A stretch of 44,612 bases of DNA from a virus: the IMG/VR virus record IMGVR_UViG_3300043640_000120, positions 1 to 44,612 of that record; one strand, given 5' to 3'. A model generated the notes under the pieces. The model was given only the letters and a program-made list of their open reading frames with translations. It was not told the origin of the DNA and made no database searches. The position numbers and the translations under genes are program-made. How positions within the stretch are numbered: the first letter of the stretch is position 1; every line of letters begins with the position of its first letter. Of this stretch, positions 1-44,612 are shown in pieces.

Positions 1-127
1 TCGTACATCACCAGGCGATCATCTGTAGGAACAGGCGCTGGCGTCTCCTGCAGCTCTGATACGAACTGCATGTCCATGACCAGCTTGATGCAAGCCAGGG
101 CCTGGTGGGTCGAATTGTTAGCGAATG
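1..127. repeat. Contig-end overlap (circular closure)
   Basis: These 127 bases are identical to 44486-44612. The replication reading frame is open and in phase on both sides of the junction, so this is best read as an assembly overlap of a circular or circularly permuted genome of 44,485 bp, not as a functional direct repeat. The length of 127 is a common assembly k-mer size (inference). Confidence 0.93.
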
Positions 128-2090
128 CCAAGATGCTCGGTCGCATGTCGGTCAGGTCATACACAAGATCGGAACGATGTGCATCCTCGAGAATCTTGTG
201 GATGAAGTCGACACTCGGCTTGGTTCCCGGGTGAATCTCCTTGTGCAGGTTGCGCAATATAAGCGCACGCAGGTTCTTCTCGCTTTTGATGATTCCAACG
301 TCAAGCAAAGGCTTCTCCCTCAACGGCAGTCCGCTATTAATATGCGAAACAGGGACGTTGTTACACTTCGTCAACTTACGCCGAAGTGATGCATCGCCAG
401 AGAAGACCTTGACTTCGATTCCCTCGCTGAAGACCCTGCTCAGCTCAGTAACATCACCATCATAAATATAGTGCAGATGGACTCCGCTACCGCCTTTACT
501 GAATTCCGCATATGTGACGGGCCACTTACTTGCTTCGTCGAGGTTGCGTTCCAGATTCTTTTGTCCTGAGTCATCGGTAAGATCAAAGTCGATGACTATG
601 TGCTGAGGGTCAGGCTTGACGTAATGGAGTCTCGTAGTGTCGAGGTCCTTAAGATGTGTCGTTACCTTTTCCCACTTGTTCAGCGGCTTCTCGTTGTCGC
701 TTCCGTACTGAGCAGGAGCATCAGCGCACATAGCGTCAAATATGGACACAGACTCTTCCATGACAAGTGCAATCTGATGCTCATCCGATACCACCGAGGA
801 CCGGAACTTCCCGATGAGAAACCCCGAGTACCAGCTTCTGACGGTGACTCCGTCAATGACGGTCCGCTCAGAGAATATGTCGAAGTAGTTCCGAATCTCA
901 TCCCTGAACCTGTGCCGAGGAAGCTTGTACTCGAGTGACGCATCGTCGCAGTACGCCTTGTACATCTCGTACGCCTGCTTGAGCGTCGTCCCGTCCTGCT
1001 CCTTGAACACGTCGAAGTAGGACTCTATGAAGTTATAGAACGTGTCCGTCTGTAGCATCATCTCGATGGGGCGATAGCCCGCGTAGTAGTTCTTCCCCAA
1101 GCGCCTGTAGACTCCAAGGCACCGAAAGGCTATCGCCCCCAGCTCGAAGTTCATCTGCGTCGTAAGTATCCCGTAGCGTTTTGGCGACACTAGGTCCCCA
1201 GATGGGTGCACGTCTATCAGCCGTCGGATAATACCCGACTTCGAGTCCGTGATTCTTACTGGCTTGTTGGTACCCATGAAAAGAAACGAGTTGATGCGGG
1301 CTGAATATGACGGCTTGTACTTCTCGTTCATCGTCATCTCTTCGTGCGAGACGATGGAGTTCAGCTTCGTGTTGTCCTCGATCTTGCTGAGGTCGCCGTC
1401 GTGCTGGATCGCTACTAGAGGATTTGATTTGAATACCTCCGTCGAGAATGAGTTTGAGTTCCCAGTGAGCGCCTTGGCTTCAAACGTCGTGTAATATCCC
1501 ACGAACAGTTGCTGGACGAGATTGAGGAAGGTTGACTTCCCTGTACCAGCTTCTCCGTAAAGCACGATGAATTTGTGGATCCGGCTAGCATCTCCGGAAA
1601 CGATGGCACCTATCGCCCATTCGAGCTTCTCTCGTTCCTCCGGCAAATATAGAGTTCCGATGAGCTCGTCGTAAGCGCTAGTATCTCCTTCTTCGAGAGA
1701 ATATGAGAGTCTTCGAGAGACGTAATGCGTCTTCTTAACTTCGCTATTGGCGAAAGTCAGGCTCTCGTCGAGCTGATGAGAAGAGTCCGATAGATGGTTG
1801 ATGTAGTTACGGTAGTCTGTCCACGCCTTGCTCCCGAAACTTCCGAGTGACTTGACGCGGACAGGCTCTTCCGTGTTCTTCTGGAGCTCCTTCGAATACG
1901 CATACAGTTCAGCGTCGACTAGTCTCTGGACGTCATACTCGTCCGTCGACCACAAGCCTGCTTCCTCGTCCCAGATAGCGTAGAAAGAACGTCCTCGAAC
2001 CATCAGATCCCTTGAGCGCTTGACTACGAAGTCAGGATATACTTCGACCCCGTGCTTCGTAGGTCGCTCTCCGATCTGATAAAAGTCCAT
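1..2090 (-). CDS. Replication multi-enzyme, N-terminal part: SF3 helicase and AEP-like primase (runs off the window start)
   Basis: I translated this strand codon by codon from ATG 2090 (ribosome site AAAGGAGG) to base 1 and found no stop, so about 696 residues are present and the frame continues into 44485-42868. Residues 179-186 are a Walker A (GEAGTGKS). They are followed by the SF3 layout: an acidic HDGDL segment, a Lys-rich EKYKPS stretch, an FLFMGTNKP sensor and an IIRRL arginine motif, with a D5-like region before them. Residues 498-503 (IVIDFD), 535-541 (SGVHLHY) and 558-562 (IEVKV) fit the three archaeo-eukaryotic primase motifs. Expected role: unwinding and priming at the phage fork. 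The order helicase, then primase, then polymerase in one chain is unusual. The exact borders of the primase domain are inferred. Confidence 0.9.
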   Translation of the reverse strand, partial: MDFYQIGERPTKHGVEVYPDFVVKRSRDLMVRGRSFYAIWDEEAGLWSTDEYDVQRLVDAELYAYSKELQKNTEEPVRVKSLGSFGSKAWTDYRNYINHLSDSSHQLDESLTFANSEVKKTHYVSRRLSYSLEEGDTSAYDELIGTLYLPEEREKLEWAIGAIVSGDASRIHKFIVLYGEAGTGKSTFLNLVQQLFVGYYTTFEAKALTGNSNSFSTEVFKSNPLVAIQHDGDLSKIEDNTKLNSIVSHEEMTMNEKYKPSYSARINSFLFMGTNKPVRITDSKSGIIRRLIDVHPSGDLVSPKRYGILTTQMNFELGAIAFRCLGVYRRLGKNYYAGYRPIEMMLQTDTFYNFIESYFDVFKEQDGTTLKQAYEMYKAYCDDASLEYKLPRHRFRDEIRNYFDIFSERTVIDGVTVRSWYSGFLIGKFRSSVVSDEHQIALVMEESVSIFDAMCADAPAQYGSDNEKPLNKWEKVTTHLKDLDTTRLHYVKPDPQHIVIDFDLTDDSGQKNLERNLDEASKWPVTYAEFSKGGSGVHLHYIYDGDVTELSRVFSEGIEVKVFSGDASLRRKLTKCNNVPVSHINSGLPLREKPLLDVGIIKSEKNLRALILRNLHKEIHPGTKPSVDFIHKILEDAHRSDLVYDLTDMRPSILAFANNSTHQALACIKLVMDMQFVSELQETPAPVPTDDRLVMY

Positions 2091-2109
2091 TCGTTCCTCC
2101 TTTCGCTAT

Positions 2110-2658
2110 CTAGACCAGGTTGTTTTCGGCTATGTAGGCAGACAACTGATACCACAGCTCAACCCTCCGCTGATCGCGCAGAGGATTCTTCAGTGGAAAC
2201 AGACCGCCTTTGCCTTTTGGTGAGTACTGACGATCGTTGAACCGGCGAATGATCTGCCGGATCTTGAACGTGTCGGTCGGTCGATTTGACTCAGCGTACT
2301 CGTCCAGACCAAGATTCTTGAGCATGATCGAGAACCAGTTACTAACACCGATCTCAGCCATGTAATCTGCTCGTGCACTGAGAGCTACCAGCACTTCCAG
2401 AACACTCGCCTCAGGTCGCATTAGAGCTTCAAGATCCGCATAGCGCGCACGGCTTCCTGCTGCTCTAAGAAACTGACGCCGCAGCTCTTTGCCGTCATCG
2501 GCCCTGTTGTCGTCGTTCGGAACGGACCAGTCAAACGGAACAAGATTCATCCGTTCGCACACGAGCAGAAATGAATGCCCATCCCCAAGAATCCGCTCCG
2601 GCCGTACACGATCGCACAGAGCTCGGAAATACTCTTCTCCTAGTTCCGCACCAGTCAT
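2110..2658 (-). CDS. Conserved hypothetical protein, 182 aa
   Basis: A soluble, mostly helical 182-aa protein with no membrane segment. Its ATG (2658-2656) overlaps the TGA of the preceding gene (2655-2657), so translation is probably coupled. It ends 19 bases before the replication gene, whose ribosome site lies in the gap. I do not recognise a catalytic motif. It looks like the last gene of the 7.6-2.1 kb operon before the replication protein; function unknown. Confidence 0.8.
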   Translation of the reverse strand: MTGAELGEEYFRALCDRVRPERILGDGHSFLLVCERMNLVPFDWSVPNDDNRADDGKELRRQFLRAAGSRARYADLEALMRPEASVLEVLVALSARADYMAEIGVSNWFSIMLKNLGLDEYAESNRPTDTFKIRQIIRRFNDRQYSPKGKGGLFPLKNPLRDQRRVELWYQLSAYIAENNLV

Positions 2659-3275
2659 TGTTCCGGCTTCATTTTCTTCAGCTCGGTCTTGGGGTTGCCG
2701 TAGCCGTAAACGACTTCCATGAACGATCGTTTGTCGAGAACGATCTCGAAGTCGACGTCGATTTCGTCGTTCCGGATATAAAGAATGTTGGGATCATCCC
2801 CAACGATTCCGAAACCCGTTGCGTAGTGAGGACCAGCCAGCTTTTTCGGGTTAGATATAGGCTGATCTCTCTCGTCAGCAAGGACGTCATCCTCTTCGTA
2901 ATACTTGAGGGTGAGCTTCTGGTAGTCCATGTTGTGCTCTTCGGAAAACTCGTCGAGCGAGATGATGTACGGTTTCGTCGTGTCGCGTTCGCTGGGGACT
3001 AGGGCAGAGGAACTGCCCACTTCGTCTTCGTCGGCCTCCTCGGCTCCGTCATCCCAGTCAGGATCTCCCATGGGGGATTCCCCTTCGTGGCCTTGATCGT
3101 CAGGGTGCCGAAGCTCGGACTTATGCTGATAGTGCGCCTTGACGTCTGCGATCTGCTCCTCCAGTTCTCGAACATGAATCCGGCGAGAACACAGCACACC
3201 AAGAGCAAAACCCAGTCCACAACTAGCAACAGCGATACCGACGGTAGTGGTGGCATTGTGAATCATTCCCTTCAC
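2655..3275 (-). CDS. Membrane-anchored acidic protein, 206 aa, unknown function
   Basis: The N-terminus holds one hydrophobic segment (about residues 9-27, Gly/Ala-rich) followed by a charged linker with a strongly acidic stretch (about 70-90). The rest is a soluble domain rich in Asp, Glu and Tyr. The likely start is GTG 3275, directly after the upstream stop (TAGGTG); an in-frame ATG at 3266 is possible. The topology suggests a short cytoplasmic end, one membrane span and a larger domain. It sits between a DUF6353-type membrane protein and a soluble hypothetical. I cannot assign a function. Confidence 0.8.
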   Translation of the reverse strand: MKGMIHNATTTVGIAVASCGLGFALGVLCSRRIHVRELEEQIADVKAHYQHKSELRHPDDQGHEGESPMGDPDWDDGAEEADEDEVGSSSALVPSERDTTKPYIISLDEFSEEHNMDYQKLTLKYYEEDDVLADERDQPISNPKKLAGPHYATGFGIVGDDPNILYIRNDEIDVDFEIVLDKRSFMEVVYGYGNPKTELKKMKPEQ

Positions 3276-4157
3276 CTAGTCGATCGTGATGATGCCGTCG
3301 ACATTGAAGTCGAGAAAGACGGTGCGCTCGATGCCGTTCACGAACGCTCGGTTACACTCGTCGGTGATGTCGTAGATGCCGAAGTCGATGTAATCGTCCC
3401 CGCCACTTCCGAGCTTCCAGCCGACGATCTGGCCTGCCTGCGAACGCTTCAGGCCGAGAGCCTCGTAGATCTCGTTCAGGAACACGAAGCCGTGCGTCCT
3501 CAGCCTGTCGTTTGCGAACCGCTCCTGCGCCTTCAGGAACGTAAGGTTGTACTCCGGAGTTTTGCTCCAGCTGGGGCTCGACTCGTCGAAGAACCGACCG
3601 TACACCGAAGGGATGACATCATCGTAGCGCTCGATGAGACACGCCTGAACCTCGTCCGGGTTTTCACCCTCGACGTAAGCCCGTCGGACCCCTCGGTAAA
3701 TATCGAGCTCTCGCTCAGGACCGACCTCCTCTTCCACGCGGGTCCTGTACGCCCGGAAGCCGCTGTCCAGAGCCGTGTAGGCCGCGATGAGGCCAGCACG
3801 CTGCTTGCGCATGATGCCGTTGGAAGTGAGGATGCAGAGCACCGACGCAGAGCCAACCATGATGGCCGGCGAGTAGATCTTCAGGAGTTCGACGCTGCGC
3901 CGGACGTAGACCTGGGCGACTTCCTTGGCCTGGTCCTTGGCGGTGTAGTCGTCGTCGACGGGCTTGACTCCGATGCGGTCAACGTCGTCCTTCATGTCGC
4001 CAATCACCGACTGGGACCTCAGGACAGCCTTGCCCACGAGCACCGTGGTGGCGGCAAAGCCAGCGACGCCGATGCTGGTGAGGATTGCGGGCGCATTCCT
4101 CTTCATGAACAACTCGGACTTACCGAGTGCCCGAGTGGCAACTAGCGACAGATTCAT
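3276..4157 (-). CDS. DUF6353-like membrane protein (copy 1)
   Basis: About 293 aa with two hydrophobic segments near the N-terminus (around residues 20-40 and 90-110) and a soluble C-terminal half with a conserved pattern including NEIYEALGL and a GYDI/FGIYD-type ending. It matches my memory of the DUF6353 family, common in phages of Gram-positive bacteria and of unknown role. It is paralogous to the protein at 6886-7635: same two-span layout, same segment of the type NAPxIL(T/S), and the same E-x-x-GP motif. I chose ATG 4157, with AAAGGA 12 bases upstream; a TTG at 4166 is the alternative. It is followed without gap by the next membrane protein. Confidence 0.8.
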   Translation of the reverse strand: MNLSLVATRALGKSELFMKRNAPAILTSIGVAGFAATTVLVGKAVLRSQSVIGDMKDDVDRIGVKPVDDDYTAKDQAKEVAQVYVRRSVELLKIYSPAIMVGSASVLCILTSNGIMRKQRAGLIAAYTALDSGFRAYRTRVEEEVGPERELDIYRGVRRAYVEGENPDEVQACLIERYDDVIPSVYGRFFDESSPSWSKTPEYNLTFLKAQERFANDRLRTHGFVFLNEIYEALGLKRSQAGQIVGWKLGSGGDDYIDFGIYDITDECNRAFVNGIERTVFLDFNVDGIITID

Positions 4158-4200
4158 GGTTCTCAAATATCCTTTGCGAGAAGTTGTTGGACGCGTGTAG

Positions 4201-4620
4201 TTAGGCGACGGACTTGTACGTGACCGACGTCTTGGTCATCCACAGCGGGACGACGCCATACGGCTCGGCCATCTGGAGCCAGCGATCCCTCACGCGCTTG
4301 GAAGCGAAAGTGTCGATCGCGTACTTCTGACCGTGCATCCAGCACGAGCCGGAGTCGATGACGCCCGCGTTCAGGTGTGCTCCGAGCTCCTTGAAGTCCT
4401 TGCACTTGAGCTGCTCAGCGACGACCTTGGCCCACGGCGGCAACTGCACGTAGTGCGGGGTCTCCATCTTGTGGTTAACCGTCGTCGGTGCGAACGGCTG
4501 TGCAGAAGCCGCTGGCTGGTCGCTCTGGGCGGAAGAGTTGACGAAGGCGAGTGCGATGACCACTCCAGCCAGCGTAAGGCCAGCGATACAGGTCAGGACG
4601 ATTCTTGCGTAGACGCTCAT
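4201..4620 (-). CDS. Exported or membrane-anchored protein, 139 aa
   Basis: The N-terminus is a signal-anchor or signal peptide: a short charged start (MSVYAR), a hydrophobic core to about residue 28, then a low-complexity Ser/Ala/Gln/Pro linker. The remaining roughly 90 residues are a compact domain with two cysteines (CKDF and SCWMHG) that could form a disulfide outside the membrane. ATG 4620 overlaps the stop of the upstream 42-aa gene by ATGA. Function not recognised; an extracytoplasmic location is inferred from the signal. Confidence 0.78.
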   Translation of the reverse strand: MSVYARIVLTCIAGLTLAGVVIALAFVNSSAQSDQPAASAQPFAPTTVNHKMETPHYVQLPPWAKVVAEQLKCKDFKELGAHLNAGVIDSGSCWMHGQKYAIDTFASKRVRDRWLQMAEPYGVVPLWMTKTSVTYKSVA

Positions 4621-4745
4621 GATAATGCTCTCTTTCGAATAGGTCTCATGAATATGGCGTATACCTGCTTGTCAGGCATCTTTTTAACGCGAGCCACCCA
4701 AGTTTTGCTGTAAGGGTATCTCTGTATAAGCTGCTCGCGCATCAT
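4617..4745 (-). CDS. Small conserved phage protein, 42 aa
   Basis: A 42-aa basic protein beginning MMREQLIQRYPYSKTW. I recognise this pattern (start, then E/Q-L-I-x-x-YP-x-S-x-x-W, then K-K-M-x-D-x-Q-V-Y-A-I) from many phages of Gram-positive hosts, where it is unnamed. It starts 14 bases after the stop of the 218-aa gene and its TGA overlaps the ATG of the 139-aa gene, which supports a real coupled gene. Function unknown; its size and charge suggest a nucleic-acid or protein-binding accessory. Confidence 0.75.
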   Translation of the reverse strand: MMREQLIQRYPYSKTWVARVKKMPDKQVYAIFMRPIRKRALS

Positions 4746-4758
4746 GCTGATAGACACG

Positions 4759-5415
4759 TCAGTCGATCGGCTGGGTCTTCGGCAGAACGACCAGGTATCC
4801 GTTCCTGATATGACGGACGCTGGCGGTTCTGAGATCGTCCCAGCCCCACTTGGCATCTGTGAAGCTGCCGGTGATCCCGACCAGATCGTACAAGTCGGCG
4901 ACAGTAGCAGTCTGGTACTGATCGACCAGGTTCCGAAGGTTGTCAATGACGTCTTCGGCTTCTCCTCTTGTGGCGAGGATGATCTCATCGAAGTCGTGCG
5001 TCGCCCTGGACTGCCGGCTTAGTTCGCGGGGGGCAGAATATGACGAAGACGGATTCGTTGCACGGTTGTAGTTGGTGTATCCCGGGCGAGTGCCTGAGCT
5101 CCGACCTCGCGAATCTCCGAAGAGGAACCGGTCCACTCCCTGACTCACCGCGTCCGACATCATGTTCTTGGCCGCGGGGACCAGGACCTCCAGAAATACG
5201 TACTGGGCGACCGACTGCAAACCCTCACTGACGAAGTTCCCGCCAACCTTGCTAGCGAGAGGCCTCTTGCGCTGAGTTACAGTTCCTGTGGTGACCTGGT
5301 CGACCTTCTTCTCCGGAGGAGCTTCCTTGGACTTCTTCGAGTTGGCGGGATAGTTCACAGGCCTGAGGTTAGTGCGGCCTGCTCCGTTCTCAACTTCCAT
5401 GTATTCAGGCATACG
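4759..5415 (-). CDS. Conserved phage protein, 218 aa, unknown function
   Basis: Start ATG 5415 has AAGGA five bases upstream; an upstream ATG at 5439 lacks one. The N-terminal third is polar and Lys-rich, residues of about 55-95 carry a conserved helical block (SEGLQSVAQYVF, then VPAAKNMM), a Ser/Tyr/Asn linker follows, and the C-terminal 80 residues are a compact domain with VADLYDLVGITG and a GYLVVLPK ending. I recall this architecture from many siphoviruses and integrative elements of Gram-positive bacteria, always without a named function. It lies in the same tight operon as the DUF6353 and DUF6275 proteins. Confidence 0.8.
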   Translation of the reverse strand, partial: RMPEYMEVENGAGRTNLRPVNYPANSKKSKEAPPEKKVDQVTTGTVTQRKRPLASKVGGNFVSEGLQSVAQYVFLEVLVPAAKNMMSDAVSQGVDRFLFGDSRGRSSGTRPGYTNYNRATNPSSSYSAPRELSRQSRATHDFDEIILATRGEAEDVIDNLRNLVDQYQTATVADLYDLVGITGSFTDAKWGWDDLRTASVRHIRNGYLVVLPKTQPID

Positions 5416-5495
5416 CATCCTTAACTGAATGGAGGGCACAGAGTCTTGTTGTCGTTTGAGGTAGCCAGGCCGTGGGAACCCCCTCCAGAAAATGG

Positions 5496-6035
5496 CTAGG
5501 CCGGGACGTCCTCTTCCTCGTCTGGCGGAACACCGGTCTTGCCCTGCATCACGTCGATCATCTGAGCCTTGGACATCTTTTGGAGCTCGGACTTCGTCGG
5601 CCGGCGATGCGCCCAGGGAACCTCGTCCTCCTTGGACTTCGCGGGCTGTCCCTCGACCTCTGCCACAGCATCCATGAGCACCTTCGGAATGATGCCGGTG
5701 ACGAACCCAGCGATGGTGTCCGGATGCGTCATCAGCTCAGCAAAGAGCGCATCGAACGCAAGAGAACACGCAAACTTCTCCCTTTGCTCGACCGTTTTGA
5801 CGAAGCCGCGACCGTCTTCGGAACGAGTCCCGTAGGCCTCCAGGATGATGCCGTGGAAGGTCCGCATGACCATCGAAATGTCATTCGAATCCTGAACCTT
5901 CATCAGCCTGGTACGGAGATCGCCTTCCCCTTCAACAGGGACGTCGGTGAGCTCCTTCGCCGACAGATGGAAATACAGATCCTCGGTCACCATCTGGTCG
6001 TTGAAGTCCATGTAGGTGACGGTTTGCTTGATCAT
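5496..6035 (-). CDS. Conserved phage protein of the MIKxTVTYxDFN type, 179 aa (possible assembly chaperone)
   Basis: ATG 6035 with AAGGGAG four bases upstream. The N-terminus (IKQTVTYMDFND) and the following LYFHLSAKEL and AYGTRSEDGRGFVK segments match a family I know from many Gram-positive siphoviruses, often labelled a tail assembly chaperone on weak evidence. Acidic, soluble, and with a charged tail ending EEEDVPA. Here it is far from the tail genes, in an operon with membrane proteins, so a tail role is not supported by context. Confidence 0.78.
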   Translation of the reverse strand: MIKQTVTYMDFNDQMVTEDLYFHLSAKELTDVPVEGEGDLRTRLMKVQDSNDISMVMRTFHGIILEAYGTRSEDGRGFVKTVEQREKFACSLAFDALFAELMTHPDTIAGFVTGIIPKVLMDAVAEVEGQPAKSKEDEVPWAHRRPTKSELQKMSKAQMIDVMQGKTGVPPDEEEDVPA

Positions 6036-6044
6036 GACGCTCCC

Positions 6045-6464
6045 TTAGTAAGCGATTACCACGTTGTTGAGCTTCCGGTAGACGTCGATGTACGCCTCGG
6101 ACCGGTTGAAGTTGTACGTCACTTCCCAGAGCATGCCCTTGAAGTTGACCGGCGAGACGATGGCCTTCCAGTTCCCCAGTGTGTAGGTGAACCAGACGAT
6201 CTGGACGGCTTCCGTCGTCATCTGCGGAGTCTTGGCCGTGTCGTGATGGGCGTTGTAGTTATCCACCACGAGCTGCTTTGCCTGACGCTGGGCCTCATCC
6301 AGAGTCACCTGAGACTTCTTCGGCCTTGAAACCTTGATAGTCACCGGCTTGGCGACAGGTTCCGTCGTGACCTTGACAGCGGCGGCTGCCATCGTGGCCG
6401 GAGAAGGAACCGCAGCGATGAAGGGGACCTCAGCGGCAGGGGCAGGGGGCTGAACGGCGGTCAA
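6045..6464 (-). CDS. DUF6275-like protein
   Basis: About 139 aa. The N-terminal half is an Ala/Pro/Val-rich linker. The C-terminal about 85 residues (from QAKQLVVDNYN through VWFTYTLGNWKA to the YIDVYRKLNN ending) match the DUF6275 pattern known from phages of Gram-positive bacteria, function unknown. The start is uncertain: TTG 6464 has AAGGAG about ten bases upstream, while ATG 6509 has AGGAG only one base away. It ends nine bases before the next gene's ATG, over its ribosome site. Confidence 0.72.
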   Translation of the reverse strand: MTAVQPPAPAAEVPFIAAVPSPATMAAAAVKVTTEPVAKPVTIKVSRPKKSQVTLDEAQRQAKQLVVDNYNAHHDTAKTPQMTTEAVQIVWFTYTLGNWKAIVSPVNFKGMLWEVTYNFNRSEAYIDVYRKLNNVVIAY

Positions 6465-6557
6465 TTTACTAATACTCCTTGTTACTGATGACTGGATAAA
6501 AGAGACCATACTCCTGGGGGCTGAATATGGTCTCGCTCGTATCGGCTTGGACTAGTT

Positions 6558-6821
6558 CTAGAGCTTCCGGAGGACCGCCTTAGTTGTGATGACTGCTGCG
6601 GTTGCGGATATGGCGCCGATCCCGACGACGATGGCGGTACCGACCAACACGTTGCGGGTGAATATCTTTCGCTCTGGAGCGGTCTCCGGCTCTTCGGTGG
6701 ACGGCCGGGCCTTGGCGATGCTGCGCGTGACCTTAGCAAATCCGCTCTTGAGGTCCTCGGCGTCCTGCTTGGAGAGCCTCTTCCCGACCATCGCAGCGGC
6801 CAGCTGAGTGAGCCTCATCAT
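6558..6821 (-). CDS. Small membrane protein, about 87 aa
   Basis: The frame is open far upstream, but the part above 6886 overlaps the preceding gene, so I place the start at ATG 6821, or a non-canonical codon just after 6886 that would add a Trp-rich hydrophobic segment. The body has a charged, Lys/Arg-rich linker and a C-terminal transmembrane helix of about 25 residues ending in a basic tail (KAVLRKL). This is the same design as the three small proteins at 7.7-8.5 kb. Function unknown. Confidence 0.62.
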   Translation of the reverse strand: MMRLTQLAAAMVGKRLSKQDAEDLKSGFAKVTRSIAKARPSTEEPETAPERKIFTRNVLVGTAIVVGIGAISATAAVITTKAVLRKL

Positions 6822-6885
6822 GATCCACGGCCAGATCAGCCAGAATATGAAAGATCCCAGCGACGGGAACAGCCTTCGGATCCAG

Positions 6886-7635
6886 CTAGTACTTTCCGTA
6901 GTCGGCCCGTGGAAGACGTACGTAGTTGACTGCAAGGCAGGGCCTTCCGTCGTCTGAGAGGTGTGAGCTGAATGTGAGCTCCATGCGGTTGTCGATGCTC
7001 CATCCCACTTCATCGCCGACAACCACTTGCTCCAGGCCAAGAAGCTCGTAAAACTCGTTGTGGGGGGCGTACATGTTGGCGAAGATGCTGGCGTTGACAT
7101 CGTTCATTGCCTTTCGTATTGCCTCTATATCGCTCATGAAATAGCGACCGGTGAAGGAGTCGAAGCAAAGCATCTCTCCGCCACGCGTAATGAGGACCTG
7201 CGCAGTGGATGCAGGATTGCTCTCAATGCGCTCCTGAGCCACTGCTTCTCTGACCTTCTGTTCCTTGTTCGGCCCGATCTCCTCGAGGACCTTCTCCTTG
7301 TAGTCCCGGAAGGCCGTGTCGACCAGTGTGTAAGCACCAACGAGAGCGACGTTACGTCGAGCCCCGATTGCGTTGACGCCGACGATGCAGGCGATGGTCG
7401 CCGCGCCCGTAAGTGCCGCTGGAATATAAAGCTTCCAGGTAACTGCCACCTTCTCCTTGACGGTTGGAGGATCGACGTCCTCCAGAACCTCGAGTTCGGC
7501 AAGGGCCTTAGGTGTGGCCCGGACGGCGAGAACTGCAGTTCCGATGACACCAGTGATGGCGATTCCGGACAGGATCGACGGGGCGTTGTCCTTAAGTGCT
7601 CGACTGATGACAGATATAAATCTATCGGTCTGCAT
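6886..7635 (-). CDS. DUF6353-like membrane protein (copy 2)
   Basis: A 249-aa protein; ATG 7635 is preceded by GGAAGGGA at good spacing, which decides it over the upstream in-frame ATG at 7701. Two membrane spans sit near residues 18-38 and 68-90, followed by a soluble domain with YTLVDTAFRDYKEKV, a GPN motif and NEFYELLGLEQ. It is clearly paralogous to the protein at 3276-4157, sharing the order of features over the whole length. Two copies within 3.5 kb suggest a heteromeric membrane complex or an old duplication; neither has a known role. Confidence 0.83.
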   Translation of the reverse strand: MQTDRFISVISRALKDNAPSILSGIAITGVIGTAVLAVRATPKALAELEVLEDVDPPTVKEKVAVTWKLYIPAALTGAATIACIVGVNAIGARRNVALVGAYTLVDTAFRDYKEKVLEEIGPNKEQKVREAVAQERIESNPASTAQVLITRGGEMLCFDSFTGRYFMSDIEAIRKAMNDVNASIFANMYAPHNEFYELLGLEQVVVGDEVGWSIDNRMELTFSSHLSDDGRPCLAVNYVRLPRADYGKY

Positions 7636-7708
7636 ACGTTCCCTTCCATTGTCTTGTTCGCGAAAGAAATATGAGACCATGCGTTGGATGCATAGTCTCA
7701 TAGGAGGA

Positions 7709-7891
7709 TTACTCCTCAGTGGTCTCCGTGGTCTCCTTGTTCATCTTGCTCTGGATCTTCGTGGTGACGGCCTCGGTCACGAGGTTGGCCAGGACGGTCA
7801 CGCCGATGCTGACGACCGCGGTGGCGGTGGCGGCAGCAAACTTGCGCTTGGTCGAGGGCTTGGTCTCGGTCTCGGGGGTGAGGTCAGTCAT
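7709..7891 (-). CDS. Small single-span membrane protein, 60 aa
   Basis: Sixty residues: a polar Thr/Glu/Lys N-terminus, one hydrophobic helix (about residues 18-40, Ala/Val/Thr-rich) and a charged C-terminus ending in alternating Thr and Glu. ATG 7891 has TTAGGA upstream and lies about 35 bases after the -10 box of the promoter at 7927-7951, so it has its own transcript start. It is the first gene after the terminator at 7961-7995 and may also feed the DUF6353 operon downstream. Function unknown. Confidence 0.8.
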   Translation of the reverse strand: MTDLTPETETKPSTKRKFAAATATAVVSIGVTVLANLVTEAVTTKIQSKMNKETTETTEE

Positions 7892-7926
7892 GTGGATTCC
7901 TAACAGACGTAGGGTGTGACGGGTTC

Positions 7927-7951
7927 ATTATAGGGCAGGTAAAACTTGCGA
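7927..7951 (-). promoter_or_regulatory. Promoter of the TCGC-N15-TATAAT family
   Basis: On the minus strand: TCGC, 15 bases, TATAAT, then GA. It precedes the 60-aa membrane protein and possibly the whole 7.6-2.1 kb operon. Confidence 0.8.
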
Positions 7952-7960
7952 GGCTTCGCC

Positions 7961-7995
7961 CGAGAAAAACCTAAAGCCCGTGTTAGGGGCTTTTT
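7961..7995 (-). terminator. Intrinsic terminator after the 59-aa gene
   Basis: Seven-base stem AAAGCCC/GGGCTTT with a CTAACAC-type loop, then AGGTTTTT on the minus strand. The plus strand also ends in five T, so it may act in both directions. Confidence 0.75.
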
Positions 7996-8005
7996 GGTTT
8001 GAATG

Positions 8006-8185
8006 TTACTTGCGGCTGTTCCGGTCTCGGCGGTTGACTTCCTTCTGCCAGGCGCGGGAGTTGTTCGCGGAACTCACGGAGTCGATCAGCTTGGAAGCAG
8101 CGGTTACTGCTACAGCTAGGACTGCGATGAGTGCGAGCGGATTCTCGTCCCAAGCCTGCTTGAGCTTGGCTTTGATGTCGTTCAC
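8006..8185 (-). CDS. Small single-span membrane protein, 59 aa
   Basis: GTG 8185 start with AAGGAG five bases upstream; TAA at 8006-8008. The protein has a Lys-rich N-terminal amphipathic stretch, a hydrophobic segment of about 18 residues (LALIAVLAVAVTAA) and a highly basic C-terminus (NRRDRNSRK). Promoter, ribosome site, gene and terminator are all packed into about 275 bases. It belongs to the same design class as the genes at 7709 and 8293. Function unknown; a membrane-targeting host-takeover peptide is one guess. Confidence 0.8.
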   Translation of the reverse strand: MNDIKAKLKQAWDENPLALIAVLAVAVTAASKLIDSVSSANNSRAWQKEVNRRDRNSRK

Positions 8186-8209
8186 GGGGTCTCCTTAAGT
8201 AGGTGGTTC

Positions 8210-8234
8210 GTTATAGCCCCTGCGATTCTTGCGA
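8210..8234 (-). promoter_or_regulatory. Promoter of the TCGC-N15-TATAAT family (TATAAC variant)
   Basis: On the minus strand: TCGC, 15 bases, TATAAC, then GA. It lies about 25 bases before the GTG start of the 59-aa gene. Confidence 0.72.
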
Positions 8235-8240
8235 CGCACG

Positions 8241-8272
8241 AAAACTAATAGACCGTGTTGGGGTCTAATAGT
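8241..8272 (-). terminator. Intrinsic terminator after the 8293 gene
   Basis: Stem TAGACC/GGTCTA (8249-8254 with 8262-8267), extended by three pairs after one mismatch. The loop carries the same GTGTT(A/G) core as the other terminators. The minus strand continues TTAGTTTT. Confidence 0.65.
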
Positions 8273-8292
8273 TTAATTCTCTAGTTGGGGTA

Positions 8293-8472
8293 TCAGGCGG
8301 AGTTGTCCGACTTATCGAGCTTCTTGATGATGATGTTGGTGACAACGTGCAGGACAAGGGTGGTGGCGACGGGAATGATGATCTTGTTAATGATGATCTT
8401 CCGGCCCAGCTTCTTGTCAAGCTCGCTGATCTCTTCATCAGTCAGAGTTGCGATGGTCTTGATCTCAGACAT
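8293..8472 (-). CDS. Small single-span membrane protein, 59 aa
   Basis: ATG 8472, ribosome site GAAAGG, stop TGA at 8293-8295. An acidic N-terminal helix (TDEEISELDKKLG) is followed by a long hydrophobic stretch (about residues 26-49, Ile/Val-rich) and a short charged tail. It lies about 24 bases behind a family promoter and is followed by its own terminator. Together with its neighbours it forms an array of one-gene transcription units. No recognised family. Confidence 0.78.
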   Translation of the reverse strand: MSEIKTIATLTDEEISELDKKLGRKIIINKIIIPVATTLVLHVVTNIIIKKLDKSDNSA

Positions 8473-8495
8473 GGATATGCCTTTCGTAGGGGTTC

Positions 8496-8520
8496 ATTAT
8501 AGGACATGTTTTTCATGCGA
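8496..8520 (-). promoter_or_regulatory. Promoter of the TCGC-N15-TATAAT family
   Basis: On the minus strand: TCGC, 15 bases with a GAAAAACATG core, TATAAT, GA. The -10 box ends 24 bases before the ATG of the 59-aa gene at 8293-8472. Confidence 0.82.
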
Positions 8521-8529
8521 CGTTCGAAA

Positions 8530-8577
8530 AATTAGAAGACAGACGATTTTCACGTCCAACAGATTGTATTGTCTTCT
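8530..8577 (-). ncRNA. Candidate tiny structured RNA or attenuated leader
   Basis: A family promoter (8580-8604) predicts a start near 8573-8577. Only about 45 bases later there is an 8-base stem, AGAAGACA (8570-8577) with TGTCTTCT (8534-8541), followed by AATTTTT. Inside the loop GACG/CGTC forms a second small stem around a 7-base loop. There is no ATG in the segment; a GTG with a weak ribosome site could open a 18-codon frame that passes the terminator. I read it as a short non-coding transcript, but no RNA data exist here. Confidence 0.5.
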
Positions 8578-8579
8578 TC

Positions 8580-8604
8580 ACTATATACCGTGTAATTCCT
8601 GCGA
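8580..8604 (-). promoter_or_regulatory. Promoter of the TCGC-N15-TATAAT family (TATAGT variant), driving no clear gene
   Basis: On the minus strand: TCGC, 15 bases, TATAGT, GA, with the same spacing as the other family members. It is followed only by the short hairpin element at 8530-8577. Confidence 0.7.
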
Positions 8605-8654
8605 GGTTTGTCCAGAAATTCCTCCCCGGGAAAATTTGATAGAGCATGTAAAAA

Positions 8655-8694
8655 TAGAAACCCCGAACAGACGGTTTAGTGTCTGAACGGGGCC
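8655..8694 (-). terminator. Intrinsic terminator after the 97-aa gene
   Basis: Stem of two five-base blocks, CCCCG/CGGGG (8661-8665, 8688-8692) and CAGAC/GTCTG (8668-8672, 8681-8685), with a 2x2 internal mismatch. On the minus strand it ends in TTTCTATTTTT. Confidence 0.8.
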
Positions 8695-8724
8695 TCTACT
8701 TGAGTAATGCTCTTGGGCTGGGTG

Positions 8725-9018
8725 TTAAACCTTGGGCTTCATGACGAAGCCAATGGCCTTCGAGGTGATGACGTTCGCTCGCTCGGAGTTCAGGATCATG
8801 AGGATCCCGAGGAGGTTACCGGCGACGGTGTAGAATGCGTCAGAGCTGATACAAGGCTTGGAAATTGTGTTCCTAGCCTCATACAGGGCTCCGAGGTTCT
8901 TCACCATCTCGGTGTACTCAACGGAATATCCATCGGTCGTGGACATCTGAGTGAGGAGACGTTGTATCTCCTGATCGAGGGCAATTGAATCGGGCATGGT
9001 CTTCTTGGTGGAAAACAC
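8725..9018 (-). CDS. Hypothetical protein, 97 aa
   Basis: GTG 9018 start, ribosome site AAAGGA five bases upstream, behind the family promoter at 9042-9066. The protein is soluble: a polar helical N-terminal half and a C-terminal hydrophobic helix (AGNLLGILMILNSERANVI) typical of a small helical bundle. It is followed by a strong terminator, so it forms its own transcription unit. I recall similar short proteins in actinophages but no function. Confidence 0.78.
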   Translation of the reverse strand: MFSTKKTMPDSIALDQEIQRLLTQMSTTDGYSVEYTEMVKNLGALYEARNTISKPCISSDAFYTVAGNLLGILMILNSERANVITSKAIGFVMKPKV

Positions 9019-9041
9019 GTTTGTCCTTTCGGCAGCTTCTC

Positions 9042-9066
9042 ATTATACAACGTGTTTTCCTCGCGA
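9042..9066 (-). promoter_or_regulatory. Promoter of the TCGC-N15-TATAAT family
   Basis: On the minus strand: TCGC, 15 bases, TATAAT, GA. It begins right at the holin stop codon, so it marks the break between the late operon and the small-gene array. Confidence 0.8.
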
Positions 9067-9417
9067 TTAGACCTTCGCCGGAGTCTTATCCGCCTGTGTA
9101 ACTTCCAGAACCAGCTTGTCCTTGCCCGCGATGCTGCTGGCCGGAATATCGAGCGCCAGCGTGAACGTGTCCTTTAGCGGATTCGACGTATCCACCACCA
9201 TCTGGCCGTCAGAAGGCTGCTTGGCTTTGTACGAGTCCGTCGAGGCTTTCAGAAGAATCCCGAGGCACGTGTCGATCGCCGTAAGATACGTCATGACCTG
9301 TGCCGTGTGCGTGAACCCCAGAATTCCGGAAAGGACAAAGTAGAATCCGGTGAGGGCGGGCAGCCACACAAGGGCTACGCTCTTGAGCACGTTGTAAGTC
9401 TTGTTGCTGAGTTTCAT
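9067..9417 (-). CDS. Holin (r1t-like)
   Basis: A 116-aa membrane protein: a short charged start, a first span (about 12-33, with VALVWLPALTGFYFVL), and a second (about 40-60, ending GILLKAS), then a soluble tail. The pattern YNVLK-x2-AL-x3-PALTGFYF and the AIDTCLGILL segment is that of phage r1t-type holins. It would form the membrane lesion that releases the endolysin. It comes after two small membrane proteins at the end of the tail operon, the usual lysis position, although the endolysin gene itself is 21 kb away. Confidence 0.88.
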   Translation of the reverse strand: MKLSNKTYNVLKSVALVWLPALTGFYFVLSGILGFTHTAQVMTYLTAIDTCLGILLKASTDSYKAKQPSDGQMVVDTSNPLKDTFTLALDIPASSIAGKDKLVLEVTQADKTPAKV

Positions 9418-9439
9418 ACTTCTCTCCGTATGAATAGGG

Positions 9440-9688
9440 TTACAGGCAGCCGAGAGAGTGTCCTAGGTGCACGACAATTTCGTAGTTGTCATAGAGTCTC
9501 TCACGACTTGGATGGAGCTTTGGATCGGCCGGCTTTGTAGGCACTGGCGATTCCTTTAGTGACGCTGTAACAAGCTGACAGAATTTGTGGTCGCTATTGC
9601 TGACTTCTTGAATCGAGAACAATATGCAAAAAACCGCGAGAACGACCATCATGACGGCCAGCACGACGAAGGCCTTACGTTCCCTCAC
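9440..9688 (-). CDS. Small membrane protein next to the holin, 82 aa
   Basis: GTG 9688 (VRERKAF...) has a GAGGGGGG ribosome site inside the end of the upstream gene; longer in-frame starts make an improbable Arg-rich leader. One membrane span (about residues 6-28) is followed by a soluble tail ending in a pattern YDNYEIVVHLGHSLGCL. That layout resembles the small lysis-cassette proteins beside holins in actinophages (spanin- or accessory-holin-like). The assignment rests on position and topology only. Confidence 0.68.
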   Translation of the reverse strand: MRERKAFVVLAVMMVVLAVFCILFSIQEVSNSDHKFCQLVTASLKESPVPTKPADPKLHPSRERLYDNYEIVVHLGHSLGCL

Positions 9689-9938
9689 CAATGCCCCCCT
9701 CGTGCGAGGATTTCGACGGCGGCCCCTCCTGAGGCGGAGACGACTGCGAGGACTGCACAGGCACGGACAACAGTGAGATGACGGCCGATCTTGCCGAGGG
9801 ATACATACAACCGAATCCAATCAGCGCCAGATAGACGTTCGGCGTCACCGAATAGACTTGCTTCCAGATGATCCACGCTCCGAAACCCATCCCCACGACG
9901 TCTCGGATAATTTGACGCAGAATCGAAAACCACTTCAC
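9675..9938 (-). CDS. Membrane protein in the lysis cassette, about 87 aa
   Basis: GTG 9938 has GGAG four bases upstream; the longer GTG at 9956 lacks a ribosome site. Two hydrophobic segments (about 12-27 and 34-58) are followed by a Ser/Pro/Gln-rich tail. It overlaps the next membrane gene by 14 bases. With the r1t-like holin it makes a three-gene membrane cassette; it could be a second holin or an antiholin (inference from topology). Confidence 0.65.
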   Translation of the reverse strand: MKWFSILRQIIRDVVGMGFGAWIIWKQVYSVTPNVYLALIGFGCMYPSARSAVISLLSVPVQSSQSSPPQEGPPSKSSHEGGIGEGT

Positions 9939-9974
9939 CTCGCTCCGTTCTTTCACTAGGTAAATATGCAGGAC

Positions 9975-10823
9975 CTATTCGAGGAGTTTCCACACACCCC
10001 CTGAACGAACGTACGGCACAGCCAGCAACCATTTTCCACCGGTCCTAACGTAAGGCACAGCCTTCTTCCACGTACCACCAGAGCGAATATAGCCTCCGCC
10101 GGGCGTGGTGAAAGCTCCGTCTGGCGATTGCCCTGATGTTTTCGCGGCCGACGTGTTCTCGGCAACGATGAAGAAGGTATATGTGTGCGCCGGAATAAGA
10201 TCCGTAAGGGTTAGCTTAATGCCGTTATCGTTCGTGTTGGCGACTGCAGAGTGCCCAGTGTTAGTGTCCAAATAGTGGATCTTGTAGTTCACGACTACTG
10301 ATCCGCCATTGTCTACGGGCGAGGTCCATGCCAAGTCAGCAGTACTTGGCGTAAGGTTCGTGGCGATAGGGTGGCCCGGAGCGCTCGGAGCTATCGGAAT
10401 CCGGTCAAGGGTGAGACTCGCATTGGCAGACTTGTTCTTGCCAAATACGTTTGTTCCGGTGTCGCCGTAGTGAATCGTGAATTCGGCAGTCCTGTACCCA
10501 GTGTCAGCATCATGCGGAACCGTGAACAGAACGTTGATGAAGTCGAATTTGGCTCCGGCAGCGATACTGAAAGTGAAATTGCCCAGCGCGATGCCGGAGA
10601 ATACGCCCGTGACCTCTCTCGAGACAGAACCGTCTGAGTCGACTCTGGCCGTATAGTCGTTGTGCAGAGTTCCTATAACCTGCACCTGCGACGTATTCGC
10701 TGCCTGATTCTGGTTTAGCTGATTTATGGTGATGGTGAGTCGAGCTGAACTGCTTACCAGAACCGTCTTAGTTACGGTTGGGTTTGAAGCTCCTGACCCA
10801 CCATCACCGCCAATACCCGGCAT
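9975..10823 (-). CDS. Tail-tip protein with fibronectin type III domain, 282 aa
   Basis: The N-terminal half is beta-rich. Residues of about 148-240 form a fibronectin type III domain (PSAPGHPIA, AWTSPVDNGG, YKIHYLD, TYTFFIVAEN). The last 45 residues contain three imperfect copies of a Y-(V/I)-R-x-GG-x-W-K unit. It is the last gene of the tail operon before lysis, where receptor-binding or tip-decoration proteins often sit. Coupled to the gene upstream, whose TAG lies just before its ATG. A role in carbohydrate or cell-surface contact is inferred. Confidence 0.8.
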   Translation of the reverse strand: MPGIGGDGGSGASNPTVTKTVLVSSSARLTITINQLNQNQAANTSQVQVIGTLHNDYTARVDSDGSVSREVTGVFSGIALGNFTFSIAAGAKFDFINVLFTVPHDADTGYRTAEFTIHYGDTGTNVFGKNKSANASLTLDRIPIAPSAPGHPIATNLTPSTADLAWTSPVDNGGSVVVNYKIHYLDTNTGHSAVANTNDNGIKLTLTDLIPAHTYTFFIVAENTSAAKTSGQSPDGAFTTPGGGYIRSGGTWKKAVPYVRTGGKWLLAVPYVRSGGVWKLLE

Positions 10824-10825
10824 GA

Positions 10826-11113
10826 CTAGGTAATGATCTTGTAATAGATATTACCGTTCACGGCTCCGCCAACAGCATCCGACGGAGCAGCAGTCCCTGA
10901 GGAGATACCCAGGTTCACTCGAGCCCCTGAGGCTGTTGAAGAACCAGTTCCGCCGTTCGGTACCGGCCAGGTAGAAGGAATAAGAGCCTTCACTTCCGCG
11001 ACCATGTCTCGCGTACGGTTGATCTCTTGCGCGCCAGCACTGACTTCTCCGCCAGGGCCGGTATCGGGAACAAGCGGATACCCTGCGGCGGCTGCATCGT
11101 CTCCAATGGCCAT
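10826..11113 (-). CDS. Small tail protein, 95 aa
   Basis: ATG 11113 with a very strong AAGGAGG site. A Gly/Ala/Ser-rich protein with a central helical stretch (AQEINRTRDMVAEVKALIP) and a C-terminal beta segment. It matches the short proteins that follow minor tail proteins in many Gram-positive siphoviruses and may be a trimeric linker for the tail-tip fibre. Soluble, no catalytic motif. Confidence 0.75.
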   Translation of the reverse strand: MAIGDDAAAAGYPLVPDTGPGGEVSAGAQEINRTRDMVAEVKALIPSTWPVPNGGTGSSTASGARVNLGISSGTAAPSDAVGGAVNGNIYYKIIT

Positions 11114-11124
11114 TGTGCACCTCC

Positions 11125-12309
11125 TTAGGTGTCTTGTGCGTTAGCCCAGAACTCGGTGGGCGGCTGCTCACTCCACGTCTCGCCAGGCGTCCAGGAAGCC
11201 CAGGTGCCAGGAGTTACGATCGTGTTGAGCGACAGAGTCGGGTAAGACCGGTCGCCCTCGGCGTCAGACACAAATATCTGCTCAGTGACACGCAATTGAG
11301 CAGCATTTCCGTCATCGTCTCGCTCTTCGATAATATCGCCGAGGTTGTAGTCGACTCCGTAGACGTACTTGCTGTACTCAGAGATCTGTCCATCGAACAT
11401 GTAGACCTTCTGGTACTGGCTAAGCTCCTGAAGGCCTCGTTGAGTCAGCTGTAGTGTGAGCGCTGAACCAGCAGCGGTGTCGATATCGCTGGCGTCTACA
11501 TACAGAGCTCTTCGTGTTGCGCCATTCACCGTCGTTGACGTATTAGGAGCGTATACAGCGAGCGCTCCGTTCTGTGCATAAACGTAAGCGACGTTCTTGA
11601 CGTTCGCTGTGGACTGCAAGATCGTCTGATCCTTGAAGTTGTCAAGATCCTTACTGAATATGACGGCCTCATTGAGAAGCTGATCAGACGTTCTGTCTTC
11701 GCCAGTGTAGACCTCGAAATATGTCTTCGAGGTATTGAAATCCACGACGATCCTGAATCCCAGATTGTAAACATCGCATACGGCCTTCACTGAGGTGTAA
11801 ACCGTAGCAGGATCCAGGCTTATGGTCACAACATCTGCTGGCTCTGGAATTGAACCGTGAGGAAGCAAAGTTCCAGAAGTGTATCCAGGAATGCCGTCTC
11901 CGACATTGATCGAGTGGCTGACGCATACTGTTGTGAATATGAGTCTTGCTATGTCTCCAGGAATACCAGTAAGAACCCACTTTGGCGTTGCCGTAAGTGA
12001 CGCAACGGCCGGCATAGCAACTCGATCTTCCAGAATGGTCTCGAATGAACGTCCTGTGGCTGTCAGCATTCTGGCACCATCGTCATCGATAGCGTCCGTC
12101 AAAGTCTCAATCACCATAACACGATTCGACTGGTTAAGAGCAAGTCGAGTTGTGTTTGTCAGAAGCTTTCGAGACTTCGGCGTTGAGGGAATCACGAGTG
12201 TGAAGTCCCCCCACGCCGAATATCTTTCTGTCCAGATAAGGGACTGCCAGCTTTCAATGACGTCGGTCTTAGTGAAGCTTCTTAGAGTACAAAGCTGGAA
12301 TTCGCTCAT
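11125..12309 (-). CDS. Minor tail protein (tail-tip / siphovirus tail-associated family), 394 aa
   Basis: ATG 12309 overlaps the stop of the distal tail gene by ATGA. The sequence begins EFQLCTLRSFTKTDVIESWQSLIWTERY, continues with VIPSTPKSRKLL and contains GRSFETILEDR; this pattern belongs to the siphovirus ReqiPepy6 Gp37-like or tail-associated-lysin N-terminal family that forms the baseplate hub. Its place directly after the distal tail protein supports this. I do not see a lytic domain, so a structural hub role is more likely. Confidence 0.82.
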   Translation of the reverse strand: MSEFQLCTLRSFTKTDVIESWQSLIWTERYSAWGDFTLVIPSTPKSRKLLTNTTRLALNQSNRVMVIETLTDAIDDDGARMLTATGRSFETILEDRVAMPAVASLTATPKWVLTGIPGDIARLIFTTVCVSHSINVGDGIPGYTSGTLLPHGSIPEPADVVTISLDPATVYTSVKAVCDVYNLGFRIVVDFNTSKTYFEVYTGEDRTSDQLLNEAVIFSKDLDNFKDQTILQSTANVKNVAYVYAQNGALAVYAPNTSTTVNGATRRALYVDASDIDTAAGSALTLQLTQRGLQELSQYQKVYMFDGQISEYSKYVYGVDYNLGDIIEERDDDGNAAQLRVTEQIFVSDAEGDRSYPTLSLNTIVTPGTWASWTPGETWSEQPPTEFWANAQDT

Positions 12310-13133
12310 AGAGCACCGTACTTAGGTGTGTACGACATGGTGAACGGGATCGCTGCACCCGAGGCAAAGGCCCTGAATAGATTGTCGCCCTTGGTTAGAT
12401 TTGGCCAGACGGAAACGGTCGTAACAGCACCAAGCAAGGACGACGACGCCCCGGCTCTGGTAAGAATAATCGACTTCGAGCCTGGAATCGTAGTAACAGT
12501 TACAACGTCTCCGGACAGCAGGGAAGTCACTACGTCGTACTTCTGCTGAGTGTTGTCTGGATGCGTGACGTATAGAGTGAATCCAGCACACGTCCGGTTC
12601 ACGTTGAGGGTAAATATGAATCCTGCCTCAGTCGTACCGGTATATGCGATAGTCGTTGTAGTGGTTGTCGAAACCGTGCTTCCACTACTCGGAGCATCCT
12701 CCGGAGCAATAAAGTCCGGATCCCAGCAGATGATAGATACGTTCACCTCAGGATCAGCTGAGAACATGCTGTTCTCGAAACTTTCTACCGTCCCTGCAGT
12801 TACGGCGAACAGGATGTCATCGTTGTAGAACTTGAGAACGACGTTGGCCTTAGGCATGAGATACTCATACAACCCAGACCTAAGGCTACGAACGTCGTCG
12901 TTGTTTGGCGAGAAATCCGGCTCAAGACCAAGCTTGAGTGTGATGTTGCGGGTCTCTCTGTTGGAGGATTGGAGCTGAGCCCCGTCAACCTGCGCCGTCG
13001 ATGAAGACGTTAGCGTAGCGTTGACGGGGTCCAGTCCACCAATTTCTTTCACAACATATCCGCCGGAGACATCTTGCAACGGGAGAGCAAGGGTGTCACT
13101 TCGGATGTTCTGAATCTCGAGTTTAGTGAGCAT
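12306..13133 (-). CDS. Distal tail protein-like, 275 aa
   Basis: Starts at ATG 13133, overlapping the tape-measure stop by one base (TAATG). The N-terminal half (IQNIRSDTLALPLQ, then RNITLKLGLEPDFS and a LRSGLYEYLMPKANVVLKFY segment) follows the pattern of Dit-type proteins that ring the tail end. The C-terminal half is a Thr/Ser-rich beta domain with a run of Thr at about residues 160-168. Context, between tape measure and hub protein, fits exactly. Confidence 0.83.
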   Translation of the reverse strand: MLTKLEIQNIRSDTLALPLQDVSGGYVVKEIGGLDPVNATLTSSSTAQVDGAQLQSSNRETRNITLKLGLEPDFSPNNDDVRSLRSGLYEYLMPKANVVLKFYNDDILFAVTAGTVESFENSMFSADPEVNVSIICWDPDFIAPEDAPSSGSTVSTTTTTTIAYTGTTEAGFIFTLNVNRTCAGFTLYVTHPDNTQQKYDVVTSLLSGDVVTVTTIPGSKSIILTRAGASSSLLGAVTTVSVWPNLTKGDNLFRAFASGAAIPFTMSYTPKYGAL

Positions 13134-16100
13134 TACTTCGGAAGCGCTCCCTTCACGACGGATAGTTGGTTGTTAGTCTTGCGGTAAATCTCGGCAGTCG
13201 ACAAGGCCTTTGGCGAGTTGTTAAACTGCTGGAACGTAAGACTTGTTCCTCCAGAATTACCCGCGGAGGTAATTTCGTTCGCAGCAGCCGCATTGTCTGC
13301 GGATATAGACGAAGCAATCGAGCTTGACGAACTCGCTGCAATTATCTGCGCCTTAGACATGTTCGCCAGGGAATTGAAACCGGCCTTGGCTTGCGTAAGG
13401 TCAATCACCGGAGTGATCGTAGGCTGCAGATTAACGTTGTCGTTTACAAGGTCGCCAATTCCGGCCAGGCTATCGCTGAGAATACTGATGGCAGTCTTGC
13501 CGACCCTCTTCACAGAGTCTTCAACTAGACCACTAGAGCGGTCAACGCCCAGCGCAAATCCTTCGGGCGCAGAGTCGCCTATCTTGGCGAATTCCTTTGA
13601 CGGGGAGTTGATTCCGAGATGCTTCTTGGCTGCATCAAGTGCGCTTTGAGCCATCCCTTCCACCGCAGATATGATGGATCCGATTCCCGCGCCGATACCA
13701 GTGACCATACCCTGAATGATAGCTGAGGCAAGATTACCTCCAGCAGCACCAAGCCTGGGAGAGTCACGACGAATCTCGGCAGCAAGACCGTTGATCAGTG
13801 TGATGATCATGTTGGCCGCTGCCTTGGTGATCCGGAGCTCGGCAGCACCGATGGAATTAATGAAGGCGATGATGATATTAGTACCTGCCGTCGCCATCTT
13901 TCCGACGTTCTTGGCAATTCCGTTCAGAAGACCAACAACGATGTTGACTCCGGCAGTAACGAACTTCGGAATATGACTCGAGATCGCATTAAGCAGACCA
14001 AGAATCAGGTCAAGACCCTTGTTGATGATCTTCGGAGCGTACTTCGGAATAATTCCTAGAATCGCATCAAGGACTACTCCTATTGCCTTAGCGGCCTTTG
14101 GAACAACCCTGATGATAGCGTCGAGCAGTGCTGTAAGAAGCGCAGCAATCGCCGAAGCGATAGCGGGACCTCCTGTGGCAATAACGCCAGCAAGAGCGAC
14201 AATCGCCTGGCCTACGTCAGTAGCAAGCTCGGGAATAATGCTTCCGAAGGACTTGATGGCTCCGATAAGAACGCCAATTGCCGCAGATCCAGCAAGCGCC
14301 AGCGCTGTGAAAGCAACTGCGAATGCAGCTACACCTAGTCCAGCTGCGAGGACGCCAACGCCAAGTAGCGTTATAGCAAGCCCTAGCCCCAGAAGAACAG
14401 GGACAAGTGGCGCAAGGAGCAGGCCCGCTGCTCCCAGGACGAGGAACACGCCTCCAAGTGTCGCAAGACCCTTAGCTATGCTCTCCCAGGACATCGAGCC
14501 CAGTGCAATAAGCACCGGAGTCAGAATTGCCAGTGCTCCTGCTACGACAAGCAGTGCCGCGGCCCCTGGTAGGGCTTCGGTCATCAGAATTGTCGCTGCA
14601 GCAATTACCACTAGCGCTGCACCAAGAGTAACAAGACCCTTAGCTATCTCACTCCAGGACATCCCTCCCATGCTCTCAAGAGCCTTAGCCAGGATGGTAA
14701 TGGCTTCAGACACTATCAGCAGACCAGCTGCTGTGACGAACATGTCTTCTGGCATAAGGTTCATGGCTACGGCAATGAGCACAAGTGCCCCTGCTATAGC
14801 TACGACGCCCTTAGCCAGCGTCTTGACTGAGAGAGCTCCAAGCGTCTTGATAGCCTGGGCGATGATGTTCAAAGCTGCGCCCAGAATAACCATCGCTGCG
14901 GCAGTTGCTATAAGCTTCTCTCCGCCATCGATCTTGTTGAACCCGGCAATAACCAGAAGAAGAGCTGCGATGGTTCCGACACCCTTAGCGAGCGTCTTAA
15001 TATCCATCTTCCCAAGAGTACCGACGGCAAGCGCCAGAAGATTCATCGCTACGGCAATAGCGTTGATAGCAATCGACGCAGAGATAAGTCCCTTGTTGTC
15101 TCCCGACAAGAGGAGTACTGCAGAAACAAGAGTTCCGAGCAGAACCGCAACAGAACCAACACCCTTGGCCAGCTGCTGCCAACTGAACTGAGCAAGAATC
15201 GCTACAGCCGCTGACAGAATCAGAACCGAGGTTGAGAGAAGATTCAGAGCCGCCGCAACGACTCCCATTTTGACGATTCCAGCCGTAGTTGAAACCTTCT
15301 CGATGACGGCCATCCCAGCAAGAAGCTGAGTAAACATCACCGTGATTGCAGCCAGACTCTTACCCAGTGCTGCTGGATCTATGAGCGAAAGCGCCACAAC
15401 TGAAGCTGTGAGTAGTGCTACAGCTCCAGCAATCTTGAGCAGAGTGCCAGACTTAAGGTTAGTCTGCATGGCCTCAAGAGTCTCTTGCAGCCCGCCGAAG
15501 GTTTCCTTGATTGTGTCAAGGATGCTCTTCTTACCGGCTCCACCGAGGCTCTTACCGAATTTGGAGATAAAGTTTCGGACAGCCAGAAGCACGCCGCCGA
15601 ACAATGCCTGGTTGAGGATCGTCAGAACGCTGCTGAAATCGCCGTTCTTGATCGCATCGCCGATTGCTCCTGCAAGGTTTCCGAACTCGCCAACAATCTG
15701 GTGCACAAACGGCGAGATAGCCTTAAGAGCCTTGCTCGCCTGGTCTGAGAGGAAACCCAGAGCAGTAGCGGCAAGCGACAGGAGCTTTACCGGAGCCGCT
15801 AGAACCTTCCCTAGAAAGTCGAAGACTTTCGCGAGACCGTTTCCGGACTCTATCGACTGCCTCAGATTCGTAAGGAAGTCACCAATGCGTGCAGTCAAGC
15901 CAAGGAAACTTCCGCTTCCGTGGTCTACTGCTGCAAACACCTGACCCAGCGAAGAACCGAGTCCCTTGATGACATCAAACACGATCTTGACGGCAGAGAA
16001 CAATCCGTCAAATGTCTTACGGAGATCCTCGCTGTTCTGGGCTCCTATTTTGAGCTTCTCAGTGAACTGCTCTATGGACTGCGTGATCTTAAACAGATCT

Positions 16101-17341
16101 TCTGCAGTTTCAGGAGGAAAGACGTCCCTGAAAGCCTTGGCGATAGGACTTAGAATAGCTCCCAAGGCCTTAAAGGCGTTTGTAACTGCAGCAATAAGGA
16201 CTGCGCGTCCACCGATCTTGTCCCACTGCTCAAGAAGCTTGGCTAGGCCCTTGAGAGGGTTGGTGAACGCGTTTTCGAGCGTACTGTGCACCTGCGACAG
16301 AAGCGAAGTAGCAGTTCCGATGTTGCCAATGATGGCTTCCCAGACCTGAGACCAGGCTGTTGCTACTTCTTCACGAAGAGCTGATTGCAGCTGCGTGATT
16401 GTTCTGATCTTGGTCGCTGAGTCAACTGCCGCTTGACCCTGCTTCAGAATTGCCTTGGTCTGCTTCTCGGTATAACCGAGAGTCTTCAGCTGCTTGGCAC
16501 TCAGATCACCAGTGAACTTGTCCAGAGTCTGAGTCAGAATGTTGGCGGAAAGCCAGCCCTGCTGCAGAGAGTTCCGGAAACCGTGGTTCTTCTTGAGGAT
16601 CTTGTCGATCTGAACGCCGTTAACCCTGGCGGTTTCGATCAGGGCATTCTGGAAGGTCTTCCCGCCAAGACCAGCGTTGACTACTGAGTTCCAGTCCTGA
16701 AGCTTCAGAGATCCGGTAGCGATAGCCTGTGAAAGCTGGTACATCGCACCTGAAGCTTGTTCCGCACTCGAGCCAGACAGAGCCGCAAGGTTGGCGATAC
16801 CCTTAATTGACGAGACTGAGGTCTTCAGACTAACGCCGGCGGCCGTGAAGGTGCCGATGTTCTTCGCCATCTGACCGAAGTTGTATACGGTCTTGTTGGC
16901 GTAGACGTTAAGCTGGTTCAGAGCAGCCGTAACCTGCTTGAGGGTCGTTCCAGCAGCCTCAGTGTTGGCAAGAATCGTCTGGATCGCGTTGATCTTGGTC
17001 TCGTAAACATCAAGACCAGCCTTGATCGGGTCGATCGTGAACGACTTAACGAGGCTAATTCCAGCATTTACGGCTCGGTTAGCGATGTTCGTCAGAGCCG
17101 TAATCCCAATGATACTCATCGCCTTGAACTTCGACGACAGAGCCTCGAGTGAGGATCCGATTCCTGACAGCGAGAAATGCTTTCCTGCGCTGTCTAGATC
17201 CGACAGATCCTTTTCTGCACCTTTGAGATTAAGGCCGCTCTTCAGCTTTGAAAGAGCAGATATGGTCTCTTCGACGCCCTTGACGAACTCACTGCTCTTA
17301 AAGTTCATCGCTACGATTTTTTCGTCAATGGTACTGCTCAT
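13133..17341 (-). CDS. Tape measure protein, 1,402 aa
   Basis: The longest structural gene. ATG 17341 overlaps the preceding stop (ATGA) with a GGCGGTGA-type site upstream; an in-frame ATG at 17362 is less likely. The first about 370 residues are the TMP N-terminal domain type (AKNIGTFTAAGVSLKTSVSS, GSSAEQASGAMYQLSQAI), the middle is strongly hydrophobic, and about residues 660-1000 hold at least five imperfect repeats built around (W/K)xxxAKGVxxxAxLL. The C-terminal region contains AKKHLGINSPSKEF, the segment often seen before a tape-measure end. It sets tail length and may help DNA cross the membrane. Confidence 0.95.
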   Translation of the reverse strand: MSSTIDEKIVAMNFKSSEFVKGVEETISALSKLKSGLNLKGAEKDLSDLDSAGKHFSLSGIGSSLEALSSKFKAMSIIGITALTNIANRAVNAGISLVKSFTIDPIKAGLDVYETKINAIQTILANTEAAGTTLKQVTAALNQLNVYANKTVYNFGQMAKNIGTFTAAGVSLKTSVSSIKGIANLAALSGSSAEQASGAMYQLSQAIATGSLKLQDWNSVVNAGLGGKTFQNALIETARVNGVQIDKILKKNHGFRNSLQQGWLSANILTQTLDKFTGDLSAKQLKTLGYTEKQTKAILKQGQAAVDSATKIRTITQLQSALREEVATAWSQVWEAIIGNIGTATSLLSQVHSTLENAFTNPLKGLAKLLEQWDKIGGRAVLIAAVTNAFKALGAILSPIAKAFRDVFPPETAEDLFKITQSIEQFTEKLKIGAQNSEDLRKTFDGLFSAVKIVFDVIKGLGSSLGQVFAAVDHGSGSFLGLTARIGDFLTNLRQSIESGNGLAKVFDFLGKVLAAPVKLLSLAATALGFLSDQASKALKAISPFVHQIVGEFGNLAGAIGDAIKNGDFSSVLTILNQALFGGVLLAVRNFISKFGKSLGGAGKKSILDTIKETFGGLQETLEAMQTNLKSGTLLKIAGAVALLTASVVALSLIDPAALGKSLAAITVMFTQLLAGMAVIEKVSTTAGIVKMGVVAAALNLLSTSVLILSAAVAILAQFSWQQLAKGVGSVAVLLGTLVSAVLLLSGDNKGLISASIAINAIAVAMNLLALAVGTLGKMDIKTLAKGVGTIAALLLVIAGFNKIDGGEKLIATAAAMVILGAALNIIAQAIKTLGALSVKTLAKGVVAIAGALVLIAVAMNLMPEDMFVTAAGLLIVSEAITILAKALESMGGMSWSEIAKGLVTLGAALVVIAAATILMTEALPGAAALLVVAGALAILTPVLIALGSMSWESIAKGLATLGGVFLVLGAAGLLLAPLVPVLLGLGLAITLLGVGVLAAGLGVAAFAVAFTALALAGSAAIGVLIGAIKSFGSIIPELATDVGQAIVALAGVIATGGPAIASAIAALLTALLDAIIRVVPKAAKAIGVVLDAILGIIPKYAPKIINKGLDLILGLLNAISSHIPKFVTAGVNIVVGLLNGIAKNVGKMATAGTNIIIAFINSIGAAELRITKAAANMIITLINGLAAEIRRDSPRLGAAGGNLASAIIQGMVTGIGAGIGSIISAVEGMAQSALDAAKKHLGINSPSKEFAKIGDSAPEGFALGVDRSSGLVEDSVKRVGKTAISILSDSLAGIGDLVNDNVNLQPTITPVIDLTQAKAGFNSLANMSKAQIIAASSSSSIASSISADNAAAANEITSAGNSGGTSLTFQQFNNSPKALSTAEIYRKTNNQLSVVKGALPK

Positions 17342-17715
17342 GCTGAAGTCACCGCCTTCCAAACGTCGTTTTCGATCTGTTCAAATATGGGTCTCAGAAC
17401 CGGATTGATGTAATCTTCACCTTGCACGTATCCGCCAGTACCAGTCGCGTGCCCGAATTCCAGAAGGATGGCCACAGCAACTCCGTCAACCACGTTGGAG
17501 TTAGTCCAGGTGATAGAATATGTTCCCCCAGACTTCGTAACTTCGTAACCCCATGAATCGGCGGTCAACCCAGATCTAACCGGAGTTGCTGAAGCCAAAG
17601 CTTCTACGCCTCGTCGAGCATAAGCCTCTAGTACTGGAATGATGTTCAGTTTCGAGGCTTTTTGGAGAAAGGCATCAGTGTTTTTGAAGGAGCCTTTCAG
17701 TGTGATATACGCCAT
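17338..17715 (-). CDS. HK97 gp10-like / tail completion protein, 125 aa
   Basis: A 125-aa protein with the pattern ARRGVEALASATPVRSGL, then SWGYEV and a LLEFGHATGTGGYV segment, typical of the HK97 gp10-like family (neck or tail-completion proteins). ATG 17715 with a ribosome site GAAAGGAG. In most siphoviruses this protein is encoded between head closure and tail terminator; here it lies just before the tape measure, behind a spike gene. Confidence 0.75.
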   Translation of the reverse strand: MAYITLKGSFKNTDAFLQKASKLNIIPVLEAYARRGVEALASATPVRSGLTADSWGYEVTKSGGTYSITWTNSNVVDGVAVAILLEFGHATGTGGYVQGEDYINPVLRPIFEQIENDVWKAVTSA

Positions 17716-17729
17716 CAGACTCCTTTCGG

Positions 17730-19451
17730 CTACTCTGCAAAGGCTCCGAAATAGCTGAACTGGGCAGCTACATTGCTGGCAAGAGTAAGGCTGGTCGGAA
17801 GATCGGTCAGTCCTGTTCCGTTCGTTGCGAACCGGAGAGTACTTGTTGTGAGACCAAGGTTCATGATGCTTGCGCTGAGGTCTCCGGCACGATAAATCTG
17901 AGGCATGGTTGTAGCATTGAACAGATAAGCGAACCAGTAATCTCCTGGAACTAGACCAAGAGAGCTGATCGTATCTTCCCAGCCGCCAGTAGTGGTAACT
18001 CGAGCGTCAACGCCCAGTCTGGCTACCCGTGTTCCATCGGCCGCATATACTCCGATGAAATTCTGCCCAGAAACTACTCCGGAACCAGCAGTGTTGATTC
18101 CCCAAGCCAGTTTCGTTATGGCAACTGGTCTGGGAATAGAAAGGGACGACAAATACAGCGTTCCAGCAACTCCGGCTTTTCCGCTTTGAATGTGCTCCAT
18201 CGGATACGTCCATGCTGCCAGGTTATGCTCGCGTGGAGTCGGAATACCAGCCAGATGTTCTGGAACGTGGAGAGAACCTCCATTTGTTCCGTACGCCTGA
18301 AGACCGCGAGCGACCGTAGTTGGGCTACTCGTTGTCCCAGTCCGCTCAGTGATGTTGAGGCCTCGAGCGAATCGAGTGTTGGATCCTCCATCGTGAATCC
18401 CCTCACTGATCGCATGAGCGTGGACGCCGCCGATCGACACTGACGTAGCCCCAGTGACCGAAATTCCGTACTGCGGACTCGCATTGCCGGTACCGTCGTC
18501 ATCAGTTCCGGGATAAATCTGACATCCCGTAATGGTGATGGGTTCGGTCGATCCGTTGATATTGATCCCGGCGTATCCTGCGCTCGTACTCGCCTTACCG
18601 TCGCGACGGAACGTGCAACCGATAAAGGTTACTGGAGCATTCCCGTTTGCTCCGCTTGGGAACGATACGCCGTTGTGGCCGTTTCTGTCGGTGCTGCAAC
18701 CGATGAATGTTGGGCCTCCAGAGCCCTGCCCAGTGCCTGAGCCGCTTCCGAATTCGAAGCCGTCAAGCGTGGACCATTCCGCACGACATCCAATGAAGAC
18801 GGAGTTAGCCCCTCCACCGGTGTACCAGCCATACGTAACCGCTCCGATAGCTTCGCAGTCGATCCATGTAGCGTCGGTCATACTCGCCGTGATACCGATG
18901 CCGCCCGGGTTAGAGACGTGCAGGCGAGTACTACGCCACGAATACGCCACACCAGAGCTGTTCGAAACCGTGCCCAGGCCATGGTTTGGCGGATTCTTGA
19001 CCTGAACGTCTTCCAGGTAGACTCCGTGGACAAGGCCCTGCGACTGAATTCCGTCAATTGTGGAACCAGTCAGCCTCGAGCAGTCAATCGAAACTTTTTC
19101 GATACGTTGTTCAGCGCTCAGTTGTGAATATCCACCAGTCGCCTGGTCGACAAACAAGATAACAGCTGCACCGGAGAAGTCTGCCGTGGGACTAATCACA
19201 GACATAGTGACATCGTCCAGATGACCGCCGTGATTACCCAGCAAGGTAACCTGCGGGGGGATAATCAGAGGCTGATCTGGCTCGAACGTTACTCCGGGGA
19301 TCAGATAGATCGTAGATCCCGGCGGTGCTGTACTCAGTTCGCTCAATAGATCGTCGGTGTTTCCGACGCTGATGACCAGTTCTCCATGAGCGATCTTTTG
19401 AGCTAGAAGCTCAAGAGTTCTGGCTGAAGTTAGGCCGGTAATGGTAGCCAC
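17730..19451 (-). CDS. Tail spike-like beta-helix protein, 573 aa
   Basis: GTG 19451 has AAAGGAG seven bases upstream. Residues of about 25-370 consist of short repeated beta strands with IGC/IDC turns (FIGCRAEWS, FIGCSTDRN, FIGCTFRRD), the signature of a right-handed parallel beta-helix (pectate-lyase fold). About residues 400-573 form a C-terminal beta-sandwich domain I recall from actinophage fibres. It could bind or cleave a surface polysaccharide. Its place between a tail-tube paralog and the tape measure is odd for a spike. Confidence 0.85.
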   Translation of the reverse strand: MATITGLTSARTLELLAQKIAHGELVISVGNTDDLLSELSTAPPGSTIYLIPGVTFEPDQPLIIPPQVTLLGNHGGHLDDVTMSVISPTADFSGAAVILFVDQATGGYSQLSAEQRIEKVSIDCSRLTGSTIDGIQSQGLVHGVYLEDVQVKNPPNHGLGTVSNSSGVAYSWRSTRLHVSNPGGIGITASMTDATWIDCEAIGAVTYGWYTGGGANSVFIGCRAEWSTLDGFEFGSGSGTGQGSGGPTFIGCSTDRNGHNGVSFPSGANGNAPVTFIGCTFRRDGKASTSAGYAGININGSTEPITITGCQIYPGTDDDGTGNASPQYGISVTGATSVSIGGVHAHAISEGIHDGGSNTRFARGLNITERTGTTSSPTTVARGLQAYGTNGGSLHVPEHLAGIPTPREHNLAAWTYPMEHIQSGKAGVAGTLYLSSLSIPRPVAITKLAWGINTAGSGVVSGQNFIGVYAADGTRVARLGVDARVTTTGGWEDTISSLGLVPGDYWFAYLFNATTMPQIYRAGDLSASIMNLGLTTSTLRFATNGTGLTDLPTSLTLASNVAAQFSYFGAFAE

Positions 19452-19466
19452 GCCATATCTCCTTTC

Positions 19467-20249
19467 TTATGCAGACGCGAGAGTGTAACTGTCGCTGTCG
19501 ATGAACGTGGCTGTTGAGGAAATTATCTGGAATGTATCCGAATCCAGCATTTCAACAGAATCACTTGGACCGGTTACGGTGAACGTTCCGTCTTCGTTAT
19601 CGGTCACAGTAAACCCTGTAAATGCAGCAACCAACTCAGCCAGACTTGGAATTCGGGCAGCATCAGTATCGGTCCCATAGAGAATATCTTCAACCTCGGA
19701 GAGTGTATCCGAAGGAGCAAGACGGGAATCGAGTACTAGATGAGAAGTATTCCTGAACCCAGAAATAGCTGGAGGAAGAGTCGTTATGTCCCAGCTAAAG
19801 TTCGTCGGGTCTGACGAATCTTTAAGTGAGCTGTTTGTTCGCTGAGAAGGAGCGGCGAGAGCTCCGTAAATAAGATGTATCTTGTAGCCGTAGTTGTTTC
19901 CAACAAGCTCGTTTCCTACTTTGGTCCTGTAGGAAAGACCAAAAGGCTGCCTGCGCTGCGTCAGCGCAAACAAACCTCGAACCACTTGCACAGTTCCGTC
20001 ACAGACGCCAAATTCATCTGGATACGTGAATGCGCTGATGGTTGCTGCGAATTCCTCAGCGGCCGGAACGTTGAGGTACTTCATACCGTCAATGTAGTAT
20101 GGAGTTGCGGCTCCGCCAGAAGGACGTTCGTCGATCGAAGTCAGACCGTTCCAGGCGACTCCAGGCTGAGTACCAACGTACAGAACCCCTCTGTCTACGC
20201 CTGCTTCGTACACGTGCGCACCGCTGGCATCCCAGTTAATGCGTGCCAT
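19467..20249 (-). CDS. Major tail protein paralog 2, 260 aa
   Basis: ATG 20249 with AGAGGAGG. The N-terminal about 210 residues follow the tail-tube protein at 20826-21689 motif by motif: (W)DxSGxxxYExGVDxGVLY, GVAWNGLT, KYLN, TYPDEFGxCDG and a YRTKVGN segment. The C-terminal about 45 residues differ and form an acidic beta-rich extension. Both copies seem intact. The second could decorate the tube or form a distinct tube segment near the spike gene that follows. Confidence 0.85.
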   Translation of the reverse strand: MARINWDASGAHVYEAGVDRGVLYVGTQPGVAWNGLTSIDERPSGGAATPYYIDGMKYLNVPAAEEFAATISAFTYPDEFGVCDGTVQVVRGLFALTQRRQPFGLSYRTKVGNELVGNNYGYKIHLIYGALAAPSQRTNSSLKDSSDPTNFSWDITTLPPAISGFRNTSHLVLDSRLAPSDTLSEVEDILYGTDTDAARIPSLAELVAAFTGFTVTDNEDGTFTVTGPSDSVEMLDSDTFQIISSTATFIDSDSYTLASA

Positions 20250-20260
20250 CCGTCCTCCTC

Positions 20261-20800
20261 TCAGCCCTTGGTTCCGAGTTCTGCTCTTCGCTGTGCGTTA
20301 AGATCCCTCTGACTCTGGGCTCGCGCAGCAGGGCTCATCTTGTCCGTTGGCGCGTTCTTGAAGTTACATACCTTGATCAGAGTCAGAAGCCGTGTAAGAT
20401 GCCAGTTCTCACACTCGAATGGAATGTTGAGAGCAGTCATCCAGTAATAGATGATCTCGGCCGTTATGACCTCACGTGTCGGAGGCTTTTTCGGCTCGTT
20501 AAACCAGGTCGCCGTCATCTTCGCTTCGATGTAAGTGTCAATTTCGGTGATGTTCTGACTAGAAAGCTTGCTGAGAGTTTCCTCCGGGGGAATTTCTCCG
20601 AGGATCATCATCCGAATGTAGTCACGCACCTGTTCGTCGGTTTTCTGATCGTTACCGAGGAACGGTTTTTCCCACTTACACTCCCATTTTGAAAGAGAAG
20701 CCAGAGAATGCTCCATCTTCAATTCAAAGCCTTCGGTTATATCGAATTCTTGTGTCTCTTCGTTATAACCTTCGGTCAATGGAATAGTTATCCGAAGCAT
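20261..20800 (-). CDS. Tail assembly chaperone-like protein, 179 aa
   Basis: The real start is ATG 20800 with AAAGGAGG; the frame is open further upstream but inside the tube gene. I recognise the family by LRITIP, the MEHSLASLSKWECKWEKPFL segment, MTATWF, and the ending IYYWMTALNIPFECENWHL. It is common in Gram-positive siphoviruses between tail tube and tape measure. I did not find a clear slippery site for a programmed frameshift at its end; the next gene starts separately with its own ribosome site. Confidence 0.82.
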   Translation of the reverse strand: MLRITIPLTEGYNEETQEFDITEGFELKMEHSLASLSKWECKWEKPFLGNDQKTDEQVRDYIRMMILGEIPPEETLSKLSSQNITEIDTYIEAKMTATWFNEPKKPPTREVITAEIIYYWMTALNIPFECENWHLTRLLTLIKVCNFKNAPTDKMSPAARAQSQRDLNAQRRAELGTKG

Positions 20801-20825
20801 TCTCTGGCCTCCTTTCGTCAGGTGG

Positions 20826-21689
20826 TTAGGAGTGAGTGAACAGCCACTCGTCGACCGACACCGGGCTGAAGATGTAGCCAGCAGCCGGAGTGGCGTGAAC
20901 CACCTTGTTGGCGGTGATCGTGTGAGTACCAGGCGTGGCGACAATGCCGTCCAGCCAGTAGATCACGCCGGTCACGGTCGGAATCGTGATGACGTTCGAA
21001 GCGAACGTCGGGGCAGTCGGAGTGACTTCCGTCACGGTGCCAGCGAACAGCGCCAGAACGTCGTCCGGCATGGGCAGCGACGGCGGGTCGTCCACGGTTC
21101 CGAACAGAAGACTCTGAAGAGCCGTCAGGGCGTCCTCGTCGACCTGGGTGGAGTCGATCGTGATCAGCGAGACCGGAGCGAACCCAGAAGCGTTCACCGG
21201 AGTACTGGTCACGGCCCAGCTGAACGAAACCGCCGCCGGAGAGTCGTTGACGGTCGCGTAGGCCTTCTCGGAGGGAGAGGCCAGCAGGCCGTAAGCCAGG
21301 TGCAGCTTGTAGCCGAGCTCCGCGTTGACGTCGTTGCCGACCTTGGTCCGGTAGCAGAGACCAAAGGTCTGCCTCGGCTGCTGACCGACGTTCACGCCAG
21401 CCTCAGGCGATGCAGTGCCGTCGCACGGACCGAACTCGTCCGGGTACGTCAGTGCCTCGATCGTCGCGCCGAAGGTCTCGGCCGACAGAAGGTTGAGGTA
21501 CTTGATGTTGTCCGCGAACTGCGGGTTGGCATCCGCACCAGCCGGCGACTCAGTGACGGTCGTGAGACCGTTCCAGGCCACGCCGCTGTCGTACAGGCCG
21601 TTGGTGGAGTTGAGCGGGTACAGGACGCCGTGATCGACACCCGTCTCGTACAGCCGCTCACCAGAGGTGTCCCAGGCAATCTGGGTCAT
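20826..21689 (-). CDS. Major tail (tube) protein, 287 aa
   Basis: ATG 21689 with AAGGAGAAG. The sequence shows the motifs of Gram-positive siphovirus tube proteins: IAWDTSGERLYETGVDHGVLY, GVAWNGLTTV, TYPDEFGPCDG, and FGLCYRTKVGNDV. A C-terminal Ig-like extension (about residues 225-287, with YWLDGIVATPGTHTI) is probably a surface decoration. It is the more GC-rich and strongly expressed-looking of the two paralogs, so I take it as the main tube subunit. Confidence 0.9.
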   Translation of the reverse strand: MTQIAWDTSGERLYETGVDHGVLYPLNSTNGLYDSGVAWNGLTTVTESPAGADANPQFADNIKYLNLLSAETFGATIEALTYPDEFGPCDGTASPEAGVNVGQQPRQTFGLCYRTKVGNDVNAELGYKLHLAYGLLASPSEKAYATVNDSPAAVSFSWAVTSTPVNASGFAPVSLITIDSTQVDEDALTALQSLLFGTVDDPPSLPMPDDVLALFAGTVTEVTPTAPTFASNVITIPTVTGVIYWLDGIVATPGTHTITANKVVHATPAAGYIFSPVSVDEWLFTHS

Positions 21690-21698
21690 TACTTCTCC

Positions 21699-22004
21699 TT
21701 AGAAGTAGACGTCAAAAACGTCATGATTGAGGTTTGATAGCGTGAAATGCCGAATGAACGTTGTCATCGGCAGCTTAGCTACCTTGTCTGGCAAAAGACT
21801 GTCAGGATCTGCGTCGATGACAGTCACTCGGTACCGCTTGGTTCCAAAATATGGAAGGTTGTCAGCGAACGTCTCAACCCTGAAAAATCGATTGTAGACG
21901 AAGGCTGGATAGTTCATGCCTGTGTTCTCTGGCGGCTGGAAATATACGTTATCGCTGCCAAGGAGGCCTTCTAGAACTGACTGAAACTCAAGCCGTGTTC
22001 CCAT
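21699..22004 (-). CDS. Tail terminator-like protein, 101 aa
   Basis: ATG 22004 with AGGAGG eight bases upstream. Pattern: an N-terminal helix (LEFQSVLEGLLGSDNVYFQPP), then YPAFVYNRF and a KRYRVTVIDADPDS segment, which is the layout of tail-terminator / minor capsid proteins placed just before the tube gene. It would cap the growing tube and join it to the head. Confidence 0.78.
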   Translation of the reverse strand: MGTRLEFQSVLEGLLGSDNVYFQPPENTGMNYPAFVYNRFFRVETFADNLPYFGTKRYRVTVIDADPDSLLPDKVAKLPMTTFIRHFTLSNLNHDVFDVYF

Positions 22005-22320
22005 TCCATAGGCCTCCTATTGTGAGAATGAGTCGTGGCCGGCGAACTTCCACGTTAGTAACTCTCCATGTGGATCCGGACCAGGTGACGTATCGCATGG
22101 ACATGAAGTTTTCGTAGGCATACGCGTCAGCCACGATGCTAAACGAATTCTCAACAGAAATATCATCGTTGAGAGTTTGTCCAGCGGGAGGAGACTCCAG
22201 GCGTCTGGAATTGCGGACGACGTCACCGTAGTAATGCAGTTCGGTGATGACTTCCTTCCAGACGCCCGGAGTTACTTCCTGGTTCTCTCCTGCGTAGCCT
22301 ACGGTTCCGGAGAACCGCAT
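21988..22320 (-). CDS. Head closure-like protein, 110 aa
   Basis: A 110-aa beta-rich protein: MRFSGTVGYAG, then PGVWKEVITELHYYGDVVRNSR and a FMSMRYVTWSGSTWRVTNV segment. This is the pattern of the head-closure or head-tail joining proteins (SPP1 gp16/gp17-like class) encoded right after the capsid gene. It overlaps the tail terminator gene by 17 bases. Confidence 0.78.
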   Translation of the reverse strand: MRFSGTVGYAGENQEVTPGVWKEVITELHYYGDVVRNSRRLESPPAGQTLNDDISVENSFSIVADAYAYENFMSMRYVTWSGSTWRVTNVEVRRPRLILTIGGLWNGNTA

Positions 22321-22328
22321 CTAGTTTC

Positions 22329-24293
22329 CTAGCTGGCGTCGCGCTTGAAGGTCCAGTCCTGGTTCGCGTCGTCCGCGAAGGAGTACGTGGACGCAGCCTT
22401 CGCCCGGTAGTGGACCGTGGCACCCGCGGAGATCGCGGTCTGGGCACCGGCGGTGAGAGCGGAACCCTCGGTACCGTCGGCCGCCACGACCACGTAGGTC
22501 ACGTGCGCGGTGGTCGGGATGGTGCCAACGCCAGTGCTCTTGACGAAGGTCGGAGCCGTCGGGTTCGGCAGCATGCCACCGGCACCGGCGAAGTCCTTCA
22601 CAACCAGGGCGCCCTTGTACTTGGTCATGGCACCGGAGACGCGAGTCTCCATCAGGTACTTGAACTGGTTGTAGTCGATGTCGAAGAAGTCGAACATCGA
22701 CACCTGGCCGCCCTTGTCGGCACCGATGGTGTAGTCCTGGAGGTTGACGATGATGCCGATGAGACCGGCGGTGGCCTCCAGCGCCTCACAGGGAACAATG
22801 GCCTTGACGCCCAGAGCAGCCGCCAGCTCGACGGTCGTCGGGTACAGCCTGCGACCCAGGGTGTCCTTGGCCAGCAGCATCTTGGACAGGTACGGAAGCG
22901 TGGTGTACATGATCGGGTTTCCCGAGCCACGGTAGTACCGCATGCCGGTCACGACGCCGTCCACGATCTCGTCGGCGCTGCTCGACGCGTCAGCCAGATC
23001 GATCTGCAGCGTGGTGACGTACAGCTCGTCGTCGCCCAGAATCGGGCGCACGTTGACCGGGTTGATCTTGTCCGCGTCGTCGACCTCACGGCCATCGCCC
23101 ACCAGAACGGCGCGAGCGAGCTCCTCGTCCAGCATGACCCGCATCTCGGTCTGCAGCCAGGCCACCACGTCGAAGTCAGTGATGTCCAGGATGTCGTCCC
23201 GGTCCAGCTTCTGCTTCTTGTAGACCGTCTGCGGAGTGGTGATCCGCTTGGCGACGGAGAAGTACTCTTCCTTCTTCATGTCGCCCTTGACGTAGCCCTT
23301 GGCCCTGGCCTCGTCGAGCGTGAGGTCAGCGGTCCAGCTGCGGATCCGGGAGAACGGGGTCTTGCGCGTACCGCTCAGGACGCCGGCCACCCACTCCATC
23401 CGCCGGGAAATCCATTCCGGGGTGTCGGTGACGGCCTGGTCGTACGGGAACAGCGTGCTGATGTCGTCGATACCGTGCGCCAGGGCGTACTCGTCGACTG
23501 CATCCTTGAGCGAACCGCACTTGTGCGCCGCGTTGAAGATGCCCTTGATGTCCGAATGCGTGAGAGTGCTGCCGGACTTCTTGTTGTCATCGGACTGGTC
23601 AAAGACGTTGTGGGACACGGAGTCGTCGCCCTTCTGGTCATCGGTGTGGGTTGCGTTGCTGGGGTTGGCTGGGGCTGAGCCCTTGACGGCTTCCGCGATA
23701 AGAGCGTACGTCACGTTCTTCTGCAGGTCGGTCATGCTGTCGACGACGTCGGCAACGGTCGGGCTGTCGTCCGAAGCTGGCGGCATTGGAGCCTTGTCGG
23801 GCATGACTCGCTTGGGTCCGGGCACAGTGGTGCTGGCGTGCTCCAGTTCTTCGCCGGTGTAGATGATGGCCTCATCAGCGAGTTCCATGACGCCGTCACC
23901 GTGCTGGATGTTGATGTTGTCGATGAACGCACCCGGGTTCGCCCCAGCCAGAACGAGACTGCCCTCACGAATGTTGCCGTGAGTGACGCTCTGACCCTGC
24001 TGAACCAGCTGGTTGGCGTAAATCGAAAGCGCCTTGATGTCCTTGTGAATGACGAGCTTCTTCGCGTTCTGACCCTGCTTGGTGTCATTGAAGAAGCCCT
24101 GAGCGTAGACACCTTCGTCGTTATGCTGCAGGATCAGATGACCCAGAACGTTCTCCGAGTCATTGTGCTGGTGCTGCCACACAAGCGGAATCTGCTGACC
24201 ATCGTTGCTCTTGAAGGCGTGCGCAAGAATCGTTCGCCCATCAGTGCACTTCAGGCCGTACTTGGTGACGTACCCGCTGAAATCAGGTACCAT
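22329..24293 (-). CDS. Prohead protease-major capsid fusion protein, about 654 aa
   Basis: The N-terminal about 150 residues are an HK97-type prohead protease: VWQHQHNDSENVLG contains the catalytic His (about residue 43) and KALSIYAN the catalytic Ser (about 90). A Pro/Ser/Asp-rich linker follows. From about residue 240 the sequence is a HK97-fold capsid protein (ISRRMEWVAGVL, a TPQTVYKKQKLDRDDI segment, LDEELARAVLVGDG, and KGALVVKDF). The last about 80 residues are an Ig-like surface domain. ATG 24293 has AAGGAG about 12 bases upstream; a TTG at 24305 is less likely. The portal stop lies inside its start. Confidence 0.9.
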   Translation of the reverse strand: MVPDFSGYVTKYGLKCTDGRTILAHAFKSNDGQQIPLVWQHQHNDSENVLGHLILQHNDEGVYAQGFFNDTKQGQNAKKLVIHKDIKALSIYANQLVQQGQSVTHGNIREGSLVLAGANPGAFIDNINIQHGDGVMELADEAIIYTGEELEHASTTVPGPKRVMPDKAPMPPASDDSPTVADVVDSMTDLQKNVTYALIAEAVKGSAPANPSNATHTDDQKGDDSVSHNVFDQSDDNKKSGSTLTHSDIKGIFNAAHKCGSLKDAVDEYALAHGIDDISTLFPYDQAVTDTPEWISRRMEWVAGVLSGTRKTPFSRIRSWTADLTLDEARAKGYVKGDMKKEEYFSVAKRITTPQTVYKKQKLDRDDILDITDFDVVAWLQTEMRVMLDEELARAVLVGDGREVDDADKINPVNVRPILGDDELYVTTLQIDLADASSSADEIVDGVVTGMRYYRGSGNPIMYTTLPYLSKMLLAKDTLGRRLYPTTVELAAALGVKAIVPCEALEATAGLIGIIVNLQDYTIGADKGGQVSMFDFFDIDYNQFKYLMETRVSGAMTKYKGALVVKDFAGAGGMLPNPTAPTFVKSTGVGTIPTTAHVTYVVVAADGTEGSALTAGAQTAISAGATVHYRAKAASTYSFADDANQDWTFKRDAS

Positions 24294-25590
24294 TTTGACT
24301 GTCAACTCCTTGAGGTATTGCTGGTACTTGTGGGAATACTGTCTTAGGAGGGAGTTGCGGTTTTGTCAACGCAACGCCGTTCTGTGGCAGTTCCCCATAA
24401 GCGGCCGGAAGGTTCTTGTTCAGCAACTGGTCAGCCTTCGGATCCTTCGAAGGTCTGAAACCGATAATGCTACGCATGTCGTTGGAGGAAAGGACCTCGT
24501 TGCGCGTGAACTTGTCTGCAATCTCGGCGAGATCTGCGACCGGAACAAGCTTGAACGGGTCTCGGATGTAGAGAATAGACTGATACTGAGACCGAGCGGT
24601 CTTCGTCAGGAAAGTTCTCTTTATGCCTTCTGTTATTGCCGCAAGTATCGGCTCTACAGTTCTGTTGTAGTAGTTCAACATAGCTGCTTCATCCGCCGTA
24701 CCGTTCATGATCTCTTCGGTAATCCCGAGTTGACCATAAAGCATGGTTGTCAGATACGTGATCTGAGCCATTAGATTGTTCTCGGCAGGTCGGTTAAGCT
24801 GCGTTATTTTCTCGGTGCCATCAGTATAGGCGATACCGTATCTTGAGTCCTTAAGCTGGAACTCAATTTCCTTGAGCCGCTTTTCAGCCTCTAGTCGACG
24901 AGACGGAGTCTTGATGACGTAAGGTAGCTGGATAATGATGTCCAGATTACCAGAAGCACTCTGCTCATCAATAGCGTCAAGTAGGTTAAGTTTCCTGATA
25001 AGACGCTGCAGAGTGGAATTCGGCTCGTTCATGACCGAGTAAAGAGGGTTCTCGACAATGGCGACCGTGCTCTTCGGAAGGATAACGTCTTGTTTCATCC
25101 CGGTTTCAGCATTATAAACCCGAACCTGCACCTTTTTCGGGTACCACTGCATCACCTTGCCGACACGCAACGTATTAACGTCGTATCCGCCAGAGGTAAT
25201 CGGATTCACTGTCGTATCGACAGGAACAATCGCGATTACGCCCTCGTCACAGAGGGTCATAGCCATGTCCTGACGGAAGGCCCTGGCTCCCTGATCAATG
25301 TTGGCCTGGATAGTAAGACACTCGTTGAGGCCGCTATCTATGTCTTCCAAATATCGTGCATCGGCATCGGTTCGGACGTGCTTGATGTCGACGGCGGCTA
25401 CATCAATGCCGATTCGCGTGTAGATCGAAGATATGATCGACCGCTCATTGACGAATCTCAGTCTGGTTCTGTCTGGACGATAGCTGTAAGATGTGCCCAG
25501 ATCCAGACCCCCTTCGGCTTCTCCAGGGTGCTTCTCCTGAAACACAAACGCATTCCAGGCGTGCTTAAGGCGGTCCTTAAAAGCTGCCAT
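24283..25590 (-). CDS. Portal protein, 435 aa
   Basis: The order and sequence fit an HK97/SPP1-class portal: RFVNERSIISSIYTRIGIDVAAVDIKH, YPKKVQVRVYNAETG, a stem-like region with RLEAEKRLKEIEFQL, and the GITEEIMNGTADEAAMLNYYNRTVEPIL signature seen in many Gram-positive siphovirus portals. It forms the dodecameric DNA channel of the head. ATG 25590 follows AGAAAGGGGGTGAA. The C-terminal about 50 residues are Pro/Gln-rich. Confidence 0.9.
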   Translation of the reverse strand: MAAFKDRLKHAWNAFVFQEKHPGEAEGGLDLGTSYSYRPDRTRLRFVNERSIISSIYTRIGIDVAAVDIKHVRTDADARYLEDIDSGLNECLTIQANIDQGARAFRQDMAMTLCDEGVIAIVPVDTTVNPITSGGYDVNTLRVGKVMQWYPKKVQVRVYNAETGMKQDVILPKSTVAIVENPLYSVMNEPNSTLQRLIRKLNLLDAIDEQSASGNLDIIIQLPYVIKTPSRRLEAEKRLKEIEFQLKDSRYGIAYTDGTEKITQLNRPAENNLMAQITYLTTMLYGQLGITEEIMNGTADEAAMLNYYNRTVEPILAAITEGIKRTFLTKTARSQYQSILYIRDPFKLVPVADLAEIADKFTRNEVLSSNDMRSIIGFRPSKDPKADQLLNKNLPAAYGELPQNGVALTKPQLPPKTVFPQVPAIPQGVDSQNGT

Positions 25591-25632
25591 ACGTTCACCC
25601 CCTTTCTAAATATAGATGTTTATGCGGGTTGA

Positions 25633-25875
25633 TCAGGCCTCGAGAACTGCGATCCTGGCCTCGAGCTTCGCGATTGCGACGAGAAGCGTGTCGCCGGCGG
25701 CCACGTTGCCCACTGCATGAGCGGTGTAACCGGTCAGCAAGAAGGTTGCGGCGGTCTGCGGAAGGGGAATCGGGTTTCCGGCAGAATCGAAAAGTGCGAT
25801 CTGCTCGACGCCATGGTGGTCGTTGAGAGCCGGCTGAGTGGCAACTACTGCCTGCGTGGTCTTCTGGTTTTGCAT
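25633..25875 (-). CDS. Small coiled-coil / head-fibre-like protein, 80 aa
   Basis: ATG 25875 overlaps the large-terminase stop (TGATG). A polar N-terminus is followed by a beta-turn motif ALFDSAGNPIPLP and a C-terminal amphipathic heptad helix (LLVAIAKLEARIAVLEA) that should trimerise. This matches short phage proteins that form or anchor head fibres. A head location is inferred from its place between terminase and portal. Confidence 0.72.
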   Translation of the reverse strand: MQNQKTTQAVVATQPALNDHHGVEQIALFDSAGNPIPLPQTAATFLLTGYTAHAVGNVAAGDTLLVAIAKLEARIAVLEA

Positions 25876-27617
25876 CAGAATGAGTCCTTGTTCAGTTTGT
25901 ACGCGACGTAAGCATCCATCATTGCAGCGACATTGTCGATTTTCTGATCTTGACGCTTTTTGAGGAGCTTTCTGTTTCCGTTTGTGTCCTCAATGGTAAT
26001 CGAGTTGCCCATGGCAAAGCTCATCAAGGCCTGATCGAAAATAAGCATTCGTTCTTCAGCCAGCGTTTTGAGTTCCCCTAGAGGAACTGATTCTGTTCTG
26101 GCACCCTGAATAACCTTCTCAATTCCGAAAGGACCGTTCTCTGATTCCCACCGAGTTACAAATTCCCTAGCGTTATATGGGTCAAACCCGAAGGATCGAA
26201 CGTCAAATTCGTTCGCTATAGTAAATTGCTCGACGTCGTCATACACTTCCATCATGTCGAGCACGGCACCATCTAGAACGTGCAAACTTCCCTCGTTGAT
26301 GAACTCGTCGTACTTGGCTCGCATGGCTCCTGGAAGCTTCATGAGCGTTAGGCTCGAGATGTAACTTCGAGTCTTTACTCCGAACGAGTCATTTGCCAAC
26401 GGAAAGAGGAATGTGAATGCCGTGAAGTCATCGCCCTGCGATAGGTCGGCTCCCATTGAACAGGGCATCTTCCAGAACTCCCTCTTTCGATGGGGAATAG
26501 TTTCCTCATACGTAAAGAAGTAAGTGTAGCCCTCCATCGGGATCCCGAACCGCTTGGCCAGGATGTCGTTACGTGTTGCAGGCGCTTTCTCAGCTCGTTC
26601 GACGTCCAGCTGGTATGTCTCATACGAAACAGTCATCCCAAGGTTAGGATTTGCCTTCGGCCACATCTCTGGCTCTGCGACTTCCTCAACTGCGTCCAGC
26701 TTGTAGTGCCAGATCGAAACATGCGGGTTAACGTACTCACCCTTGAGGATGTCAGCTAGTTCCATTTTGATTGTGTCGCCGCTGCCGTTACGAACAGTAC
26801 CCTCTGAGCTAGTTGCTACGATGACGTAGTCTTCTAGCTTAGAGGCACCTTGCTCAATTGCTCCGATGACGTCTTCTCTAACGTCTCCGGAAAGCCATTC
26901 GTCAACAGTTGAAACTTTAGGACGAAGCCCCTGAAGCTTATTGATGGCCATAGGTCTTACTTCCAGGATGGAACCTGTTAGAAAGTTCTCAACACCCTTC
27001 TTGGTGGAAGCAAGTTTTACTCGATTGGCCCTTGAGCCCGTTGTGTTCTGAAGAGAGCCCTCTGTTAGAAACTCAAAGAGGGGTCCTCTTGCGCGCGTGA
27101 TGGCTGTCCTGAATGGGGCCATCACTTCTTCGGCTTGCTTCATCGTGGGGGCAGTGGTGATCTGATGAGTAGTGCTTGTGTCTACGACCAGGAAGTAACT
27201 CTGGATACATTCTGCGTACATAGACTTCGCAGCGCCTCGAGCTACGATCAGGTATTGCTTGTTGATCAGACGTTTCTTAACGATCATCTTAACGTAACGA
27301 CCGCCGGGTCCGTCTGGATTCGGTTCGTAGACGCTCCGCTGAATGTAATAGAACCAGGCAAGAAGGCACTCAGCCCAAAGTTTAAAGCTGTCTAGAAGAC
27401 GGAAATCGCTTCCGTCTGTAAGAGTTAGCTCGCATTCGCAGTACTTGATGAACCCTTCAATGGCTTCGCTGTCGTAATAGAAATTAGGATTGACAATGAG
27501 CGCATCGATGCGGTTCATCTCCAGAGAGATTTCCCGGTTAACCGGGATTTCGCCCCGTAGAACTGCCTCACGGAAAGCACCATAATACTTTGGCGTAGCC
27601 GTGTTCGACAGACTCAT
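25875..27617 (-). CDS. terL: Terminase large subunit, 580 aa
   Basis: ATG 27617 with AAAGGAGG seven bases upstream; a TTG at 27623 is closer than needed. The ATPase domain has a deviant Walker A (ARGAAKS, about residues 127-132) and Walker B STVDEW (Asp239, Glu240). The nuclease domain shows GADLSQGDDFTAF, a DPYNAREFV segment and an Ala/Asp-rich end (MMDAYVAYKLN). It powers DNA packaging and cuts the genome. It is separated from the small terminase by over 4 kb of other genes. Confidence 0.95.
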   Translation of the reverse strand: MSLSNTATPKYYGAFREAVLRGEIPVNREISLEMNRIDALIVNPNFYYDSEAIEGFIKYCECELTLTDGSDFRLLDSFKLWAECLLAWFYYIQRSVYEPNPDGPGGRYVKMIVKKRLINKQYLIVARGAAKSMYAECIQSYFLVVDTSTTHQITTAPTMKQAEEVMAPFRTAITRARGPLFEFLTEGSLQNTTGSRANRVKLASTKKGVENFLTGSILEVRPMAINKLQGLRPKVSTVDEWLSGDVREDVIGAIEQGASKLEDYVIVATSSEGTVRNGSGDTIKMELADILKGEYVNPHVSIWHYKLDAVEEVAEPEMWPKANPNLGMTVSYETYQLDVERAEKAPATRNDILAKRFGIPMEGYTYFFTYEETIPHRKREFWKMPCSMGADLSQGDDFTAFTFLFPLANDSFGVKTRSYISSLTLMKLPGAMRAKYDEFINEGSLHVLDGAVLDMMEVYDDVEQFTIANEFDVRSFGFDPYNAREFVTRWESENGPFGIEKVIQGARTESVPLGELKTLAEERMLIFDQALMSFAMGNSITIEDTNGNRKLLKKRQDQKIDNVAAMMDAYVAYKLNKDSF

Positions 27618-27638
27618 TGCCAATCCTCCTTTCTACAA

Positions 27639-28019
27639 CTAGCGATGCTTGCCGTGTCCAACCAGAAGCTTAGCGATGTCTCCCGCGTGCGCCTGCGCGT
27701 ACTTCTTGGCTTCCTGCTTGCCGATGTTCTTCGCTTCGCCGAGAAGCTCATTGAGAATCTTCTCGCCTGCCGTAGCGGACTTTTTGGAGACGTCGTCGTA
27801 CCGAGTCTCAAGGCCAAGACGCTTCAAGAGCACTTCAAACTCGTCGTTAGACAAAGATTTTGTGCCGCTTTTCTTAACCTGGGTCTTGAGCTCAGTCGCT
27901 CTGACATGATCTTCGGAAGATCCGACTCTCGGAGTCCCAGAACCCTTCTTGACTCCCCAGCGCATACCCTTAACGCCGAAGTGCTCCAGGAATTCATCAA
28001 CTGCTTGATCGTTTGCCAT
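27639..28019 (-). CDS. HYGVKGMKWG-motif virion-associated protein, 126 aa
   Basis: Near the N-terminus it carries EHFGVKGMRWGVKKG, a form of the HYGVKGMKWGVR motif found in many capsid-associated and Mu-F-like proteins of Gram-positive phages. The remaining sequence is a Lys-rich helical region with repeated Lys/Ala/Glu heptads. ATG 28019 follows GAGGTGAA. The motif suggests that it is incorporated in or processed with the head; the precise role of the motif is not known to me. Confidence 0.8.
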   Translation of the reverse strand: MANDQAVDEFLEHFGVKGMRWGVKKGSGTPRVGSSEDHVRATELKTQVKKSGTKSLSNDEFEVLLKRLGLETRYDDVSKKSATAGEKILNELLGEAKNIGKQEAKKYAQAHAGDIAKLLVGHGKHR

Positions 28020-28031
28020 TTCACCTCGATT

Positions 28032-29168
28032 CTAAATAATTCCTAGAGCCAGGAGCGCGTTCTGAGTTGGCTGAACAGCTGGAGTTACCTCAAAGTCAAC
28101 GTAGTAGTTCTCTCCGGCATTGGTGACTCCGCTCAGGAACGCGTAAGATCCTGAAATTGCCGGAGCCTGACCGTGAGTAGAAGCTGCATCGCTAGGCGCG
28201 GATATAGGTCCATTCGTGAGACCCGAAGCGCCATCACCAGAGCCTGTCCAGTAGCTTCCGACAGCCGTGAACCATTGCGATCCTCCGCCATACCAGACGC
28301 CGACTGCGTAGTTTCCAGCAGTCAGGTCTACATCGCCCGTTGACGACGAGACCCACCCAGATCCAGCAACATCGGACCAGGAAGCTGACGAGTTGTCGAA
28401 CATTACGTGCTGATCAGATTCTCGCCAGACAGTTGTCCGAGTTGGGAGAGCGGTTGCGCCTGGTGGTGAGTAGAACCAGACCCTGTTTCCCTTGCAGAAC
28501 GAACTGAGAGAGACTTCCAGACCCTTCGTATACTGCAGAGTCTGCGAATTAAGTGTCGCAGACTTCGGGGTCGGGTTGCTCGGGAATATTCTGTACGAAG
28601 CTCCGGTCGGAGGAGTGTCCGTGACCTGAGGATCGATCCAGTAACTGTTCGCAGAAGAACTGGTCGGGAAATGCGTCGTCGGATCCGACTGTGTCGCAGA
28701 GTTGGTCATCTGCGGAGCACCGTTCGGATCAACATTCGTGCCAGGAGATGTGCTGGAGAAGAGCGTAAGCGGACCGTTAGTGATTCCGGCTGCGCCCGCC
28801 CCTGAAGCGAAATATGAAGACGGGCCTGCTGCTACAAATCCAGTAGGTCCAGCCACCACCAGCTTGTAGGTGATGTTCGGCATCAGAGGAATCGGAGAAT
28901 CGAACGGACAGAATGTCCAAGCGCCGGTGTTCAACGTTGGAGATGCTGCCACAGCGCCCTTGACGAACGTTCCAGCGGAAGAACCCGTGACTTGCCACAG
29001 CGCAAACTGACGAGAAGCTGATGATTGGTTAGCATCAGCGACCCAGATGTGTACGCCTTCTAGCCAGACCCGAGCCGTAACCTTGAACAGAACACCGACT
29101 AGAGTGTTAGGAGAAGACGTACTTGAAACCGGACCACTAGTGCTTGGCCAAGCTCTGTACGAGGTCAC
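28032..29168 (-). CDS. Tandem DUF4082 protein (surface decoration), about 378 aa
   Basis: GTG 29168 forms a GTGA overlap with the upstream stop and is preferred to GTG 29192. Two domains of about 170 residues follow each other: each has an L-x-V-G-x-x-F/S core, a W/F-Y segment, a YxL/GxYxVGV strand, and a (A)GITNGP or GLTNGP turn, and the second ends in [10 protein letters not shown]. That is the DUF4082 pattern, a carbohydrate-associated beta-sandwich common in actinobacteria and their phages. A virion surface role is inferred from the adjacent collagen-like gene. Confidence 0.82.
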
Positions 29169-29719
29169 GGCCTGATACCCAAGTACTGCCACCGGCCAGC
29201 ACCAGAGCTGTAACGGAAGGCTACCACATCTGAAGCGGCCGCAGTTGCGTTCAGGGTAGGCGCCGAGCTGCCCCCAAACGTGTATCCGCCGGATCCAGAC
29301 GCCCAGGTGATTAGTCGAGAGCCGGTACCATCCTGAGTCAACTCGAACTCGATCTTCTGGCCGTTGTGCGGGTTGCTCGGAATCCCCATGGTTCGACTTC
29401 CGCCGAGAGTGACAGTGAAGTCGTTCCCCAGAGAAGCGTCGACCACAATTGTCGAAGCGTCGGTCAATGCGATGACCTTTGGCGCGATATATGTGTCCAT
29501 CACGCCGCCATTTGGACCCTGAGCTCCAGTTGCGCCTGTTGCGCCGGTCGCTCCAGCGGCACCCGTAGCGCCGGTGTCTCCAGTATCGCCCTTGGCGCCG
29601 TCAGTACCATCAGTTCCGTTGGTACCAGCCGCACCAGCAGAACCAGTAGCCCCCGTTGGGCCGGTCGAACCAGTTGCCCCAGTGGGGCCTTTCACGTTCG
29701 CTATCAGTACCTTGGCCAT
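29165..29719 (-). CDS. Collagen-like fibre protein, 184 aa
   Basis: ATG 29719 overlaps the stop of the connector-like gene (TAATG). Residues 10-68 are about 19 uninterrupted Gly-X-Y triplets ([16 protein letters not shown]...), the signature of a collagen triple helix. The C-terminal about 110 residues form a beta-rich head with [12 protein letters not shown] and [12 protein letters not shown] segments, as in phage head fibres. A trimeric fibre on the virion is likely. Confidence 0.88.
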
Positions 29720-30309
29720 TAGGTCTTCCTCCAGATATCGCCTGTGCTCGTGTCAATTCCTAGTTCACCGACGACTGCGTCATCCGGAAAATCGGAAAGT
29801 CCAGTAAGGTCCCACATGTACCCCGGCGTAACGACTTCGTTCATCACGAAGATATCGCCTGAACTGCTATCATAGCCCAGATCTCCCGTGACAGCTCCAG
29901 TCGGAAAATCAGAAAGGCTTGTGAGATCCCACCAGGTAGGACGGAAGACCGCTCCGGTGGTATCGGTCGACTCAGCAATGACATTAATCCGCCATTCGAG
30001 CTCGGCCGCTACCCTTTCCATGGACGCAATCACGAACGACGTTGACGGGGGGTCAAATATCAGTCGTACCTTGATGTACATGTAGGTCTTGAGAGGGCCA
30101 AGCACTAGAGTAGAGGGAGTATAGTCCGTCCACGTGGTTGTGTTGTCGGTGATGAAAAACCCGGAGGTCGGGCCTACGCCCAACTGCTGGAGAGGCCCGA
30201 AAACCGAGTTGATGTGCATGAGAACATCGACGTCAAACGAAGTATCGTCTGCGTCAATCCCGAGAGTCTTCTTGATCGAATCAAGGATGCTCTCTGATGT
30301 GGTGGGCAT
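29719..30309 (-). CDS. Head-tail connector-like protein with C-terminal repeat, 196 aa
   Basis: ATG 30309 with GGAGAGG. The N-terminal about 115 residues contain [18 protein letters not shown], then a FDPPSTSF segment, which is the pattern of gp6-like head-tail connectors of Gram-positive phages. The C-terminal about 75 residues hold two copies of a WDLT-x-LSDFP-x2-AV-x-G-x-LG-x-D motif. Its place between endolysin and collagen fibre, before the large terminase, is unusual for a connector, so a fibre-anchor role is an alternative. Confidence 0.72.
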
Positions 30310-30327
30310 CGGGCCTCTCCAGCTTGT

Positions 30328-31224
30328 CTAGACGTGACAGGCGGTACGAGCAGCCTGATACGCCTTGTTGGTGGTCGCACCCCAGATGCCGTCTACGACG
30401 CCTGGCGCGAAGCCCATGGTTTCGAGGTCCCTCTGGACTGCCTTGACCGTGTCCCGCATCGCTGACTTGGAGGTTGGGCCCCAGACGCCGTCCTGCTTGA
30501 CGCCCACAACCTGCTGAGCGAACTTGATTCCGCTCGGGAACTTGTAGTGCCCGAAAGCAGTCGCCGCAATGAGCGCGTCGCAGTGCCTGTCTGTGTCGCT
30601 GCCCCACTTACCGTCAGCCGTCACGCGGACAGACTTCTGGAGCGACTTGCAGTCCTTCTCCACGATGTGCGGGGCCTTCATCTTCGCCGAGAGGTCCTGG
30701 ACCTGAGCCTTAACTTCGATCAGGAAGTGGACCCAGGGAAAGTGCGGGCCCGGGTCGGTGTGATCGCTGGCGTGGAAGGCGCGATTGACGTCGACGTGAC
30801 CGGCAATACCCTTCTCCCTCGCCTTGATCTGTGCAGTGGTCAGATGTCGAACCGGGATGTCGTACTTGACGCACCACTCGGCAACGCACAGGGCTGCGAT
30901 CTTCATCATCGCAAGCGAATATGCATCGTCCCACTGCACCGCGGTCTGAGCAGCGTAGCCGGCCATCTCGACGTTCAGCGAATACTCGTTCGCTGGCGGC
31001 ATAGCCCAGGCCGAATTGTCGTCGTACACGCAGCGCACGCGCGAGTTGTTGTCGACGCACCAGTGAGCCGAAGCCTGAGTCGCCGACTTGGCGAAATACG
31101 CCGCGACGTTCTCTGCCGTGGTACCAGCCTCTGGGGCTTCCATCGTGTGGATCCCGATCAGCGTGACTGGACCATCGTGCCCCGCGTACCGGTTGGGCGA
31201 AAGGTTGAGGCTAGTAGTAACCAC
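30328..31224 (-). CDS. Endolysin: N-acetylmuramoyl-L-alanine amidase with peptidoglycan-binding repeats
   Basis: GTG 31224 (VVTTSLNLSPN) has AAGGAG four bases upstream. The N-terminal about 170 residues are an Amidase_2 (PGRP-type) domain: IGIHTMEAPE, SAHWCV, GHVDVNRAF and SDHTDPGPHFPW contain the expected zinc-binding and catalytic His residues. The C-terminal half has three DGxWGxxT-type elements (about 205, 250 and 280) of peptidoglycan-binding domains. It would cleave the cell wall at lysis. The gene is about 21 kb from the holin and lies among packaging and fibre genes. Confidence 0.9.
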   Translation of the reverse strand: MVTTSLNLSPNRYAGHDGPVTLIGIHTMEAPEAGTTAENVAAYFAKSATQASAHWCVDNNSRVRCVYDDNSAWAMPPANEYSLNVEMAGYAAQTAVQWDDAYSLAMMKIAALCVAEWCVKYDIPVRHLTTAQIKAREKGIAGHVDVNRAFHASDHTDPGPHFPWVHFLIEVKAQVQDLSAKMKAPHIVEKDCKSLQKSVRVTADGKWGSDTDRHCDALIAATAFGHYKFPSGIKFAQQVVGVKQDGVWGPTSKSAMRDTVKAVQRDLETMGFAPGVVDGIWGATTNKAYQAARTACHV

Positions 31225-31232
31225 GAATCTCC

Positions 31233-31640
31233 TTACCAAAGTTTGGTGTCGCCTGGTCGTCTCACTACAAACGGCCTAGGCAATAGTGTTTCGTCGCCAT
31301 AGTGAATGGCGTTGTGTGTTCTATGACCGACAGATATGAGAAACTCAGGATCTAGGATCCAGTCCTCTCCGGACGTGATGTCACGGACCGTCATAGGGTT
31401 CATGTGATGGATTGTGATACGGTCATGGAGCTCGTAGCCTTCAACTCCTAGATCACAACCTCGATCTCGAACAATTACATGATGCCGAACTTGTCCCCAT
31501 TGAGTTGACTTGTAGAACTGCTGATTCAGGTAACGATCGAAACCGAAAGTAGCCACGCCTATAGAACTGTTAAGACGGAGATAGTTGTACCGCTCTTTGA
31601 AATCAGAGATACGTTGTAGGTCCGTGTAGCTGCGACTCAT
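31233..31640 (-). CDS. HNH endonuclease, about 135 aa
   Basis: The HNH core has RHHVIVRDRGCDLGVEG, then TIHHMNPM (His78, His79 and Asn81 from ATG 31640) and HRTHNAIH, so the catalytic set is intact. Phage HNH proteins near the terminase often nick packaged DNA with it. ATG 31640 and 31667 are both possible; neither has a strong ribosome site, and the start overlaps the 51-aa membrane gene in another frame. Confidence 0.85.
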   Translation of the reverse strand: MSRSYTDLQRISDFKERYNYLRLNSSIGVATFGFDRYLNQQFYKSTQWGQVRHHVIVRDRGCDLGVEGYELHDRITIHHMNPMTVRDITSGEDWILDPEFLISVGHRTHNAIHYGDETLLPRPFVVRRPGDTKLW

Positions 31641-31758
31641 CGTAGGGAAATCTCTCTGGACACCCATGACAAACCCAATCGATGAAGAAGTAAAGGATAT
31701 AGAGACCTACGAGAATGCACATACCCAAACCCATGTCGAGCACAATCGTTTCGAACAT
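31603..31758 (-). CDS. Small membrane protein, 51 aa, between small terminase and HNH
   Basis: ATG 31758-31756 overlaps the small terminase stop as TGATG, with an AGGAG site five bases upstream; TGA at 31603-31605. The sequence has one hydrophobic segment (about residues 5-29, with LGMCILVGLYILYFFIDW) and a short polar tail. It overlaps the HNH start by about 38 bases in another frame. The ribosome site and coupling make it credible; function unknown. Confidence 0.7.
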   Translation of the reverse strand: MFETIVLDMGLGMCILVGLYILYFFIDWVCHGCPERFPYDESQLHGPTTYL

Positions 31759-32108
31759 CACGACTCCTGGTCCTCGAAGTTGCCTTCGCTCGAATGGCCT
31801 GAGTAATCACGCATAGCAGCCAGAGCCTTCTCATACATCTCTTCGATGCGACCTTGAGAAGCCAAAGCCTTAACCTTAGCTGTGAGAAGAGCGTTCTCGT
31901 TGCGCAATCTTTCTTGCTCAAGAGACTCGCGTGTCGTTCCTAGCTTCAGATAGTGCGTAATCACCTGTGCTGAAGCCGAACCATCAAGAAGTTGTTTCTC
32001 AGCTAGGTCCACGGCCTGAGAAATGAGCTGATTCTCTCTAGCCTCGGGCGTAGTGGCCGGAGGACGCTTAGGCCTTGAGGGACCTGCACTTCTCCGGCCA
32101 GAAGTCAT
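31758..32108 (-). CDS. terS: Terminase small subunit, 116 aa
   Basis: ATG 32108 has GGAGGTG six bases upstream, which decides it over GTG 32123. Basic Pro/Arg-rich N-terminus, then a helical core ENQLISQAVDLAEKQLLDGS and THYLKLGTTRESLEQERL, a pattern I recognise from small terminases of Gram-positive siphoviruses. The C-terminus is acidic. The protein should bind the packaging site, probably the structured sequence directly upstream. Confidence 0.82.
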   Translation of the reverse strand: MTSGRRSAGPSRPKRPPATTPEARENQLISQAVDLAEKQLLDGSASAQVITHYLKLGTTRESLEQERLRNENALLTAKVKALASQGRIEEMYEKALAAMRDYSGHSSEGNFEDQES

Positions 32109-32172
32109 GCACTTCACCTCCACTTGAAAGGACTTGTAGATTAGTTTTTGTCACTTGTAGGTAACTTTTGCT

Positions 32173-32257
32173 GGAGACACCAGGACTTCTGTGCGTCTTA
32201 CACAGAAGGTAGGAACCCTATCAAACGGCGGATTCGTTAGGGCGTCCTGGTGTCCCC
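32173..32257. other. Three-way-junction (cloverleaf-like) inverted repeat element
   Basis: The outer stem is a perfect 11-base pair, 32176-32186 with 32244-32254 (GACACCAGGAC/GTCCTGGTGTC), plus two pairs beyond one mismatch. It encloses hairpin A (32187-32193 with 32201-32207, 7-base loop) and hairpin B (32116-type CCCTA at 32216-32220 with TAGGG at 32238-32242, and a 3-base inner stem). It is not a tRNA: stem lengths are wrong and no T-arm consensus exists. Confidence 0.7.
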
Positions 32258-32268
32258 GGCAAAAGCGG

Positions 32269-32296
32269 CCTGCGGGGAAAACGACCTGTGGGGAAA
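32269..32296. repeat. Tandem CCTGNGGGGAAA repeats
   Basis: Two copies (32269-32280, 32285-32296) spaced by 16 bases, with a partial third GGGGAA at 32306. They sit beside the three-way-junction element and could be binding sites for the small terminase. Confidence 0.6.
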
Positions 32297-32384
32297 TCTC
32301 CCCCCGGGGAATTTCAAAAAAGAGCTGCGATGCAGAGGGGGGGTGTCTTTCGCGAACACCCCTCCCCCTACCCCAAAAAGTTTT

Positions 32385-32636
32385 CTAACTTCCTGAGTTC
32401 GCAATCTTCTTGTAAATCCCTAGCACGTTCTCCTTAACGATCTCATCGATCGCTTGCTCGATAGCTAGACTCTGATCAGCATCTGATAGATCAAGAGAGA
32501 ACCTAACTATACGAGCTAGGAAGCCAGGTGTGTCGTATCCCTGTTCCATGTCATATGCATACCACTCATCATAGTGAGTGAATGGATTCCATGGATTGTC
32601 TGTTGTTGTGAGCATGTGCTCATCGATGTTAGCCAT
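32385..32636 (-). CDS. Hypothetical protein, 83 aa
   Basis: ATG 32636-32634 overlaps the TGA of the 909-aa gene (TGATG), and AAGGAG lies just upstream. Acidic, soluble protein with a Trp/Tyr/Asp-rich N-terminal half and a helical C-terminal half (LSLAIEQAIDEIVKENVLGIYKK-like). It is probably translated together with the RNA-polymerase-like protein, so it may be a partner or a small cofactor. No family recognised. Confidence 0.78.
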   Translation of the reverse strand: MANIDEHMLTTTDNPWNPFTHYDEWYAYDMEQGYDTPGFLARIVRFSLDLSDADQSLAIEQAIDEIVKENVLGIYKKIANSGS

Positions 32637-35365
32637 CACTCTCCTTGAGCCAATGACTCGTAGAGTGTGCTTACTGCTACACCTAGAGCGTCCGCTACTT
32701 CAGCGTTAGTGTAACCTGAATTGAGCATGAGCCTAGCTCGATCCACCTTGGTCGGTGTCATCTTAAGTGTAGCTCTTGGTGTAGCTAGTTCCTTAACTCT
32801 CTCTAGATCTGAGTTGTCAAGGATTTTAGACAACATGTTGCTGCTGATAGCGCCTGCCTGGATGGCTTCCCATTCTTCAGGGGTGATGGTGATCTGCTGC
32901 TTCTTCGCACCAACACGCTCACGAGCAGTGACAAGAGCCTGACCCTTGATCTTCTTTAGGTCGGCTCCCTCAATGGTGGGGTTGTCACGGCGCTTCGCAT
33001 CGACCATGGTGTTGGCAAGAAGCTGCGCCTGTCGTTCAAGAGGCTTGTTCTTGAGGGCGGTGTTCAGCTTACTCTTGAGCAATGCCACCTGATGAGCATA
33101 GGTTTTGTTAGCAGTGGGGGAGTAAGTCAGACCACCAGTTGTTACCGACTCTTTACGAGCAGAGTTAGCAAGCGCCTTCAGACTGTTCGAATGATCGGCG
33201 TAGATACGTTCGATTGGCGTACCAGAAGACAGAGTGTGAGCGTCTTCTACATTGGCCAGCCTTGCAATCTCCTTTGTCTTGACGACGGTGTTTCCGGTTG
33301 TCTTGTCTACGTAGGATTCGTTAGTATCTACGTAGACTTTCTTTCCTGTGGCCTTGTCTATCGGGCCGCCTTGTGCAGCAGGCCTAGGAATTCTATCTGG
33401 AATCCGAACTTTACTGTTAGTCCCGGATCTTGAGATGAGGGTTGATGCGCCAGCTAGACGACCGGTTGGGCCTCGACCTTGATACTTCTCTTTGAGCGAG
33501 GCGATTCCGTTGTCCACATAAGACTGCTTGTAATTCAGCTTATGCTTCTCAGCATCGATCACAACCATGGAGTGTCGCACAGCTCGCGCTAGTTCCTCGG
33601 GCTTAGCGCCCTTGATGGTCATGTCGGTGATGAGATTAGAAACGTCGCCCATCTGCTGCTGCTTGATTCTGCCAGAAGGCTTCTTACCACCATAGTCTAC
33701 GCTTTTGGTGGCAGCGTTATAGGTTCCGCCATCCATAGTCCGCATCCCATCATAGGGAGCGAAGGATGTTTTAGGATCGAAATCCTTAAGTCCGGACAAA
33801 GGCGATGACGTTTTAATGTCCTGCCTATTGTTCGGAATTACGAGAACCGTGTCACCATCGAAGTCGGCTCCTGACAGTCGCTCAGCAACCTTGGGATGAA
33901 TGCCGATAGCATCGATGGCGTTGCCAATAGTCTTCTTGGCATCAACGTTCTTGTTGTTGACTACGAGCTCAGGAATCTCGAACGTTCCGCCATGAGGGAA
34001 CCGAATCAGAACGACACGCTGACCGTTGAGGTAGCTAGGCGCATAGACTTCGGTGGGCTTCATTCCCTCGATCGGGAGGATAACACTTGTTCTCTGATGA
34101 GGTAGAGCTGCAGCCTTAAGGTGAACTGCTGCCGAATCGGCTCCATCGGCAAAGGTGTCGAGAAGCTTCTTCTTAACGACTGGGTTCGTCAGTGCGTTGA
34201 TTTCAGCGAGTTCGTCTTTCCTCGATCCGAGTCCAAGATCGAGTTGCTTCTTAGCTAGAGTGGTACTCTGCTTAGAAAGCATCTGTGATGAAAGAGAACG
34301 AGACCAGTCGCTCCAGTCTCCTTCCTCATTCACGATATTCATGACGGAAAGCTGGTCTTTACCTTTCGCGTCTTTGTAATATCGCTGATGAACCGTTGCG
34401 CCGAAAGGATTTTCTTCGTCATCGGTTTTGAGTGATTTCATGGCGTCGAGCTTGTTGCCAGTGTTTCTCTTGTTCGTGTTGAACATGAGGTCTACGCCAG
34501 GCGGCAGGTCATCTTTGTACATGGCCATGCCCTTGAGGTAATGCGTTCCATCTACAGCTATACGAACCTGAGCGTAGCGAGAGTTGCCGAGTGAAACGTC
34601 ATCGACGCCTCGACGTACATAGACAACGCCGTCAGCGTTTGCTCCGCCTTGTTCTGCATACCGAATCGCGACCCGCTTGGAATCGATACTTTTCGGAGGA
34701 ACAATGGCCTTGATGGTTCGGCCGCCATCATCACTGTATCCAGCAACAGATTTGATGTTGGTCGGATTCCTGACTATGTCAGCATAAGTTGTTCCAGGAG
34801 GAGCCAGAACCCTGATCGTAGTCTTGTTACCGGTGCCGAGCTGATCGACCTGGATGTTGTGGACCTCGTAGCCCTCTTGCTTCAGCATTGCGACTGCAGT
34901 AGAGAGTTTCGTTTCGCTAATATCGAGATGTCTCTCGGTACCAACGCCGATGTCCAGATATCCGTCTTTGCCGACTCGCTCCTTAAGGAAGTCCGCAGTG
35001 GTCTGTAGAACGTCCCGTCGTTCAGCCATAGCTGGGTCAGTCAGTGATCTGACCGATGACTCGTTGATGCCCATTCGCTCGCCAATGGCGACGTTGGACA
35101 GACCTTTGTCTTTCAAGCGAAGAGCTTGAGCCGCATCGGCTTTACGAGTTTCGTTCTTAGCTATGGCTTTCGCAGCACGCAGCTGTGTCGTGTTGATACC
35201 AAGACCTTTAGCGATCTCAGGATCTGACAGACCACTCTTCCTAAGTCCGTCGACGTATCCAAGAAAGTCTCTCCCGCTTCGAGGAACATTCTCTCCTGAA
35301 CCCCATGGATATCGCCCCGAGTGACGGGGAGTTCCATAGTGAATCAATTGATTGTCGTCCACCAT
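32636..35365 (-). CDS. RNA-polymerase beta'-like (double-psi beta-barrel) protein with HTH segments, 909 aa
   Basis: ATG 35365 has GGAGGG five bases upstream. The first 25 residues hold HYGTPRHSGRYPWGSGE, a relative of the HYGVKGMKWG virion motif. Two helix-turn-helix-like segments follow (about 42-62 and 87-108). At about 455-457 and 488-511 the layout VVLIRFP, then IHPKVAERLSGADFDGDTVLVIP parallels the beta' subunit motif R-x-P...HPxVCxxxNADFDGDxMxxxxP; Asp501, Asp503 and Asp505 would hold the catalytic metal. The C-terminus carries a third HTH-like segment (SGYTNAEVADALGVAVSTLY). It is plausible as a single-subunit YonO/crAss-like RNA polymerase for late or early genes. Polymerase activity itself is inferred; a non-catalytic DPBB protein is possible. 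Confidence 0.75.
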   Translation of the reverse strand: MVDDNQLIHYGTPRHSGRYPWGSGENVPRSGRDFLGYVDGLRKSGLSDPEIAKGLGINTTQLRAAKAIAKNETRKADAAQALRLKDKGLSNVAIGERMGINESSVRSLTDPAMAERRDVLQTTADFLKERVGKDGYLDIGVGTERHLDISETKLSTAVAMLKQEGYEVHNIQVDQLGTGNKTTIRVLAPPGTTYADIVRNPTNIKSVAGYSDDGGRTIKAIVPPKSIDSKRVAIRYAEQGGANADGVVYVRRGVDDVSLGNSRYAQVRIAVDGTHYLKGMAMYKDDLPPGVDLMFNTNKRNTGNKLDAMKSLKTDDEENPFGATVHQRYYKDAKGKDQLSVMNIVNEEGDWSDWSRSLSSQMLSKQSTTLAKKQLDLGLGSRKDELAEINALTNPVVKKKLLDTFADGADSAAVHLKAAALPHQRTSVILPIEGMKPTEVYAPSYLNGQRVVLIRFPHGGTFEIPELVVNNKNVDAKKTIGNAIDAIGIHPKVAERLSGADFDGDTVLVIPNNRQDIKTSSPLSGLKDFDPKTSFAPYDGMRTMDGGTYNAATKSVDYGGKKPSGRIKQQQMGDVSNLITDMTIKGAKPEELARAVRHSMVVIDAEKHKLNYKQSYVDNGIASLKEKYQGRGPTGRLAGASTLISRSGTNSKVRIPDRIPRPAAQGGPIDKATGKKVYVDTNESYVDKTTGNTVVKTKEIARLANVEDAHTLSSGTPIERIYADHSNSLKALANSARKESVTTGGLTYSPTANKTYAHQVALLKSKLNTALKNKPLERQAQLLANTMVDAKRRDNPTIEGADLKKIKGQALVTARERVGAKKQQITITPEEWEAIQAGAISSNMLSKILDNSDLERVKELATPRATLKMTPTKVDRARLMLNSGYTNAEVADALGVAVSTLYESLAQGE

Positions 35366-35366
35366 A

Positions 35367-35921
35367 TTATCCCTCCCCCTTGAGGATATCGATGCGTCGA
35401 TCGAATACAACGATCTTGTCCATGATATGCGCGATAACGTCGACGTCTGGGACGCACGCTAGAATCTCGTCATTCTGGTAGATGCGAAGTTCTATCGCAA
35501 TCTCACCAGGCTTGACGCCGTACTCGAGGCAGAACAAGGACGCGTAGATCTCAAGCTGATGCATCGATCCTTCATTGACGCCTGTTTTGAGATCATGAAT
35601 CCTGAGAAGATCTTTCCTGAACGAGATTGCATCAGCTGTACCGTAGCTGTTGTCCGAGTAGTAAAGAATCTGCTCAGGACTCATTCGGTAGCCGAGTGCG
35701 TCATTCACGTACGAGTTCATAGTCGTGCTGTTGCGAGGAAGCTTGATGCCCAGACGAATCGCGCTGTGCGCAAACTCGTGGAGCTCGGTTCCTCGTTTAG
35801 CTGCCTGAGCGTTTCTGTATGCTGCGTCAAGCTTTTCCGGATCGTAGTTGATCCAGTGGTACTTACTTGCGCTCAGGAATGCGTGGCGCCCGATCAGATC
35901 GGAATGCGCGTTGAAGATCAT
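35367..35921 (-). CDS. Cas4/RecB-like PD-(D/E)XK exonuclease, about 184 aa
   Basis: The motifs are GTELHEFAH (His about 48), GTADAISF (Asp97), HDLKTG (Asp110, Lys112) and QLEIYA (Gln122 to Tyr126), the order of the RecB/Cas4 nuclease family. ATG 35921 starts with MIFNAHSDLIGRHAFLSASKYHWINYD, which resembles the N-termini of phage recombination exonucleases; a TTG at 35978 is less likely. It overlaps the preceding gene by 59 bases and ends right at the next gene's ATG (TAATATG). Likely role: recombination, DNA-end processing or host DNA degradation. Confidence 0.85.
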   Translation of the reverse strand: MIFNAHSDLIGRHAFLSASKYHWINYDPEKLDAAYRNAQAAKRGTELHEFAHSAIRLGIKLPRNSTTMNSYVNDALGYRMSPEQILYYSDNSYGTADAISFRKDLLRIHDLKTGVNEGSMHQLEIYASLFCLEYGVKPGEIAIELRIYQNDEILACVPDVDVIAHIMDKIVVFDRRIDILKGEG

Positions 35922-36234
35922 GCAGGACCTGATCCTTGTTATCGGGATGGATGATGGCTGCGAAAGACATGTCGCCAAGCAGTTTTATGTAATGTGCCTG
36001 ATTTGGCTGGCGTGTGGCTTTTTCGCTAGCTTTACATTCTAGCATCGCCCACTGTTTCCCGAAAAGAAGGAGCAGATCAGGAAGACCTTGTATGTAGTCT
36101 GTTGGGGTCTTGATTACCAGACAACCCTCGAACGTCTTTTTGAGTTCTTTTATGAGGGAAGCCTGGAATTTGCTTTCGAGATTCGTCATACTATTGTATC
36201 CCAAAATGAGAAGGCGGGTTAGAATGTTGGGCAC
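35863..36234 (-). CDS. PD-(D/E)XK nuclease (Holliday-junction-resolvase / VRR-like), 123 aa
   Basis: GTG 36234 with GAAGGA five bases upstream. Motifs: helix ESKFQASLIKELKK with Glu20, then IQGLPDLLLLFGK (Asp53) and MLECKAS (Glu66, Lys68), the PD-(D/E)XK core as in VRR-NUC and phage resolvases. It pairs with the exonuclease overlapping its 3' end. A role in resolving branched replication DNA is likely from family knowledge. Confidence 0.83.
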   Translation of the reverse strand: MPNILTRLLILGYNSMTNLESKFQASLIKELKKTFEGCLVIKTPTDYIQGLPDLLLLFGKQWAMLECKASEKATRQPNQAHYIKLLGDMSFAAIIHPDNKDQVLHDLQRAFRSDRAPRIPERK

Positions 36235-36268
36235 TCTATTCCTTCTATTAGAGTACGCGATTGTATAA

Positions 36269-36760
36269 CTAGCTAATACTAACTCGGACCCAACTGTAGC
36301 TAGAGTCCATGTACTGGCTGTTGATTGGATCTCCTGCGCATAGAACGATGTAGCGCTCGATACCGCCTATGGCTTTGGCGCACTCTAGAGAGTTATCAAA
36401 TATCTCTCCAGTAGAGTCTCGGCGAATAGGGCCTGTGCGAAGAGGCTTCGTTCGCTTGTCCTGCGCTGCTTTCATCTGTGCGAACCAGCGAGGCTTCCAC
36501 TCGAGATTCTCTGCACCGAGGTTCGTGAAATCCCCGTCACGGTAGATGATCGTTTCACCCTTCTTCGGTTCTTGGTTGAATGTCTTGGCGACTATCCTGG
36601 CGACCGAGCGAGTGTAAGTTCTTCCGTTCAGGGTCAGTACTACCTTCATGACTCCCTGACCGTTATTGGATGCTGTCAGGACCTTCAGAGTTCTAGCGTT
36701 CCTGATCTGACCCATGTAGCTTACTTCGTAGTCTGGAAACTCAGTAATTTGTTCCCACAT
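36269..36760 (-). CDS. NUMOD4/HNH-type protein with a degenerate nuclease core, 163 aa
   Basis: ATG 36760 has AAGGAGG four bases upstream. The N-terminus is a NUMOD4 repeat (WEQITEFPDYEVSYMGQIRN); the central part aligns with the HNH_3 pattern (ARIVAKTFNQ, then IIYRDGDFTNLGAENLEW), and the C-terminus has a NUMOD1-like helix (NSLECAKAIGG). The first catalytic His positions are replaced (ARIVA for xHRLVA; YRDGD for NHxDGD), so cleavage is doubtful. DNA binding seems retained. Its coding end carries one copy of a repeat found in the palindrome upstream. Confidence 0.83.
   Translation of the reverse strand: MWEQITEFPDYEVSYMGQIRNARTLKVLTASNNGQGVMKVVLTLNGRTYTRSVARIVAKTFNQEPKKGETIIYRDGDFTNLGAENLEWKPRWFAQMKAAQDKRTKPLRTGPIRRDSTGEIFDNSLECAKAIGGIERYIVLCAGDPINSQYMDSSYSWVRVSIS
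36271..36287. repeat. Copy of the palindrome arm at the end of the NUMOD/HNH gene
   Basis: GCTAATACTAAC here matches the left arm of the palindrome at 36832-36843, and its complement plus flank (TTAGTATTAGCTAGTTAT) matches the right arm (36866-36883) at 17 of 18 bases. The repeat lies in the last codons of the gene, giving inverted flanks around it. Confidence 0.7.
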
Positions 36761-36782
36761 CACGCCTCCTTGTGTGCTATGT

Positions 36783-36925
36783 CAAAAAGACAAAAAAATC
36801 GACGAAAAGAAAAACTTTCCATAAGCTATAGGCTAATACTAATACTAAGTCTCACGCGTAGGGTATTAGTATTAGCCAGTTATGACATAGAGAGTTTTTC
36901 AAAGTCGATTTTTTTTGTCTTTTTG
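36783..36925. repeat. Long interrupted palindrome (143 nt) between helicase and NUMOD/HNH gene
   Basis: Arms: 36783-36803 with 36904-36925 (21 of 22, one extra T), 36809-36815 with 36894-36900 (7), 36820-36824 with 36880-36884 (5) and a perfect 15-base pair 36831-36845 with 36863-36877 (GGCTAATACTAATAC and its complement), around a 17-base loop. Both strands end in T-rich arms (T7-8 and T5), so it can serve as a two-way terminator. The extended length and TAATAC iteration are more than a terminator needs; a replication start or protein-binding cruciform is possible. Confidence 0.85.
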
Positions 36926-36943
36926 GCATCGCTTTTGTCTGCA

Positions 36944-38077
36944 TTACACCTTTGATCCCAGAAAGTCGGCCTCGTTGAAGCTCTTTTTTTCTCTCAAAGC
37001 TCGAGCTATGGCGTTATCGATCTGACTCGAGGACCTGAACAAGTAGTACCAGAGATCGGTGAATTTGGTGTTTAGTCTGTCGATTCGTCCTTGCGCTTGC
37101 TCGTAAACACGGTACGAGTACTGCATTGAGTAGAAGATCATGGCATCCGTGGCCGTGCAATTCCATCCTTCAGCTCCGGCGGTGTACTGCACAAGGTATA
37201 CCCACTCGTCAGTATCTGGTATCTCCTCGTGCTTATGGCCGTTCCATTCAGCCTTAGTCACGTCAAGCGTACGGAGAATGTCTAGCTCGTAGTCGAAGCA
37301 GTAGAATATGATCAGCTTCGGATGCTTGATGATCAGATCGCGGATTCGCTCAATCCTCGAGGGATCGCTGTTAACGATCTTCCGAAGCAGGCTGAACATC
37401 TCAGCAATATGAACAACTGGCCGCTCCTCGAGGAAGTTCCACCGACCCTTGAACACGAGATCATACTGACTCTTGTCGTAATCGGTGAAGACGTCAATCA
37501 CGTGCCTAGTCGTGTGTCTTTCGAAAGGCATCAGCACCAGGACCTCTTTAAGATTCCTTATCAGTCTGGAAACTTCAACGTACCGATCCACCTTCGGGAA
37601 CTTGCTGAACGGCTTGTACACCACGTGAGTCTGGATGAATTCTGTACGATTCTTGTAGAACCCGTTGGCAATGAACACAGGGGCATAGTCCAACCATGTA
37701 TCGCCAGGCGTCGCGCTCAGCAGCACCCACTTGTTCTTCTTCGCTATGCGGATGAACGACTTCACCCATACTCCGGACCCCACCACTCTCTGCTCATCGA
37801 ATATGAAGAACGCATCATCCACGTCCTCATACTGAATCATGTTGTTCCACGAGTCCACAACAGGCTCTATGCCGAACGCCTTAGCCTCCTCTTCCCAGTC
37901 TCCGCTGTCTCTCTTCTTGGCCGTCGTGATGATGTACAGCTTAGTCCAGGGGGCCAGCGGTGCGTAGTAAGCAATCGCGGTCCTCGACTTACCAGTCCCC
38001 ACTCCGCCCTTCAGTATCTTGCCGTTGCCTAGTTTTTCCACCGCCTCTTGCTGATGCGGGCGGAGAGCTGTGTCCAC
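36944..38077 (-). CDS. SF2 (SNF2/DEAD-like) helicase, 377 aa
   Basis: GTG 38077 has GAGGTG eight bases upstream. Motifs in order: RPHQQEAV (Q-like), Walker A GGVGTGKS (residues 24-31), DEQR at 94-97 as motif II, SAT at 121-123, and QAQGRIDRL (327-335) as motif VI. It is shorter than most SNF2 helicases, a form common in phages. It likely acts in replication or recombination with the nucleases downstream. Stop is followed by the 143-nt palindrome. Confidence 0.92.
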   Translation of the reverse strand: MDTALRPHQQEAVEKLGNGKILKGGVGTGKSRTAIAYYAPLAPWTKLYIITTAKKRDSGDWEEEAKAFGIEPVVDSWNNMIQYEDVDDAFFIFDEQRVVGSGVWVKSFIRIAKKNKWVLLSATPGDTWLDYAPVFIANGFYKNRTEFIQTHVVYKPFSKFPKVDRYVEVSRLIRNLKEVLVLMPFERHTTRHVIDVFTDYDKSQYDLVFKGRWNFLEERPVVHIAEMFSLLRKIVNSDPSRIERIRDLIIKHPKLIIFYCFDYELDILRTLDVTKAEWNGHKHEEIPDTDEWVYLVQYTAGAEGWNCTATDAMIFYSMQYSYRVYEQAQGRIDRLNTKFTDLWYYLFRSSSQIDNAIARALREKKSFNEADFLGSKV

Positions 38078-38308
38078 CTAGTTATCACCTCGACGATCTT
38101 CTATGATGTCCATGACTTGCGTACGAAAGATTCCGAATTCCAGCTCGCTGTAGTCGAACGGACTGGGCGAATGGTATTTTTTCGTTTCTCCGTCATTCCG
38201 AATCTTCAGGACTATCCCGTTGGGACCCCAGGCGACGATGCTCCAGGACCAGTCTTCAGCTTCGCTGAGAAGCTTGAGGAACTGTTCGAATGTTACCCAT
38301 GCTTCCAC
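38078..38308 (-). CDS. Hypothetical protein, 76 aa, paralog pair member A
   Basis: GTG 38308 with GAGGTG five bases upstream. Small acidic protein with V-x-F-x-x-FLKLL-x-EA, DW-x-W and GIVLKIR motifs, clearly related to the next gene upstream (38328-38579): both share the Phe-Leu-Lys-Leu-Leu helix, Asp-Trp turn, LKIR strand and SPxP(F/Y)xY loop. Stop touches the helicase GTG. Function unknown. Confidence 0.8.
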   Translation of the reverse strand: MEAWVTFEQFLKLLSEAEDWSWSIVAWGPNGIVLKIRNDGETKKYHSPSPFDYSELEFGIFRTQVMDIIEDRRGDN

Positions 38309-38327
38309 GTTGACACCTCTTCATGTT

Positions 38328-38579
38328 TTAATAATGCGGCATGGACAGTTGTCTATCTCTCGTGCTTCGACTTTTCATGAGGTCGATGACCTGAACTACG
38401 AAGAGATCGAATTCGAATGCACCATACTCATAAGGGTTAGGTGAAGAATACCTTGTTATTCCTTCTGCATCTCGAATCTTCAGTACCAGACCATCTAGAC
38501 TCCAGCAGACGCCCCAGTACCAGTCTTTAGCTTCCCTTAGAAGCTTGAGGAATTCGTCGAACGATACCCACACGTGCAT
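38328..38579 (-). CDS. Hypothetical protein, 83 aa, paralog pair member B
   Basis: ATG 38579 with AAGGAG four bases upstream. The sequence is parallel to the downstream copy at 38078-38308 (FDEFLKLLREAKDWYWG against FEQFLKLLSEAEDWSWS, then LVLKIRDAEG against IVLKIRNDGE). A tandem duplication is likely. The pair forms the first two genes of the helicase operon. No known family. Confidence 0.8.
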   Translation of the reverse strand: MHVWVSFDEFLKLLREAKDWYWGVCWSLDGLVLKIRDAEGITRYSSPNPYEYGAFEFDLFVVQVIDLMKSRSTRDRQLSMPHY

Positions 38580-38592
38580 GATTTCTCCTTCG

Positions 38593-38635
38593 AAAAAAGA
38601 GAGAACAAGAGCCCGTGTTAGGGACTCCTGATCTG
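38593..38635 (-). terminator. Terminator after the 76-aa gene (repeat copy 1)
   Basis: Minus strand: stem around a TAACAC loop (GAGTCCC with GGGCTC, one bulge), then TTGTTCTCTCTTTTTT. The whole 43-base block is nearly identical to 38929-38971. Confidence 0.72.
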
Positions 38636-38639
38636 GGAA

Positions 38640-38870
38640 CTACATGAACTTCTGGATCTGCTTCTGAAAATGCGTGTTGATCTCGGCGGCGGTCAGCTTT
38701 TTGAAGTTCGGGCCTACCATCACCATGAGTCTGCCGTCGGGCAGCAGGATGCAGCACTTCTTACCGCGAGGGGTAATATAGAACTGTCCTGGCCTTTCTT
38801 GCAGCATCTTGGTAATTGAGTCGTCGTTCAGCTTGTTGACATGGTCAAAGATCTGCTTGATGATTTTCAT
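38640..38870 (-). CDS. Hypothetical protein, 76 aa, in its own cassette
   Basis: The real start is ATG 38870 with AAGGA three to four bases upstream, since the promoter at 38895-38919 lies inside the longer open frame. A basic protein with a helical N-terminus, a beta region (FYITPRGKKCCILLPDGRLMVMV) and a helical tail. Promoter, gene and terminator make a single-gene transcription unit like those at 7.7-9.0 kb. Confidence 0.78.
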   Translation of the reverse strand: MKIIKQIFDHVNKLNDDSITKMLQERPGQFYITPRGKKCCILLPDGRLMVMVGPNFKKLTAAEINTHFQKQIQKFM

Positions 38871-38894
38871 TTGCTTCCTTAGTTTAGGGGGTTC

Positions 38895-38919
38895 ATTATA
38901 GGCCATGTTTTTCGCGCGA
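38895..38919 (-). promoter_or_regulatory. Promoter of the TCGC-N15-TATAAT family
   Basis: On the minus strand: TCGC, 15 bases with GAAAAACATGG, TATAAT, GA. It is 25 bases before the ATG of the 76-aa gene. Confidence 0.82.
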
Positions 38920-38928
38920 GTACCATGC

Positions 38929-38971
38929 AAAAAAGAGAGAACAAGAGCCCGTGTTAGGGGCCCCTGATCTG
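38929..38971 (-). terminator. Terminator after the 33-aa gene (repeat copy 2)
   Basis: Copy of the 38593-38635 block, with the same loop and a C/T-rich and T6 end. It overlaps nothing coding and lies between the 33-aa gene and the next promoter. Confidence 0.7.
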
Positions 38972-38977
38972 GTGAGA

Positions 38978-39079
38978 TTACTTCTTGAACTTCCAGTTGA
39001 ACAGGGCGTCCGCGAGTTCGGTTTCGTTGTCACAAGGGATGTAGTGACGGACGAAGTATTCGCAGATCTTGTTGAACAT
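38978..39079 (-). CDS. Small protein, 33 aa
   Basis: ATG 39079 with GAAAGGA about six bases upstream, TAA at 38978-38980, so 33 codons: MFNKICEYFVRHYIPCDNE, followed by a helix rich in Leu, Ala, Phe and Lys. Family promoter 25 bases before it and terminator directly after, so the unit is compact and deliberate. Two Cys and several aromatics; function unknown. It is easy to miss because of its size. Confidence 0.7.
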   Translation of the reverse strand: MFNKICEYFVRHYIPCDNETELADALFNWKFKK

Positions 39080-39103
39080 CTGGGTTCCTTTCAATAGGGT
39101 CTC

Positions 39104-39128
39104 ATTATAGGCCGTGTTTTTCCTGCGA
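39104..39128 (-). promoter_or_regulatory. Promoter of the TCGC-N15-TATAAT family
   Basis: On the minus strand: TCGC, 15 bases with GGAAAAACACGG, TATAAT, GA. It is immediately behind the terminator of the secreted-protein gene and serves the 33-aa gene. Confidence 0.82.
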
Positions 39129-39186
39129 AAAACGATAGGCCAGGCAGGGGACAGGACCCGTTAAGATCCCATCCCCTGCTGCTGGC
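39125..39186 (-). terminator. Terminator of the secreted-protein gene
   Basis: Eight-base stem GCAGGGGA/TCCCCTGC (39144-39151 with 39172-39179), extended by GCCAG/CTGGC after a 2-base bulge, then CTATCGTTTTT on the minus strand. It overlaps the last codon of the gene. Confidence 0.78.
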
Positions 39187-39734
39187 TACGGCGCGAAGTT
39201 GTTGCGCGAAGAGATGACGGACGACCAGACCGCGTTCTCGCCGTTGGATCCCGATGACGTGAGGAACGTGAGATGTCCCAGCGAGTCGCTCTTGGTCACG
39301 TCGATGAACTGGTTCGGGAAGACTCCGTTGGACATCCAGACGAACTCGTGACCGGCCGCACCACACCCAGCAGCACCAGGCTGTCCGTTGAGGATCGCGA
39401 TGCACTGAGCGTCAGCGCTGTTGTAGAACTCCATCGTCAGTCCGCCCGTAGTGGCGTTGTTCAGAGAGGAGACGGTGAACGGCCGGCAGGTTCCCGACAC
39501 AGTTCCGCAGCCCGTAGAGTTCAGGTACCACAGCTGGATGGAGTTGTCCGACCGGAGGTTGTTGTGCAGCAGTCCATTGCTGACGTCGGTCAGGCACAGA
39601 TTCGCACCGCCACCGGCGCACATGTGAACTGCTGAGCCGTTGATCGCTGGCTGTACTGATGCACTTGCGTTCGGTGCCGCGAACAGCACCACAGCCGCAA
39701 TTAAACCAGCGGCCAGGCCGATAAGACGCTTCAT
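39186..39734 (-). CDS. Secreted cysteine-rich protein, 182 aa
   Basis: ATG 39734 with AAGGAAAG. A classical signal peptide (MKRLIGLAAGLIAAVVLFA, cut likely after ASA) precedes a domain with six cysteines (C-A-G3-A-N-L-C, G-C-G-T-V-S-G-T-C, Q-C-I, G-C-G) and segments such as LCLTDVSN and ENAVWSSV, which recall ricin-type beta-trefoil folds. A phage-encoded exported protein is unusual; it might act on the outside of the host or on neighbours. The lectin idea is tentative. Own terminator after it, and two large hairpins in its leader. Confidence 0.72.
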   Translation of the reverse strand: MKRLIGLAAGLIAAVVLFAAPNASASVQPAINGSAVHMCAGGGANLCLTDVSNGLLHNNLRSDNSIQLWYLNSTGCGTVSGTCRPFTVSSLNNATTGGLTMEFYNSADAQCIAILNGQPGAAGCGAAGHEFVWMSNGVFPNQFIDVTKSDSLGHLTFLTSSGSNGENAVWSSVISSRNNFAP

Positions 39735-39766
39735 GACTTTCCTTCTTGTTGGACTGGTTAAAGGGC

Positions 39767-39811
39767 GGAGAACAGGGTCCCTGAGGGCAGATCCCACGAA
39801 CCCTGTTCTCC
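39767..39811. repeat. 12-base inverted repeat upstream of the secreted-protein gene
   Basis: GGAGAACAGGGT (39767-39778) and its exact complement (39800-39811) enclose a 21-base loop. It can be a hairpin in the leader or an operator; no T-run follows on the minus strand. Confidence 0.75.
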
Positions 39812-39869
39812 GATGGTACGATCCTACGACATTGTCGTGCGCTAACGTCAGCCTCCAGGGCCAAATTAG

Positions 39870-39893
39870 TTAGGGCATAGCGGCGTCCTCCTT
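39870..39893 (-). other. Ribosome-site-plus-two-codon minigene (ATG CCC TAA)
   Basis: GAAAGGAGG, eight bases, then ATG (39878-39876), CCC, TAA. The spacing is ideal for initiation but the frame stops after two codons; the same frame is then open to the secreted-protein start. It may be a translational control element or a decayed leader. Confidence 0.45.
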
Positions 39894-39906
39894 TCTTCAT
39901 TTCCCG

Positions 39907-39944
39907 CTACGGACGTCAAGCTTCCACTCTCAACGTCCGTAGCC
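39907..39944. repeat. 11-base inverted repeat between 40-kb genes and the secreted-protein gene
   Basis: GCTACGGACGT and its exact complement enclose about 15 bases, just downstream of the 40384-39989 gene. It may terminate that operon, but no T-run follows. Confidence 0.65.
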
Positions 39945-39988
39945 GCTCTGAGCCTATAGAACTATTTATCCTCGCTCAGACGAGTTGG

Positions 39989-40384
39989 TTAGTGACGGTG
40001 GAAGTGGATTCCGGCGTTCAGGAACTCTCGGATGATGTCCTCCGCCTGCTCGACGGTGTGTCCCAGGCCCAGCAGAACCTTGTGCATCCGATCGAGCGTG
40101 GTCGAGTCGTCGATCTTGCTCTCAGCCTCAATACTCACGGAGTTCTGCGGAATACGGATCCCCAGAGCCGCGGCGTCCTCGATCATCGCGGCCCTCTGCT
40201 GTGCGTCGGACAGGGACTTCATGTCTTCGGCGTCCGGACTGGGAGGCACCTCGACGCCCTCCTGCGCGTTCTCGGGGTTCTCTTTACTCATGTGTCTCCT
40301 TGGCTGGTGCTTAAACCACTCGTATGAGCGATCTAGTGACGGTGGAACCGGATCAAGCGACCACTCGATGTACGAGACGTCCAT
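39989..40384 (-). CDS. Hypothetical protein, 131 aa (or 100 aa), GIHF-ending paralog A
   Basis: Two in-frame ATGs have good ribosome sites: 40384 (AGGAG, four bases) and 40291 (AAGGAG, four bases), so one or both may be used. The sequence is acidic with a C-terminal helical domain (EAESKIDDST, LGHTVEQAEDIIREFLNAGIHFHRH). The ending aligns with the gene upstream (40392-40778), which ends LRKGIHFTRD. Function unknown; the pair comes from duplication. Confidence 0.77.
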   Translation of the reverse strand: MDVSYIEWSLDPVPPSLDRSYEWFKHQPRRHMSKENPENAQEGVEVPPSPDAEDMKSLSDAQQRAAMIEDAAALGIRIPQNSVSIEAESKIDDSTTLDRMHKVLLGLGHTVEQAEDIIREFLNAGIHFHRH

Positions 40385-40391
40385 TGATCTC

Positions 40392-40778
40392 CTAGTCCCG
40401 AGTGAAGTGGATGCCTTTGCGCAGCATCTGCCAGATGATCTTTTCGGCCTGATCTGGATGGATGGAGAAGAGCGTGAGGACGTCGTGAATAGCTCCGAGT
40501 GCTCCGAGCTCGTCGTGGTTGATCGTCGCGAGTTCCACCTGACGAGGCTTGCCGCTGAGATAACGAGCCAGTGACACCATCTTCATTGTTTCGGCCTCGT
40601 CTAGGACCTTGTCGGCCACCAGCATCGCATCTGTGATAACGCCGTCGTTCTCGGTGACTCTGATCTTGTACTCATCGACCCGATCAGTGGGCGGCAGCAC
40701 TGGGACACCGACCCCAAAATCCTCCTTGGAGTAGCCGGCATCGGTCCAGCTGTTCTTCGGGGTGGACTCGTCGTCCAT
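40392..40778 (-). CDS. Hypothetical protein, 128 aa, GIHF-ending paralog B
   Basis: ATG 40778 with AAGGAG four bases upstream; an in-frame ATG at 40823 also has a site (GGAGAGG) and would add 15 residues, so here too a double start is possible. Acidic N-terminus and a helical C-terminal domain (EAETMKMVSLARYLSGK, HPDQAEKIIWQMLRKGIHF) shared with paralog A. No family recognised. Confidence 0.77.
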   Translation of the reverse strand: MDDESTPKNSWTDAGYSKEDFGVGVPVLPPTDRVDEYKIRVTENDGVITDAMLVADKVLDEAETMKMVSLARYLSGKPRQVELATINHDELGALGAIHDVLTLFSIHPDQAEKIIWQMLRKGIHFTRD

Positions 40779-40868
40779 CTTGCTCCTTAATCGTAGAATG
40801 TAGGAGTTGAGAGCTCTTCCCATTGTCGTGCCTCTCCATAAAGGGAACGGGACCAAAGGGTGGAGGTT

Positions 40869-41063
40869 TTACTTTAGTTTAGCGTTTTTTATCTCCTCTT
40901 CTACCCCCGGTGAATCCATCTCCTCGAACTCTATGGAAACGATTCCGGATTCGTCACTCGGGTAGAGGCGGAGATTTATACCGCTGGCCAGGTGGAGTTC
41001 TACCGGCTTGGTGATGGAGCCTTTTCTGACAACCGCCTCATAGCGATGAATGATATGCGACAT
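40869..41063 (-). CDS. Hypothetical protein, 64 aa
   Basis: ATG 41063 with AGGAGACGA. A small soluble beta-rich protein (YEAVVRKGSITKPVELHL, LRLYPSDESGIVSIEF) with an acidic, Lys-ended tail. Lies in the cluster of replication accessory genes; function unknown. Confidence 0.74.
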   Translation of the reverse strand: MSHIIHRYEAVVRKGSITKPVELHLASGINLRLYPSDESGIVSIEFEEMDSPGVEEEIKNAKLK

Positions 41064-41070
41064 TCGTCTC

Positions 41071-41508
41071 CTACTCAGTCCAGTAGACCCAGAAGTTGTC
41101 GGATGCGTTATGGTCTAACTCGCCGAACTTGAACGGAATGGTCATCTGACTGCGATAGACCTTCCTCTTCTGCCACCAGCGCCGGCCGGTGTCCTCCGAC
41201 AGAAGCCTGTAGGTCTGCCCGCCGTCACTGGAAAAGGCCTCAGAGTTGCGCCTGTTCTGCCAGATTCCCTTCTCGTCTCCCCAGATAACGGGGTTGTGGT
41301 ACTCCCACTCGAAGGGGTCGTTCGTCAGAGGGGTCAGGTTCTTGAAATGGAGCAGACGGTTGATGACCATCATGGCCATGACTGCCGATCCGCCTGAATG
41401 CCGCGCACTAGCGAACGCCTGAATGACCTTGAGATATCCCCTGACAGTCTCGGGATCCTCGTTCAGGAGCTCTAGTTCGTGCTTGGCGTGGTTGACAAGG
41501 TTGCTCAT
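41071..41508 (-). CDS. Conserved phage protein, 145 aa
   Basis: The start ATG 41508 (MSNLVNHAKHELELL) is preferred; the open frame above it overlaps the next gene. The pattern N-L-V-x-H-A-K-x-E-L-x-L, then a HSGGSA, LTPLTNDPFEW and YHNPVIWGDEKGIWQNRR segment is one I know from many phages of Gram-positive and other hosts, without a proven function. Soluble, with several Trp. It sits in the replication accessory group. Confidence 0.82.
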   Translation of the reverse strand: MSNLVNHAKHELELLNEDPETVRGYLKVIQAFASARHSGGSAVMAMMVINRLLHFKNLTPLTNDPFEWEYHNPVIWGDEKGIWQNRRNSEAFSSDGGQTYRLLSEDTGRRWWQKRKVYRSQMTIPFKFGELDHNASDNFWVYWTE

Positions 41509-41536
41509 GAGGCTCTTTCCAGATGCGGGGGAGTTA

Positions 41537-41734
41537 CTACTCTCTAACCTGACCGGGGAACGTGTCGAGATGCGCCTTGACTTCCGCGATCTTTGCTTTG
41601 TAAAGTTCGACGTCCTCCTTGTTGTGTACCTCGTTAAATTCGATTCCGGGGTTGTGCAACGCAACATGAAGCTCATGGAGATAGTCATGAGCCTCATGCT
41701 GCGTCAGCGTTGAAACGTCTACCAGGCCAGGCAT
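41537..41734 (-). CDS. Hypothetical protein, 65 aa
   Basis: An acidic, His-rich helical protein (HEAHDYLHELHVALHNPG and a Lys/Glu helix). ATG 41734 follows the stop of the ssDNA-binding-like gene by three bases, so translation is probably coupled. No family recognised. Confidence 0.72.
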   Translation of the reverse strand: MPGLVDVSTLTQHEAHDYLHELHVALHNPGIEFNEVHNKEDVELYKAKIAEVKAHLDTFPGQVRE

Positions 41735-41736
41735 GG

Positions 41737-42240
41737 CTAGTCGTCTTCGCTCATGTCGTTGGCGGTCAGGGCAGACAGAGCACTGTCTGGGACTTCGGCG
41801 TACTTCTGCTCCAGAGCGTCCTCACGGATGGTGACGAACAGCGACTGGACATACGCCTTGACACCGGACTTATCGCCGACCTGCCACTCGTACGGACGAA
41901 TGATCAGGTCTGTCTTCTCGACCTCAGCCCAGTCAAGGAGACTGACGGTGGACTCATCGAGAGGAGTCTTCCCTCGGCTGGTGACCATCACGATCCGAGG
42001 AGGTCGTCCGTTGTAGTTGACAGCCACCTCGATTCGAGCCTGAGGGGGGTCGCCATCCTCCTTTGGCTGCAGGTACTTGACGTTCCAGCCGTCCCGGATC
42101 ATGGCCTCGGCGACATCATCGTTCAGGAGAACGTTGAAGTTCCGCTTGCCCTTGGCGTTGAACTGTCCCTCTTCGCCCGCGAAGTTGCGGAAGACCATCC
42201 GCACATTCTCGAGGATGACGTTCGGAATCCCCTGAGCCAT
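41737..42240 (-). CDS. ssDNA-binding-like protein, 167 aa
   Basis: The pattern IPNVILENVRMVFRNFAG, then GKRNFNVLL, an EVAVNYNGRPPRIVMVTSRG stretch and a LIIRPYEWQVGDKSGVKAY segment belongs to a phage family annotated as single-strand DNA-binding (OB-fold-like). The C-terminus is acidic (MSEDD), as in SSBs. It lies three genes from the replication enzyme, consistent with coating of ssDNA at the fork. Confidence 0.78.
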   Translation of the reverse strand: MAQGIPNVILENVRMVFRNFAGEEGQFNAKGKRNFNVLLNDDVAEAMIRDGWNVKYLQPKEDGDPPQARIEVAVNYNGRPPRIVMVTSRGKTPLDESTVSLLDWAEVEKTDLIIRPYEWQVGDKSGVKAYVQSLFVTIREDALEQKYAEVPDSALSALTANDMSEDD

Positions 42241-42241
42241 A

Positions 42242-42547
42242 TCAGATGATCCCGAGCTGGTGAAGGGCGATGTTCTGGGCGACGATGAAGTCGCTCTGGG
42301 CCTTCAGGTACTCGTCAGTGTTGTTCGTCATGATGTACGCGTGCTGGGCGTGGATGAACCGACCCTGCGCCTTGACGAATCCGTCGATGTTGAACGGCGG
42401 GTCCTCCTCGAGCTTCTGACGAAGGACGCCCAGCGCCTCGTCCTGAAGGATCTTCTCACGCTCGTGCCTCGCCTCGACGTTGATCGGAACCTCGGGGTCG
42501 AACCCCAGACCCGCAGCCGCGGCATCTGCGATCGGCATGTTACTCAT
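42242..42547 (-). CDS. Hypothetical protein, 101 aa
   Basis: A helical, soluble protein with an acidic N-terminus and a heptad-like C-terminal half (QAHAYIMTNNTDEYLKA). Overlaps the next gene upstream by eight bases and ends just before the ssDNA-binding-like gene, so the two are probably co-translated. Function unknown. Confidence 0.76.
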   Translation of the reverse strand: MSNMPIADAAAAGLGFDPEVPINVEARHEREKILQDEALGVLRQKLEEDPPFNIDGFVKAQGRFIHAQHAYIMTNNTDEYLKAQSDFIVAQNIALHQLGII

Positions 42548-42860
42548 TGTCTCTTTTATCCCATCTGAAAGTAAAGAGCGGTACGCCTTCGTACGGGCCG
42601 TAGTTCATTTCGAACGACGATATCTCGCTGATTGCGTGCGGAGGCTCTGGTTTTGGAGGATTGAATTCGAAGGAAATAGCATTCAGTGCGGGCTGAATTG
42701 CCCGCTTAGCCATCTCTCCGTCACGGGTGTCATACAGGAAAGACTCGGCAATCTCCCCCTTAATGACGCTTTCGCCGACGACTCTACGTTTCCCGTCGAT
42801 ATACATGACGAGAGGCACAGTGTAGGGCTTCCCGTCTCTGAGCTCATCGTCAGACTGCAT
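42540..42860 (-). CDS. Hypothetical protein, 106 aa
   Basis: ATG 42860 has TAGGAG five bases upstream (the TAG being the stop of the replication enzyme). Beta-rich protein with MYIDGKRRVVGESVI and a PKPEPPHAISEI segment. First gene after the replication protein and probably expressed from the same message. No family recognised. Confidence 0.78.
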   Translation of the reverse strand: MQSDDELRDGKPYTVPLVMYIDGKRRVVGESVIKGEIAESFLYDTRDGEMAKRAIQPALNAISFEFNPPKPEPPHAISEISSFEMNYGPYEGVPLFTFRWDKRDNE

Positions 42861-42867
42861 ACTTCTC

Positions 42868-44612
42868 CTAACTGGTGAACCATTCGAAGTCACCGTACTG
42901 GGAGACGTTCAGAACTGCGTCATCGGTGAGCTTGGTGAAGTAGGTCTTGTCGATATCTCCTTCGAGGCCGAGATCTCTGACGGACTGAGCTTCTCTCCAG
43001 AAATATCCCTTGGAACCAGAAGCTGAATGGAAAACGCCATCCTTGCCCCTGAGTAGGAGACCCCCACCAGTTCCTTCTCGAACTGGAACGAACGAACCAG
43101 CCCTTCCAACAAAGTGAGGTTCTCCGCTTCCAAAGTCAAGATACAGCGCGGCGGTGACTGTTCTGGTTTCGCAGTGGTCATCGAATACCAGGGGCTCCTT
43201 ACTGAATAGCGTCTTGAAGACGTACGGGTGCTGGAACTGCGCCCCTGTGGCTGTCCACTGGCCGTTGCTCTTCTTGGCTATGTAAACCGCGTCGTTCACC
43301 AGGCAGAACTTGGAGAAGGTCTCCTCGTGCTCGAACTCGTAACCGTATCCCTTACCGAAGTCCATCACGAATTCGACGATCTCCGGAGTAGCGTCAGGAA
43401 TCTTGATCGAGTCCGTCTTAATATGAATGACTTTGAAGCCTCGAGCTTGTACAGCCTCCTTCAGGTCGATCATGAACAGGGCACCGCGCTTGGCGACGAT
43501 GTTGTCCTTATTCCTTAGGTCGCGGAACGGGTTGTCGAAGGACGCCGATGTGAGCCCGTATACGATGTTGATGACGATCTTGAGCGCATCCGAAAGCGCC
43601 TTAGCATCCTCTTCAGATCCGAGATACGGCCTGAGCTTTCCACCAAGCATTCGTCGTGCTGTGGCATAGTCTTTCCTCTTAATTGCGATTCGGGCATCGG
43701 TGAGGTCTGAGAAGTTCTTGGTGTAAGGACCAAACAGATCAAGAATCTTGATTGAGGTCGGGTGCATGGAAGCGACGTCGAGGACGGCAACGTCCGTATA
43801 CATACCAGGCTCGGCGTAAACGTAACCGCCCTCACCTGTAATCTCACCCTTGTAGATACTCTTTCCGAAGTCGTATTCATAACCCGGGAACCTTTCCGAG
43901 AGATGCGTGTAGACGAACTTCTGCTGAGCTTTCTTGTCATCGCCAAATATGATCTTGGCAGTGTGCTTCTGCGTCGTGTCGTTGATCGTGAGGCCGCTGA
44001 GTTCAGCGAGAATCTGCCGTGCAACGTAGTCCTGGATCCTTGACTCGAATACCTGCTCAGTCGTGATGACGTCGTTGGCGCAGTACTCCAGCACTGATTC
44101 CCACATCTCACGCGTGACTGGCTCATCCCACGGAAGGCCGAGCTCCTTGTGATGCAGGCCCAGCTCGATCTGGAACCGCTTGAGTCCCTTCTTCACGGAA
44201 GAGAAGTCCCAGATGTCAGCGTGCGACAGGTTGTACGCCTCGCCGAAGAAGGATCCTTTCTCTCCGGCAACGATTCTCTGACTGAGGTTGTACAACTGGA
44301 TCTCGCTATAGCCCATAATGCGGGCGTACAAGATATGGTTGTCGTACCGACGGTTGTTGAATCCGACAAGCTTCATCTGAACCAGCTGCTCAATGGCCTG
44401 CGGGCTAGGGTTCAGCATCCTGACTACTGTGGGATCTCCGCGGTACTTCCAGCAAACAGCAAATAGGTTAGGAAATACCTCAACGTCGTACATCACCAGG
44501 CGATCATCTGTAGGAACAGGCGCTGGCGTCTCCTGCAGCTCTGATACGAACTGCATGTCCATGACCAGCTTGATGCAAGCCAGGGCCTGGTGGGTCGAAT
44601 TGTTAGCGAATG
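42868..44612 (-). CDS. Replication multi-enzyme, C-terminal part: proofreading exonuclease and family B DNA polymerase
   Basis: The frame is open to the window end and joins the frame of 1-2090 across the circular junction, giving a 1,235-aa protein; this part carries about residues 672-1235. Exonuclease motifs are DVE (Asp697, Glu699), a GFNNRRYD segment and YCANDV, a DEDDy 3'-5' proofreading domain. Polymerase motif A is LDVASMHP (Asp933), motif B is KIVINIVYG (Lys999) and motif C is HIKTDS (Asp1055). The usual first Asp of the DTD signature is Lys here, but the metal-binding second Asp is kept. The internal Met at 44562 has no ribosome site, so I do not treat it as a start. TAG at 42868-42870 is followed at once by the ribosome site of the next gene. 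Confidence 0.92.
   Translation of the reverse strand, partial: FANNSTHQALACIKLVMDMQFVSELQETPAPVPTDDRLVMYDVEVFPNLFAVCWKYRGDPTVVRMLNPSPQAIEQLVQMKLVGFNNRRYDNHILYARIMGYSEIQLYNLSQRIVAGEKGSFFGEAYNLSHADIWDFSSVKKGLKRFQIELGLHHKELGLPWDEPVTREMWESVLEYCANDVITTEQVFESRIQDYVARQILAELSGLTINDTTQKHTAKIIFGDDKKAQQKFVYTHLSERFPGYEYDFGKSIYKGEITGEGGYVYAEPGMYTDVAVLDVASMHPTSIKILDLFGPYTKNFSDLTDARIAIKRKDYATARRMLGGKLRPYLGSEEDAKALSDALKIVINIVYGLTSASFDNPFRDLRNKDNIVAKRGALFMIDLKEAVQARGFKVIHIKTDSIKIPDATPEIVEFVMDFGKGYGYEFEHEETFSKFCLVNDAVYIAKKSNGQWTATGAQFQHPYVFKTLFSKEPLVFDDHCETRTVTAALYLDFGSGEPHFVGRAGSFVPVREGTGGGLLLRGKDGVFHSASGSKGYFWREAQSVRDLGLEGDIDKTYFTKLTDDAVLNVSQYGDFEWFTS

Follow-up and report, generated by a model that had tools for sequence, protein, structure and literature searches.

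A probable single-chain two-barrel RNA polymerase of Gram-positive siphophages and a candidate family of its own promoters

A long minus-strand gene in the 44,612-nucleotide viral sequence analysed here (the window) raises the question of whether this virus encodes its own transcriptase and, if so, from which promoters that enzyme would start. The original prediction, made from the letters alone, had noticed an R-x-P text followed, after about 30 residues, by a beta'-type ADFDGD motif, with helix-turn-helix (HTH)-like segments on both sides, and had proposed a virus-encoded single-chain double-psi-barrel polymerase that brings its own DNA-binding parts. The gene and its two neighbors are as follows.

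32385..32639, minus strand: small conserved downstream gene (phrog_4303 by PHROGs match), holding the place that the final gene ahead of cos has in linear relatives
32636..35365, minus strand: polymerase gene, encoding a probable single-chain two-barrel RNA polymerase of 909 aa (phrog_4291 profile match, AlphaFold2 model, Foldseek)
35367..35978, minus strand: Cas4/RecB-like exonuclease, the conserved neighbor directly upstream of the polymerase gene (phrog_3953, E 4e-77)

The open reading frame spans 32636-35410 if an upstream TTG is used (the 924-aa reading), but ATG 35365 is the start favored by homologues and by its conservation, giving 909 aa and agreeing with the end coordinate originally noted. 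The match to phrog_4291 is full length at E=0, pairing residues 16-922 of the 924-aa reading with 6-907 of 909. This family is known, and both PHROGs and RefSeq already list it as an RdRp: phrog_4291 is called 'RNA-dependent RNA polymerase', has ~250 full-length homologues among phage records, and includes ReqiPepy6 gp106, Streptomyces phage Bilo gp57, Lactococcus phage 1706 orf75 and the FP_oengus 'putative RNA polymerase', whereas the SEA-PHAGES name for the homologues is HTH DNA-binding domain protein and nothing more. Its members belong with the window protein end to end, sharing the same N-terminal tag, the same HTHs and the same or similar neighbors; their names are automatic or partial, and in the records and literature examined no promoter or mechanism is tied to the family. 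The name 'putative transcription factor D5' of oral-phage homologues was traced to T5 and dropped, as no D5-named gene occurs in the T5 stretches examined. The exonuclease gene also adjoins the polymerase gene in Bilo, FP_oengus and ReqiPepy6; in phage 1706 it (gp69) is near but not adjacent. As originally noted, the polymerase gene lies just before the packaging genes: it ends right ahead of the lysis/packaging block and is second-last before cos in linear relatives.

The catalytic text is present as claimed, reading R455-F-P457-H458, then ~30 residues, then H490-P-K-V-A-E-R-L-S-G-A-D501-F-D503-G-D505-T-V-L-V-I-P, with HPKVAERLSGADFDGD as the motif. DFDGD is kept in 60/60 homologues and in 151/151 members of a more diverse set reaching down to 43% identity. 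Retrieval by the N-terminal tag only (see below) yielded 119 ORFs, with DFDGD in 103/103 of those whose catalytic region is covered; contig ends truncate another 14, and the start of the remaining 2 resembles the polymerase too, so that the strict tag is nearly specific to this RNAP. Given its retention across all three sets, ADFDGD is not a chance occurrence. The following parts of the protein could be delineated.

34250..34702, minus strand: first barrel (DPBB-A), residues 222-372, with invariant Q266, R268, K278-G279 and K365-Q366 (fragment model, Foldseek, conservation)
33833..34093, minus strand: second barrel (DPBB-B), residues 425-511, with R455-x-P457-H458 and ADFDGD (strand and helix order in the model, profile match)
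33851..33868, minus strand: ADFDGD, residues 500-505, with the proposed Mg-binding triad D501/D503/D505 (conserved 151/151)
33542..33670, minus strand: residues 566-608 (MGDVSNLITDMT...HSMVVIDAEKH), helical stretch following DPBB-B and proposed as the bridge-helix region (conservation, model helices)

Searches of the PDB by sequence, whether with the single protein, a profile or the core fragment, returned nothing relevant, and fold comparison alone succeeded. With the AlphaFold2 model of the whole protein (pLDDT 83, pTM 0.70), Foldseek ranks 1-14 in the PDB were filled by QDE-1 (best E 1.5e-8, prob 1.0), followed by P74-26 gp62 (E 2.6e-6) and RDR2; phi14:2 gp66 and beta' matched more weakly, and in a viral library the model matched P23-45 gp64. 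The whole-chain alignment with QDE-1 spans ~970 columns. Modeled in isolation, barrel A reached a pLDDT of 91; its Foldseek matches are weak (none at E<0.001) and are mostly double-psi barrels (p97/NSF N-domain, NarG/formate dehydrogenase). For barrel B, a DFDGD protein from cyanobacteria matched at the profile level (prob 97%, E 1e-10), and in the model DFDGD (501-505) sits between helix 491-496 and strand 506-511. The proposed bridge-helix region comprises model helices 566-584 and 589-608 and is covered, below cutoff, by the Pfam RdRP match in homologues. Structure prediction, the check first suggested for this locus, thus gave a two-barrel fold with ADFDGD in a barrel loop, and neither a confident structure without the barrels nor close homologues proven to be purely structural were encountered; the second barrel expected to carry two Lys would be DPBB-A. 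D501/D503/D505, Q266, R268, K278 and K365 are all invariant in 151/151 diverse family members. Taken with the model, the fold matches and these invariant catalytic residues bear out the original proposal: the protein is very probably a two-barrel RNA polymerase in a single chain, a distant relative of cellular RNA polymerase.

The best fold match, QDE-1, shares with the window protein, as do eukaryotic cell-encoded RdRPs, a single chain in which the two double-psi barrels follow one another in the same order. The DPBB-A active-site residues of QDE-1 are Q736, K743 and K767 (PMC1750930), for which Q266, K278 and K365 are candidate counterparts. P23-45 gp64 and P74-26 gp62 share the fold, the AQVR and KG signatures of barrel A and the ADxDGD of barrel B, as well as, with our proposal, phage transcription from own promoters. 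They are, however, non-virion enzymes with other promoters, and for P23-45 gp64 the profile match is not significant (prob 11-15%) and no Pfam HTH was found. YonO of SPbeta is likewise a single-chain two-barrel phage RNAP with a DxDGD triad, encoded close to terminase and further late genes; in contrast to the role proposed here it transcribes late genes, and there is no common tag and an hhalign probability of only 2.9% against the YonO family alignment. The virion RNAP of the crAss-like phage phi14:2, gp66, is also a two-barrel phage enzyme, and virion delivery is here a proposal; it differs in its 2,166-residue chain, its weak fold match (prob 0.57) and the absence of the promoter motif described below from the phi14:2 genome. 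The comparison with YonO and crAss-like enzymes drawn at the outset therefore holds for the single-chain two-barrel kind and not for membership at the sequence level, the closest folds being QDE-1 and the P74-26/P23-45 non-virion RNAPs.

The flanking HTH segments were confirmed by Pfam at both ends.

35048..35266, minus strand: two N-terminal HTH units, residues 34-60 and 74-106 (Pfam HTH_23 for the second unit, model helices)
32642..32755, minus strand: C-terminal HTH, residues 871-908 (Pfam HTH_7, model helices)

HTH_23 matches residues 74-106 (E 1.1e-8, 909-residue numbering) and HTH_7 residues 872-902 (E 1.4e-5). The N-terminal model helices (34-43, 48-54, 59-86, 91-98 and 102-109) add a three-helix unit at 34-60 just ahead of HTH_23, and those at the C-terminus are 871-882, 887-894 and 898-908; the polymerase therefore probably carries two N-terminal HTHs and one C-terminal HTH.

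A separate promoter family elsewhere in the window had also been noted, and seven copies bear this out. The element, TCGCA-N6-ACA-N5-TATAATGA, is ~30 bp long with a fixed 14 nt between TCGCA and TATAAT; its copies lie ahead of small early genes, ~24 nt upstream of their start codons.

39102..39128, minus strand: promoter-family copy TCGCAGGAAAAACACGGCCTATAATGA
38893..38919, minus strand: promoter-family copy TCGCGCGAAAAACATGGCCTATAATGA
9040..9066, minus strand: promoter-family copy TCGCGAGGAAAACACGTTGTATAATGA
8578..8604, minus strand: promoter-family copy TCGCAGGAATTACACGGTATATAGTGA
8494..8520, minus strand: promoter-family copy TCGCATGAAAAACATGTCCTATAATGA
8208..8234, minus strand: promoter-family copy TCGCAAGAATCGCAGGGGCTATAACGA
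7925..7951, minus strand: promoter-family copy TCGCAAGTTTTACCTGCCCTATAATGA

In a logo built from 55 sites, at loci chosen without use of the motif, the spacer is 14 nt in 55 sites versus 0-4 sites at other lengths, and C12 is invariant. TATAAT is present in most copies, as in sigmaA promoters; the logo shows no -35 signal (information upstream of TCGCA is near flat) and no TGn before TATAAT. The element thus has a rigid 14-nt spacer instead of the sigma-70 arrangement of a -35 hexamer with a 16-18 nt spacer or an extended -10. Some promoter sites look tRNA-like, but ARAGORN detected no tRNA at them. The late region (9.4-32 kb) contains zero motif copies.

Across phages, the element tracks the enzyme. 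Between 3 and 15 copies, all on one strand, occur in 20/25 RNAP phage records (a reversed-pattern control gave 1 hit in total), and the motif is absent from 8/8 phages without this RNAP. When contigs of at least 40 kb were retrieved by the motif alone, 24/28 encoded the RNAP; the other 4 also lack a match to the neighboring exonuclease and may therefore be truncated. In one RNAP contig (G012), no copy was found with ≤1 mismatch allowed. A blastn search of 50,697 phage records with a 33-mer gave hits in records named Gordonia (55), Streptomyces (50), Siphovirus (12) and Rhodococcus (4), and none in Mycobacterium records; RNAP carriers in the same groups number 55, 54, 12 and 4, respectively. 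Hits in Listeria phages were taken as chance, being single partial matches (E about 4) within coding sequence where annotated. RNAP phages infecting Streptomyces, Rhodococcus, Gordonia, Arthrobacter, Lactococcus and Faecalibacterium carry versions of the element with an unchanged geometry, as do phage 1706, P078 and Xenomorph, the latter two being left out of the matrix. The motif follows the RNAP at a G+C content of 54% (window) as at 34% (phage 1706), and in FP_oengus the same geometry was found template-free with CTTTATGGA, which departs from the sigmaA -10 consensus, replacing TATAATGA. Because it is nearly co-extensive with the RNAP across phages of unrelated hosts and has no sigma-70 architecture, this family is the best candidate for the polymerase's own promoters, although the co-distribution may be due partly to common descent of the phages rather than to direct recognition. 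Within the literature searched, the link between enzyme and promoter appears to be new.

The extreme N-terminus is predicted to be disordered yet is invariant, and a small protein encoded elsewhere in the window carries a possibly related peptide.

35294..35341, minus strand: N-terminal tag HYGTPRHSGRYPWGSG, residues 9-24 (predicted disordered yet invariant)
27639..28019, minus strand: small protein with HFGVKGMRWGVKKG, Pfam DUF7211 (PF23847, E 4.3e-12), encoded beside the gene for the large terminase; perhaps a related virion tag

The tag consensus, HYGxxRxSGRYPWGSG, is conserved family-wide, Lactococcus members included, while pLDDT is below 50 over residues 1-20 and 22-32. Variants (SGRYKWGSG, SGRYKYGSG) are found on two small proteins either side of a terminase-like ORF in MT835616, and 1706 orf7, a 'structural protein' in its GenBank record, likewise carries DUF7211. 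The polymerase homologues 1706 orf75 and ReqiPoco6 gp106 are also labeled 'structural protein' in GenBank. Together, the invariant disordered N-terminus and these record labels suggest that the polymerase may be packaged in the virion. The polymerase gene sits in the early/replication operon, an unusual place for a virion enzyme that counts against packaging. We put forward, tentatively and with somewhat more doubt than belief, that these siphophages form a widespread lineage with hosts among Gram-positive bacteria (Actinobacteria and Firmicutes), in which an HTH-bearing two-barrel RNAP is packaged by means of a peptide at its N-terminus and enters the cell together with the injected DNA. Infection would then begin at a rigid ~30-bp promoter that co-evolved with the enzyme, and the DUF7211 peptides on other head-region proteins would be related cargo tags.

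For the window itself, we consider it reasonably likely that the protein is a DNA-dependent, virion-loaded polymerase that reads its own ~30-bp promoter without sigma and serves the early genes. Its active site would be formed by two double-psi barrels in one chain, with D501/D503/D505 of barrel B binding Mg and Q266/R268/K278/K365 of barrel A contacting NTP and hybrid, and the three HTHs would bind the rigid promoter in place of a sigma factor. Expressed from the end of the replication operon, the polymerase would probably be loaded into new heads through its HYGxxRxSGRYPWGSG N-terminus and, once injected, could read early genes at once, leaving late genes to the host polymerase. In this picture the fold, the conservation, the promoter family and its co-distribution with the polymerase come from computation, whereas catalysis, recognition of the promoter by this enzyme, packaging and the division of labor are inferred. 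Of the two-enzyme transcription plan proposed earlier, one part stands: since the late region is free of motif copies, a second (host) polymerase for late genes is likely. The promoter family, which tracks the RNAP and is not of sigma-70 type, gives no sign of a second enzyme.

The reverse division of labor, in which host sigmaA polymerase reads TATAAT early promoters and the early-made phage polymerase transcribes the adjoining late operon (packaging, head, tail, lysis), would follow the precedent of YonO, which serves and adjoins the SPbeta late operon (PMC5467207), much as the window gene lies beside a late block. The TATAAT of most early copies and the motif-free late region would suit it as well. 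We nevertheless regard it as unlikely: the early element has neither a -35 box nor an extended -10 but a rigid spacer and an invariant central C, it tracks the RNAP in phages of very unlike G+C and carries CTTTATGGA in FP_oengus, and no conserved late promoter was noticed in an unsystematic look. Less likely still is a real polymerase combined with an element read by another shared phage factor, be it a sigma-like protein, an activator or a repressor. Co-distribution does not separate the RNAP from co-inherited genes, and rigid repeats can be operators too; yet no sigma factor or DNA-binding regulator was found among 10 early-region proteins (Pfam) or the PHROGs-scanned proteins, and the annotated genes that 1706 and Bilo have in common include no transcription enzyme besides the RNAP. 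An RNA-dependent enzyme acting on phage or host RNA, as the phrog_4291 label and the QDE-1 fold would have it, is very improbable: Pfam PF05183 scores 12.2 bits for the window protein and 21.0 and 22.1 for two homologues, under the gathering cutoff of 23.8, and, unlike eukaryotic RdRPs, the protein has added DNA-binding HTHs and belongs to a DNA phage, while the characterized phage two-barrel enzymes YonO and P23-45 are DNA-dependent (PMC5467207, PMC10770324). A structural or regulatory DNA-binding protein with barrels that have lost catalysis, which the record names 'HTH DNA-binding domain protein' and 'structural protein' might suggest, is just as hard to credit, as an Asp triad and other active-site residues invariant down to 43% identity are unexpected in a dead enzyme.

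With the polymerase as the favored reader of these promoters, enzyme and candidate signals are now open to joint testing. Some 250 deposited phages carry the gene, mostly named 'HTH DNA-binding protein' or 'RNA-dependent RNA polymerase', and the diverged promoter versions in Streptomyces, Lactococcus and Faecalibacterium phages form a natural series on enzyme-promoter co-evolution. A compact RNAP of ~100 kDa with built-in DNA-binding domains and a short promoter would be a tractable model of sigma-free promoter finding by a two-barrel polymerase, and the pair would provide an orthogonal transcription system for Gram-positive bacteria.

The longest reading of the polymerase ORF begins at 35410; the ATG at 35365, where homologues also begin, is the most likely start and gives 909 residues.

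32636–35410, minus strand: polymerase ORF, longest reading
Residues 34–60 of the polymerase: further three-helix unit (AlphaFold2 model)
Residues 74–106 of the polymerase: HTH_23 (Pfam)
Residues 872–902 of the polymerase: HTH_7 (Pfam)
27639–28019: small protein with DUF7211, beside the terminase (Pfam)

Over its whole length the protein falls into phrog_4291 ('RNA-dependent RNA polymerase'), and tblastn found homologues in 250 phage records, in 249 of which a single match covers at least 80% of the query (~39–59% identity among the matches listed); the family is therefore already known. Its carriers are phages of Streptomyces, Arthrobacter (phage Qui, second place), Gordonia, Rhodococcus, Microbacterium, Curtobacterium, Lactococcus, Faecalibacterium and others. 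It is named 'helix-turn-helix DNA binding domain protein' in SEA-PHAGES, often 'RNA-dependent RNA polymerase' in RefSeq and 'putative RNA polymerase' in FP_oengus. In a literature search over open-access papers, the survey by the authors of the P23-45 work (PMC10770324) counts 23 RNAP families, of which this may be one.

The original prediction of a virus-encoded two-barrel RNA polymerase is supported by the predicted fold. For the AlphaFold2 model (60-sequence alignment; mean pLDDT 83, pTM 0.70), the best Foldseek match in the PDB was QDE-1 (E 1.5e-8, probability 1.0, ~970 aligned columns), followed by P74-26 gp62 and plant RDR2; crAss-like phi14:2 gp66 and many beta' subunits, among the comparisons originally proposed, were also matched, with weaker scores. 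P23-45 gp64 was among the top matches in a viral structure library. TM-scores against the PDB were modest (~0.3), possibly because the domains are placed differently; what carries the fold assignment is therefore the agreement across the hit list rather than any single score. The first barrel (residues 222–372; pLDDT 91 when modelled alone) had no Foldseek match below E 0.001, but many of its best weak matches have double-psi-barrel domains (p97/NSF N-domains, NarG, formate dehydrogenase, FwdD). The family profile also matches a cyanobacterial plasmid protein of 1,216 residues with DFDGD (probability 97%, E 1e-10); YonO-like proteins in cyanobacteria are mentioned by Forrest et al. (PMC5467207). 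The two-barrel core is thus supplemented by HTHs, of which Pfam recovers one at each end, as anticipated.

Among 151 diverse members, Q266, R268, K278, G279, K365, Q366, R455, P457, H458, D501, D503 and D505 never vary, the three aspartates being those of the ADFDGD motif. DPBB1 of QDE-1 supplies invariant Q736, K743 and K767 (PMC1750930); by motif reading rather than superposition, Q266 and K278 within 'YAQVRIAVDGTHYLKG' are natural candidates for the first two and K365 is a candidate for the third. The matching stretch of P23-45 gp64 reads 'WAQVRMFSRRGNEIFRAWKG'.

The window opens and closes with the same 127 bases (1–127 = 44486–44612) and so probably represents a whole phage genome from a circular assembly. 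The DNA polymerase ORF at 42868–44562 matches only the C-terminal part of phrog_4210 (700–1285 of 1304) and probably runs on across the junction. Other genes, all on the minus strand, include a probable anti-defence gene judged by its match to Pfam Tad3, a type I Thoeris inhibitor (41071–41697; E 8e-31), two copies of a DUF6353/phrog_2152 protein in the early region (3276–4166 and 6886–7701), a nearby pair both matching major tail protein family phrog_2645 (19467–20249 and 20826–21689), and a head maturation protease apparently joined to the major head protein (22329–24305; phrog_3270 + phrog_10).

Seven copies of the 30-bp element (TCGCA-N14-TATAATGA, at most one mismatch) lie in the window. 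Every copy is on the coding (minus) strand, and their positions, 7.9–9.1 kb and 38.9–39.1 kb, fall within the early half once the genome is circular; the late block holds none by the same pattern. Repeated terminator-like hairpins (families D4/D6) near these copies (38606–38630, 38942–38966, 7963–7991 and 8238–8266, minus strand) suggest small one-gene transcription units. Streptomyces phage Bilo, whose polymerase is 59% identical, has five copies with unchanged spacing, and 20 of 25 RNAP-bearing records hold 3–15 copies, always on one strand, against one match in total for the reversed pattern. Scanning viral contigs with TCGCAN6ACANGGCNTATAATGA, without using the protein, gave 119 stretches, and 24 of the 28 source contigs of at least 40 kb encode the polymerase; the other four may be truncated, since they also lack a match to its usual neighbour, an exonuclease. 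A 33-nt blastn of 50,697 phage records matched 55 Gordonia, 50 Streptomyces, 19 Arthrobacter, 12 Siphovirus, 4 Rhodococcus and 1 Microbacterium records, compared by count rather than record by record with 55, 54, 95, 12, 4 and 4 polymerase carriers, respectively; the Listeria matches (27 in all) are, among those listed, single partial matches at E about 4. The element is absent from eight phages without the polymerase (ReqiPine5, ReqiDocB7, phiC31, R4, SPbeta, P23-45 and, scanned with a relaxed pattern only, T5 and phi14:2). Where phages are related, their sharing of element and enzyme does not count as separate evidence for each of them.

At loci not chosen by motif, a spacer of 14 occurs in 55 sites and any other spacer in 0–4. 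Across these 55 sites C1, G2, C12, T21 and G25 are invariant and no conserved -35 region lies upstream; because sites were picked by TCGCA, TATAATGA and spacer, C12 and the nearly flat stretch upstream are the only features seen without bias. An RBS-like sequence and start codon follow within 60 nt in 48 of the 55 (median 24 nt). A weight matrix built without P078 and Xenomorph finds six and seven copies in them, with none on the opposite strand or in reversed sequence. Lactococcus phage 1706 (34% G+C) has 7–10 copies of CRCATGTTTTACATAYACTATAGTAG, also with a 14-nt spacer and with none at other spacers on the same strand. In FP_oengus, a template-free enriched-dyad search ranked CGCGA-N14-TTTATG first (score 20.7; Markov shuffles reached about 7 at most); 13 copies read GACGCGAAAAAnnCAgnnTcCTTTATGGA. 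With the central CA as anchor the register agrees to within the boxes, but the -10-like box does not resemble that of sigmaA. A YonO-like plan, in which the host would read the early promoters and the polymerase the late genes, is the main rival; the absence of a -35 box, the rigid spacing and CTTTATGGA in FP_oengus make it less likely. Because the geometry stays fixed and the boxes drift across phages of very different base composition, the element argues for a phage-borne reader, with the polymerase as the clear candidate.

Although the model leaves the first 32 residues of the polymerase disordered, they include HYGxxRxSGRYPWGSG, one of the best-conserved stretches in the family. In an unannotated gut phage contig, a terminase-like ORF is flanked by two small proteins that carry close variants of this tag. 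The DUF7211 peptide (HFGVKGMKWG), unlike this tag in sequence but of similar shape, is also carried by orf7 of 1706; at another locus (L010:11393–12304) it is found on a 2'-5' RNA ligase/LigT-domain protein, weakly Acb1-like and possibly a tagged anti-defence cargo. The original 1706 record labels as 'structural protein' orf7, orf75 (the polymerase homologue) and two small ORFs distant from the head genes, a labelling that suggests direct detection in virions. For the ReqiPoco6 homologue the label is repeated by similarity. We infer that the polymerase is probably packaged in the virion. In the best-supported reading, the phage brings its own RNA polymerase, a single chain with two barrels, which would recognize the 30-bp element before early genes and would probably arrive with the virion.
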